A stretch of 64,000 nucleotides of DNA from Candidatus Faeciplasma pullistercoris (GTDB lineage: Bacteria > Bacillota > Clostridia > Oscillospirales > Ruminococcaceae). The stretch is taken from assembly GCA_018715525.1 (NCBI GenBank), contig DVLL01000016.1, positions 1 to 64,000 on the forward strand, read 5' to 3'. How positions within the stretch are numbered: the stretch's first letter is position 1; every line of letters begins with the position of its first letter. Under the pieces are notes generated by a model that saw nothing but the letters and a program-made list of their open reading frames with translations, was not told the origin of the DNA and searched no databases. This document shows, in pieces, positions 1 to 64,000 of the stretch. Made by a program: the position numbers and the translations under genes.

Positions 1-144
1 GCCACGCGAGACACAGTAATAAACGAAAACGATAGGATCTGCCAATTTAGAATTGAGAAGACAATGGGGGATATAGAGTTTTCTATTGAAAGTCACCTTG
101 ATGATACCGATAGGGGCGGCTTTGGGTCTACTGGCGTGAGGTAA
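1..144 (+). CDS. dut: dUTP diphosphatase, C-terminal fragment (gene enters from the left edge)
   Basis: The frame that is open from base 1 encodes 47 residues ending at TAA 142-144. They include NDRICQF (motif 4 region of trimeric dUTPases, usually GDRIAQ) and the glycine-rich C-terminal motif 5, RGGFGSTGVR, which closes over the bound dUTP. The enzyme hydrolyses dUTP to dUMP and pyrophosphate, keeping uracil out of DNA and feeding dTMP synthesis. Only the last third or so is present; the start, promoter and motifs 1-3 lie outside the window. No clear terminator follows before the convergent spore-protein gene ends at 215. The call rests on motif 5 and is fairly secure. Confidence 0.82.
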   Translation, partial: ATRDTVINENDRICQFRIEKTMGDIEFSIESHLDDTDRGGFGSTGVR

Positions 145-214
145 TATACTAAGAATCTTATGCACAGATTTCCGGTGTTTTCTTTACTATGAAATAGCTG
201 CTTTCCAATAGACA

Positions 215-466
215 TTACAGCGTAACAATCGAAGCTATGTACTTGATTTTTCTTTCATGCCCAATTGCAGTGCAGTTTGCACGAGTATAATTTGATGTTC
301 GTATGGTATTCATCTTCTTGACCATCTGTCCGCCTACAGAGCCTGCCTCTCTCGAGGTGAGGTCTCCGTTGTATCCGTTCTTGAGGTTGACTCCTACTTC
401 GTTGGCAGCCTCAACCTTGAACTTTTCAAGAGTCTGTCTGCCCTGATCGGTGGTAATACCTTTCAT
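215..466 (-). CDS. Alpha/beta-type small acid-soluble spore protein (SASP), atypical C-terminus
   Basis: An 83-residue protein. Residues about 8-52 match the alpha/beta SASP core: a helix with EAANEVGV, then GYNGDLTSREAGSVGGQMVKKM. These proteins coat and protect DNA in dormant spores and are degraded by the Gpr protease at germination. I chose the ATG at 464-466 because AAGGAG lies 9 bases upstream; an in-frame extension of 12 residues upstream lacks a ribosome binding site. After the conserved VKKM the protein runs on for about 30 unusual residues (NTIRTSNYTRANC...) where SASPs normally stop after a few more, which may reflect a frameshift or a divergent paralogue. Its presence implies the organism can, or recently could, sporulate. 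Confidence 0.85.
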   Translation of the reverse strand: MKGITTDQGRQTLEKFKVEAANEVGVNLKNGYNGDLTSREAGSVGGQMVKKMNTIRTSNYTRANCTAIGHERKIKYIASIVTL

Positions 467-602
467 TATAAAAATCTCCTTATCATAACTTAAATTAATC
501 AAACTTAATAAGCGTGCGAGGTTTTAACCACGCGCCTTAAAAGGGTTTGCAGGAATATTATTTGCGGCTGACAGAACTATATTAGTGGAAATTTTTGAAT
601 TG

Positions 603-636
603 AAAAAACGGCTCGTGATTTTTTTCCACGAGCCGT
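603..636 (-). terminator. Intrinsic terminator after the GH43 gene
   Basis: A 10-bp perfect stem (ACGGCTCGTG with CACGAGCCGT, 608-617 and 627-636) with a 9-base loop is followed on the minus strand by a run of six U. It sits 16 bases past the GH43 stop codon. Confidence 0.85.
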
Positions 637-651
637 CGGTGTAATGTTTGT

Positions 652-2379
652 TTATTTAACCGTGAGGGTAATGCTGACATTCTCGCGGTCAGCAGGAAGA
701 TCCTCATTTTCTGACATGTATAGATACGGCATTCCGTCGCAGCCGAAGTGAACTCTTCTGATGCCGTCTATTCTGTCGCTGACTCCAAGGGTCTTGTGAC
801 CGTGGTAGGTGATATAGGTATCTCCGAATTCGTCTGTGAAGAAGCCATTGTGACCGCAACCGTACTCGCCCTCGACAAAATTAGACGCGAGCGTCGGAAC
901 CATAGACTTTTTCCATACTGAGACATCGGTGAGCTCTGCGCAGGTATCCGCGACCATTGCTCCGACAACATATGTGTCGCCGGCTGCGTCTCCGCCGGAA
1001 TACGCGACATAAACCTTATCCTCGGTGACAATAGGGTGAGGACCCTCGTTGTTATCTGTGCCGTTTATGTTCTCCCAGCTATAGCATGGACGTGAGAAGA
1101 GCTGAGGGAAGGTAATAAGCTTCCACGGCTGGTTGACGTCAGCCTCGGCAATCATAAGCATCGAGCCGCTGTCAGTTCCCGACCATGTACGGTATGACCA
1201 TACAACAAAGCCTCTGTCCTTGACTTCAAAGTAGGTCATGTCAAGGGTTATACCATGCTTGCCGTCGCCCAGCGGGCTGTTGTTAAGGTACCTGCCATCC
1301 GGCATTACGCATCTGTGAGGCTCGCTCCAGTCGGCTGGATTCATTATGTCTCCGCCCTCGCGAAGCATCATTACATGAGACTGCGGGTCAAAGCCGCCCT
1401 TGCCGAGCGTGCAGAAAAGGCACATCCTGCCGTTTGCTATGTGGAACTCAGGCGCCCAGAAGGTGGATTCCCACTTGCCCTCGGTATAGCTGAGAATGGT
1501 GGAGCGCTTTACTCCATCGCTGAACAGGGTCTCTGGAGTATCAGCTTCTCTTGCCTCGAACTTCTTCTGACCCTCGGCGTCGTCTGTGCCTATGAAATAG
1601 TACTTGCCGTTATAGTATGTGATAATCGGATCGCCCCAGGGACGGCTCTCGATAGGGAAGGGAAATCTGCGGCGGCAGATTTTTCCGGAAACAGTGTATT
1701 TTCCGGGTGTGCTGAAGTCCACTCCGGAGGTGTCCCACTTTATTCTCTTAATATGTACCGAGCCGTCAGAGTAGAGAACCTTGGCTGAGATTTTGTCAAG
1801 CTCCTTGGGGTCGCTCACGCAAATGTCGCTCGGCAGGAGGACATCCTTGAAAGTGATTTTGTTTGATCTTACGGCAAGCTCATCCGCCATAGCCTTGGGG
1901 ATTTCAATCATAACAGCGTCGCCGTTGCGGATATCAAGCTGGGGGCAAGCGCAGCTTTCGCCCTCGGCGTCAGCAGCCTCTACCTTGTCTGAATCGCATA
2001 TCTGAGGCTCAGAGAAATTGACAAAGTCGGAAGTAGTCCACTTGATAAACTTGCCGGTGTATAAGGTCTCGCAGCCTACCGCCCATATTCCGTCCTTCTT
2101 GTTGTTTCTTATAAGCTCTCTGCCGATTATCGAGTATTCGCTGCCTGAGCGGCAAATCCTGAGGTCGGTGACCCCGGCCGAAACTATGCCGTTGTTTTCG
2201 TTGAAGTGGCACTTTGGGAAGAGCATGCCATAGCCCATGAAAAGAGGCTTAAAGTTTTTAGCGTTGTCCGAGGAAACTGCAAAGTGTACGCTTTCCGCGA
2301 GGTACACCGAGTAATCCGGGGCGGCGTTTCTGATATACGCCGCTATGAGGCAGCGCTCGCTTGTGTTGTAAAGTTCCAT
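652..2379 (-). CDS. Glycoside hydrolase family 43 enzyme (arabinofuranosidase/xylosidase type), probably cytoplasmic
   Basis: A 575-residue protein. Residues about 245-560 form a GH43 five-bladed propeller: WGDP near 248-251 carries the likely catalytic-base Asp, followed by FWAPEFH, a TLDMTYFE segment (pKa-modulating Asp) and NEGPHPIV with the likely general-acid Glu. Residues about 190-235 (YSDGSVHIKRIKWDTSGV and the PGKYTV stretch) look like a Big_4-type bacterial Ig domain. Residues 1-130 resemble a partial propeller and are not recognised further. There is no signal peptide, so it probably acts inside the cell on imported arabino- or xylo-oligosaccharides. The start at 2379 has GGAGG 7 bases upstream; the frame extends 13 residues further without a ribosome binding site. 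Substrate cannot be fixed from sequence alone. Confidence 0.85.
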   Translation of the reverse strand: MELYNTSERCLIAAYIRNAAPDYSVYLAESVHFAVSSDNAKNFKPLFMGYGMLFPKCHFNENNGIVSAGVTDLRICRSGSEYSIIGRELIRNNKKDGIWAVGCETLYTGKFIKWTTSDFVNFSEPQICDSDKVEAADAEGESCACPQLDIRNGDAVMIEIPKAMADELAVRSNKITFKDVLLPSDICVSDPKELDKISAKVLYSDGSVHIKRIKWDTSGVDFSTPGKYTVSGKICRRRFPFPIESRPWGDPIITYYNGKYYFIGTDDAEGQKKFEAREADTPETLFSDGVKRSTILSYTEGKWESTFWAPEFHIANGRMCLFCTLGKGGFDPQSHVMMLREGGDIMNPADWSEPHRCVMPDGRYLNNSPLGDGKHGITLDMTYFEVKDRGFVVWSYRTWSGTDSGSMLMIAEADVNQPWKLITFPQLFSRPCYSWENINGTDNNEGPHPIVTEDKVYVAYSGGDAAGDTYVVGAMVADTCAELTDVSVWKKSMVPTLASNFVEGEYGCGHNGFFTDEFGDTYITYHGHKTLGVSDRIDGIRRVHFGCDGMPYLYMSENEDLPADRENVSITLTVK

Positions 2380-2445
2380 AATATTCCTCCGTAAATGAAA
2401 TATACTTATAGCTTTCACGGAATTGCCGCAAAGACATCTATGTAC

Positions 2446-2473
2446 ATAATATCATAATACAGAAAAAAATCAA
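2446..2473 (-). promoter_or_regulatory. Candidate promoter of the GH43 gene
   Basis: On the minus strand, TTGATT (2468-2473) and TATTAT (2446-2451) are 16 bp apart, about 70 bp before the GH43 start. The surroundings are very AT-rich, so other hexamers could serve. Confidence 0.4.
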
Positions 2474-2533
2474 TACAAATTTTCATTATAGAAAGGTATA
2501 TTTTTTAAACCGTAAAAGGATAACGCGGCAATT

Positions 2534-2564
2534 AAAAAACCTGCGGAGTGGATCCGCAGGTTTT
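2534..2564 (-). terminator. Intrinsic terminator of the lysine operon
   Basis: A 12-bp stem (AAAACCTGCGGA with TCCGCAGGTTTT) and 5-base loop, with U-rich flanks on both strands, 33 bp after the dapL stop. It can also stop transcription arriving from the plus strand. Confidence 0.85.
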
Positions 2565-2596
2565 AATGATTACTACGCAGGCCTGTTTACTAAGAC

Positions 2597-3778
2597 TTAC
2601 TTTCCAAGCATCTTTTTAAGCCTCGCCATAGCCTCGGCGGTGTTTTCATGAGTGGAGAAAGAGGTGAGCCTGAGGTAGCCCTTTCCATTTTCTCCGAAGC
2701 CCTCTCCGGGGGTTCCCACTACGTTCGCCTCGCTTAAAAGCTTGTCAAAGAACTCCCATGAGCCCATGCCGCCCGGGCACTTGAGCCAGATATAGGGCGA
2801 GTTCTTTCCGCCGAAGTATTTTATTCCGCACTCGTCGAGAGCCTTCATCAGGATTTTGGCGTTCTCCTGATAGTACGCGATGTTTTCCCTGATGCCCTTG
2901 AGTCCCTCTTCGGTAAAGACGGCGTTCGCGCCGCACTGAACTATGTAGGAAACACCGTTGAACTTGGTGGACTGACGCCTGAGCCAGAGCTTGTTGAGAT
3001 CCTGGTCGAATTTAAGCGACTTTGGCACTATGGTGTAGCCGCAGCGGGTTCCGGTGAAGCCCGCGGTCTTGGAGAGCGAGCATATCTCAATCACGCACTC
3101 TTTTGCTCCTGCTACCTCGTATGCCGAGTGGGGAACGTCGGGGTCGGTGATGAACGCCTCGTAGGCCGCGTCAAGAAGTATTACGGCGCCCTCTTTTTTT
3201 GCGTAGTCCACCCAAAGCTTGAGCTGATCGCGGGTGTAGGCGGCGCCTGTAGGGTTGTTAGGTGAGCAGAGGTAGATTATGTCCGCGTGAACGCTGTTGT
3301 CTGGCAGGGGAAGGAAGCTGTTTTCCTCGGTGGCGTCTGCGTATATTATCTTCCTGCCGGCAAGTATGTTGGTGTCAACATATACCGGATAGACAGGGTC
3401 GGTTACAAGAACGGTATTGTCCTCGTCAAACAGGTCAAGTATGTTTCCAAGATCGCTCTTTGCTCCGTCTGATACGAATACCTCCTCGGTATCAAGCTCG
3501 ACGCCGAACTTTTTGTAGTATCCGACTATGCTCTCGCACAGAAAATCGTAGCCGCGGTATTCTCCGTAGCCCTTGAAGGTTTCCTTTACGCCCATCTCGG
3601 AAACCGCAGCGTGCATGGCGTCGACGACTGCCTTGCAGAGCGGGAGCGTGACGTCTCCTATGCCCATTTTGATAATCTTTGCGTCAGGATGCTCCGCCGC
3701 ATATTTGGATGTGCGCTGAGCGACCTCGGCAAAGAGATAGCTTTCCTTGATTTTTGAATAGTTATGATTTGTTTTCAT
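2597..3778 (-). CDS. dapL: LL-diaminopimelate aminotransferase
   Basis: A 393-residue fold-type I PLP aminotransferase. It converts tetrahydrodipicolinate directly to LL-2,6-diaminopimelate with glutamate as amino donor, bypassing the acylated intermediates of the succinylase and acetylase routes. Visible features are the N-terminal MGIGDVTLPLC substrate loop, CSPNNPTGA, LLDAAYEAF and the PLP-lysine motif SLSKTAGFTGTR. These segments match DapL rather than generic AspC-type enzymes. It is the last gene of the dapA-lysA-dapF-dapL operon; its ATG overlaps the dapF stop as ATGA, suggesting translational coupling. It lies under the lysine riboswitch upstream of dapA. Confidence 0.94.
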   Translation of the reverse strand: MKTNHNYSKIKESYLFAEVAQRTSKYAAEHPDAKIIKMGIGDVTLPLCKAVVDAMHAAVSEMGVKETFKGYGEYRGYDFLCESIVGYYKKFGVELDTEEVFVSDGAKSDLGNILDLFDEDNTVLVTDPVYPVYVDTNILAGRKIIYADATEENSFLPLPDNSVHADIIYLCSPNNPTGAAYTRDQLKLWVDYAKKEGAVILLDAAYEAFITDPDVPHSAYEVAGAKECVIEICSLSKTAGFTGTRCGYTIVPKSLKFDQDLNKLWLRRQSTKFNGVSYIVQCGANAVFTEEGLKGIRENIAYYQENAKILMKALDECGIKYFGGKNSPYIWLKCPGGMGSWEFFDKLLSEANVVGTPGEGFGENGKGYLRLTSFSTHENTAEAMARLKKMLGK

Positions 3779-4626
3779 ATCTCTACTTCTCCCTCATATG
3801 AGAACTCGGCAGGTCCTCTCATTGTTATATCATAGCTGTCGCTGCAGGTGATGTGAAGGTCTCCGCCTAAAAGCTTCACGGTGACCTCCTCGTTAGGCTT
3901 GCATATGCCGTTTCTGACGGCTGCCGCCACAGACGCGCAGGCTCCTGTTCCGCAGGCAAGCGTTTCTCCACTGCCGCGCTCCCAGACTCTCATCTCAAGC
4001 GTATTTTGGTCTATTATCCTTATGAATTCGGTGTTTACTCTTTCCGGAAAAATCGGGTTGTGCTCAAACTGAACGCCTATCTTTTCAAGCCCAAGGCTCT
4101 TTGTATCACTTACAAAGGTAACGCAGTGGGGGTTTCCCATGGAGACGCAGGTGATATTCCAGCTTCCGCACGGAAGCACGAGAGGCTGATTGATAACCTC
4201 GCTCTTGTCCGAGATAACGGGTATGCTTTTCGAGTCAAATACAGCCTTGCCCATGTCCACCGACACGCTTGTTACTTTTCCGTCCTTTACGTCGAGAGTA
4301 AGAGTCTTGACTCCGGCAAGCGTTTCGAGGGTGACTACCTTTTTGTCGGTCAGTCCCTTTTCGTATACATATTTTCCTATACATCTTGTTCCGTTTCCGC
4401 ACATCTTGCCCTCGCTGCCGTCGGCGTTGAACATCCTCATCTTAAAATCAGCTATTTTTGATGGAGCTATGATGATGACGCCGTCGCTGCCTACAGAGAA
4501 GTGCCTGTCTGAAAGCCTTATTGAGAGCTCAGACGGATCATCTATCTCCTCTTTGAAGCCGTTTATGTAGATGTAGTCGTTGCCGATGCCGTTCATTTTT
4601 GTAAATTTAAGTTTTCTAATACTCAT
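3775..4626 (-). CDS. dapF: Diaminopimelate epimerase
   Basis: A 283-residue, cofactor-independent epimerase that converts LL- to meso-diaminopimelate for lysine and peptidoglycan synthesis. Both catalytic cysteines are visible: the MCGNGTRC motif in the N-terminal half and the ERGSGETLACGTGAC motif in the C-terminal half. The N-terminal FTKMNGIGNDYIYI is typical of the family, and length is normal. It lies 18 bp after lysA and overlaps dapL by 4 bp. Confidence 0.96.
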   Translation of the reverse strand: MSIRKLKFTKMNGIGNDYIYINGFKEEIDDPSELSIRLSDRHFSVGSDGVIIIAPSKIADFKMRMFNADGSEGKMCGNGTRCIGKYVYEKGLTDKKVVTLETLAGVKTLTLDVKDGKVTSVSVDMGKAVFDSKSIPVISDKSEVINQPLVLPCGSWNITCVSMGNPHCVTFVSDTKSLGLEKIGVQFEHNPIFPERVNTEFIRIIDQNTLEMRVWERGSGETLACGTGACASVAAAVRNGICKPNEEVTVKLLGGDLHITCSDSYDITMRGPAEFSYEGEVEI

Positions 4627-4644
4627 AGGTACAGCCGCCTTAAA

Positions 4645-5955
4645 TCAGATATCGTTAAGGGTGAGGTCTTCTAACGACTCCCTCTTTACCGCTATATAGT
4701 CCTCATCGCCGTTCACCATTACAACAGGAGGGCGGGGGATACGGTTGTAGTTGGACGCCATTGAATAGTTATACGCTCCGGTAGTGAGAACAGCTACAAG
4801 ATCTCCGCGGCAAACGCTGCCGGGGAACATCACCTTCGGCTGGATAATGTCTCCCGACTCGCAGCATCTTCCGACAAGGTCGCACTCCATAGTTGCGGGC
4901 TCGTCTGTCTTGTCTGCGGGAACTACTGTGTATTTTGACTCGTAGAGTGCGTATCTGGGGTTATCTGTCATTCCGCCGTCTATCGAGACATAGTTTTTGT
5001 AGTCGGTTATTTTCTTCACCGTTCCTACGGTGTAAAGGGTGATACCGGCGTCTGCGACGATGCTTCTTCCCGGCTCAAGCCTTATCGACGGACGGCTTAT
5101 TCCAAGTTCGGAGCATTTGGCTTTTATAAACTTAGCTACTTCCTTTATGTTCTCACGGATGCTTATCACCGGCTGGCTTGAGACATATCTCACGCCGTAG
5201 CCTCCGCCGAGGTCAAGTATCCCCGCCTCAAAGCCGAGCTTATTTTTAACGTCGGAGATAAATTGAAGCATGATTTCCGCGCTTCTGAGGAACACATCAG
5301 AGTCAAACACCATAGAGCCGACATGGCAATGGAAGCCGCAGAGGATTATGTTTGGCTTTGAGAGGGCATGCGCGGTTATTTCCATAGCCTGACCTGTCTC
5401 AATGGCTGTGCCGAATTTCGAGTCTACCTTGCCGGTACAGACCTCGTCATAGGTATGAGGGTCTATTCCCGGGGTAAGGCGAAGAAGTATCTTCTGCTTG
5501 AGTCCCTTTTCAGCGGCAATTTTGTCTATCGCGTCCACCTCTTCGACATTGTCGCACACAAAGTAGCCGACGCCGTTGTCCATGGCGTACGCGATATCCC
5601 AATCCGTCTTGTTATTTCCCTGGAAATAGGCGTTTTCCATCGGGAAGCCCGCCTTGAGCGCGGTGTGGATCTCTCCGGAGGAGACCACGTCCGCACCAAG
5701 ACCCTCCTGCGAGATTATCCTGTATATTCCGACAAAGCTCGCAGCCTTGCTGGCGTAAAGCGCGCAGGAATCATCGCCGAAGAACTCCTTAAGGGCGTCG
5801 CGGTACTCACAGCAGTTCTGCCTTATTCTTTTTTCATCCATCAGGTAGAGAGGCGTGCCGTACTTCTCGGCTAACTCCTTTGTGCTTCGTCCGCCGAAGA
5901 AGAGCACTCCATCCTTGACGGAGAGATTGTCTGTGAGTATATAACTGTTGCTCAT
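4645..5955 (-). CDS. lysA: Diaminopimelate decarboxylase
   Basis: A 436-residue fold-type III PLP enzyme that decarboxylates meso-diaminopimelate to L-lysine. Visible are ALYASKAASF (PLP lysine), FHCHVGS, LDLGGGYGVRY (phosphate binding), RLEPGRSIV and GRCCESGDI with the catalytic Cys contributed across the dimer. The gene is 39 bp downstream of dapA and shares the lysine riboswitch, so the enzyme that makes lysine is repressed by lysine. Confidence 0.96.
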   Translation of the reverse strand: MSNSYILTDNLSVKDGVLFFGGRSTKELAEKYGTPLYLMDEKRIRQNCCEYRDALKEFFGDDSCALYASKAASFVGIYRIISQEGLGADVVSSGEIHTALKAGFPMENAYFQGNNKTDWDIAYAMDNGVGYFVCDNVEEVDAIDKIAAEKGLKQKILLRLTPGIDPHTYDEVCTGKVDSKFGTAIETGQAMEITAHALSKPNIILCGFHCHVGSMVFDSDVFLRSAEIMLQFISDVKNKLGFEAGILDLGGGYGVRYVSSQPVISIRENIKEVAKFIKAKCSELGISRPSIRLEPGRSIVADAGITLYTVGTVKKITDYKNYVSIDGGMTDNPRYALYESKYTVVPADKTDEPATMECDLVGRCCESGDIIQPKVMFPGSVCRGDLVAVLTTGAYNYSMASNYNRIPRPPVVMVNGDEDYIAVKRESLEDLTLNDI

Positions 5956-5994
5956 TGTATTTTTTCTTCCTTTTCTTTAGTAGGGGGACATCCG

Positions 5995-6882
5995 TTACTT
6001 TGTCAGTCCAAGCTCCTCCATGATCTTATACATATGCTCCGCCTTTGCCTCGCTCATTGGAGTAAGGGGAAGTCTGAGCGTATTTTCGCACCGACCGAGC
6101 CTTGCCATTGCCGCCTTAGCTGGAATAGGATTTACCTCTGAGAAGAGTGCGTTTATAAACGGCAGATACTTGAGCTGAAGCTCGAGGGCTCCGGCAATGT
6201 CGCCGCTGAGGAATTTGGAGCAGATCTCGCTTGTCTCGGCAGGAAGTACATTTGATAAAACAGATATCACGCCCTTGCCTCCGAGTGACATTATGGGTAA
6301 AATCTGATTGTCGTTCCCCGAGTATATGTCCAAAGTGTCGCCGCATTTTGCAGCAAGCTCGGCTATCTGGGAGATATCGCTGCTTGCTTCCTTGATTGCG
6401 ACTATGTTATCTATGTCAGCGAGCCTTGCAGCCGTATCGGGAAGGATATTGCATCCCGTTCTCGAGGGAACATTGTATAAAATGCAGGGCTTGTCACAGG
6501 ATTCTGCGATCGCCTTGAAGTGCTCGTACAGACCGTTCTGGGTAGCTTTATTGTAGTAAGGTGTGACCAGAAGCAGAGCGTCCGCGCCGACTGAGCAGGC
6601 AAACTTCGAAAGCTCAATGGCATACGAGGTATCGTTGGAGCCTGTTCCTGCTATTATTGGAACTCTTCCTGCGACCTTCTCCACAGCGTAGCGGATTATC
6701 TCCCTGTGCTCCTCATCGGTCAATGTGGAGCTCTCGCCGGTAGTGCCGGCAACCACGAGCGCGCTTATGCCGCCTTCAATCTGTGCCTCGAGGATCTTTC
6801 CGTAGGCGTCATAGTCTATTACACCGTTTTTGAACGGGGTGATGAGTGCGGTTGCGGCTCCCGTGAAAATAGTGTGTTTCAT
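5995..6882 (-). CDS. dapA: 4-hydroxy-tetrahydrodipicolinate synthase
   Basis: A 295-residue class I aldolase-fold enzyme that condenses pyruvate with aspartate semialdehyde, the first committed step to diaminopimelate. It has GTTGESSTL, LYNVPSRTG with the catalytic Tyr, and IKEASSDI with the Schiff-base Lys. As first gene of the operon, it follows the lysine riboswitch terminator by about 27 bp. No dapB (the next enzyme) is present here and must be encoded elsewhere. Confidence 0.96.
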   Translation of the reverse strand: MKHTIFTGAATALITPFKNGVIDYDAYGKILEAQIEGGISALVVAGTTGESSTLTDEEHREIIRYAVEKVAGRVPIIAGTGSNDTSYAIELSKFACSVGADALLLVTPYYNKATQNGLYEHFKAIAESCDKPCILYNVPSRTGCNILPDTAARLADIDNIVAIKEASSDISQIAELAAKCGDTLDIYSGNDNQILPIMSLGGKGVISVLSNVLPAETSEICSKFLSGDIAGALELQLKYLPFINALFSEVNPIPAKAAMARLGRCENTLRLPLTPMSEAKAEHMYKIMEELGLTK

Positions 6883-6908
6883 TCTTAAGGCATCTCCTTC
6901 ACAAAAAT

Positions 6909-6939
6909 AAAAAAAGCAGTCACCTCAAAAGGCAACTAC
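6909..6939 (-). terminator. Riboswitch-controlled terminator before dapA
   Basis: A 10-bp stem with some G-U pairs (arms 6930-6939 and 6916-6925, minus-strand reading) and a 4-base loop is followed by seven U. It lies between the lysine aptamer and dapA and is the expected expression platform: lysine binding should favour it. Confidence 0.85.
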
Positions 6940-6990
6940 CGCACGAGCTCACAGAACGCAGCAGGGGCTGCGCATAGTACTGAATCGTCC

Positions 6991-7151
6991 GATAGCTCTC
7001 CGCAGCTTTGTGCGACAGCAAGGCGGATATTGACCGCTATGCCGGATCACTCCTTTGCCTTTGAGCGTCCTCGGCAGTTATCCCTTTCGGCAGCGCCCGC
7101 CTTGGCTGGCGTTATAAACGGTGCTTACTTTTGATAGACTGCGCCTCTATC
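6991..7151 (-). ncRNA. Lysine riboswitch (L box) aptamer
   Basis: On the minus strand the segment begins GATAGAGGCGC (7141-7151) and ends GAGAGCTATC (6991-7000), which pair as P1. Between them lie the L-box landmarks AAGTA, GCTGCCGAAAGGG and a second CTGCCGA, and TTGCTGTCGCAC before the P1 closing strand. About 161 nt is a normal aptamer length. Placement between a strong promoter and a terminator ahead of dapA-lysA-dapF-dapL gives the classic lysine-repressed arrangement. Confidence 0.93.
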
Positions 7152-7161
7152 AGTTACTGCC

Positions 7162-7190
7162 ATTATAATACCGGTCATACCGGTTGTCAA
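7162..7190 (-). promoter_or_regulatory. Consensus promoter of the lysine operon
   Basis: TTGACA (7185-7190) and TATAAT (7162-7167) on the minus strand, exactly 17 bp apart. Start of transcription would fall a few bases before the riboswitch P1 strand. The spacer contains a direct repeat, ACCGGTATG then ACCGGTATT. Confidence 0.87.
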
Positions 7191-7290
7191 TATATAATGA
7201 TATATAGATATGATATTATATTCGGCGTAATGAGATATTGTACGCCCGCACCGAAAAACCTAAATGTATTCCGGCGGCTTTTGCTTACGG

Positions 7291-7325
7291 AAAAACCCGA
7301 CCGGAATGTGTCCCGGTCGGGTTTT
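7291..7325 (-). terminator. Intrinsic terminator of the xylanase gene
   Basis: Arms AAAACCCGACCGG and CCGGTCGGGTTTT flank a short loop. The stem lies about 22 bp past the xylanase stop and has U-rich flanks on both strands. Confidence 0.85.
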
Positions 7326-7346
7326 GCTTGCTTTAAGTTTCAATAA

Positions 7347-8681
7347 TCAGTCGAAGGAGGTCATCGCTATCGAGTAGAAGCTCGGCTTGAGAGAGAGGTC
7401 TCTGTCAATGATGAGCGCCGCGTTTCTTCTGAGCTTGGGGGTAGAGTTGAGCCATGAGTTCTCATCGTCTGTTCCCCAGAATACTACAGAGTCAAGAACT
7501 CCGCGGTCAGCAAACTCGAGGAAGAGGTCAAACAGCTCGGCGTACTTGACTGCCTGAGTCTCAAACTCTTCTTCAGACCAGGTCTTGAAGCTGCCGTCAG
7601 CTTCAGCGCCTACGAACATATTCATGTCGAGCTCGGTGATCTGGATTCTGAAGTTACCGGCGTAATCAGGGAAGCATTCATCGTAAATCTCGGCAAGACC
7701 TGCGATCTTTTCGAGGTTCCTTCTGTAGGTGTCGATGTTGCAGTCAACGCTGATGTGTGACTGGAAGCCGACGCCGTCGATTCTTACGCCCTTGCGAAGC
7801 ATTCTCTCGACCATGTCATACATAGCCTGGGTCTTGGAATCCTGCCACTCCATGTTGAAGTCGTTGATGATGAGTACCAAGTCGTCTCCGCCGGCTGCTC
7901 TTGCGGCGTTGAAGGCTATCTCAACATAGTCGTCATAGTAACCGTTGCCATCCAGATCTCCGATGATATCAGCCCAGTAGGAATCGTCGGCAATGCGTCT
8001 TATGGAATCTGCGTTAAGAACCTCGTTGCAGACGTCCCATACCTTGATATCGTCCTTATATCTTGTTACTACATCGGTAATATATGTAGTGATTCTTTCC
8101 TGAAGCTGTTCGCTGGTAGCCAAAGCGCCTGCCTCGTTGCACTCAGCCAAGGATCTGGTGTCGTTGGGGTCAGCCTTGAACCACCACTGCGGAACCTGAG
8201 AGTGCCACAGCAGAGTATGTCCTCTGAGGGTGGCTCCGTTGAGCTTGCCGAAGGCTACGAAATCATCGGCGTACTCGAAGTTGTAAACGCCTTCGGACGG
8301 GTTGACGCAGTCGGGTTTGAGCTCGTTGCCGAGGGTGTACATGTTGTAGTGCTTGAGAAGTCCCTTTGCAGTCGGGTCCTCAAGGTTGGTTATCTGGTTG
8401 GAGGTGAAGGAAGCTCCGACTGATATTCTTCCCTCAAAGTACTTGCACAGAGAGGGAACGTCGTAGTCGGCTACATAGTGCTCTCCGGACTCCTCGAGGG
8501 CGGTGAGCTCATCCTTGGAGTATGTAAGATTGGGGTCGGTAAGGCCTTCGACAAATTCGGGGTCTACCTGCTGCAGGGCATCGTCATCTCCGTTTGAATC
8601 TGGGTCGGTCTGACCATTTTCGCAGGAGCAAAAGCTTATAAGCATTACTCCGGCAAGCAGGAACGCCAAAAATCTTTTCAT
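7347..8681 (-). CDS. Secreted (probably lipoprotein) GH10 endo-1,4-beta-xylanase
   Basis: A 444-residue protein. An N-terminal signal peptide (KRFLAFLLAGVMLISFCSC) ends at a cysteine-rich site compatible with lipidation, followed by an acidic linker. The GH10 barrel fills residues about 75-440. Landmarks are LRGHTLLWHSQVPQWW, WDVCNEVLN with the acid/base Glu near residue 220, GVGFQSHIS, and ITELDMNM with the nucleophile Glu near 350, then FWGTDDENSW. It cleaves internal xylan bonds at the cell surface by a retaining mechanism. No carbohydrate-binding module or dockerin is present. I chose the ATG at 8681 (11 bases after AAAGGA); a TTG 9 bases earlier is too close to it. Monocistronic. Confidence 0.93.
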   Translation of the reverse strand: MKRFLAFLLAGVMLISFCSCENGQTDPDSNGDDDALQQVDPEFVEGLTDPNLTYSKDELTALEESGEHYVADYDVPSLCKYFEGRISVGASFTSNQITNLEDPTAKGLLKHYNMYTLGNELKPDCVNPSEGVYNFEYADDFVAFGKLNGATLRGHTLLWHSQVPQWWFKADPNDTRSLAECNEAGALATSEQLQERITTYITDVVTRYKDDIKVWDVCNEVLNADSIRRIADDSYWADIIGDLDGNGYYDDYVEIAFNAARAAGGDDLVLIINDFNMEWQDSKTQAMYDMVERMLRKGVRIDGVGFQSHISVDCNIDTYRRNLEKIAGLAEIYDECFPDYAGNFRIQITELDMNMFVGAEADGSFKTWSEEEFETQAVKYAELFDLFLEFADRGVLDSVVFWGTDDENSWLNSTPKLRRNAALIIDRDLSLKPSFYSIAMTSFD

Positions 8682-8700
8682 AAGTTTCAATATCCTTTCG

Positions 8701-8715
8701 GTGAAAAATTTTCAC
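8701..8715. promoter_or_regulatory. Palindromic operator candidate at the xylanase start site
   Basis: GTGAAAA-A-TTTTCAC is a perfect 7-bp inverted repeat around one base. It lies 4 bp downstream of the xylanase -10 hexamer, where a bound repressor would block initiation. The protein that reads it is unknown. Confidence 0.5.
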
Positions 8716-8719
8716 ACAC

Positions 8720-8748
8720 ATTATAGCATATATTTCGATCGCTTTGAA
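8720..8748 (-). promoter_or_regulatory. Xylanase promoter
   Basis: TATAAT (8720-8725) with TTCAAA (8743-8748) 17 bp upstream on the minus strand. The poor -35 hexamer suggests that an activator may be needed. Confidence 0.6.
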
Positions 8749-8796
8749 TCGGTAAAACAAACAATAAATAAGTAGTGCTTTATGCAGTTTTACACA

Positions 8797-8839
8797 ATTT
8801 TCAGGCAATGGTAAAACCGAGATTTTATTTTCAGGCAAT
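8797..8839. repeat. Direct repeat ATTTTCAGGCAAT, two copies 30 bp apart
   Basis: Identical 13-mers at 8797-8809 and 8827-8839, about three helical turns apart, between the divergent xylanase and ATP synthase promoters. They lie roughly 50-90 bp upstream of the weak xylanase -35, a typical activator position. Confidence 0.5.
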
Positions 8840-8856
8840 TTAATGCAAAATATCTC

Positions 8857-8885
8857 TTTACAAATCAGGATTGTTGTTCTATACT
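8857..8885 (+). promoter_or_regulatory. ATP synthase operon promoter
   Basis: TTTACA (8857-8862) and TATACT (8880-8885), 17 bp apart, 61 bp before atpI. Confidence 0.72.
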
Positions 8886-8946
8886 ATATGTATATTATTA
8901 CTGCAAAGCATGAAAACGACTTTGCTTCTTACACCGGAGGTTACTG

Positions 8947-9378
8947 ATGGAAAATTCGAGCGCTAAAGCGGTCAGGAGCTTTATGGCGACAGTTGTTGTC
9001 GGAACGCTCATCTGCGAGCTTGTAACCGTGCTGGTATTTGCGGTCATAGGAAGATTTGAGCTTGGCGTGATATGGGGAGCCCTGTGGGGAACCGCTGTAA
9101 TGGTGATATACTACCTCATGTTCGCACTTGCGATAACCAAGGCTGCTTCCGGCGACCCCGAGTCCGCGAAAAAGAGGAGCATTGGAGCGTATTCGAGAAG
9201 GATGCTTGTTTTGCTGGTGCTTATGGGACTTGGGCTGTTTTTGTCTACAAGGTACGGAATACTCAACTGGATTCCGATGCTTCTCGCCGTGTTCTTCCCG
9301 AGGATCGCGATAGGCTTGAGGCAGGGGATCTCGGATGTAAAAAAGATGTTTACGGAGGAGGGCGGAAAAGGTGAGTGA
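8947..9378 (+). CDS. atpI: ATP synthase protein I-like membrane protein
   Basis: A 143-residue protein with about four hydrophobic helices (near residues 12-35, 40-62, 85-105 and 107-122) and charged ends. Sequence similarity to AtpI is weak, as usual in this family, so the call rests mainly on position: first gene of the operon, overlapping atpB by 8 bp. AtpI proteins help assemble the c ring, and in some bacteria take part in cation handling. The start has GGAGG 6 bases upstream. Confidence 0.72.
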   Translation: MENSSAKAVRSFMATVVVGTLICELVTVLVFAVIGRFELGVIWGALWGTAVMVIYYLMFALAITKAASGDPESAKKRSIGAYSRRMLVLLVLMGLGLFLSTRYGILNWIPMLLAVFFPRIAIGLRQGISDVKKMFTEEGGKGE

Positions 9379-10120
9379 CATCAGCGTCAGCGGCGCGAAA
9401 ATATTATTCGAGCTGCCGTTTGGTCTTACCATATCCGAGACGCAGGTCAATATGTGGATTGTCATGGCTGTGATCGCTGCAATCTGCATATGGCTTACCC
9501 ATGGCATGAAGGTCAAGCCTGATTCAAAGCGTCAGATAGTGGCGGAGTTTTTGGTTAAAACGGTTACTAATTTCGTGGAATCGAATATGGGAAAGAGGTT
9601 CTCTGGATTTACACCATATGTAGCGGCACTGTTTTCTCTTGCGCTCTGCTCAAGCCTTTTATCTTTGCTTGGGATGTACCCGCCGACGAGCGACCTTAAC
9701 ACCACGCTCGGCTGGGCGCTGGTGACTTTCGTGCTTATAACCTACTACAAGATAAGAACAAGCGGCATAGGTAAGTACCTCAAGGGCTTTACCGAGCCTG
9801 TATTCCTCATGACCCCGATGAACATAATAGGAGAGATGGCTACGCCTGTTTCCATGGCGTTCCGTATGTTTGGAAACGTGGCGTCCGGTTCTATCATTTC
9901 GACGCTTGTCTATGCGGGGCTGGCGTGGCTTAATCAGGCGGTATTCGGCTGGCTGCCAGGAGTTTTGGGAGACATGGCGGCTGAGCTCCCGATTCTTCAG
10001 CTTGGCATACCCGCCATACTCTCGATATACTTCGATGTGTTCAGCGGCGTTTTACAGGCATTTATTTTCTGCATGCTGACAATGCTTTACATTGCGTCGG
10101 CGGCGGAAGTAGAGACATAA
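9371..10120 (+). CDS. atpB: ATP synthase Fo subunit a
   Basis: A 249-residue membrane protein that forms the two half-channels carrying ions to and from the c ring. The essential stator Arg lies in FRMFGNVASGSII near residue 165, and the last helices (GVLQAFIFCMLTMLYI) are typical. The start is GTG at 9371, inside the end of atpI. The enzyme would sit in the cytoplasmic membrane, and ion specificity is best read from the c subunit. Confidence 0.95.
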   Translation: MSDISVSGAKILFELPFGLTISETQVNMWIVMAVIAAICIWLTHGMKVKPDSKRQIVAEFLVKTVTNFVESNMGKRFSGFTPYVAALFSLALCSSLLSLLGMYPPTSDLNTTLGWALVTFVLITYYKIRTSGIGKYLKGFTEPVFLMTPMNIIGEMATPVSMAFRMFGNVASGSIISTLVYAGLAWLNQAVFGWLPGVLGDMAAELPILQLGIPAILSIYFDVFSGVLQAFIFCMLTMLYIASAAEVET

Positions 10121-10129
10121 AATCAATAA

Positions 10130-10432
<303 letters not shown>

Positions 10433-10450
10433 TTAAGGAGTTGTATTGAA

Positions 10451-10969
10451 ATGCTGTTGGCAGGAACTCTTGAATTTATTTCGCTGAACGTATGGCATAT
10501 AGTCATGGCCATAGGCAACCTGCTGATTCTCATGCTTATACTCAAGAAGTTCCTCTTCAAGCCGGTTCAGAAGATACTGAAGCAGCGCGAGGAGGAGGTA
10601 GCAAAGATTTATTCGGACGCTGATGACGCCCTCGCTAAGGCAAACGAGGACAAAAATACCTACGAGCAGAAGATGATGAGCGCGAAGCAGGAGGCGGACA
10701 ATCTCATAAAGACCGCCACCGAGCGGGCAAAGCAGGAGTCGAGTGAAATCGTGGCTGCCGCAAGGTCTGAGGCTGAGAGAAGGCTTAAAAATGCCGATGA
10801 GGACATCGAGCTTGCAAAGAGAAAGGCGGCTGACGAGATGAAGAACTCTATCTCCGAGATGGTCATAGGCATTGCCGAGCAGGTTGTCGAGAAGGAGATA
10901 GACGCCGATGCGCACTCCGCTCTTATCGACGAGGCGATAGACAGCTTGGGTGATATGTATGAGAAGTAG
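10451..10969 (+). CDS. atpF: ATP synthase Fo subunit b
   Basis: A 172-residue peripheral-stalk subunit. One N-terminal membrane helix (about residues 8-28) is followed by a long charged coiled coil with KFLFKPVQKILKQREEEV and many Ala/Glu/Lys heptads. It links subunit a to the F1 head through delta. AAGGAG lies 8 bases before the ATG. Its 3' end overlaps atpH. Confidence 0.94.
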   Translation: MLLAGTLEFISLNVWHIVMAIGNLLILMLILKKFLFKPVQKILKQREEEVAKIYSDADDALAKANEDKNTYEQKMMSAKQEADNLIKTATERAKQESSEIVAAARSEAERRLKNADEDIELAKRKAADEMKNSISEMVIGIAEQVVEKEIDADAHSALIDEAIDSLGDMYEK

Positions 10970-11498
10970 CTACGCATCCGAGTACGGGCTCGCCATATTT
11001 AAGCTCGCTGCCGAGACCGGCGCGCAGAAGGAGATTTTTGACGACTTTGCCGCCGTGAGGGATGTTCTTTGCGGGAACGGGGAGCTGATGAGGCTTCTTT
11101 CAAATCCGAGGCTTTCCAGGGCTGAGCGGGCTGAGGTGGTTGAAAATATATTCGGCGGCAGGATAAACAGGTATTTACTGAACGCCCTGAAGATTCTTGC
11201 CGAGAAGCGCCATTGCGGCATGGTTGATAAGTGCTGGCTTGAGTACCGGAATCGCTACTGCGAGGCAAACAATATCCTGGCTGTTTCTGCCGTGTCTGCC
11301 GTCGAGATGAGCCAGTCTCAGAAAAAGCGTCTTATCGATACTCTCGCTAAAAATACTGGGAGCAGCATACTCCTGAGCTGCAAGGTGGACAAATCCTGTA
11401 TAGGCGGAATACGCCTTGAGTACGGCGGAAAGCGGTACGACGCAAGCGTAAGGCAGAAGCTCGAATCGCTCAAAAGATCTCTTACAAGCGGGTATTAA
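10959..11498 (+). CDS. atpH: ATP synthase F1 subunit delta
   Basis: A 179-residue OSCP/delta-type protein that joins the b stalk to the top of F1. The N-terminal helical domain ([17 protein letters not shown]) and the C-terminal segment ([19 protein letters not shown], a degenerate form of the usual D-x-x-LIGG motif) are recognisable. The ATG at 10959 lies inside the end of atpF; a GTG three codons earlier is an alternative. Confidence 0.9.
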
Positions 11499-11521
11499 GC
11501 CGGGACAATGGAGATGAAAGT

Positions 11522-13030
11522 ATGAACATTGATGAAATAAGCAGCCTTATCAAGGCTCAAATAAAAAATTATGACGCTAAGGCAGAGCTGTCCGAGACCG
11601 GAAGCGTTGTCACGGTAGGAGACGGAATATCTCAGGTATACGGACTTGACAACTGTCTCTCCAATGAGCTGGTGCAGTTCTCAAACGGCACCTACGGAAT
11701 GGCTCTTAACCTTGAGGAGGACTTTGTCTCAGTCGTTATGCTTGGTTCCGACGAGGGAATAAGAGAGGGGGACACCGTCAAGCGCACCGGAAAGGTAGTT
11801 TCCGTCCCGGTAGGCGACGCGCTTATCGGCAGGGTGGTAAACGCCCTCGGTCAGCCGATAGACGGCAAGGGTCATATAGCGTATGAAAAGCTGATGCCTA
11901 TCGAGCAGCGCGCTCCCGGTATCATCGAGAGAAAGTCGGTAAGCGTTCCCTTGCAGACCGGTATAAAGGCTATAGACAGTATGATACCGATAGGAAGAGG
12001 CCAGCGTGAGCTGATTATAGGTGATCGTCAGACCGGAAAGACGGCAATAGCCACGGATACCATAATCAATCAGAAGGGCAAAAACTGCATTTGCATATAT
12101 GTTGCGATAGGTCAGAAGAACTCAACGGTAGTTCAGCTCGTTGAGACGCTGTCCCGTGCCGGCGCGATGGATTATACGATAGTTGTCAGCTCGACAGCGA
12201 GCGAGCTTGCCACCCTCCAGTATATCGCTCCGTACGCAGGCTGCACAATGGGCGAGTACTTCATGCATCAGGGCAAGGACGCTCTGATAATCTACGACGA
12301 CCTATCAAAGCACGCGGTGGCGTACAGAACGCTTTCGCTGCTTATACGCCGTCCTCCGGGAAGAGAAGCGTACCCCGGAGACGTATTCTACCTTCACTCA
12401 AGACTTCTTGAGCGTGCCGCAAGGCTTTCGCCGGAGGCTTCAGGAGGCTCTTTGACCGCTCTCCCGATTATTGAGACTCAGGAGGGGGACGTTTCCGCGT
12501 ATATACCTACAAATGTGATTTCTATAACAGACGGGCAGATATTCCTTGAGACAGAGCTTTTTAACTCAGGTATCATGCCTGCGGTAAACCCCGGAATCTC
12601 GGTAAGCCGAGTCGGAGGCTCAGCTCAGCTCAAGGCCATGAAGCAGGTGTCGGGAACGCTGAAGCTTCTCTACTCGCAGTACAGAGAGCTACAGACGTTT
12701 GCCCAGTTCGGCTCCGACCTCGACAAGGACACCAAGGAGAGACTTGCTCAGGGCGAGAGAATAGTAGAGGTATTGAAGCAGGACAGAAACTCACCTGTTC
12801 CGGCAGAGCTTCAGGTCTGCATAATATTTGCGGTTGTAAACAACTATCTAAAGGACGTTCCAATAGAGCTTGTAAAGCAGTACGAAAAGGAGCTCTACTT
12901 TGATATGAACGCATATCAGCGCGAGCTTCTGGACGAGATCGCGTCAGGGGCGAGCCTTACCGGCGAGGCTAAGGCTAAGCTTGAGAACGCTGTACGCGAT
13001 TTTACCGAGAAGTTTTTGAAGCTTCACTGA
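11522..13030 (+). CDS. atpA: ATP synthase F1 subunit alpha
   Basis: A 502-residue nucleotide-binding, non-catalytic F1 subunit. The Walker A motif GDRQTGKT is at 167-174, followed by [25 protein letters not shown] and the [12 protein letters not shown] loop. Visible [14 protein letters not shown] belongs to the alpha signature. Length and order are normal; the ATG has GGAG upstream. Confidence 0.98.
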
Positions 13031-13055
13031 TTGATAATCCTGACGAAAGGGGGGC

Positions 13056-13910
13056 TTGACTACGGCGTCGATGAAGGAGATAAATCTCCGCATAAAGAGC
13101 ATAACAGGAACTAAGCAGATAACCAAGGCTATGGAGCTTGTCGCCATATCCAAGCTGACAAAGGCGATGGACAGAATAACCAAGTGCCGTCCATATTATA
13201 CTGAGCTTTATTCTCAGATAAGCGGAATATCTGAATTAGGTCTGCCGGAGGAGTCGGTCTACTGTCAGGATCGTGAGGTCAAAAAGAGCTGTATCATCGC
13301 TATTGCAGGAGACAGAGGCTTGGCAGGCGGTTATAACAGCAATCTTTTCAAGTATTTTGAGTCTGAGGCGGAGGGAAAACAGATTTGCGTTTTGCCGATG
13401 GGCAAGAAGGCGATAGAGCATTTTTCCCGCCGCGGCTATGAGATCCTCTCAGAGAGCTATCAGAGCGTTGAGGATGTAGACGTCGGGGACTGCTTTGAGC
13501 TGAGCAGGATGCTCACACAGCTTTACTCTGACGGCGCGTTTGACGAGCTGTATGTGGTTTACACCACCTTTGTGTCCATGCTTTCACAGACTCCGGCTTC
13601 GCTAAAGCTTTTGCCGCTTGACGTGACCTCTCCCAAGGGAGAGCCAAGCGACATCGGATACACCCTGATCGAGCCTTCGCCTGCGGCGGTCTTTGACAGC
13701 ATTGTGCCGAGCGGACTGGCAGGACTGATATGGGGCGCGGTGTGTGAATCGAGAGCGAGCGAGCTTGCCGCAAGGCGGATAGCGATGGAAAACGCCACCT
13801 CAAACGCAGAGGAGATAATCTCAGACCTGCGGCTCAAGTATAATAAGGCTCGAAAGAGCTCTATTACTCAGCAGATTACCGAAATCGTTTCCGGCGCGCA
13901 GGCGGAATAA
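13056..13910 (+). CDS. atpG: ATP synthase F1 subunit gamma
   Basis: A 284-residue central rotor shaft. N-terminal MKEINLRIKSITGTKQIT and C-terminal YNKARKSSITQQITEIVSGA are the two coiled-coil strands that turn inside the alpha/beta head. I kept the TTG at 13056, 5 bases after AAAGG, because homologues carry a few residues before the M-K/R-E-I segment; ATG 13071 is the alternative. Confidence 0.96.
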   Translation: MTTASMKEINLRIKSITGTKQITKAMELVAISKLTKAMDRITKCRPYYTELYSQISGISELGLPEESVYCQDREVKKSCIIAIAGDRGLAGGYNSNLFKYFESEAEGKQICVLPMGKKAIEHFSRRGYEILSESYQSVEDVDVGDCFELSRMLTQLYSDGAFDELYVVYTTFVSMLSQTPASLKLLPLDVTSPKGEPSDIGYTLIEPSPAAVFDSIVPSGLAGLIWGAVCESRASELAARRIAMENATSNAEEIISDLRLKYNKARKSSITQQITEIVSGAQAE

Positions 13911-15362
<1,452 letters not shown>

Positions 15363-15376
15363 GGGGGATAGACCCG

Positions 15377-15796
15377 GTGAACACTTTCAAGCTTAAAATC
15401 ATCACGCCTGACGGCAGCTTTTACGACTCAGACGCTTACCAGCTCTCGCTCAAGTCGATCGACGGTGAGATTTCGATACTTGCCGGGCATATACCCTATC
15501 TGACTGCTGTCGGGATGGGGGAGTGCAGGGTGTATACCTCACCAGGAGGAGCTCCTATGCGCGCCGCATGCTGCGGCGGAATGCTCAAGGTGTCAAAGGA
15601 AGGCGTACTTTTGGCTCCCACAACATTTGAGTGGGCAGATGACATCGACTCAGCGCGAGCTCAGTCAGCTAAGGAGAGGGCGGAGGCGGCTTTATCCGGC
15701 AATCCCTCCGAGGCTGACAAGCGCATAGCTACCCAAAAGCTCGCGAGGGCAGCAGTAAGACTTAAGGTCGCTGCGGCATCTGGAAAAAATAATTGA
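15377..15796 (+). CDS. atpC: ATP synthase F1 subunit epsilon
   Basis: A 139-residue subunit at the foot of the central stalk that couples rotation and can inhibit ATP hydrolysis. The N-terminal beta sandwich has FKLKIITPDGSFYDSDAY and GEISILAGHIPYLTAV; the C-terminal part is helical. The start is GTG, with AAGGGGG 9 bases upstream. Last gene of the operon. Confidence 0.95.
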   Translation: MNTFKLKIITPDGSFYDSDAYQLSLKSIDGEISILAGHIPYLTAVGMGECRVYTSPGGAPMRAACCGGMLKVSKEGVLLAPTTFEWADDIDSARAQSAKERAEAALSGNPSEADKRIATQKLARAAVRLKVAAASGKNN

Positions 15797-15875
15797 TAAG
15801 AGTATAACACGGCTCGAAAATTCTCACATTTTCACAAGTAAGAGGTTTCGGGCTGTTTGTTTACCTGTCTGCATG

Positions 15876-15916
15876 AAAAACCTCCCGCTGAAGCGCATGC
15901 TTCAACGGGAGGTTTT
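15876..15916. terminator. Bidirectional terminator between atpC and carB
   Basis: The long stem AAAACCTCCCG with CGGGAGGTTTT, extended inside by TGAAGC/GCTTCA, has U-rich ends on both strands. It separates the convergent ATP synthase and pur-car operons. Confidence 0.88.
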
Positions 15917-15960
15917 GTTGTGCCAATAATTTGCTTAAGCAAAGATACCAAAGCGGCTAT

Positions 15961-18900
15961 TTAAGCATCTATGGTAGAAATGCTCGGGATGATCTCCTCA
16001 AGCACGTCAAGAACTATCTTCGCGGTGTCAAGTGAGGTGAACATGGTGACGCCGTTCTGAACCGCGCAGCGTCTTATCGCCACGCCGTCCTCATAGTGAA
16101 CGCCTGAAAGTATTGCACGGGTGTTTATGATGTAGCTTACATAGCCGGCGCGGACAGACTGGAGTATCTCGTCGCTGCCCTCGCTCAGCTTGCCCTTTAC
16201 TCTTGTGCGTATGCCGTGCTTCTTGAGGAAGTTGGCAGTTCCTATAGTGGCTTCAATGTTGAAGCCAAGGTTGTAGAACCTTCTTATCAGAGGGAGAGCT
16301 TCCTCCTTGTCCTCATCCGCTATAGTTACTACTACCGTTCCGTACTCCTTCATCTTGATTCCTGACGCCTGAAGCGCCTTGTAAAGGGCACGGTTGAGCT
16401 TGTCGTCATAGCCTATAGCCTCGCCGGTGGACTTCATTTCAGGTGAAAGATATGCGTCCATACCTGAAAGCTTCTCAAAGGAGAATGCAGGAGCCTTGAC
16501 ATACCAGCGGGTCTTGTCCTTAGGTATCATCTCGGTAATTCCCTGAGCCTTAAGGCTCTCGCCGAGCATTACCCTTGTTGCAGTTCTCACAAGGTTGAAG
16601 CCGGTAGATTTTGAAAGGAAGGGAACGCTTCTTGAGGCTCTGGGGTTGACCTCTATGACAGAAACATTGTCCTGGTGGTCAACTATGAACTGGATGTTGA
16701 ACAGTCCGACGATACCTATGCCGAGACCAAGCCTTGTGGTGTAGTCGGCGATAGTATCCCTGACCTTCTGCGAGATGCTGAACGGCGGGTATACGCTCAT
16801 GCTGTCTCCCGAGTGGACTCCGGTTCTCTCGACCAGCTCCATGATTCCGGGAATAAATACCTGCTCACCGTCGCAAATCGCGTCTACCTCGACCTCCTTG
16901 CCGACGATATACTTGTCGACAAGAACCGGCTTATCCACGTCTATCTCAACCGCGTTCTTGAGGTAATGGCGGAGCATCTGTTCGTTCGCTACTATTTCCA
17001 TAGCTCTTCCGCCGAGTACAAAGGAGGGTCTGACTAAAACGGGGTAGCCTATTCTCTCGGCAGCCTTGACTCCGCTCTCGATATCGGTCACAGCCTCGCC
17101 CTTAGGATTAGGAATATTGAGCGACTTGATGACCTCGTCGAAAGCGTCTCTGTTTTCAGCCTTTTCGATGCCTACGCAGTCGGTGCCTATTATCTTTACG
17201 CCTCGTCTTGTCAGCGGTTCAGCGAGGTTTACTGCCGTCTGTCCGCCGAGGGTCGCGATAACTCCCTCCGGCTTCTCGAGCTCTACTATGTTCATAACGT
17301 CCTCAACCGTGAGAGGCTCGAAATAGAGCTTGTCCGCCGTGGTGTAATCGGTGGAAACCGTCTCGGGGTTGTTGTTTATGACTATAGCCTCGTAGCCGGC
17401 GTCTCTTATGGCGTGGATGGCGTGAACCGTCGAGTAGTCGAACTCAACGCCCTGACCTATTCTGATAGGACCTGAGCCAAGAACGATTATCTTCTTCTTG
17501 TCTGACACTATAGACTCATTTTCGTCTTCATAGGTGGAGTAAAAGTAGGGAACATAGCTGTCAAACTCGCTCGCGCAGGTGTCTATCATCTTGTAGACGG
17601 GGAAAATGCCGAGCTTGCGGCGAAGGTTATATATCTCGTCCTCTGTGGTGTTCCAAAGCTCAGCGATGTAGGAGTCTGAGAAGCCGGACTTCTTTGCCTC
17701 TTTGAGCATGTCTATAGAGCCGGGGTTCTTTTCCATTTCCTTCTCAAGATCAACTATCTTTTTTATTTTATCAAGGAAGAACATGTCTATCTGGGTAATA
17801 TCGCATATCCTCGAGTGATCGACGCCCATCCACATGAGCTGAGAAATGGCGTAGATTCTGTCGTCGGTTCCGTCCTTGATGTAGTCAAGGAGCTGGTCTA
17901 CCGTCATATGCTCAGAGTCAAACTTGTCCATATGGATGTGGTTCTTTCCGTCCTCGAGAGAGCGTATCGCCTTGAGAAGGCTTTCTTCAAGAGTTCTTCC
18001 GACGCTCATCACTTCTCCGGTTGCCTTCATCTGGGTAGAGAGGACATTTGAGGCTGAGGTGAACTTGTCAAACGGGAACCTCGGCATCTTTGTCACTACA
18101 TAGTCAAGCGCAGGCTCAAAGCAGGCGGGCGTGTTGGCAAGCTGGATTTCGTCAAGATTCATGCCGACAGCGATCTTAGCGGAGACTCTTGCTATCGGGT
18201 ATCCGCTCGCCTTTGATGCAAGCGCGGAAGAGCGTGAAACTCTGGGGTTGACCTCTATTACATAGTACTTAAACGACTGCGGGTCGAGTGCGAACTGGAC
18301 ATTGCAGCCTCCCTTTACCTTGAGAGCGCGTATGATCTTGAGCGCGCTGTCTCTTAGCATGTGGTACTCTTTGTTTGTGAGGGTCTGGCTGGGCGCTACA
18401 ACTATAGAGTCTCCGGTGTGTATTCCGACAGGGTCGAGGTTTTCCATGTTGCACACGGTGATAGCGGTGTCGTTGGCGTCGCGCATTACCTCATACTCTA
18501 TCTCCTTATAGCCCTTTATGCTCTTTTCCACAAGCACCTGGTGAACAGGGGAGAGGGCGAGGGCATTTTTCATCATTTCGCGCATCTCTTCCGGATTGTT
18601 GGCAAAGCCGCCTCCCGTTCCGCCGAGGGTGAACGCGGGACGAAGTATAACCGGGTATCCTATCTTCTCCGCCGCCTCAAGCGCTTCCTCAACGCTGTAG
18701 GTTATCTGAGAGGGGACGACCGGTTCGCCGATTCTTTGGCATAGCTCCTTGAATAGCTCTCTGTCCTCAGCCATTTCGATACTTTCGGCGTCCGTTCCAA
18801 GAAGCTCTATCTCGCATTCCTTCAAAACTCCCTTTTTGTAAAGCTGCATGGCAAGGTTAAGTCCTGTCTGTCCGCCTATTCCGGGGACTATGGCGTCGGG

Positions 18901-19146
18901 ACGCTCGTAGCGGCAGATTCTTGCGACGAACTCAAGGGTAAGAGGCTCCATGTACACCTTGTCGGCTATGGAGGTGTCGGTCATGATGGTGGCGGGGTTG
19001 GAGTTTACGAGTATTACCTCGTAGCCTTCTTCTTTTAGGGCAAGGCAAGCCTGAGTTCCGGCATAGTCAAATTCAGCGGCCTGTCCTATTACTATAGGAC
19101 CTGAGCCGATGACAAGAACCTTTTTTATGTCTGTGCGCTTAGGCAT
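15961..19146 (-). CDS. carB: Carbamoyl-phosphate synthase large subunit
   Basis: A 1061-residue synthetase that makes carbamoyl phosphate from bicarbonate, ammonia and two ATP, for arginine and pyrimidines. The two homologous halves are visible: [20 protein letters not shown] at the start and [20 protein letters not shown] near 560, each with an ATP-grasp domain ([16 protein letters not shown]). The C-terminal 130 residues form the MGS-like allosteric domain. Length is normal. It overlaps carA by 8 bp. Confidence 0.97.
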
Positions 19147-20233
19147 TGTCCTTCGCCTCCTTCATGATTTTTATAAACCTGTTGAACAGATATCCGCTGT
19201 CCTGAGGACCGGGAGCGCTCTCCGGGTGATACTGAACGCTGAACACCTTGTCGGCATTGCAGCTCACGCCCTCTACAGTTTTGTCAAGGAGGTTTATATG
19301 CGTTACCTCAAGGCTTGTGCCCTTGACGCTTTCAGGGTCAACCGCGTAGCTGTGGTTCTGAGAGGTGATTTCTATTTTGCCCGTCTTGAGGTTAAGAACC
19401 GGATGGTTTCCACCTCTGTGTCCGAACTTGAGCTTGTACGTCTTTGCTCCGTATGCCAAAGAAATTATCTGATGACCGAGGCATATGCCGAATATCGGGT
19501 ACTTGCCTCGAAGGTTTCTCACGAGCTCAATGGCACATCCCACGTCCTGGGGATCTCCGGGACCGTTTGATAAAAATACTCCGTCCGGCTTCATAAACGC
19601 TATCTCTTCAGCCGTAGTGTTATAAGGCACTATGGTGACGTTGCAGCCGAGCCTGTTGAGAGAGCGGATAATATTGAGCTTTATGCCGCAGTCTAGTGCT
19701 ACGACATTGAACTGCGGGTTTGCCGTTCTTGAATACCATCTCTTCTTGCAGCTCACTCTTGAAACTGCGTCTGTGGGAATAGGGGTCTCGGCGATTATCC
19801 TAAGACCTTCCTCGAGAGAGGTGGAAATGTCTGTTATCAAAGCGCGCCTTGAGCCGATATCTCTTATGCTGCGGTTGAGCTTTCTCGTGTCAACGCCTGT
19901 GATGCCGGGAATGCCGTTTTCCTCCAAAAGCTCGCCGAGAGCCTTTGTGCAGCGGAAGTTTGATGGCATGTCGTTATAATCCCTGACGACAAGTGCGCCG
20001 ATCGAGAGGTTCTTGCTCTCAAAGTCGTCGTCGGTTATGCCGTAGTTTCCGATAAGAGGATATGTCATAACGACCATCTGGTCGGTATAGGAGGGGTCGG
20101 AAATTATCTCCTGATAGCCTACCATCGAGGTGTTGAAAACTATTTCCAGAACTCTTGAGCAGTTGCTTCCGAAGCCGTAGCCGAGATATTCGCTGCCGTC
20201 TTCCAAAATAATCTTGCGGTCAAATTCCTTCAT
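19139..20233 (-). CDS. carA: Carbamoyl-phosphate synthase small (glutaminase) subunit
   Basis: A 364-residue subunit that hydrolyses glutamine and channels ammonia to CarB. The class I amidotransferase domain is in the C-terminal half: FGICLGHQI with the nucleophile Cys, [11 protein letters not shown], and [10 protein letters not shown] with the His/Glu of the triad. The N-terminal half has the usual CarA fold ([14 protein letters not shown]). The ATG follows AAAGGA by 9 bases. It is 66 bp downstream of purA, with a hairpin between the two genes. Confidence 0.97.
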
Positions 20234-20265
20234 TCTTGTGTTCCTTTCATAATAAAGCAGCCCGA

Positions 20266-20290
20266 CACAAGGCGCTTTGGACGCCTTGTG
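20266..20290 (-). other. Intercistronic hairpin between purA and carA
   Basis: A perfect 9-bp stem, CACAAGGCG with CGCCTTGTG, and a 7-base loop. There is no U run, so it is more likely an RNA processing or stability element than a strong terminator. Confidence 0.5.
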
Positions 20291-20299
20291 AGAGATTAC

Positions 20300-21568
20300 T
20301 CAAAACATCTGAACATACTCCTCGCGCTCAGCTCCGACAGAGACATACTTTACGGGGCAGCCAACCGCTTTTTCTATGAATCTGATGTACTCAAGCGCCG
20401 CCTTGGGGAGATCCTCAGGCTTGCGACATCCCGACACGTCTCCGAAGCCATCAAGGTACTCGATAACCGGCTTAGCGCGGTCAAGCCTGTAGCCTGTCGG
20501 GAAATCGGTTGTGATTTCTCCGTCTATGTCGTAGGCTACGCATACCGGTATCTTGTCAAGATAGGACAAGACGTCCATCTTGGTCAGAGCAATGTAGTCC
20601 GCGCCCTGAAGTATAACGCCTTCTCTTGAAGCGGGCACGTCAAACGGTCCTACTCTTCTGGGTCTGCCGGTAGCGGCTCCGTATTCTCCGCCTGCTTTTC
20701 TGAGGGCTTCCGCCTCGTCGCCGAACATCTCGACGGTGAACGGTCCTTCACCCACGCAAGTAGAGTATGCCTTCATGATTCCTATGGTGTTGTCAAGCTT
20801 TGCACCCGGTATACCTGCGCCTATAGTTGCGTATCCCGCAAGCGTGGTTGATGATGATGTGTATGGATATATGCCGAATTCTATATCTCTGAGCGCGCCG
20901 AGCTGAGCCTCAAACATTATGCGCTTTCCGCTCTTTGAGGCATTCCAGAGGTACTTTGACACGTCGGTCACATACGGCAAAACTACTTCGCCGTACTTCT
21001 TGAGCCACGCCATCATTTCATCAGCTTTTATAGGCTCGTGTCCGTAGCCGGTGATGGTGAGGTTCTTCCACTCAACTATGTCCTTTACCTTCTGCTCAAG
21101 CACGTCCATGTTGTAAAGGTCGTCCATTCTTATGCCTTTTTTCATATACTTGTCTGCATAAACGGGAGCGATTCCGCGCCTTGTGGAGCCGAATTTCTTG
21201 TCGGCAAGGCGCTCCTCCTCCATGATGTCAAGCATTTTATGGTAAGGCATGCATATTATCGCTTTGTCGCTTATTTTAAGGTTGTCAGGCGTTATCTTTA
21301 TGCCCTTTTCGGTGAGAGTTGCTATCTCGTTTGAAAGGTGCTCTATGTCTATTACCATGCCGTTGCCCATGACGTTTACTGTGGTCTCACGAAGTATTCC
21401 GGAAGGAAGAAGGTTCAAAATAAACTTTCCTCTCTCGTTTATAACTGTGTGACCGGCGTTGTTTCCGCCCTGATAGCGGCAGATGATGTCGTAATCCGAG
21501 GACAGAAGGTCTACCATTCTGCCCTTACCTTCGTCTCCCCAGTTGATTCCTACGATTGCTGTAAGCAT
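20300..21568 (-). CDS. purA: Adenylosuccinate synthetase
   Basis: A 422-residue enzyme joining IMP and aspartate with GTP to give adenylosuccinate, the first step from IMP to AMP. The P-loop-like INWGDEGKGRMVD at residues 8-20 with the catalytic Asp, the GGNNAGHTV loop with the catalytic His, and GRPRRVGPFD are all present. It lies 51 bp after purB, the next enzyme of the same branch. Confidence 0.96.
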   Translation of the reverse strand: MLTAIVGINWGDEGKGRMVDLLSSDYDIICRYQGGNNAGHTVINERGKFILNLLPSGILRETTVNVMGNGMVIDIEHLSNEIATLTEKGIKITPDNLKISDKAIICMPYHKMLDIMEEERLADKKFGSTRRGIAPVYADKYMKKGIRMDDLYNMDVLEQKVKDIVEWKNLTITGYGHEPIKADEMMAWLKKYGEVVLPYVTDVSKYLWNASKSGKRIMFEAQLGALRDIEFGIYPYTSSSTTLAGYATIGAGIPGAKLDNTIGIMKAYSTCVGEGPFTVEMFGDEAEALRKAGGEYGAATGRPRRVGPFDVPASREGVILQGADYIALTKMDVLSYLDKIPVCVAYDIDGEITTDFPTGYRLDRAKPVIEYLDGFGDVSGCRKPEDLPKAALEYIRFIEKAVGCPVKYVSVGAEREEYVQMF

Positions 21569-21619
21569 AATTTTAATCTGATCCTTTCCTGAATTAGATT
21601 CGCTGTCGGCATAGCCGTA

Positions 21620-23050
21620 TCAGACATTTACTACCGTGTCTACCTCTTCCGGTCTGTTCTCAGGACGGGAAAGAAGCTCTCTTACAGAAGCGACATACTC
21701 CTCGGTCTGCTCCTTTGCTCTACCGGTGAAGCCGCCCTCGCGGATTATTCCCTCAAGCTCGCTTCGCGTTATACCGAATACGGGGTCGGCGGCGATCCTG
21801 TCCATGAGGTCGTTATTTGCTCCCTCAGCCTTGATAGCCTTTGCGGCGGCTACAGAGTGAGTCCTGATAGCCTCATGCAAAACCTGACGGTCTCCGCCCT
21901 TCTTGACACAGTACATAAGGATGTTTTCCGTAGCTATGAAAGGCAGTTCCTCCATAAGGTGCTTTTCTATCACCTTGGGGTAAACGCTCATGCCGTTGAC
22001 TATATTTATGTACAAGGTGAGTATTCCGTCTATGGCGAGGAACGCTTCCGGGATGCTTATGCGGCGGTTTGCGGAGTCGTCAAGCGTTCTTTCAAACCAC
22101 TGCTCCGCTGCCGTCATAGCGGGGTTCATGGCGTCCGCCATAACATATCTCGATAGGGAAGCGATTCTTTCGGAGCGCATCGGATTGCGCTTGTAAGCCA
22201 TTGCGGAGGAGCCTACCTGTCCAGCCTCAAAGGGCTCGTCCACTTCTTTAAGATGAGACAAAAGCCTTATGTCGTTCGAGAACTTATGCGCGCTCTGAGC
22301 TATGCCGGAAAGAACAGAGAGGGTGAAATAATCAACCTTTCTTGTGTAGGTCTGACCGCTGACTGCGTAGGTCGCTTCAAAGCCCATCTTCTCGGCAATA
22401 AGCTTTTCAAGCTTCTTGACCTTTTCGTGATCTCCTCCGAACAGCTCAAGGAAGCTCGCGCCTGTACCGGTTGTTCCTCTGCATCCGAGAAGCTTCAGGT
22501 TCCCAAGAACAAAATCGAGGTGCTCAAGATCAAGCACAAGATCCTGAAGCCAAAGTGTTGCGCGCTTGCCGAGCGTGGTGGGCTGAGCCGCCTGGAAGTG
22601 GGTGTAAGCGAGGCAGGGCAGAGCCTTGTGCTTTTCAGCGTAGTCGCACAAGGAAGAGATTGCTGCCAGAAGCAGCTTGCGTATCTGCATAAGAGCCGCG
22701 CGCTGCTGAATGATGTCGGTGTTGTCTCCGACGTAGCAGCTTGTCGCTCCGAGGTGGATTATCGGCTTTGCCTTGGGGCAGCATAGACCGTAGGTGTAGA
22801 TGTGGGCCATCACGTCATGGCGGACTATTTTCTCGCGCTCCGCGGCGGTCTTATAGTCGATGTCGTAAATGTGCTCCTTCATCTGGGCTATCTGATCGTC
22901 TGTTATGTCGAGCCCAAGCTCCTTTTCGCTTTCTGCGAGGGCTATCCACAGCTTGCGCCATGTGGAAAACTTGGTATCGTCGGAGAAAATATGCTGCATT
23001 TCCTTGCTCGCATAGCGTTTGCAGAGCGGATTTTCATATCTGTCTGACAT
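21620..23050 (-). CDS. purB: Adenylosuccinate lyase
   Basis: A 476-residue fumarase/aspartase-superfamily enzyme that removes fumarate from adenylosuccinate and from SAICAR. It has LGATSCYVGDNTDI, TLGKRATLW and the signature loop GSSAMAYKRNPMRSERI with the catalytic Ser. It follows purC by 30 bp, fitting its action on the PurC product. Confidence 0.96.
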   Translation of the reverse strand: MSDRYENPLCKRYASKEMQHIFSDDTKFSTWRKLWIALAESEKELGLDITDDQIAQMKEHIYDIDYKTAAEREKIVRHDVMAHIYTYGLCCPKAKPIIHLGATSCYVGDNTDIIQQRAALMQIRKLLLAAISSLCDYAEKHKALPCLAYTHFQAAQPTTLGKRATLWLQDLVLDLEHLDFVLGNLKLLGCRGTTGTGASFLELFGGDHEKVKKLEKLIAEKMGFEATYAVSGQTYTRKVDYFTLSVLSGIAQSAHKFSNDIRLLSHLKEVDEPFEAGQVGSSAMAYKRNPMRSERIASLSRYVMADAMNPAMTAAEQWFERTLDDSANRRISIPEAFLAIDGILTLYINIVNGMSVYPKVIEKHLMEELPFIATENILMYCVKKGGDRQVLHEAIRTHSVAAAKAIKAEGANNDLMDRIAADPVFGITRSELEGIIREGGFTGRAKEQTEEYVASVRELLSRPENRPEEVDTVVNV

Positions 23051-23080
23051 TATATCTCTCCCTTCAGGAATTATTGAGTT

Positions 23081-23779
23081 TTACTTTGTGAGTCTTGCGA
23101 GGACGTCCTTATAGCCCTCCATTACGCCGCCCATGTCTCTGCGGAAGCGGTCCTTATCCATCTTTTCGTTTGTCTTAGCGTCCCAAAGACGGCAGGAGTC
23201 GGGAGAGATCTCGTCGCACAGGACAATCTCGCCGCCGTCTACGCGGCCGAACTCGAGCTTAAAGTCTATGAGTCTGATGCCGGCCTTAGCAAATAGCTCG
23301 GTCATAAGCTCGTCCACTCTTAAGGACATTGACTTGAGAAGATCGAGCTCCTCCTGAGTGGCGACGCCGAGGGCGGTTATCTGGCTGTCGTTGATCATCG
23401 GATCGCCCAGCTCATCGCTCTTGAGGCTGAACTCAACTACGGTATTCTTAAGAGCGGTTCCCTCGGGCACGCCGTACTTCTTTGAGAAGCTTCCAGCTGC
23501 GACATTTCTGACTATGACCTCTACCATTACGATGTCCGCCTTCTTGACAAGAACGGAGGTTTCGTCAAGAACCTTGATGAGGTGGGTCTTCACCCCGTTT
23601 TTCATCAGGTACTCAAAGATGATGTTGGAAATCGCGGCATTGAGCTTGCCTTTTTCGGGGAGATCTTCCTTCTTGACACCGTTTCCGGCAGTCGCGGTGT
23701 CCTTATACTTGATTATGCAAGTGTTTGGCTCTTCACCCTCGTAAACTATTTTGGATTTTCCTTCGTACAGCATTTTCAT
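23081..23779 (-). CDS. purC: Phosphoribosylaminoimidazole-succinocarboxamide (SAICAR) synthase
   Basis: An enzyme of about 232 residues that ligates aspartate to CAIR using ATP in purine synthesis. It begins near LYEGKSKIVYEG and has VVRNVAAGSFSKKYG, LIDFKLEFGRVDGG (the family signature) and DEISPDSCRLW. The start is uncertain: the frame runs up to a TTG at 23794, which touches the AAAGG site; ATG 23779 and ATG 23773 are better placed in alignment but 15-21 bases from that site. It is the first gene after a strong promoter in the end of purF. Confidence 0.95.
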   Translation of the reverse strand: MKMLYEGKSKIVYEGEEPNTCIIKYKDTATAGNGVKKEDLPEKGKLNAAISNIIFEYLMKNGVKTHLIKVLDETSVLVKKADIVMVEVIVRNVAAGSFSKKYGVPEGTALKNTVVEFSLKSDELGDPMINDSQITALGVATQEELDLLKSMSLRVDELMTELFAKAGIRLIDFKLEFGRVDGGEIVLCDEISPDSCRLWDAKTNEKMDKDRFRRDMGGVMEGYKDVLARLTK

Positions 23780-23815
23780 TTTCAGATCAACCAACCTTTA
23801 TATTTATTTATCCTA

Positions 23816-23851
23816 TGCGATGAACACGCATATTGCGATGAACACGCATAT
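23816..23851. repeat. 18-bp perfect tandem repeat in the purC leader
   Basis: TGCGATGAACACGCATAT occurs twice, head to tail (23816-23833 and 23834-23851). Each copy can form a small hairpin (TGCG or ATGCG with CGCA or CGCAT, 7-base loop), so the purC mRNA leader would carry two identical stem-loops about 40-70 bases before the start codon. Confidence 0.75.
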
Positions 23852-23964
23852 CAACATGTAGAGCTCCGCAGCGATAAATCGTGCAGACATAGAAACAAGA
23901 CATAATACCGATTTCTCTTTCAGAAGATGAGTACTATGCTTGCTTTATCCATTATTCAATATAA

Positions 23965-23993
23965 ATAATATTCAAAATACGAGGGTTTGTCAA
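23965..23993 (-). promoter_or_regulatory. Promoter of purC-purB-purA-carA-carB
   Basis: TTGACA (23988-23993) and TATTAT (23965-23970), 17 bp apart on the minus strand, start four bases after the purF stop codon. The leader to purC is about 180 nt. Confidence 0.8.
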
Positions 23994-23996
23994 CAG

Positions 23997-27094
<3,098 letters not shown>

Positions 27095-27109
27095 TTAATT
27101 AATACAGTA

Positions 27110-27140
27110 TCTATAAATACATTCCGGCTCGGGATGTCAA
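27110..27140 (-). promoter_or_regulatory. Candidate promoter of pyrG-purF
   Basis: TTGACA (27135-27140) and TATAGA (27110-27115) on the minus strand, but 19 bp apart. The -35 lies in the loop of the hairpin at 27125-27149. Confidence 0.35.
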
Positions 27141-27149
27141 CCCGGGCCG
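27125..27149 (-). terminator. Possible terminator after the ANTAR gene
   Basis: CGGCCCGGG and CCCGAGCCG form a 9-bp GC-rich stem (one G-U pair) with a 7-base loop, 2 bases past the ANTAR stop codon. The minus strand has no U run after it, so termination may be partial. Confidence 0.4.
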
Positions 27150-27151
27150 TT

Positions 27152-27736
27152 TTATCTGTACATTCTTACTATGCTCTCGGCGATTGTTCTCTTGGTGACG
27201 CAGCTGTCCATCGCCTGTTTTTCTATATACCTGTGAGCCTCAGCCTCGTTCATGCCCCGTTCTGAGATAAGAAGCAGCTTTGCGCGGTTCACCACTCTTA
27301 TCTCCTCCATCTTTTCTTCGACGGACGCTGTCTTTTTCTCCATCCTGCGAAGCCTTTCCCTCGTGGCGCAGAGCAGCCTCATCACCTGTAGGATAAACTG
27401 CGCTGACGCATGTTTTGACACGGTGAACACCCCGTACGGAACAAGTCTTGCGTTCAGCTCGTGGTACTGCTCCGCCTTTGCGAGAAAGAGTACGCCCGAG
27501 CTGGAGTTGACGCTTAGGTCTGTAGCAAGGTGGAGTCCAACATCGTCCGGAAGCGGGGAGTTTATAATTACCACGTCAAAGCTGCGTTCCAAGAGAGTCC
27601 TGTTCGCAGAGCAGACGTCAGTCTCGATTTTTATCGGGTCGTAATTTTCCTTTCCGAGCAGCTGAAGAATTGTGTCGTTGAATTTCTCAGAGGCGGACAC
27701 TACCATTACGCTGTACATTCGCTCCCGCAATTCCAT
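27152..27736 (-). CDS. ANTAR-domain transcription antiterminator with a pseudo-receiver domain (NitR-like)
   Basis: A 194-residue protein. Residues about 7-120 have a receiver-like alpha/beta fold, but the phosphorylated Asp position is Asn59 (FDVVIINSPLPDD) and the N-terminal acidic pair is missing (MVVSASEK), so phosphorylation is unlikely. A coiled coil (about 122-145) leads to the ANTAR domain (about 140-190): NRAKLLLISERGMNEAEAHR and YIEKQAMD. ANTAR domains bind RNA hairpins with six-base loops and prevent terminator formation. It is the last gene of the glutamate synthase-glnA operon, 44 bp after glnA, with AAAGGAG before its ATG. Matching RNA sites are visible before this operon and before glutamine synthetase III. 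An analogous ANTAR gene next to glnA (NitR) is, as I recall, known in Clostridium saccharobutylicum. Confidence 0.9.
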   Translation of the reverse strand: MELRERMYSVMVVSASEKFNDTILQLLGKENYDPIKIETDVCSANRTLLERSFDVVIINSPLPDDVGLHLATDLSVNSSSGVLFLAKAEQYHELNARLVPYGVFTVSKHASAQFILQVMRLLCATRERLRRMEKKTASVEEKMEEIRVVNRAKLLLISERGMNEAEAHRYIEKQAMDSCVTKRTIAESIVRMYR

Positions 27737-27780
27737 TGCAGCCTTCTCCTTTGATTATTAGCTTACCGGTGTTTTCAGTG

Positions 27781-28989
27781 TTACCTGTTGCAGTAGCTTT
27801 GAATAATACCCTCGGGAATATATTTTCTGATAAACTCGCTGCTTGAGGCTGTCGCCGCCGCGGCGTGAAGACTCTTGGGAAGAAGCTCGTAGCCCGCAAG
27901 CTCTGAGGGTGAAGCCTCGTTCATGTTTATGTCGCACGGAGCGGGAAGAGTAAGACCCCGCTCTATTCCCTCGATGCCCGCGTTGATAAGGAGCGTAAGG
28001 GCGAGATACGGGTTACAGGATGGGTCGGGAGAGCGCAGCTCAGCCCTCTTTCCGCCTCCGACGTAGGCGGGTATTCTTATGAGCTGAGAGCGGTTCTCAT
28101 GTGTCCAGGATATGAATTTCGGAGCCTTGTAGGTTCCGAACCGTCTGTACGAGCCATCCGACGGATTCAGGAATATCGTCATATCTGATATTCTGTCAAG
28201 TATACCCGCGAGCACCGGCTGCAATATGTCAGAGCCGTCCTTTGATGCGGAGATATTTATGTGCATGCCGCTGCCTGCCTCATTCTCAAGCGGCTTAGGG
28301 GAGAAGTCAGCGTAAAGCCCGTATCTCGCTGCGACAGTGCTCACTACGGTGTGGAAGGTGACCGCGTTGTCGGCGGCTGTGAGCGGCTCGGAGTAGCGAA
28401 ACGCTATTTTATTCTGACCGGGGCCCTCGACGTGGTGCGACGATTCGGGAAGTATACCCATCTGCTCGAGGCTAAGGCATATCTCCCTGCGGACGTTTTC
28501 TCCCTTGTCGTCAGGCGCAATATCCATATAGCCGGCGTTGTCGTAGGGAATTGAGGTCGGATTGCCGCTCTGGTCGCGGTTAAATAGGTAAAACTCTGTT
28601 TCAGGACCGAAATTGAACATGTATCCCTTATCCGTCGCAGCCTTGACTGTATTTTTCAAAAGATTCCTTGTATCGGCGCTGAACGGCGTGCCGTCAGGAT
28701 TTATGATTTCGCAGAACATCCTGACAACTCTTCCGTGCTCCGGTCTCCAGGGCAGAATGGAAATGTCGGACGGGTCTGGCTTAAGGAAAAGATCTGAGTG
28801 AGATTCCCCGCCGAAGCCCGCTATGGCGGATGCGTCTATCGCTATGCCGCGCTCAAACGCCTTTTTCATTTCACTCGGCATAACCGAGATGTTCTTCTGT
28901 CTTCCAAAAACATCGCAGAAGGCAAGCCTTATGAATTTGACATCCTCCTCGGCGAGATACTGCATTATTTCATCGGGTGTATAGCTCAT
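27781..28989 (-). CDS. glnA: Glutamine synthetase, type I-like
   Basis: A protein of about 402 residues making glutamine from glutamate, ammonia and ATP. The beta-grasp segment VKFIRLAFCDVFGRQKNI, the metal-site FGPETEFYLF, EGPGQNKIAF, GSGMHINIS and NRSQLIRIPAY, and KRAELRSPDPSCNPY are all present. It is about 40 residues shorter than common bacterial GlnA, and I see no Tyr adenylylation motif. The ATG at 28989 has GGAG 12 bases upstream; an upstream GTG at 29019 directly after AGGAGAGGA is a real alternative. It lies inside the glutamate synthase operon, so the two halves of the GS-GOGAT cycle are co-transcribed. A second, unrelated synthetase (type III) lies at 36289. Confidence 0.93.
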   Translation of the reverse strand: MSYTPDEIMQYLAEEDVKFIRLAFCDVFGRQKNISVMPSEMKKAFERGIAIDASAIAGFGGESHSDLFLKPDPSDISILPWRPEHGRVVRMFCEIINPDGTPFSADTRNLLKNTVKAATDKGYMFNFGPETEFYLFNRDQSGNPTSIPYDNAGYMDIAPDDKGENVRREICLSLEQMGILPESSHHVEGPGQNKIAFRYSEPLTAADNAVTFHTVVSTVAARYGLYADFSPKPLENEAGSGMHINISASKDGSDILQPVLAGILDRISDMTIFLNPSDGSYRRFGTYKAPKFISWTHENRSQLIRIPAYVGGGKRAELRSPDPSCNPYLALTLLINAGIEGIERGLTLPAPCDINMNEASPSELAGYELLPKSLHAAAATASSSEFIRKYIPEGIIQSYCNR

Positions 28990-29054
28990 ATCTGTCTTTG
29001 CTCCGGCAGACCGGGGCACTCCTCTCCTAAATTCATATACAGCCTTACGGCTTG

Positions 29055-29774
29055 TCAGTTCTGGACGTACATCTGCTTGTAAGGATTCTTGCTATCCGGG
29101 GTTATTACCGTGAAAGGCTTTTCTAAAATAGCCTCGCTGTCCACTCCAAAGAGCCCGCAGTAGCGCATGATGTGCGGCAGAGCCTCGTCAAGCTCCTCGT
29201 CGGTTGCAGTATGCGCGGAAACCTGACGCGGCAGCTTCAGCTTTGAGACGTCCTCGCGCAAAAACACCTTTCCTCCGTGCATACCGGTGCAGGGGAAGTT
29301 GCCGACTATCGGCTTGCCGTCGTCGTGAAGACCGAGCACTATGATAAGTCCGCCGGCTTGATATTCGCCCAAAAAGCTTCCCGTTCTTCCGCCTATAACC
29401 ATTACCGGCTTCTTTTCCTTATACTCCTTCATATGGATTCCGGCACGATATCCGGCGTTTTTCTGAACAAAGATTTGTCCGCCTCTCATGGCGTAGCCGA
29501 CGGCGTCTCCGACTGTTCCATGGATGACTATGCTGCCGTCGTTCATCGTGTCTCCGACCGCATCCTGCGCGTTGCCGTCTACGGTTATGTTGGCTCCGTT
29601 GAGGTATGCGCCTAAGGCGTTGCCCGGGATGCCGTCTATTGTTATGTTTTTATGGGACAATCCTGCCGCTATGAATCTCTGACCAAGGCAGCCGGTTATA
29701 TGGACATCGTCCGAAGACTCCCTTATTGTTCGATTGAGAGTGGCAAAGTCAAGTTCGTTAGCCTTTATTACCAT
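29055..29774 (-). CDS. Glutamate synthase GXGXG-domain subunit (split GOGAT)
   Basis: A 239-residue right-handed beta-helix protein built of repeats such as GIPGNALGAYLNGA, NAQDAVGDTMNDG, TVGDAVGYAMRGG and NAGYRAGIHM. This is the C-terminal structural domain of bacterial GltB, encoded alone as in archaeal-type glutamate synthases. It braces the synthase domain and ammonia tunnel rather than doing chemistry. It starts 1 bp after the oxidoreductase stop codon. Confidence 0.88.
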   Translation of the reverse strand: MVIKANELDFATLNRTIRESSDDVHITGCLGQRFIAAGLSHKNITIDGIPGNALGAYLNGANITVDGNAQDAVGDTMNDGSIVIHGTVGDAVGYAMRGGQIFVQKNAGYRAGIHMKEYKEKKPVMVIGGRTGSFLGEYQAGGLIIVLGLHDDGKPIVGNFPCTGMHGGKVFLREDVSKLKLPRQVSAHTATDEELDEALPHIMRYCGLFGVDSEAILEKPFTVITPDSKNPYKQMYVQN

Positions 29775-29775
29775 A

Positions 29776-31008
29776 TTATATTACACCTCCAAGCTTAGAT
29801 TTGCAATACTCTCTGCCCAACAAATACAGCTCCGGCGAAACCTTGAGCGACTCAAAGTCAACGGTATCGAGGGGAGTTTTGTTTCTTATAAGATTGGTGT
29901 AAATTCCCACTCTGTCGGTGCAGCCTATTATAATAAAGCCTACAAGTCTGCCGTCCCTGACATAAAGCTTCTTGAGCGTGTCCTGAGTTTTTTCCTCATA
30001 TACCTCTCCGGAGTAGCTGCCTGCGGTCATTACATGCTGCCCGAAGAAGCCTATGGAGTTCATCGGGATGGCGTTGTCAAAATCAGAATCAGAGCCTGCC
30101 ATGTTCTTGCCTGCGCACACGCCCTGCATGTAGGCGTTTGGCATTATAGCCATGACTTTTTCGGTTTGCGAGGCTATGTCATAGCTCTGGGTGCAGTCTC
30201 CGGCGGCGTAGACGCCGGGAACGGAGGTCTCCATTTTTGTGTTTACGACAATTCCTCTTTCGCACCTGCATCCCGCGCTTATTGCGGTCTTGGTAGCGGC
30301 TCTTACTCCGACTGCCACTACCAGCACATCGAATTCTACCTTTGCTCCGCTCCTCATAATCGCAGTGTTCCCATCAAATTTTGACACTGTGTCGCCGAGC
30401 ATCAGCGTGATTCCGTGATTTTTGAGGTTAGCCTCAACCATTGACGCAGAGTCCTTGTCAAGAATACTCGACATCACCGTGTCGGCAAGATCGCATACCG
30501 TTATAGACTTTACTCTTTCGTGCAGTCCCTCCGCGCACTTCAGACCTATCAGTCCGGCACCGACTATCAAAACTCTGCTCTTATGAGTAATGGCGCTTTC
30601 GAGAGATGTAGCGTCGTCCATGGTCATGAAGCTAAAGCGCTTTTCCACCTTATCAAGCCCTTCCATCGGTGGGACGAAAGGATTTGAGCCGGACGCTATG
30701 CAGACCGAGTCGAAGCTTATTTTTTCTCCGCTCTCAAGCACAACCGTTTTTGCATCTGGATCGATACTTGCGGCAGTCTTGCCGTAGAGGACCTCGCATC
30801 CGTTTTTTTCATAGAAGTCATCAGCGCGGTAGCTCATTTTTTGGAGAGTAGTCTTACCCTCAAGGTAGTAAGAAATCAGCGGGCGGCAGTAGACGGGGTG
30901 ATTTTCAGAGGAAATAACCGTGATTTTTCCATCTTTGTCTATGCTTCTGATGCCCTCTATGCAGCCTGCGGCAGCGACGCCGTTGCCTATAATCACGTAG
31001 TTCTTCAT
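29776..31008 (-). CDS. FAD/NAD(P)H-dependent oxidoreductase of the glutamate synthase operon
   Basis: A 410-residue pyridine nucleotide-disulphide oxidoreductase-family protein. It has the N-terminal FAD Rossmann motif IGNGVAAAGCIEG, a second dinucleotide motif VLIVGAGLIGLKCAEG (about residues 145-160), and VYAAGDCTQ for the flavin ribityl. It resembles rubredoxin and nitrite-reductase flavin domains. No redox-active CxxxxC is seen. By position it should pass electrons from NAD(P)H through the neighbouring ferredoxin to the synthase subunit, in place of GltD. Confidence 0.85.
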   Translation of the reverse strand: MKNYVIIGNGVAAAGCIEGIRSIDKDGKITVISSENHPVYCRPLISYYLEGKTTLQKMSYRADDFYEKNGCEVLYGKTAASIDPDAKTVVLESGEKISFDSVCIASGSNPFVPPMEGLDKVEKRFSFMTMDDATSLESAITHKSRVLIVGAGLIGLKCAEGLHERVKSITVCDLADTVMSSILDKDSASMVEANLKNHGITLMLGDTVSKFDGNTAIMRSGAKVEFDVLVVAVGVRAATKTAISAGCRCERGIVVNTKMETSVPGVYAAGDCTQSYDIASQTEKVMAIMPNAYMQGVCAGKNMAGSDSDFDNAIPMNSIGFFGQHVMTAGSYSGEVYEEKTQDTLKKLYVRDGRLVGFIIIGCTDRVGIYTNLIRNKTPLDTVDFESLKVSPELYLLGREYCKSKLGGVI

Positions 31009-31012
31009 TTTA

Positions 31013-31444
31013 TTACCTCTCCTCGTATACTATCGCTCTGTTTGGGCATCCCTTTACGCACGCAGGCTCGCCGGAGCTGTTTCTGAGGCAGAGCTCGCAC
31101 TTTTGGACAGCGCCGGTCTCGTCCTGTGATATGGCTCCGTAGGGGCAGACCAGGACGCATGTCAGGCAGCCTATGCACTTGTTTTTGTCTATGCTGACCA
31201 TGCCGTCCTCAGACTTTGACAGCGCTCCCGATATGCAGCTGCGCACGCATATCGGGTCGGTGCAGTGCCTGCACGAGACGGCGTACGTTATCTTGTCGTC
31301 GCCCTCGACTTTTATCCTCGGGTATATGTCTTTGCCCTTGAGCGCTTTAACCATATCGTCGCAGCCGGAGTTTGCGAAAGCGCAGTTATATTCGCAAAGG
31401 TGGCAGCCAAGGCACCATTTTTCGTTTACATATACTCTTTTCAT
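31013..31444 (-). CDS. 4Fe-4S dicluster ferredoxin subunit
   Basis: A 143-residue HycB/DmsB-type electron carrier. It has cysteine groups CLGCHLCEYNC, CRHCTDPICVRSC, CIGCLTCVLVCP and CELCLRNSSGEPACVKGCP, enough for up to four 4Fe-4S clusters. It overlaps the synthase gene stop by 4 bp (ATGA). In this operon it most likely wires the flavin oxidoreductase to the synthase; direct use of reduced ferredoxin is another option. Confidence 0.9.
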   Translation of the reverse strand: MKRVYVNEKWCLGCHLCEYNCAFANSGCDDMVKALKGKDIYPRIKVEGDDKITYAVSCRHCTDPICVRSCISGALSKSEDGMVSIDKNKCIGCLTCVLVCPYGAISQDETGAVQKCELCLRNSSGEPACVKGCPNRAIVYEER

Positions 31445-32946
31445 TCTCCTGCGTGTGAGATACCGAGAATCTCAAGCTCCTTTTCCGTAAGATTTACACC
31501 GCGCAGCATAAGTCGGTTTCCGCGCAGCGCTTCAATGGAGTTAATTCCCATACCGCCCATAAGCTCCATTATCTCATGCCTCCATGCGGTCATGAGGTTT
31601 ATAAGCCTCTCGCTTCCTATGTCGGGGTTGAGCCTCTTGACGAGCTCGGGACGCTGGGTAGCAATGCCCCAGTTGCACTTGCCGGTCTGGCAGGTGCGGC
31701 AGAGATGACAGCCAAGCGCGATAAGTGCGGCCGTCGCTATGTAGCAGGCGTCCGCTCCGAGCGCGATTGCCTTTACAACATCGGCAGAGGAGCGTATGCT
31801 TCCGCCGACGACAAGTGATACGTTGTTTCTTATGCCCTCGTCGCGAAGCCTCTGGTCTACGGCTGCGAGCGCAAGCTCTATCGGTATTCCTACATTGTCC
31901 CTTATCCTTGTCGGAGCAGCTCCGGTTCCGCCTCTGAAGCCGTCTATCGCGATGATATCAGCACCGCTTCTGGCAATTCCGCTTGCTATAGCAGCGATAT
32001 TGTGAACAGCCGCCACCTTTACGATGATTGGCTTTTTATACTGTGTAGCTTCCTTCAGAGAGTAGACAAGCTGCCTTAGATCCTCGATCGAATAGATGTC
32101 GTGGTGCGGGGCGGGGGAGATAGCGTCAGAGCCCTCGGGTATCATTCTGGTTCTTGAGACGTCGCCTACTATCTTGGTTCCAGGAAGGTGTCCGCCTATT
32201 CCCGGCTTAGCTCCCTGACCCATCTTTATTTCGACTGCCGCGCCGGCGTTGAGGTAGTCCTCGTGGACTCCGAAGCGTCCTGACGCCACCTGAACTATGG
32301 TGTTCGCGCCGTAGCAGTAAAAGTCCTCGTGCAGGCCGCCCTCACCGGTGTTGTAGTAAATGCCCAGCTCCTTTGCCGCACGCGCCAGACTCTCATGGGC
32401 GTTGTAGCTTATAGAGCCGTAGCTCATCGCCGAGAACATCACCGGCATTGAAAGCTCGAGCTGAGGCGGAACGTCGGTCTTAAGGGAACCGTCGGGGTTT
32501 CTTGTTATTTTGGCAGGCTTCTTGCCGAGGAATACCCTTGTTTCCATAGGCTCGCGAAGCGGGTCTATCGGCGGATTTGTAACCTGCGAGGCGTTTATAA
32601 GTATCTTGTCCCAGTAAACAGGCATCGGCTTTGGATTGCCCATAGAGGACAGAAGCACTCCTCCGCTTTCAGCCTGCTTATATATTTCTTTTATGGTGTC
32701 CGCCTGCCAGTTGGCGTTTTCACGGAAAGCGCAGTCGCTCTTTACGATTTTAAGAGCTCTTGTCGGGCAGATAGATACGCATCTGTGGCAGTCAACACAT
32801 TTTGATTCATCTGCGACCATCGCAGACAGATCCGGGTCAAAGTGATGGACCTCATTCGCGCACTGTCTTTCGCAGGCGCGGCAGGCTATGCACCTGTCTT
32901 TATTTCTTATTACCTCGAACTCGGGGTAAATATACGCAAGTCCCAT
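31441..32946 (-). CDS. Glutamate synthase, FMN/Fe-S synthase subunit
   Basis: A 501-residue protein. Residues about 10-75 carry two ferredoxin-type 4Fe-4S motifs (CIACRACERQC; CVDCHRCVSICP). The rest is the FMN-binding synthase barrel with MSYGSISYNAHESLA, NTGEGGLHEDF, KMGQGAKPGIGGHLPG and IDGFRGGTGAAP, and CHLCRTCQTGKCNWG near the C-terminus. It reduces the imine of 2-oxoglutarate and ammonia to glutamate. It is the archaeal-type split form; the glutaminase and GXGXG parts are separate genes on either side. It starts 1 bp after the glutaminase stop. Confidence 0.92.
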   Translation of the reverse strand: MGLAYIYPEFEVIRNKDRCIACRACERQCANEVHHFDPDLSAMVADESKCVDCHRCVSICPTRALKIVKSDCAFRENANWQADTIKEIYKQAESGGVLLSSMGNPKPMPVYWDKILINASQVTNPPIDPLREPMETRVFLGKKPAKITRNPDGSLKTDVPPQLELSMPVMFSAMSYGSISYNAHESLARAAKELGIYYNTGEGGLHEDFYCYGANTIVQVASGRFGVHEDYLNAGAAVEIKMGQGAKPGIGGHLPGTKIVGDVSRTRMIPEGSDAISPAPHHDIYSIEDLRQLVYSLKEATQYKKPIIVKVAAVHNIAAIASGIARSGADIIAIDGFRGGTGAAPTRIRDNVGIPIELALAAVDQRLRDEGIRNNVSLVVGGSIRSSADVVKAIALGADACYIATAALIALGCHLCRTCQTGKCNWGIATQRPELVKRLNPDIGSERLINLMTAWRHEIMELMGGMGINSIEALRGNRLMLRGVNLTEKELEILGISHAGE

Positions 32947-32947
32947 A

Positions 32948-34039
32948 TCAGTATGCGCCCTCCTTTACATTTACTATTACCGGTTCTCCTCCGGAAGGAG
33001 CATAGATGTTCTCGGCGTCCGGCTCCATAACGCGTATCGCCGCTTCCTCGCTGGCGATATAGACCATGTCGTTCTTTTCGGCGGTTACCATAGAGCGGAG
33101 CTTAAGCCTGTCGTTGAGCGCCATAAGTCCTCCCTCAAAGCCAAGTATAATTGAAAATGGTCCTGTTATCAAAAGACTGGGATATATAGTTCTTAAGTAG
33201 TTAAGCTGCTCTCTTTCATGCTCAGGTCTTGAATCTATGGTAGACCAGAAGGGAGCCGCTATTACAGACGCCATTTCCTTGAGGGTGAGTCCCTGCCTGC
33301 GGATAAGATAGTCGGCGATGTAGGTTATAACCTCGGTGTCTGTCTGAAGGGTGCACTTGTAGCCGAACATCTCTATGTAACGTCTGTTGGCGTCATAGGA
33401 GGAAATTTCGCCGTTGTGGACAATGGAGTAGTCCAGTAGCGCAAACGGGTGAGCGCCGCCCCACCAGCCGGGGGTATTGGTAGGATACCTGCCGTGAGCT
33501 GTCCAGGAGTAGCCCTCGTATTCCTCGAGTCTGTAGAACCTTCCTACGTCCTCAGGGAATCCCACCGCTTTAAACACGCCCATGTTCTTTCCGCTTGAAA
33601 AGACATACGCGCCGTTAATGCCGGTGTTGATCCTCATCACCATTCTGGCTACATACTCCTTTTCGTCCAACTGTAGTCTTGAGAGTACGGAACGCAGCGG
33701 AGTGACAAAGTATCTCCAAATAAGCGGCACGTTTGTAATTTCGGGTATTTTTCTTATCGGAATAGTCTCAGCCTTGACAATTTCAAACATTTCCCTGAGG
33801 AAGCGTTCACATTCCTCCCTGTCCGAGTTGTCGTTATAGAAAATGTGTAAAGCATAGAAATCCCTGTATTCGGGGTATATCCCGTACGCCGCGAAGCCGC
33901 CTCCCAAACCGTTTGAACGGTCGTGCATGGGGACCATGCTCTGCATGATTTTTTCACCGTTTACCCGTCTGCCTTCCTTTGATATCATGGCTGATATTGC
34001 GCAGCCGGACGGTATCCTGACCTGCCCCTCCAAGAGCAT
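32948..34039 (-). CDS. Glutamate synthase glutaminase subunit (class II amidotransferase)
   Basis: A 363-residue protein. The nucleophile is probably Cys13 of SGCAISAMIS, so a 12-residue propeptide would be removed, as in GltB. WTAHGRYPTNTPGWWGGAHP and IVHNGEISSYDANRRY are class II glutaminase motifs. It releases ammonia from glutamine for the synthase subunit. First gene of a seven-gene operon ending with glnA and the ANTAR regulator. ATG 34039 is 9 bases after GAAAGGA. Confidence 0.9.
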   Translation of the reverse strand: MLLEGQVRIPSGCAISAMISKEGRRVNGEKIMQSMVPMHDRSNGLGGGFAAYGIYPEYRDFYALHIFYNDNSDREECERFLREMFEIVKAETIPIRKIPEITNVPLIWRYFVTPLRSVLSRLQLDEKEYVARMVMRINTGINGAYVFSSGKNMGVFKAVGFPEDVGRFYRLEEYEGYSWTAHGRYPTNTPGWWGGAHPFALLDYSIVHNGEISSYDANRRYIEMFGYKCTLQTDTEVITYIADYLIRRQGLTLKEMASVIAAPFWSTIDSRPEHEREQLNYLRTIYPSLLITGPFSIILGFEGGLMALNDRLKLRSMVTAEKNDMVYIASEEAAIRVMEPDAENIYAPSGGEPVIVNVKEGAY

Positions 34040-34065
34040 AACTCATCGTCCTTTCCGTAAAAGGT

Positions 34066-34123
34066 ATAAAAGAAAAGGCGTTCACCATACACAGACAGTT
34101 GTCCTGTATGAATGAACGCCTTT
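34066..34123 (-). terminator. Leader attenuator terminator of the glutamate synthase operon
   Basis: The minus-strand transcript can form an 11-bp stem, AAAGGCGTTCA (34113-34123) with TGAACGCCTTT (34074-34084), continued inside by CATACA/TGTATG, and followed by a U-rich tract. It begins only about 10 bases after the predicted transcription start, before the first gene. Read-through therefore has to be regulated. Confidence 0.85.
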
Positions 34124-34128
34124 GCTCA
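34113..34128 (-). promoter_or_regulatory. Hexaloop antiterminator hairpin (candidate ANTAR target)
   Basis: TGAGC-AAAGGC-GTTCA on the minus strand: a 5-bp stem (one G-U) around a six-base loop with A at position 1 and G at position 4. It uses the whole 5' arm of the terminator at 34066-34123, so the two folds exclude each other. ANTAR proteins bind such loops, normally as a pair of hairpins; I see only one here. Confidence 0.65.
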
Positions 34129-34139
34129 CCAATATTCGC

Positions 34140-34168
34140 ATTATATCACCCTTAAATTCATATGTCAA
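34140..34168 (-). promoter_or_regulatory. Consensus promoter of the glutamate synthase operon
   Basis: TTGACA (34163-34168) and TATAAT (34140-34145), exactly 17 bp apart on the minus strand. Such a strong promoter ahead of a terminator points to control after initiation. Confidence 0.88.
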
Positions 34169-34248
34169 GCGTGACTTATGTAAAAAGAGAGACATAATGA
34201 GCAGATATTTTTATTTATTCTGACTGCAAAAATATTTTTAAATTGCGG

Positions 34249-34277
34249 TTGACAATTTATCCGTTTGATGCTATACT
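34249..34277 (+). promoter_or_regulatory. Promoter of the T-box/trpB unit
   Basis: TTGACA (34249-34254) and TATACT (34272-34277), 17 bp apart, just before the T-box stem I. Confidence 0.82.
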
Positions 34278-34289
34278 AAGCTAAACTGT

Positions 34290-34586
34290 TGAGGAAGAGA
34301 AGTAAGCGTCAAGGGTGTACCAAGAGAGCCGCAGGCGGTGGGATTGCGGCGTATAACGTGATGCTGAATGGACTTCTGAGGGCGACCGGAAACGAGACCC
34401 GCAAGGTGGGTTTTGGACTATGGAAGACGGAGCGGCTTTCCGTTAACAAAGCACTCGTATATGCTTGTTTTTGGATTATGTCCGAAGCGCAGGTACGTAA
34501 GAGAGGGCGATATTATCGCCAAGCAGGGTGGCACCGCAGGATTCTCCTGTCCCGGCAATTATTATAATTGTGGGACGGGTTTTTTA
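34290..34586 (+). ncRNA. T-box leader, probably tRNA-Trp responsive
   Basis: The leader begins GAGGAAGAGAAGTAAGCG (stem I with the AGTA internal-loop motif). It carries a GAA-TGG-A specifier region with TGG at 34369-34371, and contains the diagnostic T-box AGGGTGGCACCGCAGG at 34525-34540. An intrinsic terminator (stem about 34546-34580, then TTTTTT) follows. Uncharged tRNA-Trp would pair with the specifier and T-box bulge and allow read-through into the tryptophan synthase-like gene, whose function fits the Trp specifier. Confidence 0.92.
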
Positions 34587-34628
34587 TTTATATTCTTGTC
34601 CCTGAGCTTACGAAAGGAGACATTTACT

Positions 34629-36005
34629 ATGTCAAACGAAAAAATTCCCTACAAAATCTATCTTGAAGAAAGCGAAATGCCCAAGGCATGGTACAATCTT
34701 CGCGCAGACATGAAGCAAAAGCCGGCGCCGCTTCTCAATCCGGCGACAAACAAGCCCATGACAGCCGAGGAGCTGTCGGTGGTATTTTGCGATGAGCTTG
34801 TAAAGCAGGAGCTCGACAACGATACAAAATATTTTGATATCCCACAGGAAATACTTGACTTTTATAAGATGTATCGTCCCTCACCGCTTGTAAGAGCGTA
34901 CTGCCTTGAAAAGAAGCTCGGCACACCTGCCAAGATATACTATAAGTTTGAGGGCAATAACACCAGCGGAAGCCACAAGCTTAACTCCGCTATCGCCCAG
35001 GCGTATTATGCAAAGAACCAGGGTCTCAAGGGCGTTACCACAGAGACCGGAGCCGGTCAGTGGGGAACAGCACTTTCGATGGCTTGTGCGTATTTGGGAC
35101 TTGACTGCAAGGTTTACATGGTAAAGTGCTCTTATGAGCAAAAGCCCTTCAGACGCGAGGTGATGAAAGTTTACGGCGCATCCGTAACTCCTTCTCCCTC
35201 TACGGAGACCAAGGTCGGACGTGAAATTTTAAAGGAACACCCCGGAACTACGGGAAGCTTAGGCTGCGCAATATCCGAGGCAGTTGAAAAGGCAACCGAA
35301 ACACCCGGATACCGCTATGTTTTGGGAAGCGTTCTGAACCAGGTCATGCTCCACCAGTCCGTAATAGGACTTGAGTCAAAGATAGCGCTTGATAAGTACG
35401 GCGTAAAGCCCGATATTATAATAGGATGCGCCGGCGGAGGATCAAACCTCGGCGGACTCATCGCTCCGTTCATGGGCGAAAAGCTCAGAGGCGAGGCTGA
35501 TTACGATATCGTCGCTGTAGAGCCTGCATCCTGCCCCAGCTTCACAAGAGGAACGTATGCGTACGACTTCTGCGATACCGGTATGGTCTGCCCGCTTGCT
35601 AAGATGTATACTCTGGGTTCAGGCTTCATACCTGCCGCAAATCATGCCGGAGGCCTTAGGTACCATGGCATGAGCCCTGTTCTTTCAAAGCTCTATGACG
35701 ACGGATATATGAGGGCTGTATCCGTTCCTCAGACAGAGGTATTTGCAGCCGCTGAGCAGTTTGCCAGGGTAGAGGGAATCCTTCCTGCTCCGGAAAGCAG
35801 CCATGCTATTAAGGTAGCAATAGACGAGGCTCTCAAGTGCAAGGAGACAGGCGAGGAAAAAACAATTCTATTTGGTCTCACCGGAACCGGATACTTTGAT
35901 ATGGTTGCATACGAGAAGTTCCATGACGGTCAGATGAGCGACTATATACCTACCGACGAAGAGATTGCGCAAAATATCAAAAAGCTCCCCAAGGTAGACG
36001 AATAA
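34629..36005 (+). CDS. trpB2: Tryptophan synthase beta chain, TrpB2 type
   Basis: A 458-residue fold-type II PLP enzyme that joins indole and serine to tryptophan. The PLP lysine is in GSHKLNSA; TETGAGQWGTALS and the phosphate loop GCAGGGSNLGG follow. The long N-terminus (RPSPLVRAYCLEKKL) and length above 450 are typical of the TrpB2 group rather than of TrpB1 (about 400 residues) that pairs with TrpA. No trpA or other trp gene is adjacent, so it may salvage free indole. The ATG has AAAGGAG upstream. A Trp T-box controls it. Confidence 0.92.
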   Translation: MSNEKIPYKIYLEESEMPKAWYNLRADMKQKPAPLLNPATNKPMTAEELSVVFCDELVKQELDNDTKYFDIPQEILDFYKMYRPSPLVRAYCLEKKLGTPAKIYYKFEGNNTSGSHKLNSAIAQAYYAKNQGLKGVTTETGAGQWGTALSMACAYLGLDCKVYMVKCSYEQKPFRREVMKVYGASVTPSPSTETKVGREILKEHPGTTGSLGCAISEAVEKATETPGYRYVLGSVLNQVMLHQSVIGLESKIALDKYGVKPDIIIGCAGGGSNLGGLIAPFMGEKLRGEADYDIVAVEPASCPSFTRGTYAYDFCDTGMVCPLAKMYTLGSGFIPAANHAGGLRYHGMSPVLSKLYDDGYMRAVSVPQTEVFAAAEQFARVEGILPAPESSHAIKVAIDEALKCKETGEEKTILFGLTGTGYFDMVAYEKFHDGQMSDYIPTDEEIAQNIKKLPKVDE

Positions 36006-36035
36006 TTTTTGTGCAAAAAACGATTCGAATTTGTA

Positions 36036-36064
36036 TTGACAAAAGCATATACCGGTAGTATAAT
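36036..36064 (+). promoter_or_regulatory. Consensus promoter of the glutamine synthetase III operon
   Basis: TTGACA (36036-36041) and TATAAT (36059-36064), exactly 17 bp apart, identical in design to the glutamate synthase operon promoter. Confidence 0.9.
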
Positions 36065-36071
36065 CATCGCA

Positions 36072-36089
36072 TAAGGCAAGGGCGTCTTA
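36072..36089 (+). promoter_or_regulatory. Hexaloop antiterminator hairpin 1 (candidate ANTAR target)
   Basis: TAAGGC-AAGGGC-GTCTTA: a 6-bp stem with a six-base loop, A at position 1 and G at position 4. It lies at the very 5' end of the transcript and overlaps the 5' arm of terminator 1. It shares GCAA(A/G)GGCGT with the hairpin of the glutamate synthase leader. Confidence 0.7.
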
Positions 36090-36124
36090 GAGAACACACG
36101 AATCTCTAAGACGCTTTATTTTTT
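36082..36124 (+). terminator. Leader terminator 1 of glutamine synthetase III
   Basis: A perfect 12-bp stem, GCGTCTTAGAGA with TCTCTAAGACGC, a 9-base loop and TTTATTTTTT. It ends about 55 bases after the expected transcription start. Without antitermination only a short RNA would be made. Confidence 0.92.
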
Positions 36125-36210
36125 ACCGCCTTATAGGCGCTTTATGCTTTTCGGCAATGTATCACACACCTGCGCTGAAAGTCGGGCACACATAAAAATA
36201 CTTGTTTATA

Positions 36211-36230
36211 TTCGGGCAATGACGTCTGAG
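36211..36230 (+). promoter_or_regulatory. Hexaloop antiterminator hairpin 2 (candidate ANTAR target)
   Basis: TTCGGGC-AATGAC-GTCTGAG: a 7-bp stem with G-U pairs and a six-base loop, again A at position 1 and G at position 4. It overlaps the 5' arm of terminator 2. Confidence 0.58.
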
Positions 36231-36266
36231 CTAAGATAAGCTAAGGCGCATTGTCCGATTTTTTAT
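36213..36266 (+). terminator. Leader terminator 2 of glutamine synthetase III
   Basis: CGGGCAATG pairs with CATTGTCCG, continued by CGTCTGAGCT with AGCTAAGGCG (one mismatch) around a 6-base loop, then ATTTTTTATT. It ends about 23 bp before the ATG, so it is the second barrier on the same transcript. Confidence 0.85.
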
Positions 36267-36288
36267 TTGAAAAAAGGAGAGTTGATTC

Positions 36289-38382
36289 ATGAGCAAGGTC
36301 ACAGAGATTTTCGGCACAAAGGTTTTTGATGACAGGGTTATGAAGGCGAACCTTCCCACCGACATCTACAGATCGCTGAAGAAGACAATCGATGAGGGCG
36401 CAAAGCTGGACATTGATGTAGCTGACGCAGTCGCCGATGCGATGAAGGATTGGGCAATCGCCAACGGCGCGACCCATTTCACTCACTGGTTCCAGCCTCT
36501 CACCGGAATAACCGCAGAAAAGCATGACGCATTTATTTCTCCCGCACCGGACGGCAGGGTGATTATGGAGTTTTCCGGCAAGGAGCTTATAAAGGGCGAG
36601 CCGGATGCCTCGAGTTTCCCCTCCGGAGGATTAAGAGCTACATTTGAGGCAAGAGGATACACGGCATGGGATCCCACCTCGTACGCGTTCATAAAGGACA
36701 GCACACTTTGCATACCTACCGCGTTCTGCTCCTACGGCGGAGAGGCTCTTGACAAGAAGACCCCGCTGCTCCGCTCCATGGAGGCGCTCAATAAGCAGGC
36801 GCTCAGAATACTCAAGCTCTTCGGAAACGACACCGTCAAGTGCGTGAGAACTTCCGTGGGACCCGAGCAGGAATACTTCCTCGTTCCCAAGGAGCTTTAT
36901 GAGAAGAGAAAAGACCTCGTCTTTACCGGAAGAACGCTTTTCGGTGCAAAGCCTCCAAAGGGTCAGGAGCTTGATGATCACTACTTTGGAGCAATCAAGC
37001 CAAGAGTCGCGGAGTACATGAAGGACCTCAACGAAGAGCTGTGGAAGCTCGGTATCCTCGCCAAGACACAGCACAACGAGGTTGCACCGTCTCAGCACGA
37101 GCTTGCTCCTATCTATTCTACAACCAATATTGCAACCGACCACAACCAGCTTACGATGGAGATAATGCAAAAGGTCGCCGCAAGACACGGACTTGTCTGC
37201 CTGCTCCATGAAAAGCCGTTCGCTGGTGTAAACGGAAGCGGAAAGCACAACAACTGGTCTATCTCGACCGATACCGGCGTAAACCTTTTGACTCCCGGTG
37301 AGACTCCGTACGAGAACGCTCAGTTCCTTATCTTCCTTTGCGCTGTAATCAAGGCTGTGGACGACTATCAGGATCTTTTGAGACTTTCAGTCGCTACGGC
37401 GGGCAACGACCACAGATTGGGCGCTAACGAGGCGCCTCCGGCAGTCGTATCCATGTTCCTGGGCGATGAGCTGACCGCTGTTTTGGACGCCATCGAAAAC
37501 GATACCCCCTATAACGGAGCGGAAAAGACGGTCATGAAGCTCGGCGTGCATGTTTTGCCGAGATTCACACGCGATACCACAGACCGCAACCGCACATCTC
37601 CCTTCGCATTTACCGGCAACAAGTTCGAGTTCAGAATGCTCGGCTCTTCAAACTCCATCGCCTGCGCAAACATCATGCTCAACGCTGCTGTTGCAGAGTC
37701 GCTGAAGATATATGCGGACAGACTTGAGGGAGCAGAGGACTTTGAATCGGCACTTCATGCGATGATCAAAAAGACCATCAAGGATCACAAGAGAATCATC
37801 TTCAACGGCAACGGCTACGACGACGCATGGATAAAGGAAGCTACCGAGGTAAGGGGACTTCTCAACCTCAAGACTACACCTGACTGCATGCCGAGGCTGC
37901 TTGACAAGAAGAATGTAGATATGCTCACATCCCACAAGGTGTTCTCCGTGGCCGAGCTTCACTCAAGATGCGATATAATGCTCGACAACTACTGCAAGTC
38001 GGTAAACATCGAGGCAAACACAATGGTCGATATGGCGAGAAAGCAGATAATGCCCGCGATCGAGGCATACGTATCAGACCTCGCAAAGGCTTGCACAAGA
38101 AAGCTTGCGGTTTCCGACAAGATAAGCATCAAGACCGAAAAAGGACTTATTGAAAAGCTCTCCGCCCTCACCGATAAGATCGACGAGGCAACCGAGGCGC
38201 TTGAGGAGGCAATCGCATCCTACAAGAAGATCACAGATGTGACCGAGGCGTCATACCGCATCAGGGACGACATACTTCCCAAGATGGATGCGCTAAGAGC
38301 GCCCTGCGACGAGGCGGAAACCCTCACCGCGGAAAAATACTGGCCCTTCCCGACCTACGACAAGCTGTTGTTCGGGGTGTGA
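36289..38382 (+). CDS. glnN: Glutamine synthetase type III
   Basis: A 697-residue glutamine synthetase of the large GSIII class found in Bacteroidetes, cyanobacteria and ruminococci; about 700 residues is normal. Recognisable are [55 protein letters not shown] and the Arg-rich [21 protein letters not shown]. It makes glutamine from glutamate and ammonia in the cytoplasm. The ATG follows AAGGAG by 9 bases. The leader has a strong promoter and two regulated terminators, and the Amt-PII gene follows by 32 bp, so uptake and assimilation of ammonium are co-expressed. Confidence 0.96.
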
Positions 38383-38414
38383 TAAATAAAGGGGAAAGAA
38401 AGGAATGATTCACT

Positions 38415-40172
38415 ATGCAATTTGACTTAGTCGATACGCTATGGGTGTTCCTGTGCGCAATACTGGTGTTCTTTATGAACCTGGGCTTTGCAACAGTCGA
38501 AGCGGGATTTGCCCGTTCCAAAAACACAGTCAACATCCTGTCAAAGAACTTTATTGTCTTTGCAGTTTCATCTCTCGGCTTCATGCTTTTGGGCTGGGGT
38601 CTGATGTTCGGAGGAGACAACCCGATATTAGGAACGGAAAACCTGTGGATTTTGGGCGGAACAGACCTGTCTGTTTATGACGACACCCTCACATCAAGCG
38701 TTCCGTTCTGGGGCAAATTCTTCTTCCAGCTTGTTTTCTGCGGAACGGCTGCCACGATAGTTTCCGGAGCCGTTGCGGAAAGAGTAAAGTACATATCATT
38801 TATCATTTTCTCGTTCGTGCTGACACTTCTCATCTATCCCATAGTCGGTCACTGGATATGGGGCGGAGGATGGCTTGCTGACCTTGGATTCCAGGACTTC
38901 GCCGGTGATACCGCCGTCCACTCCGTAGGAGGTTGGGCTGCACTCGCAGGAGCGATGCTCTTAGGTCCTCGTATAGGCAAGTATGATAAGAACAAACGTC
39001 CGCGCGCTATTCCCGGTCACAGCATGTCGCTTGCCGTCATAGGTTTGTTCGTATTGTGGCTCGGCTGGTTCGGATTCAACCCTGGCTCGACAATGAGCTT
39101 CCAGAACCCGTCTGACGTAATGCACATACTCATGACGACCAACAGCTCTGCTATTGCCGCCGTAATGACGTCAACCATAACGGCGTGGATATTCATAGGC
39201 AAGCCTGACCTCGGCATGACGATAAACGGATGCCTTGCAGGTCTTGTAGGAGTAACCGCAAGCTGTGCATATGTAACCGTAGGCGCATCGCTCCTGATAG
39301 GCGCAATCGCCGGAATAATCGTTGTCTTTGCCGTAATGTTCTTTGACCGCATAGGCATAGACGACCCCGTGGGCGCTACATCAGTTCACCTTTGCTGCGG
39401 AGTGTTCGGAACAATATGCGTAGGACTCTTCGCAAAGGAAGGCGTTACATCCCTCTCCACTAAAAACGGACTGTTCTACGGCGGAGGATTCGGACTCTTG
39501 GGAGTACAGCTGCTTGGCATAGTTGCTGTCGGAGCATTCGTGTTTGCAGCTTCAATGCTCGTTTGGTTCGTCCTTAAAAAGACCGTCGGCATACGCGTTC
39601 CCGCCGAAGAGGAAATCGCCGGACTGGATATCGGAGAGCACGGCAACCGCGCTTATCCCGACTTTGCACCTGCCGTTGACAGCGTTGACTACAGCGCCGT
39701 TGATACTCTTGCAGTCGCCGCACCTGCGACCGCCGAGGCAACTGCCACTGTAGAAGAGGCTGTTCCGGTAGCTCATGAGACGGTTAAGAAGGTAGTCGAG
39801 CATGCCGATGGCGCACCTAAGTTCACAAAGATCGAAATCATCTGCAAGGAGTCCCGCTTTGAGGCGCTCAAGAACGCAATGAGCGGACTCGGAATCACTG
39901 GAATGACTGTTACCCACGTCTTAGGCTGCGGCCAGCAAAAGGGCAAGCCCGAGTACTATCGCGGAGCAGAGGTTGAGGCAACGCTTCTTCCTAAGATTCA
40001 GCTCGATATCGTTGTGAGCAAGGTACCTGTCAGAACAGTAATAGAGACCGCTAAGAAGGTTCTTTACACCGGACACATCGGCGACGGAAAGATCTTTGTC
40101 TATGACGTTGAGAACGTAGTAAAGGTCAGAACCGGCGAAGAAGGATATGACGCACTTCAGGATGTAGAGTAA
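38415..40172 (+). CDS. Ammonium transporter fused to a PII signalling domain (Amt-PII)
   Basis: A 585-residue protein. Residues about 1-405 are an Amt/Rh channel with eleven predicted helices, the twin-His pore residues in AVHSVGGWAAL and SVHLCCGVFGT, and GFNPGST. A linker of about 60 residues rich in Ala, Val and Glu leads to a complete PII domain (about 468-575): KFTKIEIICKESRFEALKNA, the T-loop GCGQQKGKPEYYRGAEVEA with Tyr515 at the PII uridylylation position, and the ATP-binding TGHIGDGKIFVYDVENV. PII binds ATP, ADP and 2-oxoglutarate and normally plugs Amt when nitrogen is plentiful. Here the plug is tethered. I see no separate glnK in the window. Confidence 0.95.
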   Translation: MQFDLVDTLWVFLCAILVFFMNLGFATVEAGFARSKNTVNILSKNFIVFAVSSLGFMLLGWGLMFGGDNPILGTENLWILGGTDLSVYDDTLTSSVPFWGKFFFQLVFCGTAATIVSGAVAERVKYISFIIFSFVLTLLIYPIVGHWIWGGGWLADLGFQDFAGDTAVHSVGGWAALAGAMLLGPRIGKYDKNKRPRAIPGHSMSLAVIGLFVLWLGWFGFNPGSTMSFQNPSDVMHILMTTNSSAIAAVMTSTITAWIFIGKPDLGMTINGCLAGLVGVTASCAYVTVGASLLIGAIAGIIVVFAVMFFDRIGIDDPVGATSVHLCCGVFGTICVGLFAKEGVTSLSTKNGLFYGGGFGLLGVQLLGIVAVGAFVFAASMLVWFVLKKTVGIRVPAEEEIAGLDIGEHGNRAYPDFAPAVDSVDYSAVDTLAVAAPATAEATATVEEAVPVAHETVKKVVEHADGAPKFTKIEIICKESRFEALKNAMSGLGITGMTVTHVLGCGQQKGKPEYYRGAEVEATLLPKIQLDIVVSKVPVRTVIETAKKVLYTGHIGDGKIFVYDVENVVKVRTGEEGYDALQDVE

Positions 40173-40208
40173 ACATATACAGGCATCCGAAAATAAAAAT
40201 AAATGCAG

Positions 40209-40240
40209 TCGGTGCAGGCGCTTTAGGGTGTCTGCACCGA
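40209..40240 (+). other. Long leader hairpin before asparagine synthetase
   Basis: A 13-bp stem (TCGGTGCAGGCGC with GTGTCTGCACCGA, two G-U pairs) and a six-base TTTAGG loop. No U run follows, and the loop lacks the A1/G4 ANTAR signature. It ends 19 bases before the ATG. Confidence 0.6.
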
Positions 40241-40259
40241 TTGGGATACGGAGATAATT

Positions 40260-41840
40260 ATGTGTTCTATAATGGGATATCTGAAGAGTGGTGTAGACCT
40301 TAAGCTCTTCAAGTCAGGCTTTGACAGAACAATATCCAGAGGTCCTGACGACTCGAGGACAGTTGACACAGGCTGCGGTATACTCGGGTTTCACAGGCTT
40401 GCGATAATGGATTTGACATCTAAGGGAATGCAGCCGTTTGAGTATAACGGAAGCTATCTTGTATGCAACGGCGAGGTATACAACTTTAAAGAGCTTGAGG
40501 GCAAAATGCGGGCTAAAGGTTATGAATTTTCCACCGGTTCCGATTGCGAGGTACTTTTGCCGATGTATCGCGAATACGGTGAGAAAATGTTTGAACAGCT
40601 CGACGCGGAATTTGCTCTGATCATATATGACGGAGAAAACCGCGAGTTTGTCGCCGCCAGAGACCCCATAGGCATACGTCCGCTTTACTACGGCTATGAC
40701 AGTGAAAATGCAATGGTGATGGCAAGCGAACCTAAAAACCTTGAGGGGCTTGTCGATAAGATCATGCCTTTCCCTCCCGGACACTATTTCAAGGGCGGAA
40801 GGTTTGTAAAGTACTGCGATTTGTCTGAGGTTAAGAGCGTAGTGCATGATGACCTTGAAACAGTGTGCGCGAACATCCGCGAAAAGCTTGTAAAAGGTGT
40901 GGAAAAGAGACTGGTTGCGGACGCAAAGGTTGGCTTTTTGCTTTCCGGCGGCCTTGATTCATCCCTCGTGTGCGCAATAGCACAAAGGGAGTCCGATAAG
41001 CCTATACGCACCTTCGCAATAGGCATGAGCGGGGACGCCATAGACCTCAAGTACGCAAAAGAAGTTGCGGACTACATAGGCAGCGACCACACAGAAGTCA
41101 TAATGACCAAGGACGACGTTCTGTCGTCGCTTGAGCAGGTTATAAAAATCCTCGGCACCTTTGACATAACGACGATACGCGCCAGTATGGGAATGTATCT
41201 TCTGTGTAAATGGATACATGAAAACACCGACATCCGCGTGCTCCTCACGGGAGAAATATCCGATGAGCTTTTCGGATATAAGTACACCGATTTCGCGCCT
41301 TCCGCCGAGGAGTTCCAAAAAGAATCCGAAAAGCGGATAAGAGAGCTTAACATGTATGACGTCCTGCGCGCCGACAGATGCATATCGGTAAACTCGCTTG
41401 AGGCAAGGGTGCCGTTTGGAGATATAGATTTTGTAAGGTATGTAATGGCTGTAGACCCCGAGAAGAAGATGAATGTGTATAACAAGGGCAAGTACCTTTT
41501 AAGACACGCTTTTGAAGGGGACTACCTGCCTAAGGATATACTCTGGCGTGAGAAGGCTGCGTTTTCTGATGCTGTGGGACACTCCATGGTAGACTATCTT
41601 AAGGAGTACGCGCAGAGCCTTTATACCGATGATGAGTACGAGCAAAAGCGCAGCAAGTATTCTTACTGCACACCGTTTACGAAGGAGTCGCTTTTGTATC
41701 GTGAGATATTTGAAAAGTATTATCCCTCGCAGGCACAGATGATCGTAGGATTCTGGATGCCGAACAAGAACTGGAAGGGCTGCGATGTCAACGACCCGTC
41801 TGCAAGAGTTCTTTCAAACTACGGCGCGAGCGGTCAGTAG
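40260..41840 (+). CDS. asnB: Asparagine synthetase (glutamine-hydrolysing)
   Basis: A 526-residue enzyme. Cys2 after Met is the glutaminase nucleophile (MCSIMGYL), with RGPDDS, GFHRLAIMD and NGEVYNF in the class II domain. The C-terminal synthetase domain has the PP-loop GFLLSGGLDSSLV and LTGEISDELFGY. It makes asparagine from aspartate, glutamine and ATP. Placed 87 bp after Amt-PII, it probably shares that transcript and uses the glutamine made by the type III synthetase. Confidence 0.95.
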   Translation: MCSIMGYLKSGVDLKLFKSGFDRTISRGPDDSRTVDTGCGILGFHRLAIMDLTSKGMQPFEYNGSYLVCNGEVYNFKELEGKMRAKGYEFSTGSDCEVLLPMYREYGEKMFEQLDAEFALIIYDGENREFVAARDPIGIRPLYYGYDSENAMVMASEPKNLEGLVDKIMPFPPGHYFKGGRFVKYCDLSEVKSVVHDDLETVCANIREKLVKGVEKRLVADAKVGFLLSGGLDSSLVCAIAQRESDKPIRTFAIGMSGDAIDLKYAKEVADYIGSDHTEVIMTKDDVLSSLEQVIKILGTFDITTIRASMGMYLLCKWIHENTDIRVLLTGEISDELFGYKYTDFAPSAEEFQKESEKRIRELNMYDVLRADRCISVNSLEARVPFGDIDFVRYVMAVDPEKKMNVYNKGKYLLRHAFEGDYLPKDILWREKAAFSDAVGHSMVDYLKEYAQSLYTDDEYEQKRSKYSYCTPFTKESLLYREIFEKYYPSQAQMIVGFWMPNKNWKGCDVNDPSARVLSNYGASGQ

Positions 41841-41914
41841 CTGCCGTGTGTGCGTTAAGCCGCTCCGAGTTTTATTTTCAGATTTTTTCGTACAGCATAC
41901 TATATTCGCAAAAG

Positions 41915-41956
41915 AAAGCGCTCCCTTGAGGATTAACCGCAGGGGAGCGCTTTGCT
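41915..41956. terminator. Terminator between asnB and the convergent lipoprotein gene
   Basis: An 11-bp stem AAAGCGCTCCC with GGGAGCGCTTT and a 17-base loop. It can serve both strands. Confidence 0.8.
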
Positions 41957-41976
41957 GTATTCATTTTTCAGACTAT

Positions 41977-42642
41977 CTACCACGCGGTTCCGGTTATCCA
42001 ATCAGGCTCGGGGACAGAGGATGTGATATTATCTGCTGCGCTTGTTCCAGGCAAAGTAGTGACCTCAGGTGCGGAAGTGGTAGCCTCAGGCGCGGTTGTT
42101 ACCTCGCCGGGAGCTTCTTCCTGCCTTTCCTCGAAGCTTGTGAATGTTATTTTCATGCCGCTGTCGCCTAAGTCAAGCGTGAGGGGAGTGCCGTTTTTGT
42201 CAAGCGTCAGGGAGTATGTCATCCCATCCGCCTCTCCCGAGGCAAAGTCGGTGGCTTCTCCGGACACAACGTCGAGGCTCAGAGACGCAAGCCGGTCAAA
42301 TGATTTTATGGCCAGCGAAACTACCGAGCCCACCGGAAACTTTGATGTGTCAAAGGTGAAGTGAAGCCCTTTGAAGGATATCTCCGTGTCCTCGCCGTTT
42401 ACCGAGAAAACAAGTCCTTTTACAGCCTCCGGAGCAGTCAGCTCCACTTCCCACCAGCCGTCGGACAGCCTTGACATCGCCGTCTCGTATACCATCCCGT
42501 CGAACTCTATCTGCGCTGTGCAGTCAAAGCATTTGGGAAGCGTTCTCTGGTCGGTGGCGCCCGGGGCGCAGCCGCAAAGGGTTACGGCCGTCAGGCAGGA
42601 CAAAGCTGCAAGCGCAGCCGTGAATATTCTTTTCAATTTCAA
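41977..42642 (-). CDS. Lipoprotein of unknown function
   Basis: A protein of about 221 residues. The signal peptide (LKRIFTAALAALSC...) ends in a lipobox LCGC, predicting a lipid-anchored surface protein. The body is beta-rich, with SDGWWEVELTAPEAVKGLVFSV and KGLHFTFDTSKFP, and ends in a Thr/Pro/Ala-rich tail (VTTAPEATTSAPEVTTLPGT). I do not recognise a family. The only start codons are TTGs; TTG 42642 lies 10 bases after AAAGGG, while TTG 42651 overlaps the nnrD stop but is too close to that site. Last gene of the long minus-strand run. Confidence 0.75.
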   Translation of the reverse strand: MKLKRIFTAALAALSCLTAVTLCGCAPGATDQRTLPKCFDCTAQIEFDGMVYETAMSRLSDGWWEVELTAPEAVKGLVFSVNGEDTEISFKGLHFTFDTSKFPVGSVVSLAIKSFDRLASLSLDVVSGEATDFASGEADGMTYSLTLDKNGTPLTLDLGDSGMKITFTSFEERQEEAPGEVTTAPEATTSAPEVTTLPGTSAADNITSSVPEPDWITGTAW

Positions 42643-42647
42643 TCTGC

Positions 42648-43634
42648 TCAAGCCCTTTCAAATTTCTTGAAAAGCTTAGGAAGACAGTTGATTATGTCGC
42701 TTGCGAGCATACCGGTTTTTGAAAGCTCCCGGGACGCCGCCTCGCAGCCGAGTCCGAGCATAGCGCAGCCGAGGATAGCGCTGCTTTGAGCCGTAAGACC
42801 CTGAGCGGCAAAGGAGGAAATAAGCCCTGCTAACAGGTCTCCGCTTCCGCCCTTTGACAGTCCGTCGTTTCCGAACCAAAGCACACAGTCACCGCTGTTG
42901 GAGACTATGACCGTGGCACAGGATTTTGAGACGACTGTCACGCCGTATTGTTCTGACAGCTCCTTTGACAGCCTGTATCTGTTGTTCACAGTCTCGTCAA
43001 GGCTTACCCCTACAAGTCGGCCGAGCTCTGCCGGATGCGGTGTAAGAATAACCTCTGTCCTTGCTTTTCTGAGTAATTCTATGCGGCGGCAGACAAGGTT
43101 TATTCCGTCGGCGTCAATAATTATAGGACAGCCGGCGTTTTCCAACACGGCTTCAAGCATCATAAGGCTGCCATCGTTTGTTCCCAGCCCGCAGCCTATG
43201 AGCACCGCGGACGAGGTCTTCACAGAGCGTATAAGCTCGGATAGTGTATCGTCATCAGGGTAAATAAAGCCGTGCTTGTCGGTAGGGCATGGAAACAGGG
43301 TGGCTTCCTTGGCGTTAACCGCAAGAGCGTGGCATGACAGCGGCGTAGAAAAAACTTTCACAAGTCCCACGCCTGAGCGCAGGGCTGCAAGGCTGGATAT
43401 CTGAGCTGCTCCCGGGAATCTTTCGGAGCCGGTTACGCATATAAGCTTGCCGAAGGTTCCCTTGTGGGCGTTTATCGGTCTGCGCCTGACAAGCGACATG
43501 GCTTGCTGCTCTGTGATTATATTCAGCTCACCGCCGTCCGGCTTGGCTACGCTGCTTATATGGACATTCTTCTCTGACGCCTCTATTTCAGCGTTTCTGA
43601 GAGCCTCAAATGATATTTTCTCACAGTTTTCCAT
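42648..43634 (-). CDS. nnrD: ADP-dependent NAD(P)H-hydrate dehydratase
   Basis: A 328-residue ribokinase-like enzyme that repairs S-NAD(P)H hydrate using ADP. Seen are HKGTFGKLICVTGSERFPGA, GCGLGTND, IIDADGIN, LTPHPAELGRL and the signature GGSGDLLAGLISS. The NnrE epimerase domain is absent; instead there is an unassigned extension of about 50 residues at the N-terminus. It starts directly after the acpS stop codon. The pairing with acpS is common in Firmicutes. Confidence 0.93.
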   Translation of the reverse strand: MENCEKISFEALRNAEIEASEKNVHISSVAKPDGGELNIITEQQAMSLVRRRPINAHKGTFGKLICVTGSERFPGAAQISSLAALRSGVGLVKVFSTPLSCHALAVNAKEATLFPCPTDKHGFIYPDDDTLSELIRSVKTSSAVLIGCGLGTNDGSLMMLEAVLENAGCPIIIDADGINLVCRRIELLRKARTEVILTPHPAELGRLVGVSLDETVNNRYRLSKELSEQYGVTVVSKSCATVIVSNSGDCVLWFGNDGLSKGGSGDLLAGLISSFAAQGLTAQSSAILGCAMLGLGCEAASRELSKTGMLASDIINCLPKLFKKFERA

Positions 43635-43997
43635 TTACATATCGTCCTTGTACGCTATTACTATTGCGGTGGCTGTAGTCTCAGTGTGAGTTATGCTTAC
43701 TGTAAAGCTAAGTCCCTGTGCAAGGCTTTTTGCCGAGCCGATGAGCTTAAGATATGGCGCACCGCTTTCGTCCCGAAGAGCGCACACATCTTTTAGTGAA
43801 AATCCCACTACTCCTGTGCCTATTGCCTTTGAAAAGGCTTCCTTGACCGCAAAGTTTGCAGCTATCGTTTCTGCGCGCATGTTTCTTTCCCTAAATAGGC
43901 AAAGCTCCTCCTCGGAATACACTCTTTCCAAAAAGCCCGGGCGCAGAATGCTTTTTTCTATTCTTGCGATTTCAACGCTGTCTATTCCTACTCTCAT
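43635..43997 (-). CDS. acpS: Holo-[acyl-carrier-protein] synthase
   Basis: A 120-residue phosphopantetheinyl transferase that activates the acyl carrier protein. The two Mg/CoA motifs are visible: GIDSVEIARIEKS (residues 4-16) and FAVKEAFSKAIGTG (about 49-62), with SITHTETTATAIVI near the end. It overlaps the upstream gene by 4 bp. Confidence 0.95.
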   Translation of the reverse strand: MRVGIDSVEIARIEKSILRPGFLERVYSEEELCLFRERNMRAETIAANFAVKEAFSKAIGTGVVGFSLKDVCALRDESGAPYLKLIGSAKSLAQGLSFTVSITHTETTATAIVIAYKDDM

Positions 43998-44488
43998 TTT
44001 GAAAGCCTCGGCAGGTAAGGGGAGATCATCTCAATAGTTCTCTCGTCTGGAGTGAACTGCAAAAGCGTTCTGCCGTATTTTTCGTCCTTGTACTCTATGG
44101 TGTAGACATCTCCCTCACCAACCGCGCTGATAACGGTCACGCCGCTGAGTTCCTTTTTACCAGAGTAAAAGCCGTCGGCACCTCTCAAGCTGAATGAGCA
44201 AAGCGTTTTTCTTTTCCTGCGGTCGATGATTTTGTCTACCGAGAGCTCCGAGCCTGCTATGCAGTATTCATACTCGATATTTATCATGCCCGAAATGGTG
44301 TAGCCTCCCCATAGGATTATTCCCGCAAGCAAAAGACCCATTATCATAAAGAGCCCGCCCATGAAGCTAAAGACCAATATGACCGCAGCCATCGCGAGAA
44401 AAAGCGATAAAGCCAGTATTCCGTACTGCTTTACCTTGTCGCTTTGCTCGGTAGGTTTTTTAACAAGCTGTTCTCTGACTGTTTCCAT
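43994..44488 (-). CDS. Conserved membrane protein of unknown function
   Basis: A 164-residue protein. Two adjacent hydrophobic helices (about residues 23-45 and 46-68) are followed by a soluble beta-rich domain (IEYEYCIAGSELSVDKII, KTLCSFSLRG, YTIEYKDEKYGRTLLQFT), a layout seen in PH-like membrane proteins. I do not recognise a named family. It sits between the FabG-like gene (18 bp) and acpS (4-bp overlap), so a link to lipid or envelope work is only a guess. Confidence 0.75.
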   Translation of the reverse strand: METVREQLVKKPTEQSDKVKQYGILALSLFLAMAAVILVFSFMGGLFMIMGLLLAGIILWGGYTISGMINIEYEYCIAGSELSVDKIIDRRKRKTLCSFSLRGADGFYSGKKELSGVTVISAVGEGDVYTIEYKDEKYGRTLLQFTPDERTIEMISPYLPRLSK

Positions 44489-44506
44489 GGTACAAAATCC
44501 TTTCCG

Positions 44507-45238
44507 TCAAATTATTCCGCCGTTTACAGATACTATCTGTCCGGTTATAAATGAGGCGTTCTCGCCTGACAAAAACGCTATCGTCCTGCCGACGTCCTCA
44601 GGCGTTCCGATTCTAAGAAGTGGAGTATCGTCGCAGAGCTGACGCATGTCCTCCTCGCTTAGCTCGCTGTTCATCTGAGTTCTGATGACACCCGGGGAAA
44701 CGCAGTTTACTCTTATACCGCTCGGACCGAGCTCTTTCGCGAGAGCCTTTGTCAAACCTATGACTCCGGCCTTGCAGGCCGAGTATACCGCTTCGCAGGA
44801 TGCTCCGACCTCTCCCCACATTGAGGCGACATTTATTATAACTCCTGACTTTTTATGAATCATATTCGGTATAGCCCGCTTTGAGCAGTAAATAGGACCG
44901 AGGAGGTTTATGTCTGTCATACGTCTTATTTCCTCGTTTGTCATGTCCTGAAGCAGGCCTATGTGAGCTATACCTGCGTTGTTGATAAGTACATCCACGT
45001 TGCCAAGCTCGTACTCTACCTCGCAAAAGAGCCTTTCAACATCGCCGGGGTCAGATATGTCCGCCTGAAAGCATTTGCCGTATCCGCCAAGAGCGAGTAT
45101 ATCGTCAAGTACGCCTTTTGCGTCCTTTTCATGTGATATATAGTTTATCGCGACAGTAAAGCCGAGCCTTGCCAATTCCTTTGACGCGGCGGCTCCTATT
45201 CCTCTTGAGCCGCCGGTAATAAGCGCTACCTTGTTCAT
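44507..45238 (-). CDS. Short-chain dehydrogenase, FabG/YmfI-like
   Basis: A 243-residue classical SDR. It has the cofactor motif TGGSRGIG, NNAG, the catalytic Ser in INVASMWGE, and YSACK with the Tyr/Lys pair, then PSGIRVNCVSPGVI. It could be 3-oxoacyl-ACP reductase, which would suit the nearby acpS. Equally, it resembles the FabG-like YmfI that reduces the aminopentanone modification of elongation factor P in Bacillus. No other fab genes are close, so I leave the function open. Confidence 0.85.
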   Translation of the reverse strand: MNKVALITGGSRGIGAAASKELARLGFTVAINYISHEKDAKGVLDDILALGGYGKCFQADISDPGDVERLFCEVEYELGNVDVLINNAGIAHIGLLQDMTNEEIRRMTDINLLGPIYCSKRAIPNMIHKKSGVIINVASMWGEVGASCEAVYSACKAGVIGLTKALAKELGPSGIRVNCVSPGVIRTQMNSELSEEDMRQLCDDTPLLRIGTPEDVGRTIAFLSGENASFITGQIVSVNGGII

Positions 45239-45259
45239 AGAGAGTTCCAGCCTTCAATT

Positions 45260-46189
45260 CTAGTTTTTATACCGAATATGGTATATTATCACGTCGTAGG
45301 TATCAAATCCGTTGTACCAGTAGGAAAAAGAGTAGACATTGTCCGGCATTGGCGTCGGCATGTCAAATACGCTCAGACCATTTGGCACGGCAACCTCAAC
45401 CTCGGTCAAACCCGTCTGCATCTGCGAGAGTAAATGCTCGTATACCGAGTCCTCATCCTCGAAGTAAAGCCCGTTGTTTTTGTAGTAGTTCAGGTCATCG
45501 CTGCCGGCAACAGGGGAGACTGAGTGATCCCAAGTGTGAGCTATTTCCATCAGGCTGTCGGTAACGAGAAGGTACATGTGAGTGACCGGTCTGCCGTCAT
45601 AGTCGGGCGTGTAGTCGTCCCATGTGCAGTCGACATGATACCAATTTTCACCGAGTTTGACCATGTTCCACGCGTGCTCCTCGTCGAGGGCTTCCCCTGA
45701 GACTGTTATGCACTCTACGCCGAGCATGTCCATAAGAAGCTGAAAGGTAGTGGTGTACCCCTTGCAGATAGCTTTGCCTTTTATCAGCGTCCCGTAGGGC
45801 GTCTCAGAGTCAGGGTCGTGTACGCCGAAGAGCGACAGGGCATTTGTGTCGTAGGTTGCGTTGTAGACTATGTAGTCGTGCGCGTGAAGGACTATCTCAT
45901 AGTCGTCAATACCCTCAGAGTAAAACTCGGAAATAGCACTGAGCGCTGCGTCGTAAATCTCCTGATTGTACTCTGTGAGCGAGCTTGTGTCGCCGCTTTT
46001 GTACGCGTTAACTATTTCATCAGGATGGTATTCCTCGGGAAGCTCAAGCGTATATCCTGCTGCTTCATTTGGCATATCGGAATCAGAGCCTGACAACGCG
46101 CCGGACAGTTCATCGCGTCTGTCGTTATCGGAGCAGCCGCAGGCTGATAAAAGAAGCACAAGCGCGGCAAATATTGCAGCAATTCGCAT
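45260..46189 (-). CDS. Transglutaminase-like domain lipoprotein
   Basis: A 309-residue protein with a lipoprotein signal (LVLLLSACGC) and an acidic linker. Residues about 90-225 match the transglutaminase-like cysteine-protease fold: LHAHDYIVYNATY, GKAICKGYTTTFQLLM with the Cys, EEHAWNMVKLG with the His and WYHVDCTWDD with the Asp. Such bacterial domains act as proteases or amidases at the cell surface; the substrate is unknown. It follows the SpoIID-like gene by about 80 bp that contain a hairpin. Confidence 0.85.
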   Translation of the reverse strand: MRIAAIFAALVLLLSACGCSDNDRRDELSGALSGSDSDMPNEAAGYTLELPEEYHPDEIVNAYKSGDTSSLTEYNQEIYDAALSAISEFYSEGIDDYEIVLHAHDYIVYNATYDTNALSLFGVHDPDSETPYGTLIKGKAICKGYTTTFQLLMDMLGVECITVSGEALDEEHAWNMVKLGENWYHVDCTWDDYTPDYDGRPVTHMYLLVTDSLMEIAHTWDHSVSPVAGSDDLNYYKNNGLYFEDEDSVYEHLLSQMQTGLTEVEVAVPNGLSVFDMPTPMPDNVYSFSYWYNGFDTYDVIIYHIRYKN

Positions 46190-46213
46190 TTAAAATACCT
46201 CTGTTAAGAATAC

Positions 46214-46258
46214 AAGCCGAGCCCAATAGGTCTAATCGTAGACCCAAAAGGTCGGCTT
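46214..46258 (-). other. Branched hairpin between the SpoIID-like and transglutaminase genes
   Basis: The outer stem AAGCCGA/TCGGCTT encloses an inner perfect stem GGTCTA/TAGACC with a 4-base loop. The minus strand has only a weak U-rich tail, so it may be a leaky terminator. Confidence 0.45.
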
Positions 46259-46268
46259 GATTTCGTAG

Positions 46269-47846
46269 CTACTTGATTGTTATTCCGGTGTAATAGTGGT
46301 GAAGGATCTGGTCGAAGCTGTAGCCGCCGATCTCCGCGTACAGGTCTGCGCCCACCTGAGACATTCCTACGCCGTGGCCGTAGCCGTAGGTGACGAATGT
46401 AAACACTCCGTCAGAGTAGCTGACGGTAAAGCAGGTGGAACGTATGCTCAGGATATAAGTCCTGAAGACATATGCAGTGAGCTCCCTTTCCTTGCCGGAC
46501 ACCTCAGCGGTAGTATGACCGTCGATGGCGATTTTGTCCACATAGTTGCCGTCGGCATACGACAGGATCTGGATCCAGTTCGCATAGTTATCCGAAAGCC
46601 TGATGTCGGTTTTAGACTCTATCTTTTTTCTGACCTCATCGACAGTGTAGGTCGTGACTCTGCCGTAGTTCTTGGTGTCAAGGTGATCGTAGTCGTTCAC
46701 TACAGACAAAAGATACGGTCTTTCTCCTCCCCAGACGTTTTCGCTCGAGCAGGTCACACCTGCGGTGGACGCGGAGTAGGAGGCGAGGATATATTTGCCG
46801 TCATAGAACATCGCGAGCCCGTCTATTGCCTCGACGCAGTCGATAATCATTTGAGGAGGGTCTGCCTTGGATCTGACAGAGGCGTATTCGCCCTTTTGCT
46901 CGTAGTGCTTGATGTAGGTGTAGGTCGCTATCGCCTGAGCCTTGATTGCCTCAGGGTGCATGGATGTGCCGACCTCGTTGTAGGTCACAGCGCAAACAAT
47001 GTCAAAAGCGTTGTCCGTCACATATCTTCCCTTTGTCTTGTCATAGACGGTTACGGTGTCGTTGTGGTAGCTGTTTACGCTTTGAAGCTGATCGTCGGGG
47101 AAGTAGCCCGGGGTCTGACTGCCTGACGTAATGCCGCTGCCGTTATTGCCCCATACATTGTTTCCCCACACGTCGTCTCCGTTTTGATTCCCGTTGAGAC
47201 TGCCGTTTAGATTGTCATAGTAATCCTGAATGATGCTCTGGATATACTCCTCGTCAAGGAAGTCAAAGTCGTCAGGCTCGTCTTCATCAACTATGACAGG
47301 GTCCTCTTCATCGTCATCTATCACTATGCTTTCATCGTCGTCAACGGTGGTTACAGTTGACTTCTCGTCAAGAACAACCTCTTCATCGGGAAGAGTAGTT
47401 GTTGTAGTCGCGGTAGTTTCCGGAACGGTGGTTGTAGTTGCGGTAGTCTCGGCTTGTTCCGTTGTGGTAGTGATCTCGGTCTCCGTGTCGGGAGCGGTGG
47501 TTACCTCCTCGGTTGTAGTCCCGGTATCCGGAAGCTCCACTACCGTTGTTACCGGAGCGAACAGGCCGTTATTCTCGCTGTTTTCACGCTTGACAAGCTC
47601 CTCGAGCATAGGGTTAGCCTGGTAGTATACCGGCGCTGATATGTCTTCGGTAACTTCCTCATTGTGAACAGACGCCTCGTCGGAGGGGCTGGACAGCATC
47701 TGGGCAGATGCTGAGTTATTGCTGAATGTTATGTCGTTAAGAACCGATTTTCTTGCCAGAATGCTTATAAAGCAGAGGGCAACCGAGTAAACGAGAACAA
47801 AGCTCAAAATGATTATCATTCTCTTTAGGGTAAATCGCTTTTTCAA
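46269..47846 (-). CDS. SpoIID/LytB-domain protein with N-terminal membrane anchor
   Basis: A 525-residue protein. One membrane helix (about residues 10-32) is followed by about 200 residues of low-complexity linker rich in Thr, Val, Asp and Glu, then a SpoIID domain (about 295-520). VTYNEVGTSMHPEAIKAQAI holds the catalytic Glu region, and YGYGHGVGMSQVGADLYA is the family signature. SpoIID is a lytic transglycosylase acting on stripped glycan strands during engulfment; domain relatives also act in vegetative cells. The long linker is unlike classical SpoIID, so an envelope role is possible. The TTG start has AAAGGAG 8 bases upstream. Confidence 0.88.
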   Translation of the reverse strand: MKKRFTLKRMIIILSFVLVYSVALCFISILARKSVLNDITFSNNSASAQMLSSPSDEASVHNEEVTEDISAPVYYQANPMLEELVKRENSENNGLFAPVTTVVELPDTGTTTEEVTTAPDTETEITTTTEQAETTATTTTVPETTATTTTTLPDEEVVLDEKSTVTTVDDDESIVIDDDEEDPVIVDEDEPDDFDFLDEEYIQSIIQDYYDNLNGSLNGNQNGDDVWGNNVWGNNGSGITSGSQTPGYFPDDQLQSVNSYHNDTVTVYDKTKGRYVTDNAFDIVCAVTYNEVGTSMHPEAIKAQAIATYTYIKHYEQKGEYASVRSKADPPQMIIDCVEAIDGLAMFYDGKYILASYSASTAGVTCSSENVWGGERPYLLSVVNDYDHLDTKNYGRVTTYTVDEVRKKIESKTDIRLSDNYANWIQILSYADGNYVDKIAIDGHTTAEVSGKERELTAYVFRTYILSIRSTCFTVSYSDGVFTFVTYGYGHGVGMSQVGADLYAEIGGYSFDQILHHYYTGITIK

Positions 47847-47891
47847 ACAGTCAGCTCCTTTCTGTCAGATAATTGCCTGAATTTTGCGGTT

Positions 47892-48791
47892 TTAATCAAG
47901 TATTGAAGGATTGTGCCTGTTGCGATTTTTCACATAGGTGTCCGCGTAGCCTGATATATCCTCACCATCGCGAACCTTTCTCGCAACGACAACGAATCTC
48001 GAATCATCAAAGTCATATGCACAGGTGGAAAGAGTCAGAAACTCATCGCCGTATTCGCACTCGATGTCGCTCAGGTAATAAGAGCGGTACATTATATTGT
48101 CGTAGAAGTAATTATAGTCCTCTTCGGTATCAAAATTGCGGCACTTGAAATACTCGAAGAGGGGCTCGTCGTCCTGCCACTCGTATATTCCGATAAGGAA
48201 GCAGGCGACGACTACATACTGGTTTTCCTCCCAGCGTGTGTCAAAGTTGATTATGTAATTTTCCTTAATGAAGTCGACGCCGTCTCTATAGTCGAGCAGA
48301 TGCCTGAAGTATGTGCCGTCAGCCATGCTGTGACCGTAAAGCGTGATATTATCGGCGTTATCGGTGGCTGTTATCGGGGCTTTGTAGTCTGCGTATACCG
48401 AGCCGGACTTCGAGTACTCGCCGTAAAAGTCGGTGTCGATATATTTAGAGTTGTCGTCCGTTTGCATGACCGGGTAGTCTATGTACATTTCACCGCGAGA
48501 GTTTGTCAGAGTGGGGATCGATATCCACCCGATAAAGTCGTTGTTTTGCTCGTAATACTCAAGGTACTTCTCAAGAGGCTCAGGGTCCGGCTCGGGCGGC
48601 AGGGTAGCTGTGACCGCTTCGGTAGTGACAGGGGGCACGGTTGTAGCCACGGTGTAGTCGGGAATGTTTCCCGTGACCGAAGGATCATCCTCAATCTGCT
48701 TCTGACAACCGCAAAGCATGCCTGCCGCTGCGAGAGCGGCAAACATGCTTGCGGCAGTTCTTCTAAAATATGCGTATTTAGACTTATTCAT
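47892..48791 (-). CDS. Class B-like sortase with lipoprotein signal
   Basis: A 299-residue protein. The signal peptide ends in the lipobox LCGC (AAAGMLCGCQKQ), followed by a Thr/Pro-rich linker. The sortase domain (about 85-280) has ITLYGHSMADGTYFRHL with the catalytic His, LTLSTCAYDFDDSRFVVVAR with the Cys and Arg, and FDTEEDYNYFYDNIMYRS, the helix typical of class B. Lipid anchoring of a sortase is unusual; most carry an N-terminal transmembrane helix. The ATG at 48791 lies 8 bp inside the preceding sortase gene. No gene with a clear sorting signal lies in this window. Confidence 0.9.
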   Translation of the reverse strand: MNKSKYAYFRRTAASMFAALAAAGMLCGCQKQIEDDPSVTGNIPDYTVATTVPPVTTEAVTATLPPEPDPEPLEKYLEYYEQNNDFIGWISIPTLTNSRGEMYIDYPVMQTDDNSKYIDTDFYGEYSKSGSVYADYKAPITATDNADNITLYGHSMADGTYFRHLLDYRDGVDFIKENYIINFDTRWEENQYVVVACFLIGIYEWQDDEPLFEYFKCRNFDTEEDYNYFYDNIMYRSYYLSDIECEYGDEFLTLSTCAYDFDDSRFVVVARKVRDGEDISGYADTYVKNRNRHNPSILD

Positions 48792-49968
48792 CGTTATTTT
48801 CAATTCCTTCCGATTCAGTGGTTGCGGTTTCTTCCTTGCCGTAGTACTTATAGTTAGGGCCGTCGTCGTCCGGGATATCCATATCGTATGCGATATAGAA
48901 AGCGGCCGGCTTTCTGACATCGGGATTAGAGTAGTAATTATATACGCTCGGGTCTTCTCCCTCGCGGAGCTTTCTTGCTATGACGACAAATCTCGAGTCC
49001 GCGATCTCAGTCGAGCAGGTCGAGAGAGTCAGATACTCGTCGTTTTCGTTGCAGTCGATGTCGGTAATATAGTAGTTGCGATAGAGAACATTCTGATACC
49101 AATAGTCAAAGTCGGTTATGTCCTCAAAGTCGAATATAAGGTGATATCTGAACACCGGAATGTTGTCCTGATCCTCTCTTATTCCCGTCAGGAAGCAGCC
49201 GATTATGATATAGTCGTTTTCCTCATAGAGTGTGCTGAAGGTTATAATCCTGTTTTCACTTACCACAGAAGCGCGCTTCTTGTAGTCGTGAAGATGGCTG
49301 AAGAAGGTTCCGGCGCCCATGTTGTGACCATAGATTATCGTGTTCTGTGGACCTGAGTCCTTGGTTATCTTGACGTGATAGTCGGCGAAAAGCGCTCCGT
49401 ACGACTTTTCGGTGCGCAAAAAGTCGTGGTTTAGATAGTAGTCATTGTCGGTTGTCTGCATGACAGGGTAATCAATGTAGTTCTCTCCCTTGTCATTTGC
49501 AAGACCGTCTATCGTGAGCCAGCCTATGATATCAGGGTTGATGTCATAGAGCGCCTTGAATCTATCGAGCATGCCTGCCGGGTATTTTGAGTCCACCGGG
49601 TCGTCAGCTTGCTCCGGCTGCTCGCTCGAATCGTCCGTCGGCAGAATAGCTCCGGCGTTATCTCCCTGATTGCCGTCATCGGCGGGGGTGCTGACACTCG
49701 TATCTCCCGAGCTGTCGTCCGTGGAGGAATTATGGTAAAGGCTGCTTAAATAGTCGTTGTCCTCCCACATTTCCGTAGAGCCGAATTTGTACTCGACGGC
49801 GTTGTACGCAGAAAAGATAAGAACCGCAACGGCGGAAATATAGACCACCTTGCGAATTATCTCCTTTACATCGTCGCCCTTCCAAGGAATTATTTCCTTG
49901 AGTCTTCCGGTAAAAGAACGATCTCTTTTGACTGCGTCAGCCGGGCGAACCTCATTAAGCATTGACAC
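48784..49968 (-). CDS. Class B-like sortase, membrane-anchored
   Basis: A 394-residue protein. It has a cytoplasmic N-terminus (about 1-38), one membrane helix (about 40-58), a Ser/Asp-rich linker and a sortase B-type domain (about 130-345): TIIYGHNMGAGTFFSHL with His, LTLSTCSTEIADSRFVVIAR with Cys and Arg. A C-terminal acidic tail of about 45 residues has no assigned role. It is 40-45 percent like its downstream neighbour by eye, so the pair arose by duplication. The start is taken as GTG 49968, 7 bases after GAGGTGA. Confidence 0.92.
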   Translation of the reverse strand: MSMLNEVRPADAVKRDRSFTGRLKEIIPWKGDDVKEIIRKVVYISAVAVLIFSAYNAVEYKFGSTEMWEDNDYLSSLYHNSSTDDSSGDTSVSTPADDGNQGDNAGAILPTDDSSEQPEQADDPVDSKYPAGMLDRFKALYDINPDIIGWLTIDGLANDKGENYIDYPVMQTTDNDYYLNHDFLRTEKSYGALFADYHVKITKDSGPQNTIIYGHNMGAGTFFSHLHDYKKRASVVSENRIITFSTLYEENDYIIIGCFLTGIREDQDNIPVFRYHLIFDFEDITDFDYWYQNVLYRNYYITDIDCNENDEYLTLSTCSTEIADSRFVVIARKLREGEDPSVYNYYSNPDVRKPAAFYIAYDMDIPDDDGPNYKYYGKEETATTESEGIENNDE

Positions 49969-50057
49969 TTATAAATCACCTCATGAAATAAAAAAGCCGT
50001 TAGTGAATAGAGCAGTGAGAATAGTGTATGTTTAATCTTCTTAATCTTTCATATTGA

Positions 50058-50079
50058 TGCAAGGCAAGCAATCCTTGCA
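50058..50079 (-). other. Hairpin after pncC
   Basis: TGCAAGG and CCTTGCA form a 7-bp stem with an 8-base loop, 16 bp past the pncC stop. It has no U run; at most a weak terminator. Confidence 0.35.
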
Positions 50080-50094
50080 AATTTTCCCCGTATC

Positions 50095-50640
50095 TCAGTC
50101 ATCCAACACTGTTTCCAGTGAATATGCCGCAGCCGCAAGCCTTATCTGCTCCCTTGTCAGCTCACCGAGGCGGTAAAGCTCAAGGTTGCGGGTAATAAAA
50201 CGACCGTTTTTCAGAACGGACACATATACCGTCCCGACCGGCTGTTCGGCTGATCCGCCCCCCGGACCGGCTATGCCGGTTATGCCGACGGAAACCTGCG
50301 CGCCGGAAAGCCTTGCCGCTCCCTTAGCCATCAGCTCCGCTACCTCTGGGCTGACCACCCCGCGGCACTTAATAACGCTCGGGTCAACGCCGAGAAGCTC
50401 GGACTTGATCCTTTCCGAGTAGGAGACCACGCCGCACTCGAATACTGCCGAAGCGCCCGGCACGCTTGTGATTGCCTGAGAAAGCATTCCTCCGGTGCAG
50501 CTTTCGGCGGTGGCGAGCTTAAGCCCGCTCCTATTCAGATATTTTACAACATTTTGTGCTAATTTGTCAATATACAAAGAAAGCTCCTGCGGCGCAAGGG
50601 AGATATTTCCGCTCAAAACAGCGCTGTTTTTGGTATTCAT
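50095..50640 (-). CDS. pncC: Nicotinamide-nucleotide amidohydrolase (CinA C-terminal domain)
   Basis: A 181-residue protein that deamidates nicotinamide mononucleotide to the nicotinate form in NAD recycling. It has KLATAESCTGGMLSQAIT, the family signature with the catalytic Ser, then GVVSYSERIK and GITGIAGPGGGS. It is the stand-alone version without the N-terminal CinA domain. It follows thiI by 12 bp. Confidence 0.92.
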   Translation of the reverse strand: MNTKNSAVLSGNISLAPQELSLYIDKLAQNVVKYLNRSGLKLATAESCTGGMLSQAITSVPGASAVFECGVVSYSERIKSELLGVDPSVIKCRGVVSPEVAELMAKGAARLSGAQVSVGITGIAGPGGGSAEQPVGTVYVSVLKNGRFITRNLELYRLGELTREQIRLAAAAYSLETVLDD

Positions 50641-50652
50641 CAGACTTTTCCC

Positions 50653-51843
50653 CTAAAAATCATAGTCGGTGTACGCCTTAAAGGTTTTAGAGCTTATTCC
50701 GTTTACAGCTTTTTCAATTAGCGGCTCAAAGTCAAACATTGCCTGAGCCTTTTGAACCTCGTCAAGCGTCGGCTGAGTTTTAGGATGCTTGGGCGTAAAT
50801 ACCGTGCAGCAGTCCTCATACGGCTCTATGGATATATCAAATGTGCCTATCTTGTAGGATATATCCACTATCTCCTTTTTGTCAAGGCAGATGCAGGGAC
50901 GGAAGACGGGTATGCGGCAGACGGCGTCGGTGGTGACAAGAGCCGACATTGTCTGAGACGCGACCTGACCGATGCTCTCGCCGGTGACAAGAGCCTGGAA
51001 GCCGTAGCCTTCGGCTACACGCTGAGCAATCTCCATCATCAGCCTGCGCATTATGAGGGTGAAAAGCTCCTCGGGGCAGTTGTCCCTTATTGCCTCCTGG
51101 ATCTCGGTAAACGGGACTGTAAAGAGCGTAATCTGCCCGCAGTGCTCTGTCATCTTCGCGGCGAGCCTCTCTACCTTGATGAGCGCGCGCTCGGAGGTGT
51201 AGGGCGGTGACTGGAAGTGTATCGCGCTGATAATCACTCCTCTTTTGGCCATCATTGCTCCCGCGACAGGTGAGTCTATTCCGCCCGAGAGAAGCAAAAG
51301 CGCTCTTCCCGACGTCCCGACCGGGATTCCTCCCGCGCCCTCAATCGGCGTGCCGTGTACATAAGCCGCGTCGTCTCTTATCTCGCATATGACGGTGAGC
51401 TCAGGATTTTTGACATCCACCGAGATCCCCGGATAGCCCTCCAGAATCATCCCGCCGAGCTCAGACATTATCTGCATTGAGTCAAGAGGAAATCTCTTGT
51501 CCGCGCGCTTGGCGACCACCTTGAAGGTTTTTGCCGACTGAAGCTCGTCGCCAAGGCATTCCCTTGCGGTGGCGTATATGGCGTCAAGACTCTTTTCGGT
51601 CGCGAACGCCGGGCAAATCTTCGCGATGCCGTATACCTTTTTGAGCCTGTCTATAGTTTCGTCGTAGTCTATATCCTCGCTCATCGGCTCTACGAAGAGG
51701 GTAGACTGCCTTGAGTCAAGCCTAAACTCGCCGAGAGGCTTGAGCCTGCGGCGCACATTCTTGATAAGATCCGCTTCAAAGCGGGAGCGGTTAAGTCCCT
51801 TGAGGACTATCTCTCCGTATTTGCAAAGTATTACCTGTCTCAT
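50653..51843 (-). CDS. thiI: tRNA 4-thiouridine synthase
   Basis: A protein of about 396 residues. An N-terminal ferredoxin-like/THUMP region (about 1-165) is followed by a PP-loop adenylating domain with LLLLSGGIDSPVAGAMM and AIHFQSPPYTS. It adenylates U8 of tRNA and introduces sulphur; it may also serve thiamine synthesis. The C-terminal rhodanese domain of the E. coli enzyme is missing, as in Bacillus, where a dedicated NifS-type desulphurase hands over sulphur. Such a gene lies directly upstream. GTG 51852 and ATG 51843 are both possible starts. Confidence 0.93.
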   Translation of the reverse strand: MRQVILCKYGEIVLKGLNRSRFEADLIKNVRRRLKPLGEFRLDSRQSTLFVEPMSEDIDYDETIDRLKKVYGIAKICPAFATEKSLDAIYATARECLGDELQSAKTFKVVAKRADKRFPLDSMQIMSELGGMILEGYPGISVDVKNPELTVICEIRDDAAYVHGTPIEGAGGIPVGTSGRALLLLSGGIDSPVAGAMMAKRGVIISAIHFQSPPYTSERALIKVERLAAKMTEHCGQITLFTVPFTEIQEAIRDNCPEELFTLIMRRLMMEIAQRVAEGYGFQALVTGESIGQVASQTMSALVTTDAVCRIPVFRPCICLDKKEIVDISYKIGTFDISIEPYEDCCTVFTPKHPKTQPTLDEVQKAQAMFDFEPLIEKAVNGISSKTFKAYTDYDF

Positions 51844-51868
51844 CTTTACCACTTTCTGATACTAAGTT

Positions 51869-52999
51869 TTATTTTATTCTCGCAAGAGTATTTATACCCT
51901 CATACAGCGCTTTCGTGAGGCTATCTATCTCGGCTTCGGTGTTCTGCGCAGAAAAGCTGATTCTTATCACGCTGTCTATCAGCCTTTCATCTACCCCAAA
52001 CGCTCCGAGGACGCTGCTCTTTTTGCCCTTTGAGCAGGCTGAGCCGCTGGATACGAATATATCCTTTGATTCGAGATAGTGCAAAAGCGTCTCGCTTTTG
52101 AATCCGGGTATCGATACGCTCAGGATGTAGGGGCTGGCTTCGTCGTGGGAGAGCACCACTCCGCCGAGCTGCGTGAGTCTGTCCTCGGCGAGGGCTTTTA
52201 AGCGGCTCACCTTTTCAAATCTCTCGTCTATGCTCTGGGTGAGCGCTTCGACTGCCTTTCCGAAGCCGTAAATCATCGGGACAGCCTCTGTTCCGGAGCG
52301 AAGACCGTTTTGCTGACCTCCACCGAGCATCATAGGTGAGAGCCTTATGCCGGATTTGATGTATAGAGCGCCTATTCCCTTGGGAGCGTAAATCTTGTGC
52401 CCGCTCAGGGATACCATATCCGCACCAAGCTTTTTCGCAGAAATTTTCAGCTTTTCAAACCCCTGTACGCAGTCGCAATGGGTATAGCACTCAGGGTGCA
52501 GCTTTTTTATTTTTTGGAAGGCCTGCCCGACCGGGAGAATATATCCTGTCTCATTATTGACAAGCATACAGCTTATCAAGCAGGTGTTGTCGTCCACCGC
52601 GCTTATAAGCGACTCGGCGGTTATCTCGCCGTGGCTGTCGGGATATACTGTCACGACCTCATAGCCTAACTCTCTGAGCTTTTCAAACGGCATTGTGACC
52701 GACGGATGCTCTACAGCCGTTGTCACGACCCGCTTTTTGCGCCTGCCGTAGGTCTTTGCAAGCCCTAAGATGGCGGTGTTGTTTGATTCGGTTGCTCCGG
52801 AGGTGAATATTACGTTTCCCGAGCTGTCTGAGAGAGCGGACAATATCTGCTTTTTTGAGAAGTTTACCAGCCTTTCCGCATCTATTCCCATTTTGTGGAG
52901 GCTGGAGGGGTTGCCGTAAGCCTCGCTCATGGCGTATAAAACTCCGTCGGCCGCCTCTTTCATGACCATTGTTGTAGCGGCGTTGTCAAAATATATCAT
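51869..52999 (-). CDS. Cysteine desulphurase (NifS/NifZ-like)
   Basis: A 376-residue class V PLP aminotransferase-fold enzyme that takes sulphur from cysteine and holds it as a persulphide. Seen are YFDNAATTMVM, TSGATESNN, HCDCVQGFEK, the PLP lysine in LSGHKIYAPKGIG, and the persulphide Cys in SSGSACSKGKKS. The tight link to the rhodanese-less thiI (about 25 bp) suggests it is its sulphur donor, rather than a general Fe-S assembly enzyme. The ATG 52999 opens with the conserved N-terminus; the frame upstream is non-conserved leader. Confidence 0.92.
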   Translation of the reverse strand: MIYFDNAATTMVMKEAADGVLYAMSEAYGNPSSLHKMGIDAERLVNFSKKQILSALSDSSGNVIFTSGATESNNTAILGLAKTYGRRKKRVVTTAVEHPSVTMPFEKLRELGYEVVTVYPDSHGEITAESLISAVDDNTCLISCMLVNNETGYILPVGQAFQKIKKLHPECYTHCDCVQGFEKLKISAKKLGADMVSLSGHKIYAPKGIGALYIKSGIRLSPMMLGGGQQNGLRSGTEAVPMIYGFGKAVEALTQSIDERFEKVSRLKALAEDRLTQLGGVVLSHDEASPYILSVSIPGFKSETLLHYLESKDIFVSSGSACSKGKKSSVLGAFGVDERLIDSVIRISFSAQNTEAEIDSLTKALYEGINTLARIK

Positions 53000-53028
53000 T
53001 AGTGCATCTGCTTTCCGATAATAATTAG

Positions 53029-53051
53029 TTGGCGATATGTAAGTACGCCAA
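53029..53051. promoter_or_regulatory. Inverted repeat in the desulphurase leader
   Basis: TTGGCG and CGCCAA arms, 11 bases apart, in the 160-nt leader of the desulphurase-thiI unit. It could be an RNA hairpin or an operator. The rest of the 53000-53319 gap holds the two divergent promoters listed next; I see nothing else in it. Confidence 0.4.
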
Positions 53052-53169
53052 TCCGCTCTAAAGGTCTTCTGCCGGTAAAACAATTCATGTCAGTCGGTCA
53101 TTGCGTTTTTCACAAATGTTTCACACTCATTTTTTGCAAACAGACCTGTATAAGAGCAGCCATCTTTGT

Positions 53170-53198
53170 ATTATAGTACAATTTGCCGCAAAAATCAA
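53170..53198 (-). promoter_or_regulatory. Promoter of the desulphurase-thiI-pncC unit
   Basis: TTGATT (53193-53198) and TATAAT (53170-53175) on the minus strand, 17 bp apart. It implies a leader of about 160 nt. Confidence 0.65.
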
Positions 53199-53253
53199 CC
53201 ATCGAGCCATACTCATGCGTTTTGTCAAATGCAAACCGGTGAATTGCCGGCAG

Positions 53254-53282
53254 TTGATTATTTCATGCTCGTATGCTATCAT
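53254..53282 (+). promoter_or_regulatory. Promoter of the hemW gene
   Basis: TTGATT (53254-53259) and TATCAT (53277-53282), 17 bp apart, 37 bp before the start codon. Confidence 0.6.
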
Positions 53283-53319
53283 CGTAAATATAAATGCTTG
53301 CAAGGAGTACAGTGAGAGA

Positions 53320-54450
53320 ATGAACAGCGCGGGAATATATATCCATGTACCATTTTGCCTGAGAAAATGCCCGTATTGCGCGTTTTACTCGGTCAAGTAC
53401 TGTGCAGACACAGCGCAAAGGTATAAGGAGGCGGTAATCAGAAATATTGTCGGCTACGGCGAAAGATACCGGGGCTGCCTTCCAGTGGATACCGTATACT
53501 TCGGCGGAGGAACGCCGTCGCTGCTGTCGCCGTTTGAGGTGTCAGAGATTCTTGAGAGTATTCGCCGCTCCTATAGACTGTCGCCTGGTGCTGAAATAAC
53601 TCTCGAGGTAAACCCGTGTACGGTAGATTTAAGCCACATGGAGGGATACGCTCGAGCCGGGATAAACCGAGTCTCGATCGGTGTTCAGTCGGCAAACGAC
53701 GAGGAGCTTAAGCTGTTGGGGAGGCTGCACAATTTTTCTGATGCGCGGGAAGCAGTCATAGCGGCGAGGCAGGCGGGGATAACCAATATTTCCTGCGACC
53801 TGATGATAGGAACTCCGGGGCAGACGCTTGAGTCAGTCATAGACTCCGCTAAAAAAATAGCCTCTCTCGGTGCGGAGCACATATCCTGTTACCTTTTAAA
53901 AATCGAAGAGGGAACGCCATATGACTGCGGTAAAATCAAAGCCTTGGTCGCAGACGATGATCTATCAAGCGACATGTATCTTGCCGTATGCCGGGAGCTA
54001 AGGGCTCTGGGCTTTGAAAGGTACGAAATATCAAACTTTTGCAGACCCGGAATGCGTTCAAGGCACAATATGAAATACTGGCTGCGTGAGGACTACCTCG
54101 GAATAGGTCCGTCTGCCCACTCTTTTATGGACGGCAGGAGGTTCTATGCTCCGAGTGAGCTTGACAGCTTTATATCCTCACCAATGCAGACAGAGCTTGA
54201 GGAGGGAAGCGTTGATCCGCTTGAGGAGTATGTGATGCTGTCTCTGAGGCTTATCGACGGACTGAGCTATAGTGAGCTTGGCAGTCTCGGGGGAGACGCA
54301 GACGCCGCGTCAAAAAGGGCGGAAAAGTTTGTTGGCGGCGGTCTTGCCGAATCTGACGGCAGAAGGCTATGGCTGACCGACAAAGGGGCGCTTGTGTCAA
54401 ACGGAGTAATACTCGAGATGTATCTTGCTGCGTCCGGCGAGGCGGAGTAA
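53320..54450 (+). CDS. hemW: HemW-like radical SAM protein
   Basis: A 376-residue radical SAM protein. The 4Fe-4S motif is CLRKCPYCAFYS near residue 14, then VDTVYFGGGTPSLL and ITLEVNPCTVD. The C-terminal HemW domain includes ISNFCRPGMRSRHNMKYW and LGIGPSAHSF. HemW is a haem chaperone; older annotation as coproporphyrinogen III dehydrogenase (HemN) is usually wrong for this shorter form with a Cx3Cx2C motif. lepA and hemW are adjacent in many Firmicutes; here three other features separate them. ATG 53320 follows AAGGAG by 13 bases. Confidence 0.9.
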   Translation: MNSAGIYIHVPFCLRKCPYCAFYSVKYCADTAQRYKEAVIRNIVGYGERYRGCLPVDTVYFGGGTPSLLSPFEVSEILESIRRSYRLSPGAEITLEVNPCTVDLSHMEGYARAGINRVSIGVQSANDEELKLLGRLHNFSDAREAVIAARQAGITNISCDLMIGTPGQTLESVIDSAKKIASLGAEHISCYLLKIEEGTPYDCGKIKALVADDDLSSDMYLAVCRELRALGFERYEISNFCRPGMRSRHNMKYWLREDYLGIGPSAHSFMDGRRFYAPSELDSFISSPMQTELEEGSVDPLEEYVMLSLRLIDGLSYSELGSLGGDADAASKRAEKFVGGGLAESDGRRLWLTDKGALVSNGVILEMYLAASGEAE

Positions 54451-54463
54451 TTTTGCGCAAAAT
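54450..54463. promoter_or_regulatory. Palindrome 1, operator candidate
   Basis: ATTTTGCGCAAAAT is a perfect 14-bp palindrome that begins at the last base of the hemW stop codon. It pairs with palindrome 2, exactly 60 bp away centre to centre. Confidence 0.55.
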
Positions 54464-54507
54464 GTTGTGTCAGACAATTACGCCGGCATAGCTGGGCAGG
54501 AATTTAG

Positions 54508-54525
54508 AGATTTTGCACAAAATCT
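54508..54525. promoter_or_regulatory. Palindrome 2, operator candidate
   Basis: AGATTTTG-CA-CAAAATCT, 8-bp arms around CA, with the same ATTTTG half-site as palindrome 1. It lies 26 bp upstream of the -35 hexamer of the HlyD-like gene. Confidence 0.55.
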
Positions 54526-54551
54526 GCAGCAGGTTTTTATGCAAATGACTA

Positions 54552-54580
54552 TTGTTATATTCAGCTTTTTATGATATCAT
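54552..54580 (+). promoter_or_regulatory. Promoter of the HlyD-like gene
   Basis: TTGTTA (54552-54557) and TATCAT (54575-54580), 17 bp apart. Leader about 40 nt. Confidence 0.5.
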
Positions 54581-54627
54581 TATAGTACCATATTTATTAC
54601 TATAAGTGCATTTTACGGAGGAACATT

Positions 54628-55635
54628 ATGAAGCGCATTTCTGTATTTTTGGCGGTGCTGATGCTGTGTTTTACGCTTTTTACCGCGTGCGGCAAGAACG
54701 GCGATGTAGGCGTTAATATCTACATACCCATCCGCCAGGGGAATACGGTCAACTATAACACAGCCTATCCCTACAAGGGAACTATTTTGGAGCAGGTGGT
54801 GCTTGACGCGTCCTATACCACCCCGTACTACACCGACATTGCTTTCACAATGACAGGAGGAACCCTCGAGCAGTTTGACCTTCATAACGATATGACGGTC
54901 AAGGAGGGAGACATAATAGCCACTTTGAGCTCTGAGGAGCTTGACGAGGAGATAACCGTTCAGGAAATCAAGCTCAACTCCGCAAAGAACACCTACGAGA
55001 TTCTCTTGGAGAGCGGTACCGATGAGGAAATCGAGTTTGCTAAAATAGACCTTGATATTGAGCAGGCAAAGTATGACGATCTTATAGCCAGAAAGGACTT
55101 TTTGGTACTAAGGGCACCTTACGACGGCAAGATCACTTATGTCGCAAATTACCGTCCCGGAGCATATGTCCAGCAGAACGCGACAATATGCACTATAGAG
55201 GACTCCACCAGAGTTCGCCTCTCTGCCAGTGACTATAACGGAAGCCTTCAGAATGTCGGCTTCGGCGCGAAGGTGAATATTTCTCAGGGCGCGATAGCCA
55301 GCACCACCGGTCAGGTAGTCGACGTGGTTACAGATCAGATTTTCGGCTTCGGAAACAACGGCGGCAGAACGATAACCAACTATATTATCAAGCCGGACGA
55401 CGAAACCGTGGAGTTTGAGAGCTTCGGAACGATTCAGGTGACGTTTACTACACTCAGGCGTGACGATGCTTTGATAGTACCATCGAACGCAGTATTTGAG
55501 TTTGGAGACGGCTACGCCGTAAACATCCTGATAGACGGAGTTAAAATCCAGATGCCGGTAACAATCGGAATAGTTTCGGGAGATAAGACGGAGATATTGA
55601 GCGGTCTTGACGGTTCTGAGACGCTGATACTTTGA
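54628..55635 (+). CDS. HlyD/RND-type adaptor lipoprotein, orphan
   Basis: A 335-residue protein with lipoprotein signal (LMLCFTLFTAC). It shows the adaptor plan: a split lipoyl/barrel-sandwich domain (TPYYTDIAFTMTGGTLEQF and LRAPYDGKITYVANYRPGAYV), a short helical hairpin (about 115-165, EEITVQEIKLNSAKNTYEILL), then a beta barrel (VNISQGAIASTTGQVV) and a terminal domain with ALIVPSNAVFEFGDGYAVNI. In Gram-positives such proteins work with MacB-type ABC exporters, but no permease or ATPase is nearby and a terminator follows. Partner and substrate are therefore unknown. GGAGG lies 7 bases before the ATG. Confidence 0.82.
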   Translation: MKRISVFLAVLMLCFTLFTACGKNGDVGVNIYIPIRQGNTVNYNTAYPYKGTILEQVVLDASYTTPYYTDIAFTMTGGTLEQFDLHNDMTVKEGDIIATLSSEELDEEITVQEIKLNSAKNTYEILLESGTDEEIEFAKIDLDIEQAKYDDLIARKDFLVLRAPYDGKITYVANYRPGAYVQQNATICTIEDSTRVRLSASDYNGSLQNVGFGAKVNISQGAIASTTGQVVDVVTDQIFGFGNNGGRTITNYIIKPDDETVEFESFGTIQVTFTTLRRDDALIVPSNAVFEFGDGYAVNILIDGVKIQMPVTIGIVSGDKTEILSGLDGSETLIL

Positions 55636-55667
55636 GGTCGGCAGCAGTAAATAGCTAAATATAAAGG

Positions 55668-55699
55668 GCGGGGGAGACGCTGATCTCCTCCGCTTTTTT
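55668..55699 (+). terminator. Terminator of the HlyD-like gene
   Basis: GGGGGAGA pairs with TCTCCTCC (one G-U) around a 6-base loop, followed by a run of six T, about 35 bp past the stop codon. Confidence 0.8.
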
Positions 55700-55779
55700 G
55701 CTTTGGAGCTGAAAAAGCCTTTGCTTTTTAAATAATGCTGCCCGCCGGCTGTGCATGACAGCCTGACCTTGCCGGCATG

Positions 55780-55811
55780 AAAAAAAGAGCCGCGGCAACC
55801 GCCTGCGGCTC
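55780..55811 (-). terminator. Terminator of the membrane protein gene
   Basis: GAGCCGC and GCGGCTC form a 7-bp GC-rich stem with an 11-base loop, then a run of at least six U on the minus strand, 13 bp past the stop. Confidence 0.82.
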
Positions 55812-55824
55812 AAGTATTTGTACG

Positions 55825-56688
55825 TCAGTTCACGTTCAGGAACCTAAGATAGTTCTTTTGACTCGGTATGTTTATTGTAGAGGTCTTCCATTCCGCCGCC
55901 TCGCCGAAGCGATATCTGAGCTTATACTGCGCGCTGCCTTCATCGTTCGGGTCGTAGTCCTCGTTTATTACCCACTCTATGTCAGGAGTAGCTCCTCTGG
56001 TGTGGTACTTGGCTATTCTTGAGCTGTAGCCCGCCTCTATCAAGTCAAAAAATTTGTAGTGTTTGTCCAAGTCGTTTGGCTCGACTACTATTATCACTTT
56101 TCCGCGGTCGTTGTCCTGAACGTCGAGGATGTAGTAGCGGAACTTTCCGTCCGGAGACACGCTGTTCTGGTTGAGCTGGTTTATCTTCTCCATGTTGTAG
56201 ATCGATGTTATCTCGGTGTCTGTCAGATTGGCGTCAAGCCTTGTCTCGACTGCCGAGCCTCCGAACAGCGTGCTGATAATCGTATATCCGACCATACCGA
56301 CCACAAACATCAAAAGGTAGAGCGAGCCCAGGAGCACCTTTGCCGTGTCTCCCGCGCCACAGGCGAAGAACATAACAATGGCAACTACAAGAGGAGGTAT
56401 AAACATTATAGGTGTGTCTATGTTGAAGAGCGTAAGGAAAAATATCGGCAGAGGTATGCTCAGCGCGACTATTCTTGTCATGATCTGGTTTTTCGTGAGC
56501 AGCATAAGTGTTGCGAAAATGACGCTCAGGATTATATAGAACACATCAAAGCCGGTCTGGCTGGTAAATACAAGCTTGTATAAAAACGTCCATATCGCAA
56601 GTGCGAAAATCAGGATAAGATATAGCAGGTTGAAGCAGGATATTCCGAATTTGACATACTTGTTGGACAGAAGAAGTGATTTACTCAT
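55825..56688 (-). CDS. Polytopic membrane protein of unknown function
   Basis: A 287-residue protein with five or so hydrophobic helices in residues 12-150 (LLYLILIFALAIWTFLY, VFYIILSVIFATLMLL, IPLPIFFLTLF, FIPPLVVAIVMFFAC, LLGSLYLLMFVVGMVGY). A soluble C-terminal domain of about 125 residues follows, with KFRYYILDVQDNDRGKVIIV and a basic/acidic pattern. I do not recognise the family. It is monocistronic with its own promoter and terminator, convergent with the HlyD-like gene; no functional link can be drawn. Confidence 0.78.
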   Translation of the reverse strand: MSKSLLLSNKYVKFGISCFNLLYLILIFALAIWTFLYKLVFTSQTGFDVFYIILSVIFATLMLLTKNQIMTRIVALSIPLPIFFLTLFNIDTPIMFIPPLVVAIVMFFACGAGDTAKVLLGSLYLLMFVVGMVGYTIISTLFGGSAVETRLDANLTDTEITSIYNMEKINQLNQNSVSPDGKFRYYILDVQDNDRGKVIIVVEPNDLDKHYKFFDLIEAGYSSRIAKYHTRGATPDIEWVINEDYDPNDEGSAQYKLRYRFGEAAEWKTSTINIPSQKNYLRFLNVN

Positions 56689-56734
56689 CTATCAAGCTCC
56701 TTTCAAGCCGAAACGCTCCTATTGTGTAAGGCAG

Positions 56735-56763
56735 ATTATATACCCTAAAAGCCTTGAAATCAA
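56735..56763 (-). promoter_or_regulatory. Promoter of the membrane protein gene
   Basis: TTGATT (56758-56763) and TATAAT (56735-56740), 17 bp apart on the minus strand. Confidence 0.66.
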
Positions 56764-56806
56764 TAATAAAAGGGGATAACGGCATAAATTTAACCTTTTT
56801 GTAATC

Positions 56807-58609
56807 TTATGAGTCCAGCTTGAGGACGCTCATGAACGCCTCCTGCGGAACTTCCACGGTTCCGAGCTTTCTCATTCTCTTTTTGCCTTCCTTCTGCTTT
56901 TCGAGGAGCTTCTTCTTTCTGGTTATATCTCCGCCGTAGCACTTGGCAAGTACGTCCTTGCGGTACGCCTTGACCGTCTCTCTGGCAATGATCTTTCCGC
57001 CTATCGCAGCCTGTATCGGCACTTCAAAGAGCTGACGGGGAATGTTTTCCTTTAGATTTTCACACAGCTTCCTGCCTCTTGAATACGCCCTGTCAGCATG
57101 GACTATAAACGACAGCGCGTCGACTATTTCACCGTTGAGAAGAAGGTCAAGCTTGACAAGATTGCTTGGAGCATATCCTGCCATCTCATAGTCGTATGAG
57201 GCGTAGCCTCTTGTGCGGGACTTTAGCGTGTCAAAGAAGTCGTAAATTACCTCGTTAAGCGGCATCTCATAGTGTATGTCCACTCTCGTGCTGTCGATGT
57301 ATTTCATGTCCTTGAACACGCCTCTGCGCTCCTGGCAAAGCTCCATGATGTTGCCGACAAATTCGCTTGGAGAGAATATGTGAGCGTTGATTATCGGCTC
57401 CTCTGCGAGCTTTATCGACGAGGGGTCCGGATAGTTTGTCGGGTTGTCGATATATTTTACCTCTCCCGAGTTCATGGTCACACGGTAAATTACCGACGGT
57501 GCGGTTGTGACAAGGTCAAGGTTGTACTCGCGCTCAAGCCTTTCCTGAATGATTTCCATATGCAAAAGTCCCAGAAATCCGCATCTGAATCCAAAGCCGA
57601 GAGCCACAGAGGTCTCGGGCTCAAAGCTCAGGGAGGCGTCGTTGAGCTGAAGCTTTTCAAGGGCGTCGCGCAGGTCTCCGTATTTTGCTCCGTCTGCCGG
57701 GTAAATGCCGGAGTAGACCATCGGGTTGACATTTCTGTAGCCGGGAAGGGCTTCGTCGCATGGATTTGCGGCGTTGGTGACGGTGTCTCCGACCTTTGTA
57801 TCCTTGATGCTTTTTATCGAAGCCGTTATATAGCCTACCTCGCCGGCTTTAAGCTCGCCGGAGGGAATAAGCTCCGTCGCGCCCATATAGCCTACTTCAA
57901 CTGTCTGGAACTCGGCGCCTGTAGCCATAAGCCTGATGGTATCGCCTGCCCTAAGCGTACCATCCATGACTCTTACATATATGATCACTCCCTTGTAGGA
58001 GTCGTAGTAGCTGTCGAAAACAAGACACTTGAGCGGCTTTTCAGAGTTGCCTTTTGGCGCGGGAATGTCGGTTATAACTCTTTCAAGAACCTCTTCGATG
58101 TTTATACCGAGCTTGGCTGATATCCTCGGCGCGTCCTGCGCCGGCAGGCCGATTACGTTTTCGATCTCCTCAATGGCGGCTTCTGGATTCGCGCTCGGCA
58201 GGTCAATTTTGTTTATTACCGGAAGTACCTCGAGATCGTGCTCGATAGCGAGGTAGGTGTTGGCAAGCGTCTGCGCCTCTATGCCCTGCGACGCGTCTAC
58301 TATGAGTATTGCTCCCTCGCAGGCTGCAAGCGATCTTGAGACCTCATAGTTGAAGTCAACGTGTCCGGGAGTGTCAATCAGGTTGAATACATAGTCCTGC
58401 CCGCTTTTTGAGTGGTAGTTTAGCCTTACAGCTCTTGCCTTAATGGTTATGCCGCGTTCGCGCTCAATGTCCATGTTGTCAAGAAGCTGGTCGGACATAT
58501 CGCGCAGGGCGACGGTCTTGGTCAGCTCAAGTATTCTATCCGCAAGAGTTGACTTTCCGTGGTCGATGTGCGCGATTATGCAAAAGTTCCTTAGGTTTGA
58601 CTGATCCAT
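56807..58609 (-). CDS. lepA: Elongation factor 4 (LepA GTPase)
   Basis: A 600-residue translational GTPase that back-translocates or remodels stalled and assembling ribosomes. The G domain has AHIDHGKS (P loop), the DTPGHVDF motif, NKIDLPSA and SAKLGINI. The LepA-specific C-terminus is [20 protein letters not shown] with FMSVLKLD at the end. Length is exactly typical. Confidence 0.98.
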
Positions 58610-58639
58610 CTATATTACCTTGATCCTTTCGGAAAATAG

Positions 58640-58660
58640 TTGCTTAATTATGCCAAGCAA
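58640..58660. promoter_or_regulatory. Inverted repeat in the lepA leader
   Basis: TTGCTT and AAGCAA arms separated by 9 bp, just downstream of the lepA -10 region. It may be an operator or an mRNA hairpin. Confidence 0.4.
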
Positions 58661-58671
58661 TAATTATCCAT

Positions 58672-58700
58672 AGTATAGCACATTTTTCTTCGGATGTAAA
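58672..58700 (-). promoter_or_regulatory. lepA promoter
   Basis: TTTACA (58695-58700) and TATACT (58672-58677) on the minus strand, 17 bp apart. Confidence 0.65.
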
Positions 58701-58752
58701 CCTCCGTCAGCCTAATTGCGGATATAAAATGAGCTGAATTTACCGGTTCTCC

Positions 58753-58777
58753 GACTATTGCAAAAGAAAGAATAGTC
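58753..58777. promoter_or_regulatory. Inverted repeat over the lon promoter
   Basis: GACTATT-N11-AATAGTC, perfect 7-bp arms that straddle the -35 hexamer and spacer of the lon promoter. The sequence is neither CIRCE nor the CtsR heptad repeat. Confidence 0.5.
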
Positions 58778-58786
58778 TGCTATAAT
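58758..58786 (+). promoter_or_regulatory. lon promoter
   Basis: TTGCAA (58758-58763) and TATAAT (58781-58786), 17 bp apart. Confidence 0.72.
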
Positions 58787-58795
58787 AGCCCTAAA

Positions 58796-58820
58796 CTTCA
58801 TGGCTACAGCGTCCATGGAG
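58796..58820 (+). other. Hairpin in the lon mRNA leader
   Basis: CTTCATGG and CCATGGAG (one G-U) form an 8-bp stem with a 9-base loop near the 5' end of the lon transcript. A short U-containing tail follows, too weak for a clear terminator. Confidence 0.45.
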
Positions 58821-58866
58821 GCTTTATTGAAGAAAACTATGCGCATAAAAGGTAAAGGAGATATAT

Positions 58867-61281
58867 ATGCCTTCTAAGATAAACAGGAGTCTTCCGTGTG
58901 TGGCGACAAGGGACGTTATCGTCCATCCGCACATGGTGATAAAATTTGACGTCAAGCGTCCGAAGTCTTTGACAGCTTTGAAGGAAGCGCTTGAGGCGGA
59001 TAGAATGGTCTTTTTGACTGCTCAGAAGGATTCCGCGGTCGCGGACCCTGTCAGGTCTGACGTCTATGACATAGGAACGGTCTGCGAGATTAAGCAGATT
59101 GTAAACAGCAACGACGGCACATCAAGGGTGATGGTCGAGGGAATGTACAAGGCGAAGCTTGTATCCTTTGACAGCTCCGGCTCAGCCATTCATGTAACCG
59201 TCCGTCCGCTAAAGACATTCGCTCCGGATACTGCCAGCGATGAGGAGCTCGCCGCGGTTTGCAGGGTGCTCAAGGATACGTTTGAGGAGTATTCAAAGGT
59301 CGTCCCAAGAATGCCGGAGGAGTTTAAGAACTCGGTAATGCGGGCAAACACCCCGGACGCCCTGTATGAGACGATAGCGTTCAACGTAATAATGGGCACT
59401 CCGGACAGACAGCAGGTTCTCGAGGCGGCGACTCTTAGCGAAAAGCTTGTAATTCTCTCTGCAATTCTGACCAAGGAGTCACACATTCTCGCTATAGAGA
59501 GCGACATACAGGCAAAGGTCAGCGCGGCTATTGAAAAGGGGCAGCGGGAGTATTATCTTCGCGAGGAGCTAAGGGTAATAAGGAGCGAGCTGGGCGAGGA
59601 CGATTCTCCCGAGGACGAGGGGTATGAGTACCTCGAAAAGATATCAAAGCTCAATTTGAGCGAGGAGTGCGTGGAGAAGCTCGTATCTGAGGTCAACAAG
59701 CTTACAAAAATGAGCTATGGCTCTCAGGAGGCTGCGGTCATACGCGGCTATCTTGACACCGTTTTAGAGCTTCCGTGGAACACGTTCACTCAGGACTGCC
59801 TCGATATAGTGAAGGTCAAGAATCAGCTTGACAAGGATCACTACGGAATGAAAAAGGTCAAGGACAGGATATTGGAGCTTTTGGCTGTAAGGTCGCTTAC
59901 TCCCGATGTCAAGGGTCAGATAATCTGCCTTGTCGGTCCTCCCGGAGTGGGTAAGACCTCAATAGGCCGCTCGATAGCTAACGCGCTCGGCAGAAAGTAT
60001 GTCAGGGTATCGCTGGGCGGCGTCAGGGACGAGTCGGATATACGAGGTCACAGAAAGACCTACATAGGTTCTATGCCCGGAAGAATCATAAACGCTGTCA
60101 AGCAGGCCAAGAGCCGCAACCCTTTGATACTCTTAGACGAGATTGACAAGATGGCTAACGATTTCAGGGGAGATCCATCAAGCGCAATGCTTGAGGTGCT
60201 CGACAGCGAGCAGAACAAGGAGTTCAGGGATCACTATATCGAGCTTCCGTTTGACTTGTCCGACGTTCTCTTTGTCACTACTGCGAACAGCCTTGATACG
60301 GTCGCTGCTCCGCTTTTGGACAGAATGGAGATAATCGAGCTTCCGAGCTACACGCGCGAGGAAAAATTCGAAATAGCCAAAAGGCATCTAATACGCAAGC
60401 AGACAAAGCAAAACGGCTTGAACGGCAACCAGCTCAGGTTCACAGACGCCGGAATATACGAGATAATAGACTTTTACACCCGTGAGGCCGGCGTCAGAAC
60501 CCTTGAAAGGGAGATAGCTACTATCTGCCGCAAGTCTGCGAGGGAAATAGTCGAAAAGACCGCTTCGAGGGTCACCGTTACCGCCGAAACCGTGGAAAAA
60601 TATCTCGGCGTGAGAAAGTTTACAAGCGACCTGAAGTCTGATAAGCCTCAGGTTGGCGAGGTTAACGGACTTGCGTGGACGTCGGTTGGAGGAACTCTCA
60701 TGCCGCTTGAGGTGCTGTCTGTGGACGGAAAGGGAAATCTTGAGCTCACAGGCTCCTTGGGAGATGTGATGAAGGAAAGCGCAAGGATAGCGGTCACATA
60801 TGCCCGCAGCGTCGCCGAGAAGTACGGTATAGATAAGGACTTTTACACCAAGAAGGATATACATATCCATGCTCCCGAGGGCGCTGTCCCCAAGGACGGA
60901 CCTTCCGCCGGAGTGACTATAGCGACAGGAATCATATCTGAGCTTTCCGGTATAGAGGTGCGTTCCGACGTGGCGATGACAGGCGAGATCACACTTCGCG
61001 GAAAGGTGCTTGCGATAGGCGGACTTCGCGAGAAGACCATGGCAGCCTACAAGGAGGGCATTAAGACGGTCATAATTCCGGAGGACAATAAGCCCGATCT
61101 TGAAGAGGTAGACGACAAGGTAAAGGAGTCGGTGAGCTTTGTGTTTGCTAAGACGATCGAGGATGTTCTTGATGTCGCGCTTGTCCATCCAAAGGAACAG
61201 AAGAAGAACGTAAGCCCCGCAGTTTTCAAAAGAACCGACAAAATGATTGGAGCGAGACTTGATGGAGTTTCAGAGCGCTGA
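58867..61281 (+). CDS. lon: ATP-dependent Lon protease
   Basis: An 804-residue serine protease that degrades damaged and regulatory proteins in the cytoplasm. It has the N-terminal LON substrate domain (1-200), coiled coil (about 215-285), AAA+ module with Walker A GPPGVGKT (357-364), Walker B LILLDEIDKM, and the C-terminal protease domain with Ser680 in PKDGPSAGV and Lys723 in GLREKTMAA forming the dyad. Length is typical of LonA. engB overlaps its end by 20 bp, as in many Firmicutes. Confidence 0.98.
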   Translation: MPSKINRSLPCVATRDVIVHPHMVIKFDVKRPKSLTALKEALEADRMVFLTAQKDSAVADPVRSDVYDIGTVCEIKQIVNSNDGTSRVMVEGMYKAKLVSFDSSGSAIHVTVRPLKTFAPDTASDEELAAVCRVLKDTFEEYSKVVPRMPEEFKNSVMRANTPDALYETIAFNVIMGTPDRQQVLEAATLSEKLVILSAILTKESHILAIESDIQAKVSAAIEKGQREYYLREELRVIRSELGEDDSPEDEGYEYLEKISKLNLSEECVEKLVSEVNKLTKMSYGSQEAAVIRGYLDTVLELPWNTFTQDCLDIVKVKNQLDKDHYGMKKVKDRILELLAVRSLTPDVKGQIICLVGPPGVGKTSIGRSIANALGRKYVRVSLGGVRDESDIRGHRKTYIGSMPGRIINAVKQAKSRNPLILLDEIDKMANDFRGDPSSAMLEVLDSEQNKEFRDHYIELPFDLSDVLFVTTANSLDTVAAPLLDRMEIIELPSYTREEKFEIAKRHLIRKQTKQNGLNGNQLRFTDAGIYEIIDFYTREAGVRTLEREIATICRKSAREIVEKTASRVTVTAETVEKYLGVRKFTSDLKSDKPQVGEVNGLAWTSVGGTLMPLEVLSVDGKGNLELTGSLGDVMKESARIAVTYARSVAEKYGIDKDFYTKKDIHIHAPEGAVPKDGPSAGVTIATGIISELSGIEVRSDVAMTGEITLRGKVLAIGGLREKTMAAYKEGIKTVIIPEDNKPDLEEVDDKVKESVSFVFAKTIEDVLDVALVHPKEQKKNVSPAVFKRTDKMIGARLDGVSER

Positions 61282-61867
61282 GTTTTTTGCCTCGTACGGC
61301 AGGTTTGAGCAGCTCCCTAAACCTCAGAAAATTGAGATAGCCTTTGCCGGACGCTCGAATGTAGGTAAATCCTCTCTTATAAACAGGATTTTAGGAAGGC
61401 GCTCGCTGGCAAGGGTCAGCTCTGTTCCGGGAAAGACCCAGACGATTAACTTTTACACGCTTGAAAATATTTATCTCGTTGACCTCCCCGGCTACGGCTA
61501 CGCGAAGGTAGCTAAAACGGAGAAGGAGAGGTGGAGAGAGCTTATCGGCGGCTATTTTGCCGACGCGGAGCGCGACTTGGCGCTGGTGTTCTGCCTTGTG
61601 GACATGCGCCACCCGCCGACGGCTGATGACCTTACGATGATAAACTTCCTGATAGACAGCGAGCTGCCGTTCTGCGTAGTCCTCACAAAGGCGGATAAAC
61701 TCAAAAAGACGGAGCGGGAGAAAAGACTCGAAGCGCTGAAGTCGGAGCTCCCGATGTATGAGCAGCTTACTGTCATACCATTTTCCTCCGTCACCGACGA
61801 GGGAGTCGAAAGGATGCGCTCGATTATCGAGGAGGTTTCGAGCGATGACGGGAAGGCTGCTGAATAG
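61262..61867 (+). CDS. engB: Ribosome biogenesis GTP-binding protein EngB (YsxC)
   Basis: A 201-residue TrmE-Era-type GTPase needed for large-subunit assembly. It shows AGRSNVGKSSLIN (P loop), the PGKTQTINFY switch, DLPGYGYA, TKADKLKK and a terminal SSVTDEG. I chose ATG 61262, 9 bases after GGAG; the frame opens at a TTG five codons earlier. It is co-transcribed with lon. Confidence 0.96.
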   Translation: MEFQSAEFFASYGRFEQLPKPQKIEIAFAGRSNVGKSSLINRILGRRSLARVSSVPGKTQTINFYTLENIYLVDLPGYGYAKVAKTEKERWRELIGGYFADAERDLALVFCLVDMRHPPTADDLTMINFLIDSELPFCVVLTKADKLKKTEREKRLEALKSELPMYEQLTVIPFSSVTDEGVERMRSIIEEVSSDDGKAAE

Positions 61868-61875
61868 TAACAAAC

Positions 61876-61909
61876 CGCCGGACGGTATAGCTGTCCGGCG
61901 ACTTTTTTT
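61876..61909 (+). terminator. Terminator of lon-engB
   Basis: CGCCGGAC and GTCCGGCG form an 8-bp perfect stem with a 9-base loop, followed by a run of seven T. Confidence 0.9.
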
Positions 61910-61960
61910 GTAGCGGTGCTTCTTTTAATTTATTAAATAAGATTTTTTGCACTTTAATGC

Positions 61961-61989
61961 TTTACATTTATGTATTGATATGATAAAAT
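61961..61989 (+). promoter_or_regulatory. Promoter of the yerC-like unit
   Basis: TTTACA (61961-61966) and TAAAAT (61984-61989), 17 bp apart, 33 bp before the start codon. Confidence 0.58.
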
Positions 61990-62022
61990 AAAAGCAACAA
62001 AAAGAATGGAGGCTCAGAGCTT

Positions 62023-62325
62023 ATGAATTCAAAGATGAAGGACGAGTACCTTGACAACCTGTTTGAGGCCATACTGACGCTGGAGACGCCGGAGGAGTGC
62101 TATAATTTCTTTGGAGATCTGTGTACGGTGCTGGAGCTTAAGTCCCTTTCGCAGAGGTATCAGGTAGCCAAGATGCTTTCCGAGCATCATGTGTACTCTG
62201 ACATTGTAAATGAGACGGGAGCGTCGACCGCGACAATAAGCCGCGTAAATCGTTCCATTAACTACGGCAACGACGGCTATGCGGTAGTTTTTGAGCGCCT
62301 TAAGAGAAAGGAAGGCGGCGAATGA
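62023..62325 (+). CDS. YerC/YecD-family TrpR-like regulator
   Basis: A 100-residue all-helical protein. LEECYNFF-type N-terminal helices (here TPEECYNFFGDLC), then LKSLSQRYQVAKMLSEHH and a helix-turn-helix TGASTATISRVNRSINYG. This matches the YerC/YecD group of TrpR-superfamily proteins, whose Bacillus member is of unclear role; they do not necessarily bind tryptophan. It overlaps the methyltransferase gene by 4 bp. Confidence 0.9.
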   Translation: MNSKMKDEYLDNLFEAILTLETPEECYNFFGDLCTVLELKSLSQRYQVAKMLSEHHVYSDIVNETGASTATISRVNRSINYGNDGYAVVFERLKRKEGGE

Positions 62326-63062
62326 GCTACGGCATCTTCGCCGACTATTACGATATTTTCACAGCAAATGTCGATTATCACGGATACGCCTTAAGGATTG
62401 ATGAAATTGTAAAGAGTCTCGGGTTAAAGCGGGGCTCTTTAGTCGATTTGGGCTGCGGGACAGCGAGCCTGAGCCTTGAGCTCGCAGCTTTGGGCTATTT
62501 TGTCACCGGTATCGACCTTTCCTGCGATATGCTGACTGCCGCTTCGGCAAAGCTTTGCCAATCCGAGCAATTTGTCACTCTTGTAAACCAGGACATGACG
62601 GATTTCAGACTTCCTGAAAAGGCGGACGTTATCATTTCCACCCTTGACGGATTAAATCATCTCGACGGAATAGACAGCGTAAAGAGCGTATTTCAATGCG
62701 TAAAGCGAAACCTTAAGCGCGGCGGAGCGTTTATATTCGATATGAATACAGTCTATAAGCACCGCGAGGTTTTGGGAAATAACTCGTTTATCTTTGATTC
62801 TGATGAAGCGTATCTGGGCTGGCAGAACGATTATTCGGACGATGGCGACAGGGTGGATATAACCTTGGATTTTTTCATTCCGGAGGATGACGGCAGCTAT
62901 TCAAGGTGTACTGAGCAGTTTTCAGAGCTTGCGTATCCGGCGGATAAGATCAAGGACGCTTTAGCGGAATGCGGGCTCAGGCTTGAGGGAATGTATGACG
63001 GGCTGAGCCAAGACCAGCCGGGTGAGAAGACGCAGAGGATTCTTTTTGCGGCGTTAAATTAA
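62322..63062 (+). CDS. Class I SAM-dependent methyltransferase
   Basis: A 246-residue Rossmann-fold protein. The SAM-binding motif I is LVDLGCGTASLSLELA near residues 40-56, followed by VTGIDLSCDMLTAAS and DVIISTLDGLNHL. The N-terminal YDIFTANVDYHGYA is common to a Firmicute family of putative methyltransferases. The substrate is unknown. It overlaps the upstream regulator (ATGA) and precedes hslO by 27 bp. Confidence 0.85.
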   Translation: MSYGIFADYYDIFTANVDYHGYALRIDEIVKSLGLKRGSLVDLGCGTASLSLELAALGYFVTGIDLSCDMLTAASAKLCQSEQFVTLVNQDMTDFRLPEKADVIISTLDGLNHLDGIDSVKSVFQCVKRNLKRGGAFIFDMNTVYKHREVLGNNSFIFDSDEAYLGWQNDYSDDGDRVDITLDFFIPEDDGSYSRCTEQFSELAYPADKIKDALAECGLRLEGMYDGLSQDQPGEKTQRILFAALN

Positions 63063-63089
63063 AATTTCGTATTACAGAGGTTTAATTAC

Positions 63090-63959
63090 ATGGGAAGGAT
63101 AGTCAGGGTGATTTCAGAGGACGCTGCTGTAGTATGCAGCGCCATAGACGGCAGGGACATAGTAGGAGAGATTGAGAGGATTCACAAAACCTCAGCGGTG
63201 GTGACCGCGGCGCTCGGCAGGCTTGCCATGGGCACATCGCTCATCGGATTTGGGCTCAAGGGTGAAAATGACAGCGTCACCGTCAGAATAAACGGAGGGG
63301 GTCCGATAGGCGGGATGACAGCCGTTTCCGATTCTGCCGGAAATGTAAAGTGCTGCTGCGACAACAGCGTAGTAGAGCTGCCGCTAAAGCCGAACGGAAA
63401 GCTTGATGTCGGAGCCGCTGTAGGACGCGACGGCACAATAAGCGTGGTCAAGGATCTTGGCTTGAAGGAGCCGTATGTCGGTCAGACAGAGCTTGTCAGC
63501 GGAGAAATAGCCGAGGACATAACCAACTATTTTGCGGTCAGCGAGCAGACTCCGACGGTGTGCGCGCTCGGTGTGCTTGTAAATCCTGATTTGAGCGTAA
63601 AGTGCGCTGGAGGTTTTATCATTCAGCTTCTTCCTTTTGCGTCGGACGAATGCATCGATGTCATAGAAAAGAACATTGCAAAGATGTCAAGCGTGACCTC
63701 TCTGCTGGAGAGCGGAATGACGGCCACAGATATCGCCATGCTCGCGCTTGACGGTCTTAAGCCAAACAAGCTTGATGATTTCGAGGTGAGCTATAGGTGC
63801 ACCTGCTCCCGTGAGAGAACGAAGCGAATCTTATACAGCCTTAATAAGAAGGATATAGAGAGCCTTGCCGAGGACGAGGTCACAGAGGTAAAGTGCCACT
63901 TCTGCGGAGCTTCATATAAATTCAGCAGGGAAGAAATACTCGAGCTATTGAAAAAGTGA
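63090..63959 (+). CDS. hslO: Redox-regulated chaperone Hsp33
   Basis: A 289-residue holdase that is switched on by oxidation. The N-terminal folding domain has TSLIGFGLKGENDSVTVRI and GGPIGGMTAVSD. The zinc redox switch at the C-terminus has the CTC and CHFC pairs (YRCTCSRERTKR; VKCHFCGASYKFS), which bind Zn when reduced. The stop codon is 41 bp before the window ends; a TTGACA at 63985-63990 might begin a promoter for the next gene. Confidence 0.95.
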   Translation: MGRIVRVISEDAAVVCSAIDGRDIVGEIERIHKTSAVVTAALGRLAMGTSLIGFGLKGENDSVTVRINGGGPIGGMTAVSDSAGNVKCCCDNSVVELPLKPNGKLDVGAAVGRDGTISVVKDLGLKEPYVGQTELVSGEIAEDITNYFAVSEQTPTVCALGVLVNPDLSVKCAGGFIIQLLPFASDECIDVIEKNIAKMSSVTSLLESGMTATDIAMLALDGLKPNKLDDFEVSYRCTCSRERTKRILYSLNKKDIESLAEDEVTEVKCHFCGASYKFSREEILELLKK

Positions 63960-64000
63960 CTCCTAAAAAAGATGGATTTTGGTATTGACAATTTGCTTTC

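Follow-up and report, generated by a model that had tools for sequence, protein, structure and literature searches.

Transcription attenuation by ANTAR proteins is already known, as is the use of multiple gates, and several described systems lie close to the leader examined here. For EutV, both of two hexaloop hairpins (P1 and P2) were reported to be required, with a linker of 5-12 nt in the eut genes, and induction was sharply lower when the eut linker was cut to 3 or extended to 14 bases (Ramesh 2012, PMC3369931). The EutV dimer has also been reported to grip no more than one hexaloop at once, and antitermination to be lost when the linker is lengthened by 20 nucleotides; the same paper proposes that P1 brings in the protein early enough for P2, which antiterminates, and calls for further work on single hexaloops (Walshe 2022, PMC8934654). 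Dual stem-loops were likewise demanded in an actinobacterial survey (PMC8164766). In Desulfotomaculum acetoxidans, at least 13 ANTAR attenuators over six transcription units were found with a dual-hairpin model (Ramesh 2012, PMC3369931), and as such several gates per transcription unit have precedent. NitR of Clostridium saccharobutylicum induces genes of the GS/GOGAT cycle by antitermination upon nitrogen limitation (Stutz 2007, via the review PMC6316151), and AmiR, which works with AmiC in Pseudomonas aeruginosa, joins a pseudo-receiver to an ANTAR domain (PMC3369936). The literature searched yielded no report of terminator-linked single-hexaloop ANTAR attenuators, though the supplementary tables of Ramesh 2012 may list some under the dual model. 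Judged from sequence, the apparently new element here is a class of ANTAR targets that are linked to a terminator and carry only one hexaloop, at the 5' end.

The window, by which we mean the whole 64,000-nucleotide stretch of DNA analysed, contains a leader situated between a TrpB-like gene and a type III glutamine synthetase (GS-III) gene. With the EutV/eutP-type attenuator of Enterococcus faecalis (PMC3369931, PMC8934654) it shares an A1/G4 hexaloop overlapping a terminator, nitrogen-related targets and an ANTAR gene in the genome; with NitR (PMC6316151) it shares an ANTAR protein and genes of the GS/GOGAT cycle, and with the D. acetoxidans ANTAR regulon its nitrogen genes. As far as the cited parts of these sources describe them, it differs from the EutV/eutP type in that no P1 was found, the hairpin lies at about +1, a minority of leaders hold two complete gates in series, and the ANTAR protein has no phospho-acceptor Asp; it differs from NitR in that the main target is GS-III and in that the ANTAR gene has a GlnA-like neighbor with changed active-site residues. 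We propose, with a probability of roughly 0.8, that transcription through the GS-III leader is attenuated twice, with one hexaloop per gate, and that both gates are operated by the ANTAR protein whose gene lies 8.3 kb away. The predicted features of the leader and of the genes that follow it are:

36036..36064, + strand: sigma-A type promoter, TTGACA-17-TATAAT, 12/12 consensus matches
36072..36089, + strand: gate 1 antiterminator hairpin A, UAAGGC-[AAGGGC]-GUCUUA, hexaloop 36078-36083
36079..36124, + strand: terminator 1, stem 36079-36117, U-rich tail to 36124
36211..36230, + strand: gate 2 antiterminator hairpin B, UUCGGGC-[AAUGAC]-GUCUGAG, hexaloop AATGAC 36218-36223
36212..36268, + strand: terminator 2, stem 36212-36258, U-rich tail to about 36268, ribosome-binding site just downstream
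36289..38382, + strand: GS-III gene (Pfam GSIII_N)
38415..40172, + strand: ammonium transporter-PII fusion, beginning 32 nt downstream of the GS-III gene
40260..41840, + strand: asparagine synthase B

A preliminary description of this DNA had placed a consensus promoter ahead of the leader, which is borne out by the 12/12 match at 36036-36064, and had proposed hairpins with A1/G4 hexaloops at 36078-36083 and 36218-36223 whose formation excludes that of the terminators, which folding confirms. Its two terminators ahead of GS-III likewise stand, with the correction that terminator 1 begins 3 nt earlier, at 36079. The -10 box lies 7 nt from the stem of hairpin A, which would start at about nucleotide +1 of the transcript, and hairpins A and B are 140 nt apart, loop to loop. 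The terminators fold at -21.3 kcal/mol (z -6.84) and -27.5 kcal/mol (z -7.52), respectively, with 0/200 shuffles as stable in either case; by themselves, hairpins A and B are weak (-4.7 and -6.7 kcal/mol, equalled by 5/200 shuffles each). The loop and 3' arm of hairpin A constitute the 5' arm of terminator 1, and hairpin B is related to terminator 2 in the same way, such that the antiterminator and terminator states are mutually exclusive. The terminators are more stable than the hairpins by more than 15 kcal/mol, and the hairpins could therefore persist only if some agent acts on the RNA. When folding was predicted for the growing transcript, hairpin A stood alone until a length of about 34 nt was reached, and the terminator was dominant by about 42 nt, so that the RNA alone ends in termination and an agent preserving the hairpin would have to act within some 10-20 nt of elongation. 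An Rfam search of 36036-36290 returned no family over its gathering score. On the same strand, a T-box leader (34280-34557; 90.6 bits against a gathering score of 93) precedes the TrpB-like gene, and a lysine riboswitch lies elsewhere in the window (6985-7157, - strand, 72.7 bits) ahead of dapA/lysA/dapF-like genes, the names of which come from reading translations.

GS-III, the AmtB-PII fusion and asnB probably form one operon. On the opposite strand, a glt (GOGAT) run has a leader of the same type, which is a third module in the window and one that went unmentioned in the preliminary entry:

34140..34168, - strand: glt promoter, TTGACA-17-TATAAT, 12/12 consensus
34111..34130, - strand: glt leader hairpin, the third with a hexaloop, GGTGAGC-[AAAGGC]-GTTCATT
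34068..34123, - strand: glt leader terminator, -28.7 kcal/mol, z -6.67
29055..34039, - strand: glt run of glutaminase domain, FMN glutamate synthase domain, Fe-S, NAD oxidoreductase and GXGXG-like proteins
27781..29019, - strand: GlnA-I-like protein with two active-site glutamates changed (HHE to HHV, GQHE to GQNK)
27152..27736, - strand: ANTAR protein with pseudo-receiver

A1 and G4 are found in all three loops of the window (AAGGGC, AATGAC and AAAGGC). The run ends in the order GXGXG protein, GlnA-like protein, ANTAR protein, and the position of the ANTAR gene at the end of a run with the same leader type suggests that the ANTAR gene is probably positively autoregulated. Downstream of the ANTAR gene, its strand carries pyrG, purF, purC, purB, purA, carA and carB (15961-27091, -; names from reading translations), and relatives of pyrG, purF, purC, purA and carA were found elsewhere with modules of their own.

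In a search of the window's own genome (96% complete) with Pfam PF03861, the window ANTAR protein was the only one over the cut-off of 27.3 bits, scoring 60.2 bits there and 57.7 with hmmscan; a weaker second match on contig C10 falls below the Pfam cut-off. Its receiver has Asn59 in place of the phospho-acceptor Asp, a position that we take from the receiver motif, and Asn is found there in 13 of 14 aligned proteins. An Asn at the expected phospho-acceptor position makes a kinase unlikely as the input, as is also the case for AmiR (PMC3369936). The EutV residues K149, E160 and M172, which hold G4 or plug the loop, align with K153, E164 and M176, all invariant in the 14 aligned proteins, K153 and E164 being the counterparts of the Lys and Glu that hold G4 and M176 that of the loop-plugging Met; this mapping comes from a weak match (E 0.07) and an offset of 2 inferred from printed residues. 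EutV Tyr164 aligns with an invariant His in the 14 proteins, and the EutV contacts Arg142, Arg168, Arg175 and Arg177 are not kept in the window protein. Its alignment with AmiR and Rv1626 furthermore runs across the helix linking receiver and ANTAR; in the proteins of solved structure, this helix forms a coiled coil (PMC3369936).

The pseudo-receiver, as in AmiR (PMC3369936), points to a partner protein rather than a kinase as the likely source of the signal. Here such a partner would be the GlnA-like protein, unlike AmiC, and the system differs further in that the amiE leader is reported with both hexaloops (Ramesh 2012, PMC3369931). A GlnA-like coding stretch stands just upstream of the ANTAR gene in 32 of 33 loci (the exception being L055; L061 and L112 denote one location). 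Relative to solved glutamine synthetases, the window protein carries Val and Lys at the Glu positions of HHE and GQHE, glutamates that are presumably metal ligands. Among the 32 neighbors, the first Glu is missing in 15 and kept in 17, and the second is missing in 10 and kept in 22; the changes, HHE to HHV/HHA/HHS and GQHE to GQNK/Q/D/V, extend across L033-L061, L101, L112 and L113, in part of the lineages. It is possible that this neighbor is a pseudo-glutamine synthetase acting as a glutamine sensor.

One point missed by the preliminary description is that each module has a single hexaloop. Taking the 7th base past the -10 box as the predicted start, a rule of thumb, the distance from start to stem is 1-7 nt for 28 of the 30 promoter-linked GS modules and 15-18 nt for the other two (G032 and G035). 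A second A1/G4 hexaloop upstream, corresponding to P1, was found in 0/30 of these modules and at neither gate of the window; in our reading, P1 is missing because the first hairpin would begin at about +1. Among the public matches listed from the genome scan described below, for which a short distance was selected, the stem most commonly begins 8 nt after the -10 box (40/81; range 6-12). The glt leaders with a recognizable promoter gave 0/13 for P1, ten of them with 16-38 free nucleotides, and modules at class level 0/15, while a positive control on EutA leaders of the phylum recovered P1 in all 6 modules (6/23 loci with a module; looser thresholds). As such, the GS-III leader modules fail the dual-hexaloop definition yet resemble ANTAR attenuators in look and position.

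These counts bear directly on the suggestion that a P1 is present in hidden form and that the leader is an ordinary dual-hexaloop target. The characterized ANTAR attenuators of eut, nas and ami do have P1 and P2 (Ramesh 2012, PMC3369931), and a weak upstream hexaloop occurs in 2 of 12 modules that have no promoter of their own; nonetheless, given the absence of P1 from the promoter-linked, glt and class-level modules and its recovery throughout the eut control, we consider a hidden P1 very unlikely. Nor is a second hexaloop seen downstream above chance, as one between hairpin and U-run was found in 2/28 and, among the matches listed, 3/81 cases, about the shuffle rate (63/2180). The requirement of EutV for both hairpins does argue against one sufficing, unless this lineage differs.

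The distribution of the module follows that of ANTAR. A uniform detector was applied to the 350 nt ahead of each GS-III gene (203 nt for one of them); it requires A1 and G4 in the loop, Watson-Crick closing, a stem of 4 or more pairs, 2 of them G-C, and terminator overlap. It found the module in 42 of 48 regions of ANTAR-containing genomes (41/45 genomes) and in 0/11 GS-III upstream regions of genomes without ANTAR. Dinucleotide-shuffled upstream regions gave a hexaloop with a terminator in 4/480 cases, none double. Of the 15 genomes without ANTAR, 11 were usable (two had no GS-III match and two only part of GS-III); these are mostly distant, and their best GS-III proteins are 53-72% identical to that of the window, such that kinship or paralogy accounts for part of the contrast. 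GS-III paralogues had the module in 1/20 cases (G021:C74, with an ANTAR match 2.2 kb downstream on the same contig). A set of 14 control genomes, presumably including Bacillus subtilis, gave no ANTAR match. In four of the 45 ANTAR-containing genomes (G036, G042, G048, G055) no GS-III module was detectable with the uniform detector; by eye, G048 has a 3-bp version. The model R1 and earlier filters, which demanded GC..GT closing or strong matches, had missed the GS leaders of G043, G044 and G053. At class level, among the loci read, ANTAR was found in 15/16 module-bearing genomes and in 6/11 of those in which the model match is no module. The exception is G101 (97% complete, 6% contaminated), with modules or model matches at L176, C57 and C65 and no ANTAR match, for which a missing contig, contamination or another binder are possible explanations.

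In 39 aligned modules, 72 cells were changed on both sides, against 27.8 +/- 5.5 when shuffled and a maximum of 22 when slid, with a covariation score of 0.634 against 0.265; counted by pairs changed on both sides (5/7; shuffles 4.5) or by pair types (14; shuffles 13.4), the modules did not exceed shuffles. The rows had been preselected for at least 4 inner pairs and GC/GT closing, the three outer pairs being unselected, and the percentage of pairing consequently leans upward. Around the common loop AANGGC, the stems are GAAGGC/GTCTTT in GS leaders and GTGAGC/GTTCAC in glt leaders. With a covariance model, R2, from which the window and the two relatives closest to it had been left out, the glt hairpin ranked first (28.2 bits) and gate 1 second (23.7 bits) in the window's own genome. 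Of the 8 matches there, three (C12:145891, C2:82568, C25:58688) have no terminator and lie in or beside open frames, and three further ones have E 5.8-7.2; gate 2 is not among the 8. As far as the models reach, the genome has three modules at two loci.

Given these results, the GS-III leader is real and conserved and, as read from sequence, very probably consists of two ANTAR-type gates in series, and we infer that the ANTAR protein binds its hairpins. 5'-end hairpins can protect mRNA. The leader has a hairpin at its predicted 5' end, and one could postulate that it serves mainly as a shield stabilizing the mRNA, or that the hairpins answer to another trans-acting factor, all the more as ANTAR binding here is inferred and the modules of G101 come with no ANTAR match. 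We give little credence to either, as the module co-occurs with ANTAR, its loops carry A1 and G4 as in known ANTAR targets, the ANTAR gene itself belongs to a gene run with a module, Rfam offers no family for the leader at gathering score, and the terminator overlap recurs in matches that were selected without it. The latter were obtained by scanning public genomes for a promoter and nearby hairpin, the terminator not being selected for, which returned at least 120 stretches, with 83 matches at 80 loci listed; a terminator was present in 81 of the 83 matches listed. At L184 (G155) and L191 (G158), in two families, the promoter hexaloop hairpin is part of an unusually long terminator stem (~78 nt from loop to U-run).

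Turning to the relation between the two gates, the preliminary proposal of two gates in series gains comparative support, as two complete gates recur in many Clostridia. The 48 GS-III regions of ANTAR-containing genomes comprise 32 single, 10 double and 6 without a module, the loops of the ten double regions being 65-141 nt apart; the 83 public matches listed comprise 49 single and 32 double (second module before the predicted gene start), with 2 having none, and the 32 second modules among them lie 58-162 nt away (median 70.5). In 32/32 of these second modules among the matches listed, A2 and a C-G closing pair are kept, although the detector does not demand them. Two gates may give a steep, low-leak response. 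The preliminary alternative, a single ANTAR dimer that spans terminator 1 and holds both hairpin A and hairpin B, is poorly supported. It would account for two A1/G4 hexaloops in one leader, and the alignment to AmiR and Rv1626 across the linking helix, given that this helix is a coiled coil where structures are solved (PMC3369936), is in keeping with it. However, single-module leaders outnumber double ones in both samples (32 against 10; 49 against 32 of the 83 matches listed), so single gates must suffice, and the loop distance varies from 58 to 162 nt across an intervening terminator, which is a poor fit to one dimer at two fixed points. Furthermore, hairpin B is reachable only once terminator 1 has been passed, and an EutV dimer is reported to hold a single hexaloop and to lose activity with a linker of +20 nt (Walshe 2022, PMC8934654). 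We regard bridging as highly improbable.

It may also be asked whether only gate 1 is ANTAR-controlled, with terminator 2 a constitutive or otherwise controlled brake and loop B fortuitous. Under the independent model R2, gate 2 scores just 11.1 bits (E 0.9) and is not significant by that model alone, and it is absent from many relatives. What supports it is its position, its terminator overlap and its conservation in G021, G012, G008 and G023 despite a mostly diverged spacer; as G021 is nearly identical to the window, the conservation argument rests on the other three. Both modules can be recognized in G000, G012, G008 and G023, and hairpin and terminator of the second one persist there while most of the inter-gate spacer has diverged; A1, A2, G4 and the C-G closing pair recur in second modules, both in the 10 double regions and in the 32 among the matches listed. 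As such, a leader controlled at gate 1 only is unlikely. By eye, G008 (L006) keeps gate 2 together with the stem and terminator of gate 1, the gate 1 loop being GAAGGT, which has no A1 and so offers a natural case for what the loop requires.

In the double attenuator that we favor, the nascent RNA would by default fold terminator 1, and then terminator 2 if the first is passed, and GS-III, amtB-PII and asnB would stay low. The signal is presumably nitrogen shortage, by analogy with NitR of C. saccharobutylicum as described in the review cited above. Active ANTAR protein would then grip the hexaloop of hairpin A as the RNA emerges from RNA polymerase, keeping the loop and 3' arm out of terminator 1 so that transcription continues, and hairpin B would repeat this step at terminator 2. 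Each gate would thus operate with one hexaloop and without the recruitment hairpin P1, and with the ANTAR gene behind the same leader type the circuit would reinforce itself. A more speculative extension, which we offer only tentatively and consider rather unlikely, is that the single 5'-end hexaloop is a complete antiterminator onto which ANTAR is loaded at or just after initiation, that gates are stacked to multiply the switch, and that the signal comes from a GlnA-like glutamine/ammonium sensor, which is losing its active-site glutamates in this lineage and which holds or frees ANTAR, as AmiC does with AmiR, rather than from a kinase.

The at least 120 public-genome stretches would constitute a natural class in which P1 is apparently missing and the first gate's sole hairpin lies at about +1. 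If single-hexaloop gates work, then P1 is dispensable and the timing argument of Walshe 2022 (PMC8934654), as it is set out in the part of that paper cited here, needs revision. If true, dual-hairpin search models may have overlooked part of a nitrogen regulon in Clostridia, one that may reach glutamate dehydrogenase and the purine/pyrimidine amidotransferases. Double and single gates in sister species would furthermore provide a ready comparison for the effect of attenuator stacking.

The genes behind the 83 public matches listed include GS-III (47), AmtB-PII (6) and GlnA (2), along with glutamate dehydrogenase (12, by N-terminus, two of them confirmed), PurF (3, one at 30% identity), GMP synthase (2) and CTP synthase (2, one confirmed). 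CarA, AsnB, PurC, PurA, DapF and a branched-chain aminotransferase occur once each, and the last three matches listed comprise an IS200 transposase, one unnamed gene and one case without an open frame. The targets belong to the ammonium/glutamine/glutamate economy, like the dual-hairpin targets described in the cited part of Ramesh 2012 (PMC3369931). In C. thermocellum treated with methyl viologen, the ANTAR gene, the GOGAT genes and one glutamine synthetase gene, its type not being given in the passages cited, are reported to fall together, and the glutamine synthetase gene beside the ANTAR gene (Clo1313_2031) is listed as non-responding (PMC4676874). Modules also stand upstream of dapF at L093 (G053; gene identified by eye) and at L241, and as such lysine/diaminopimelate synthesis may belong to the same regulon.
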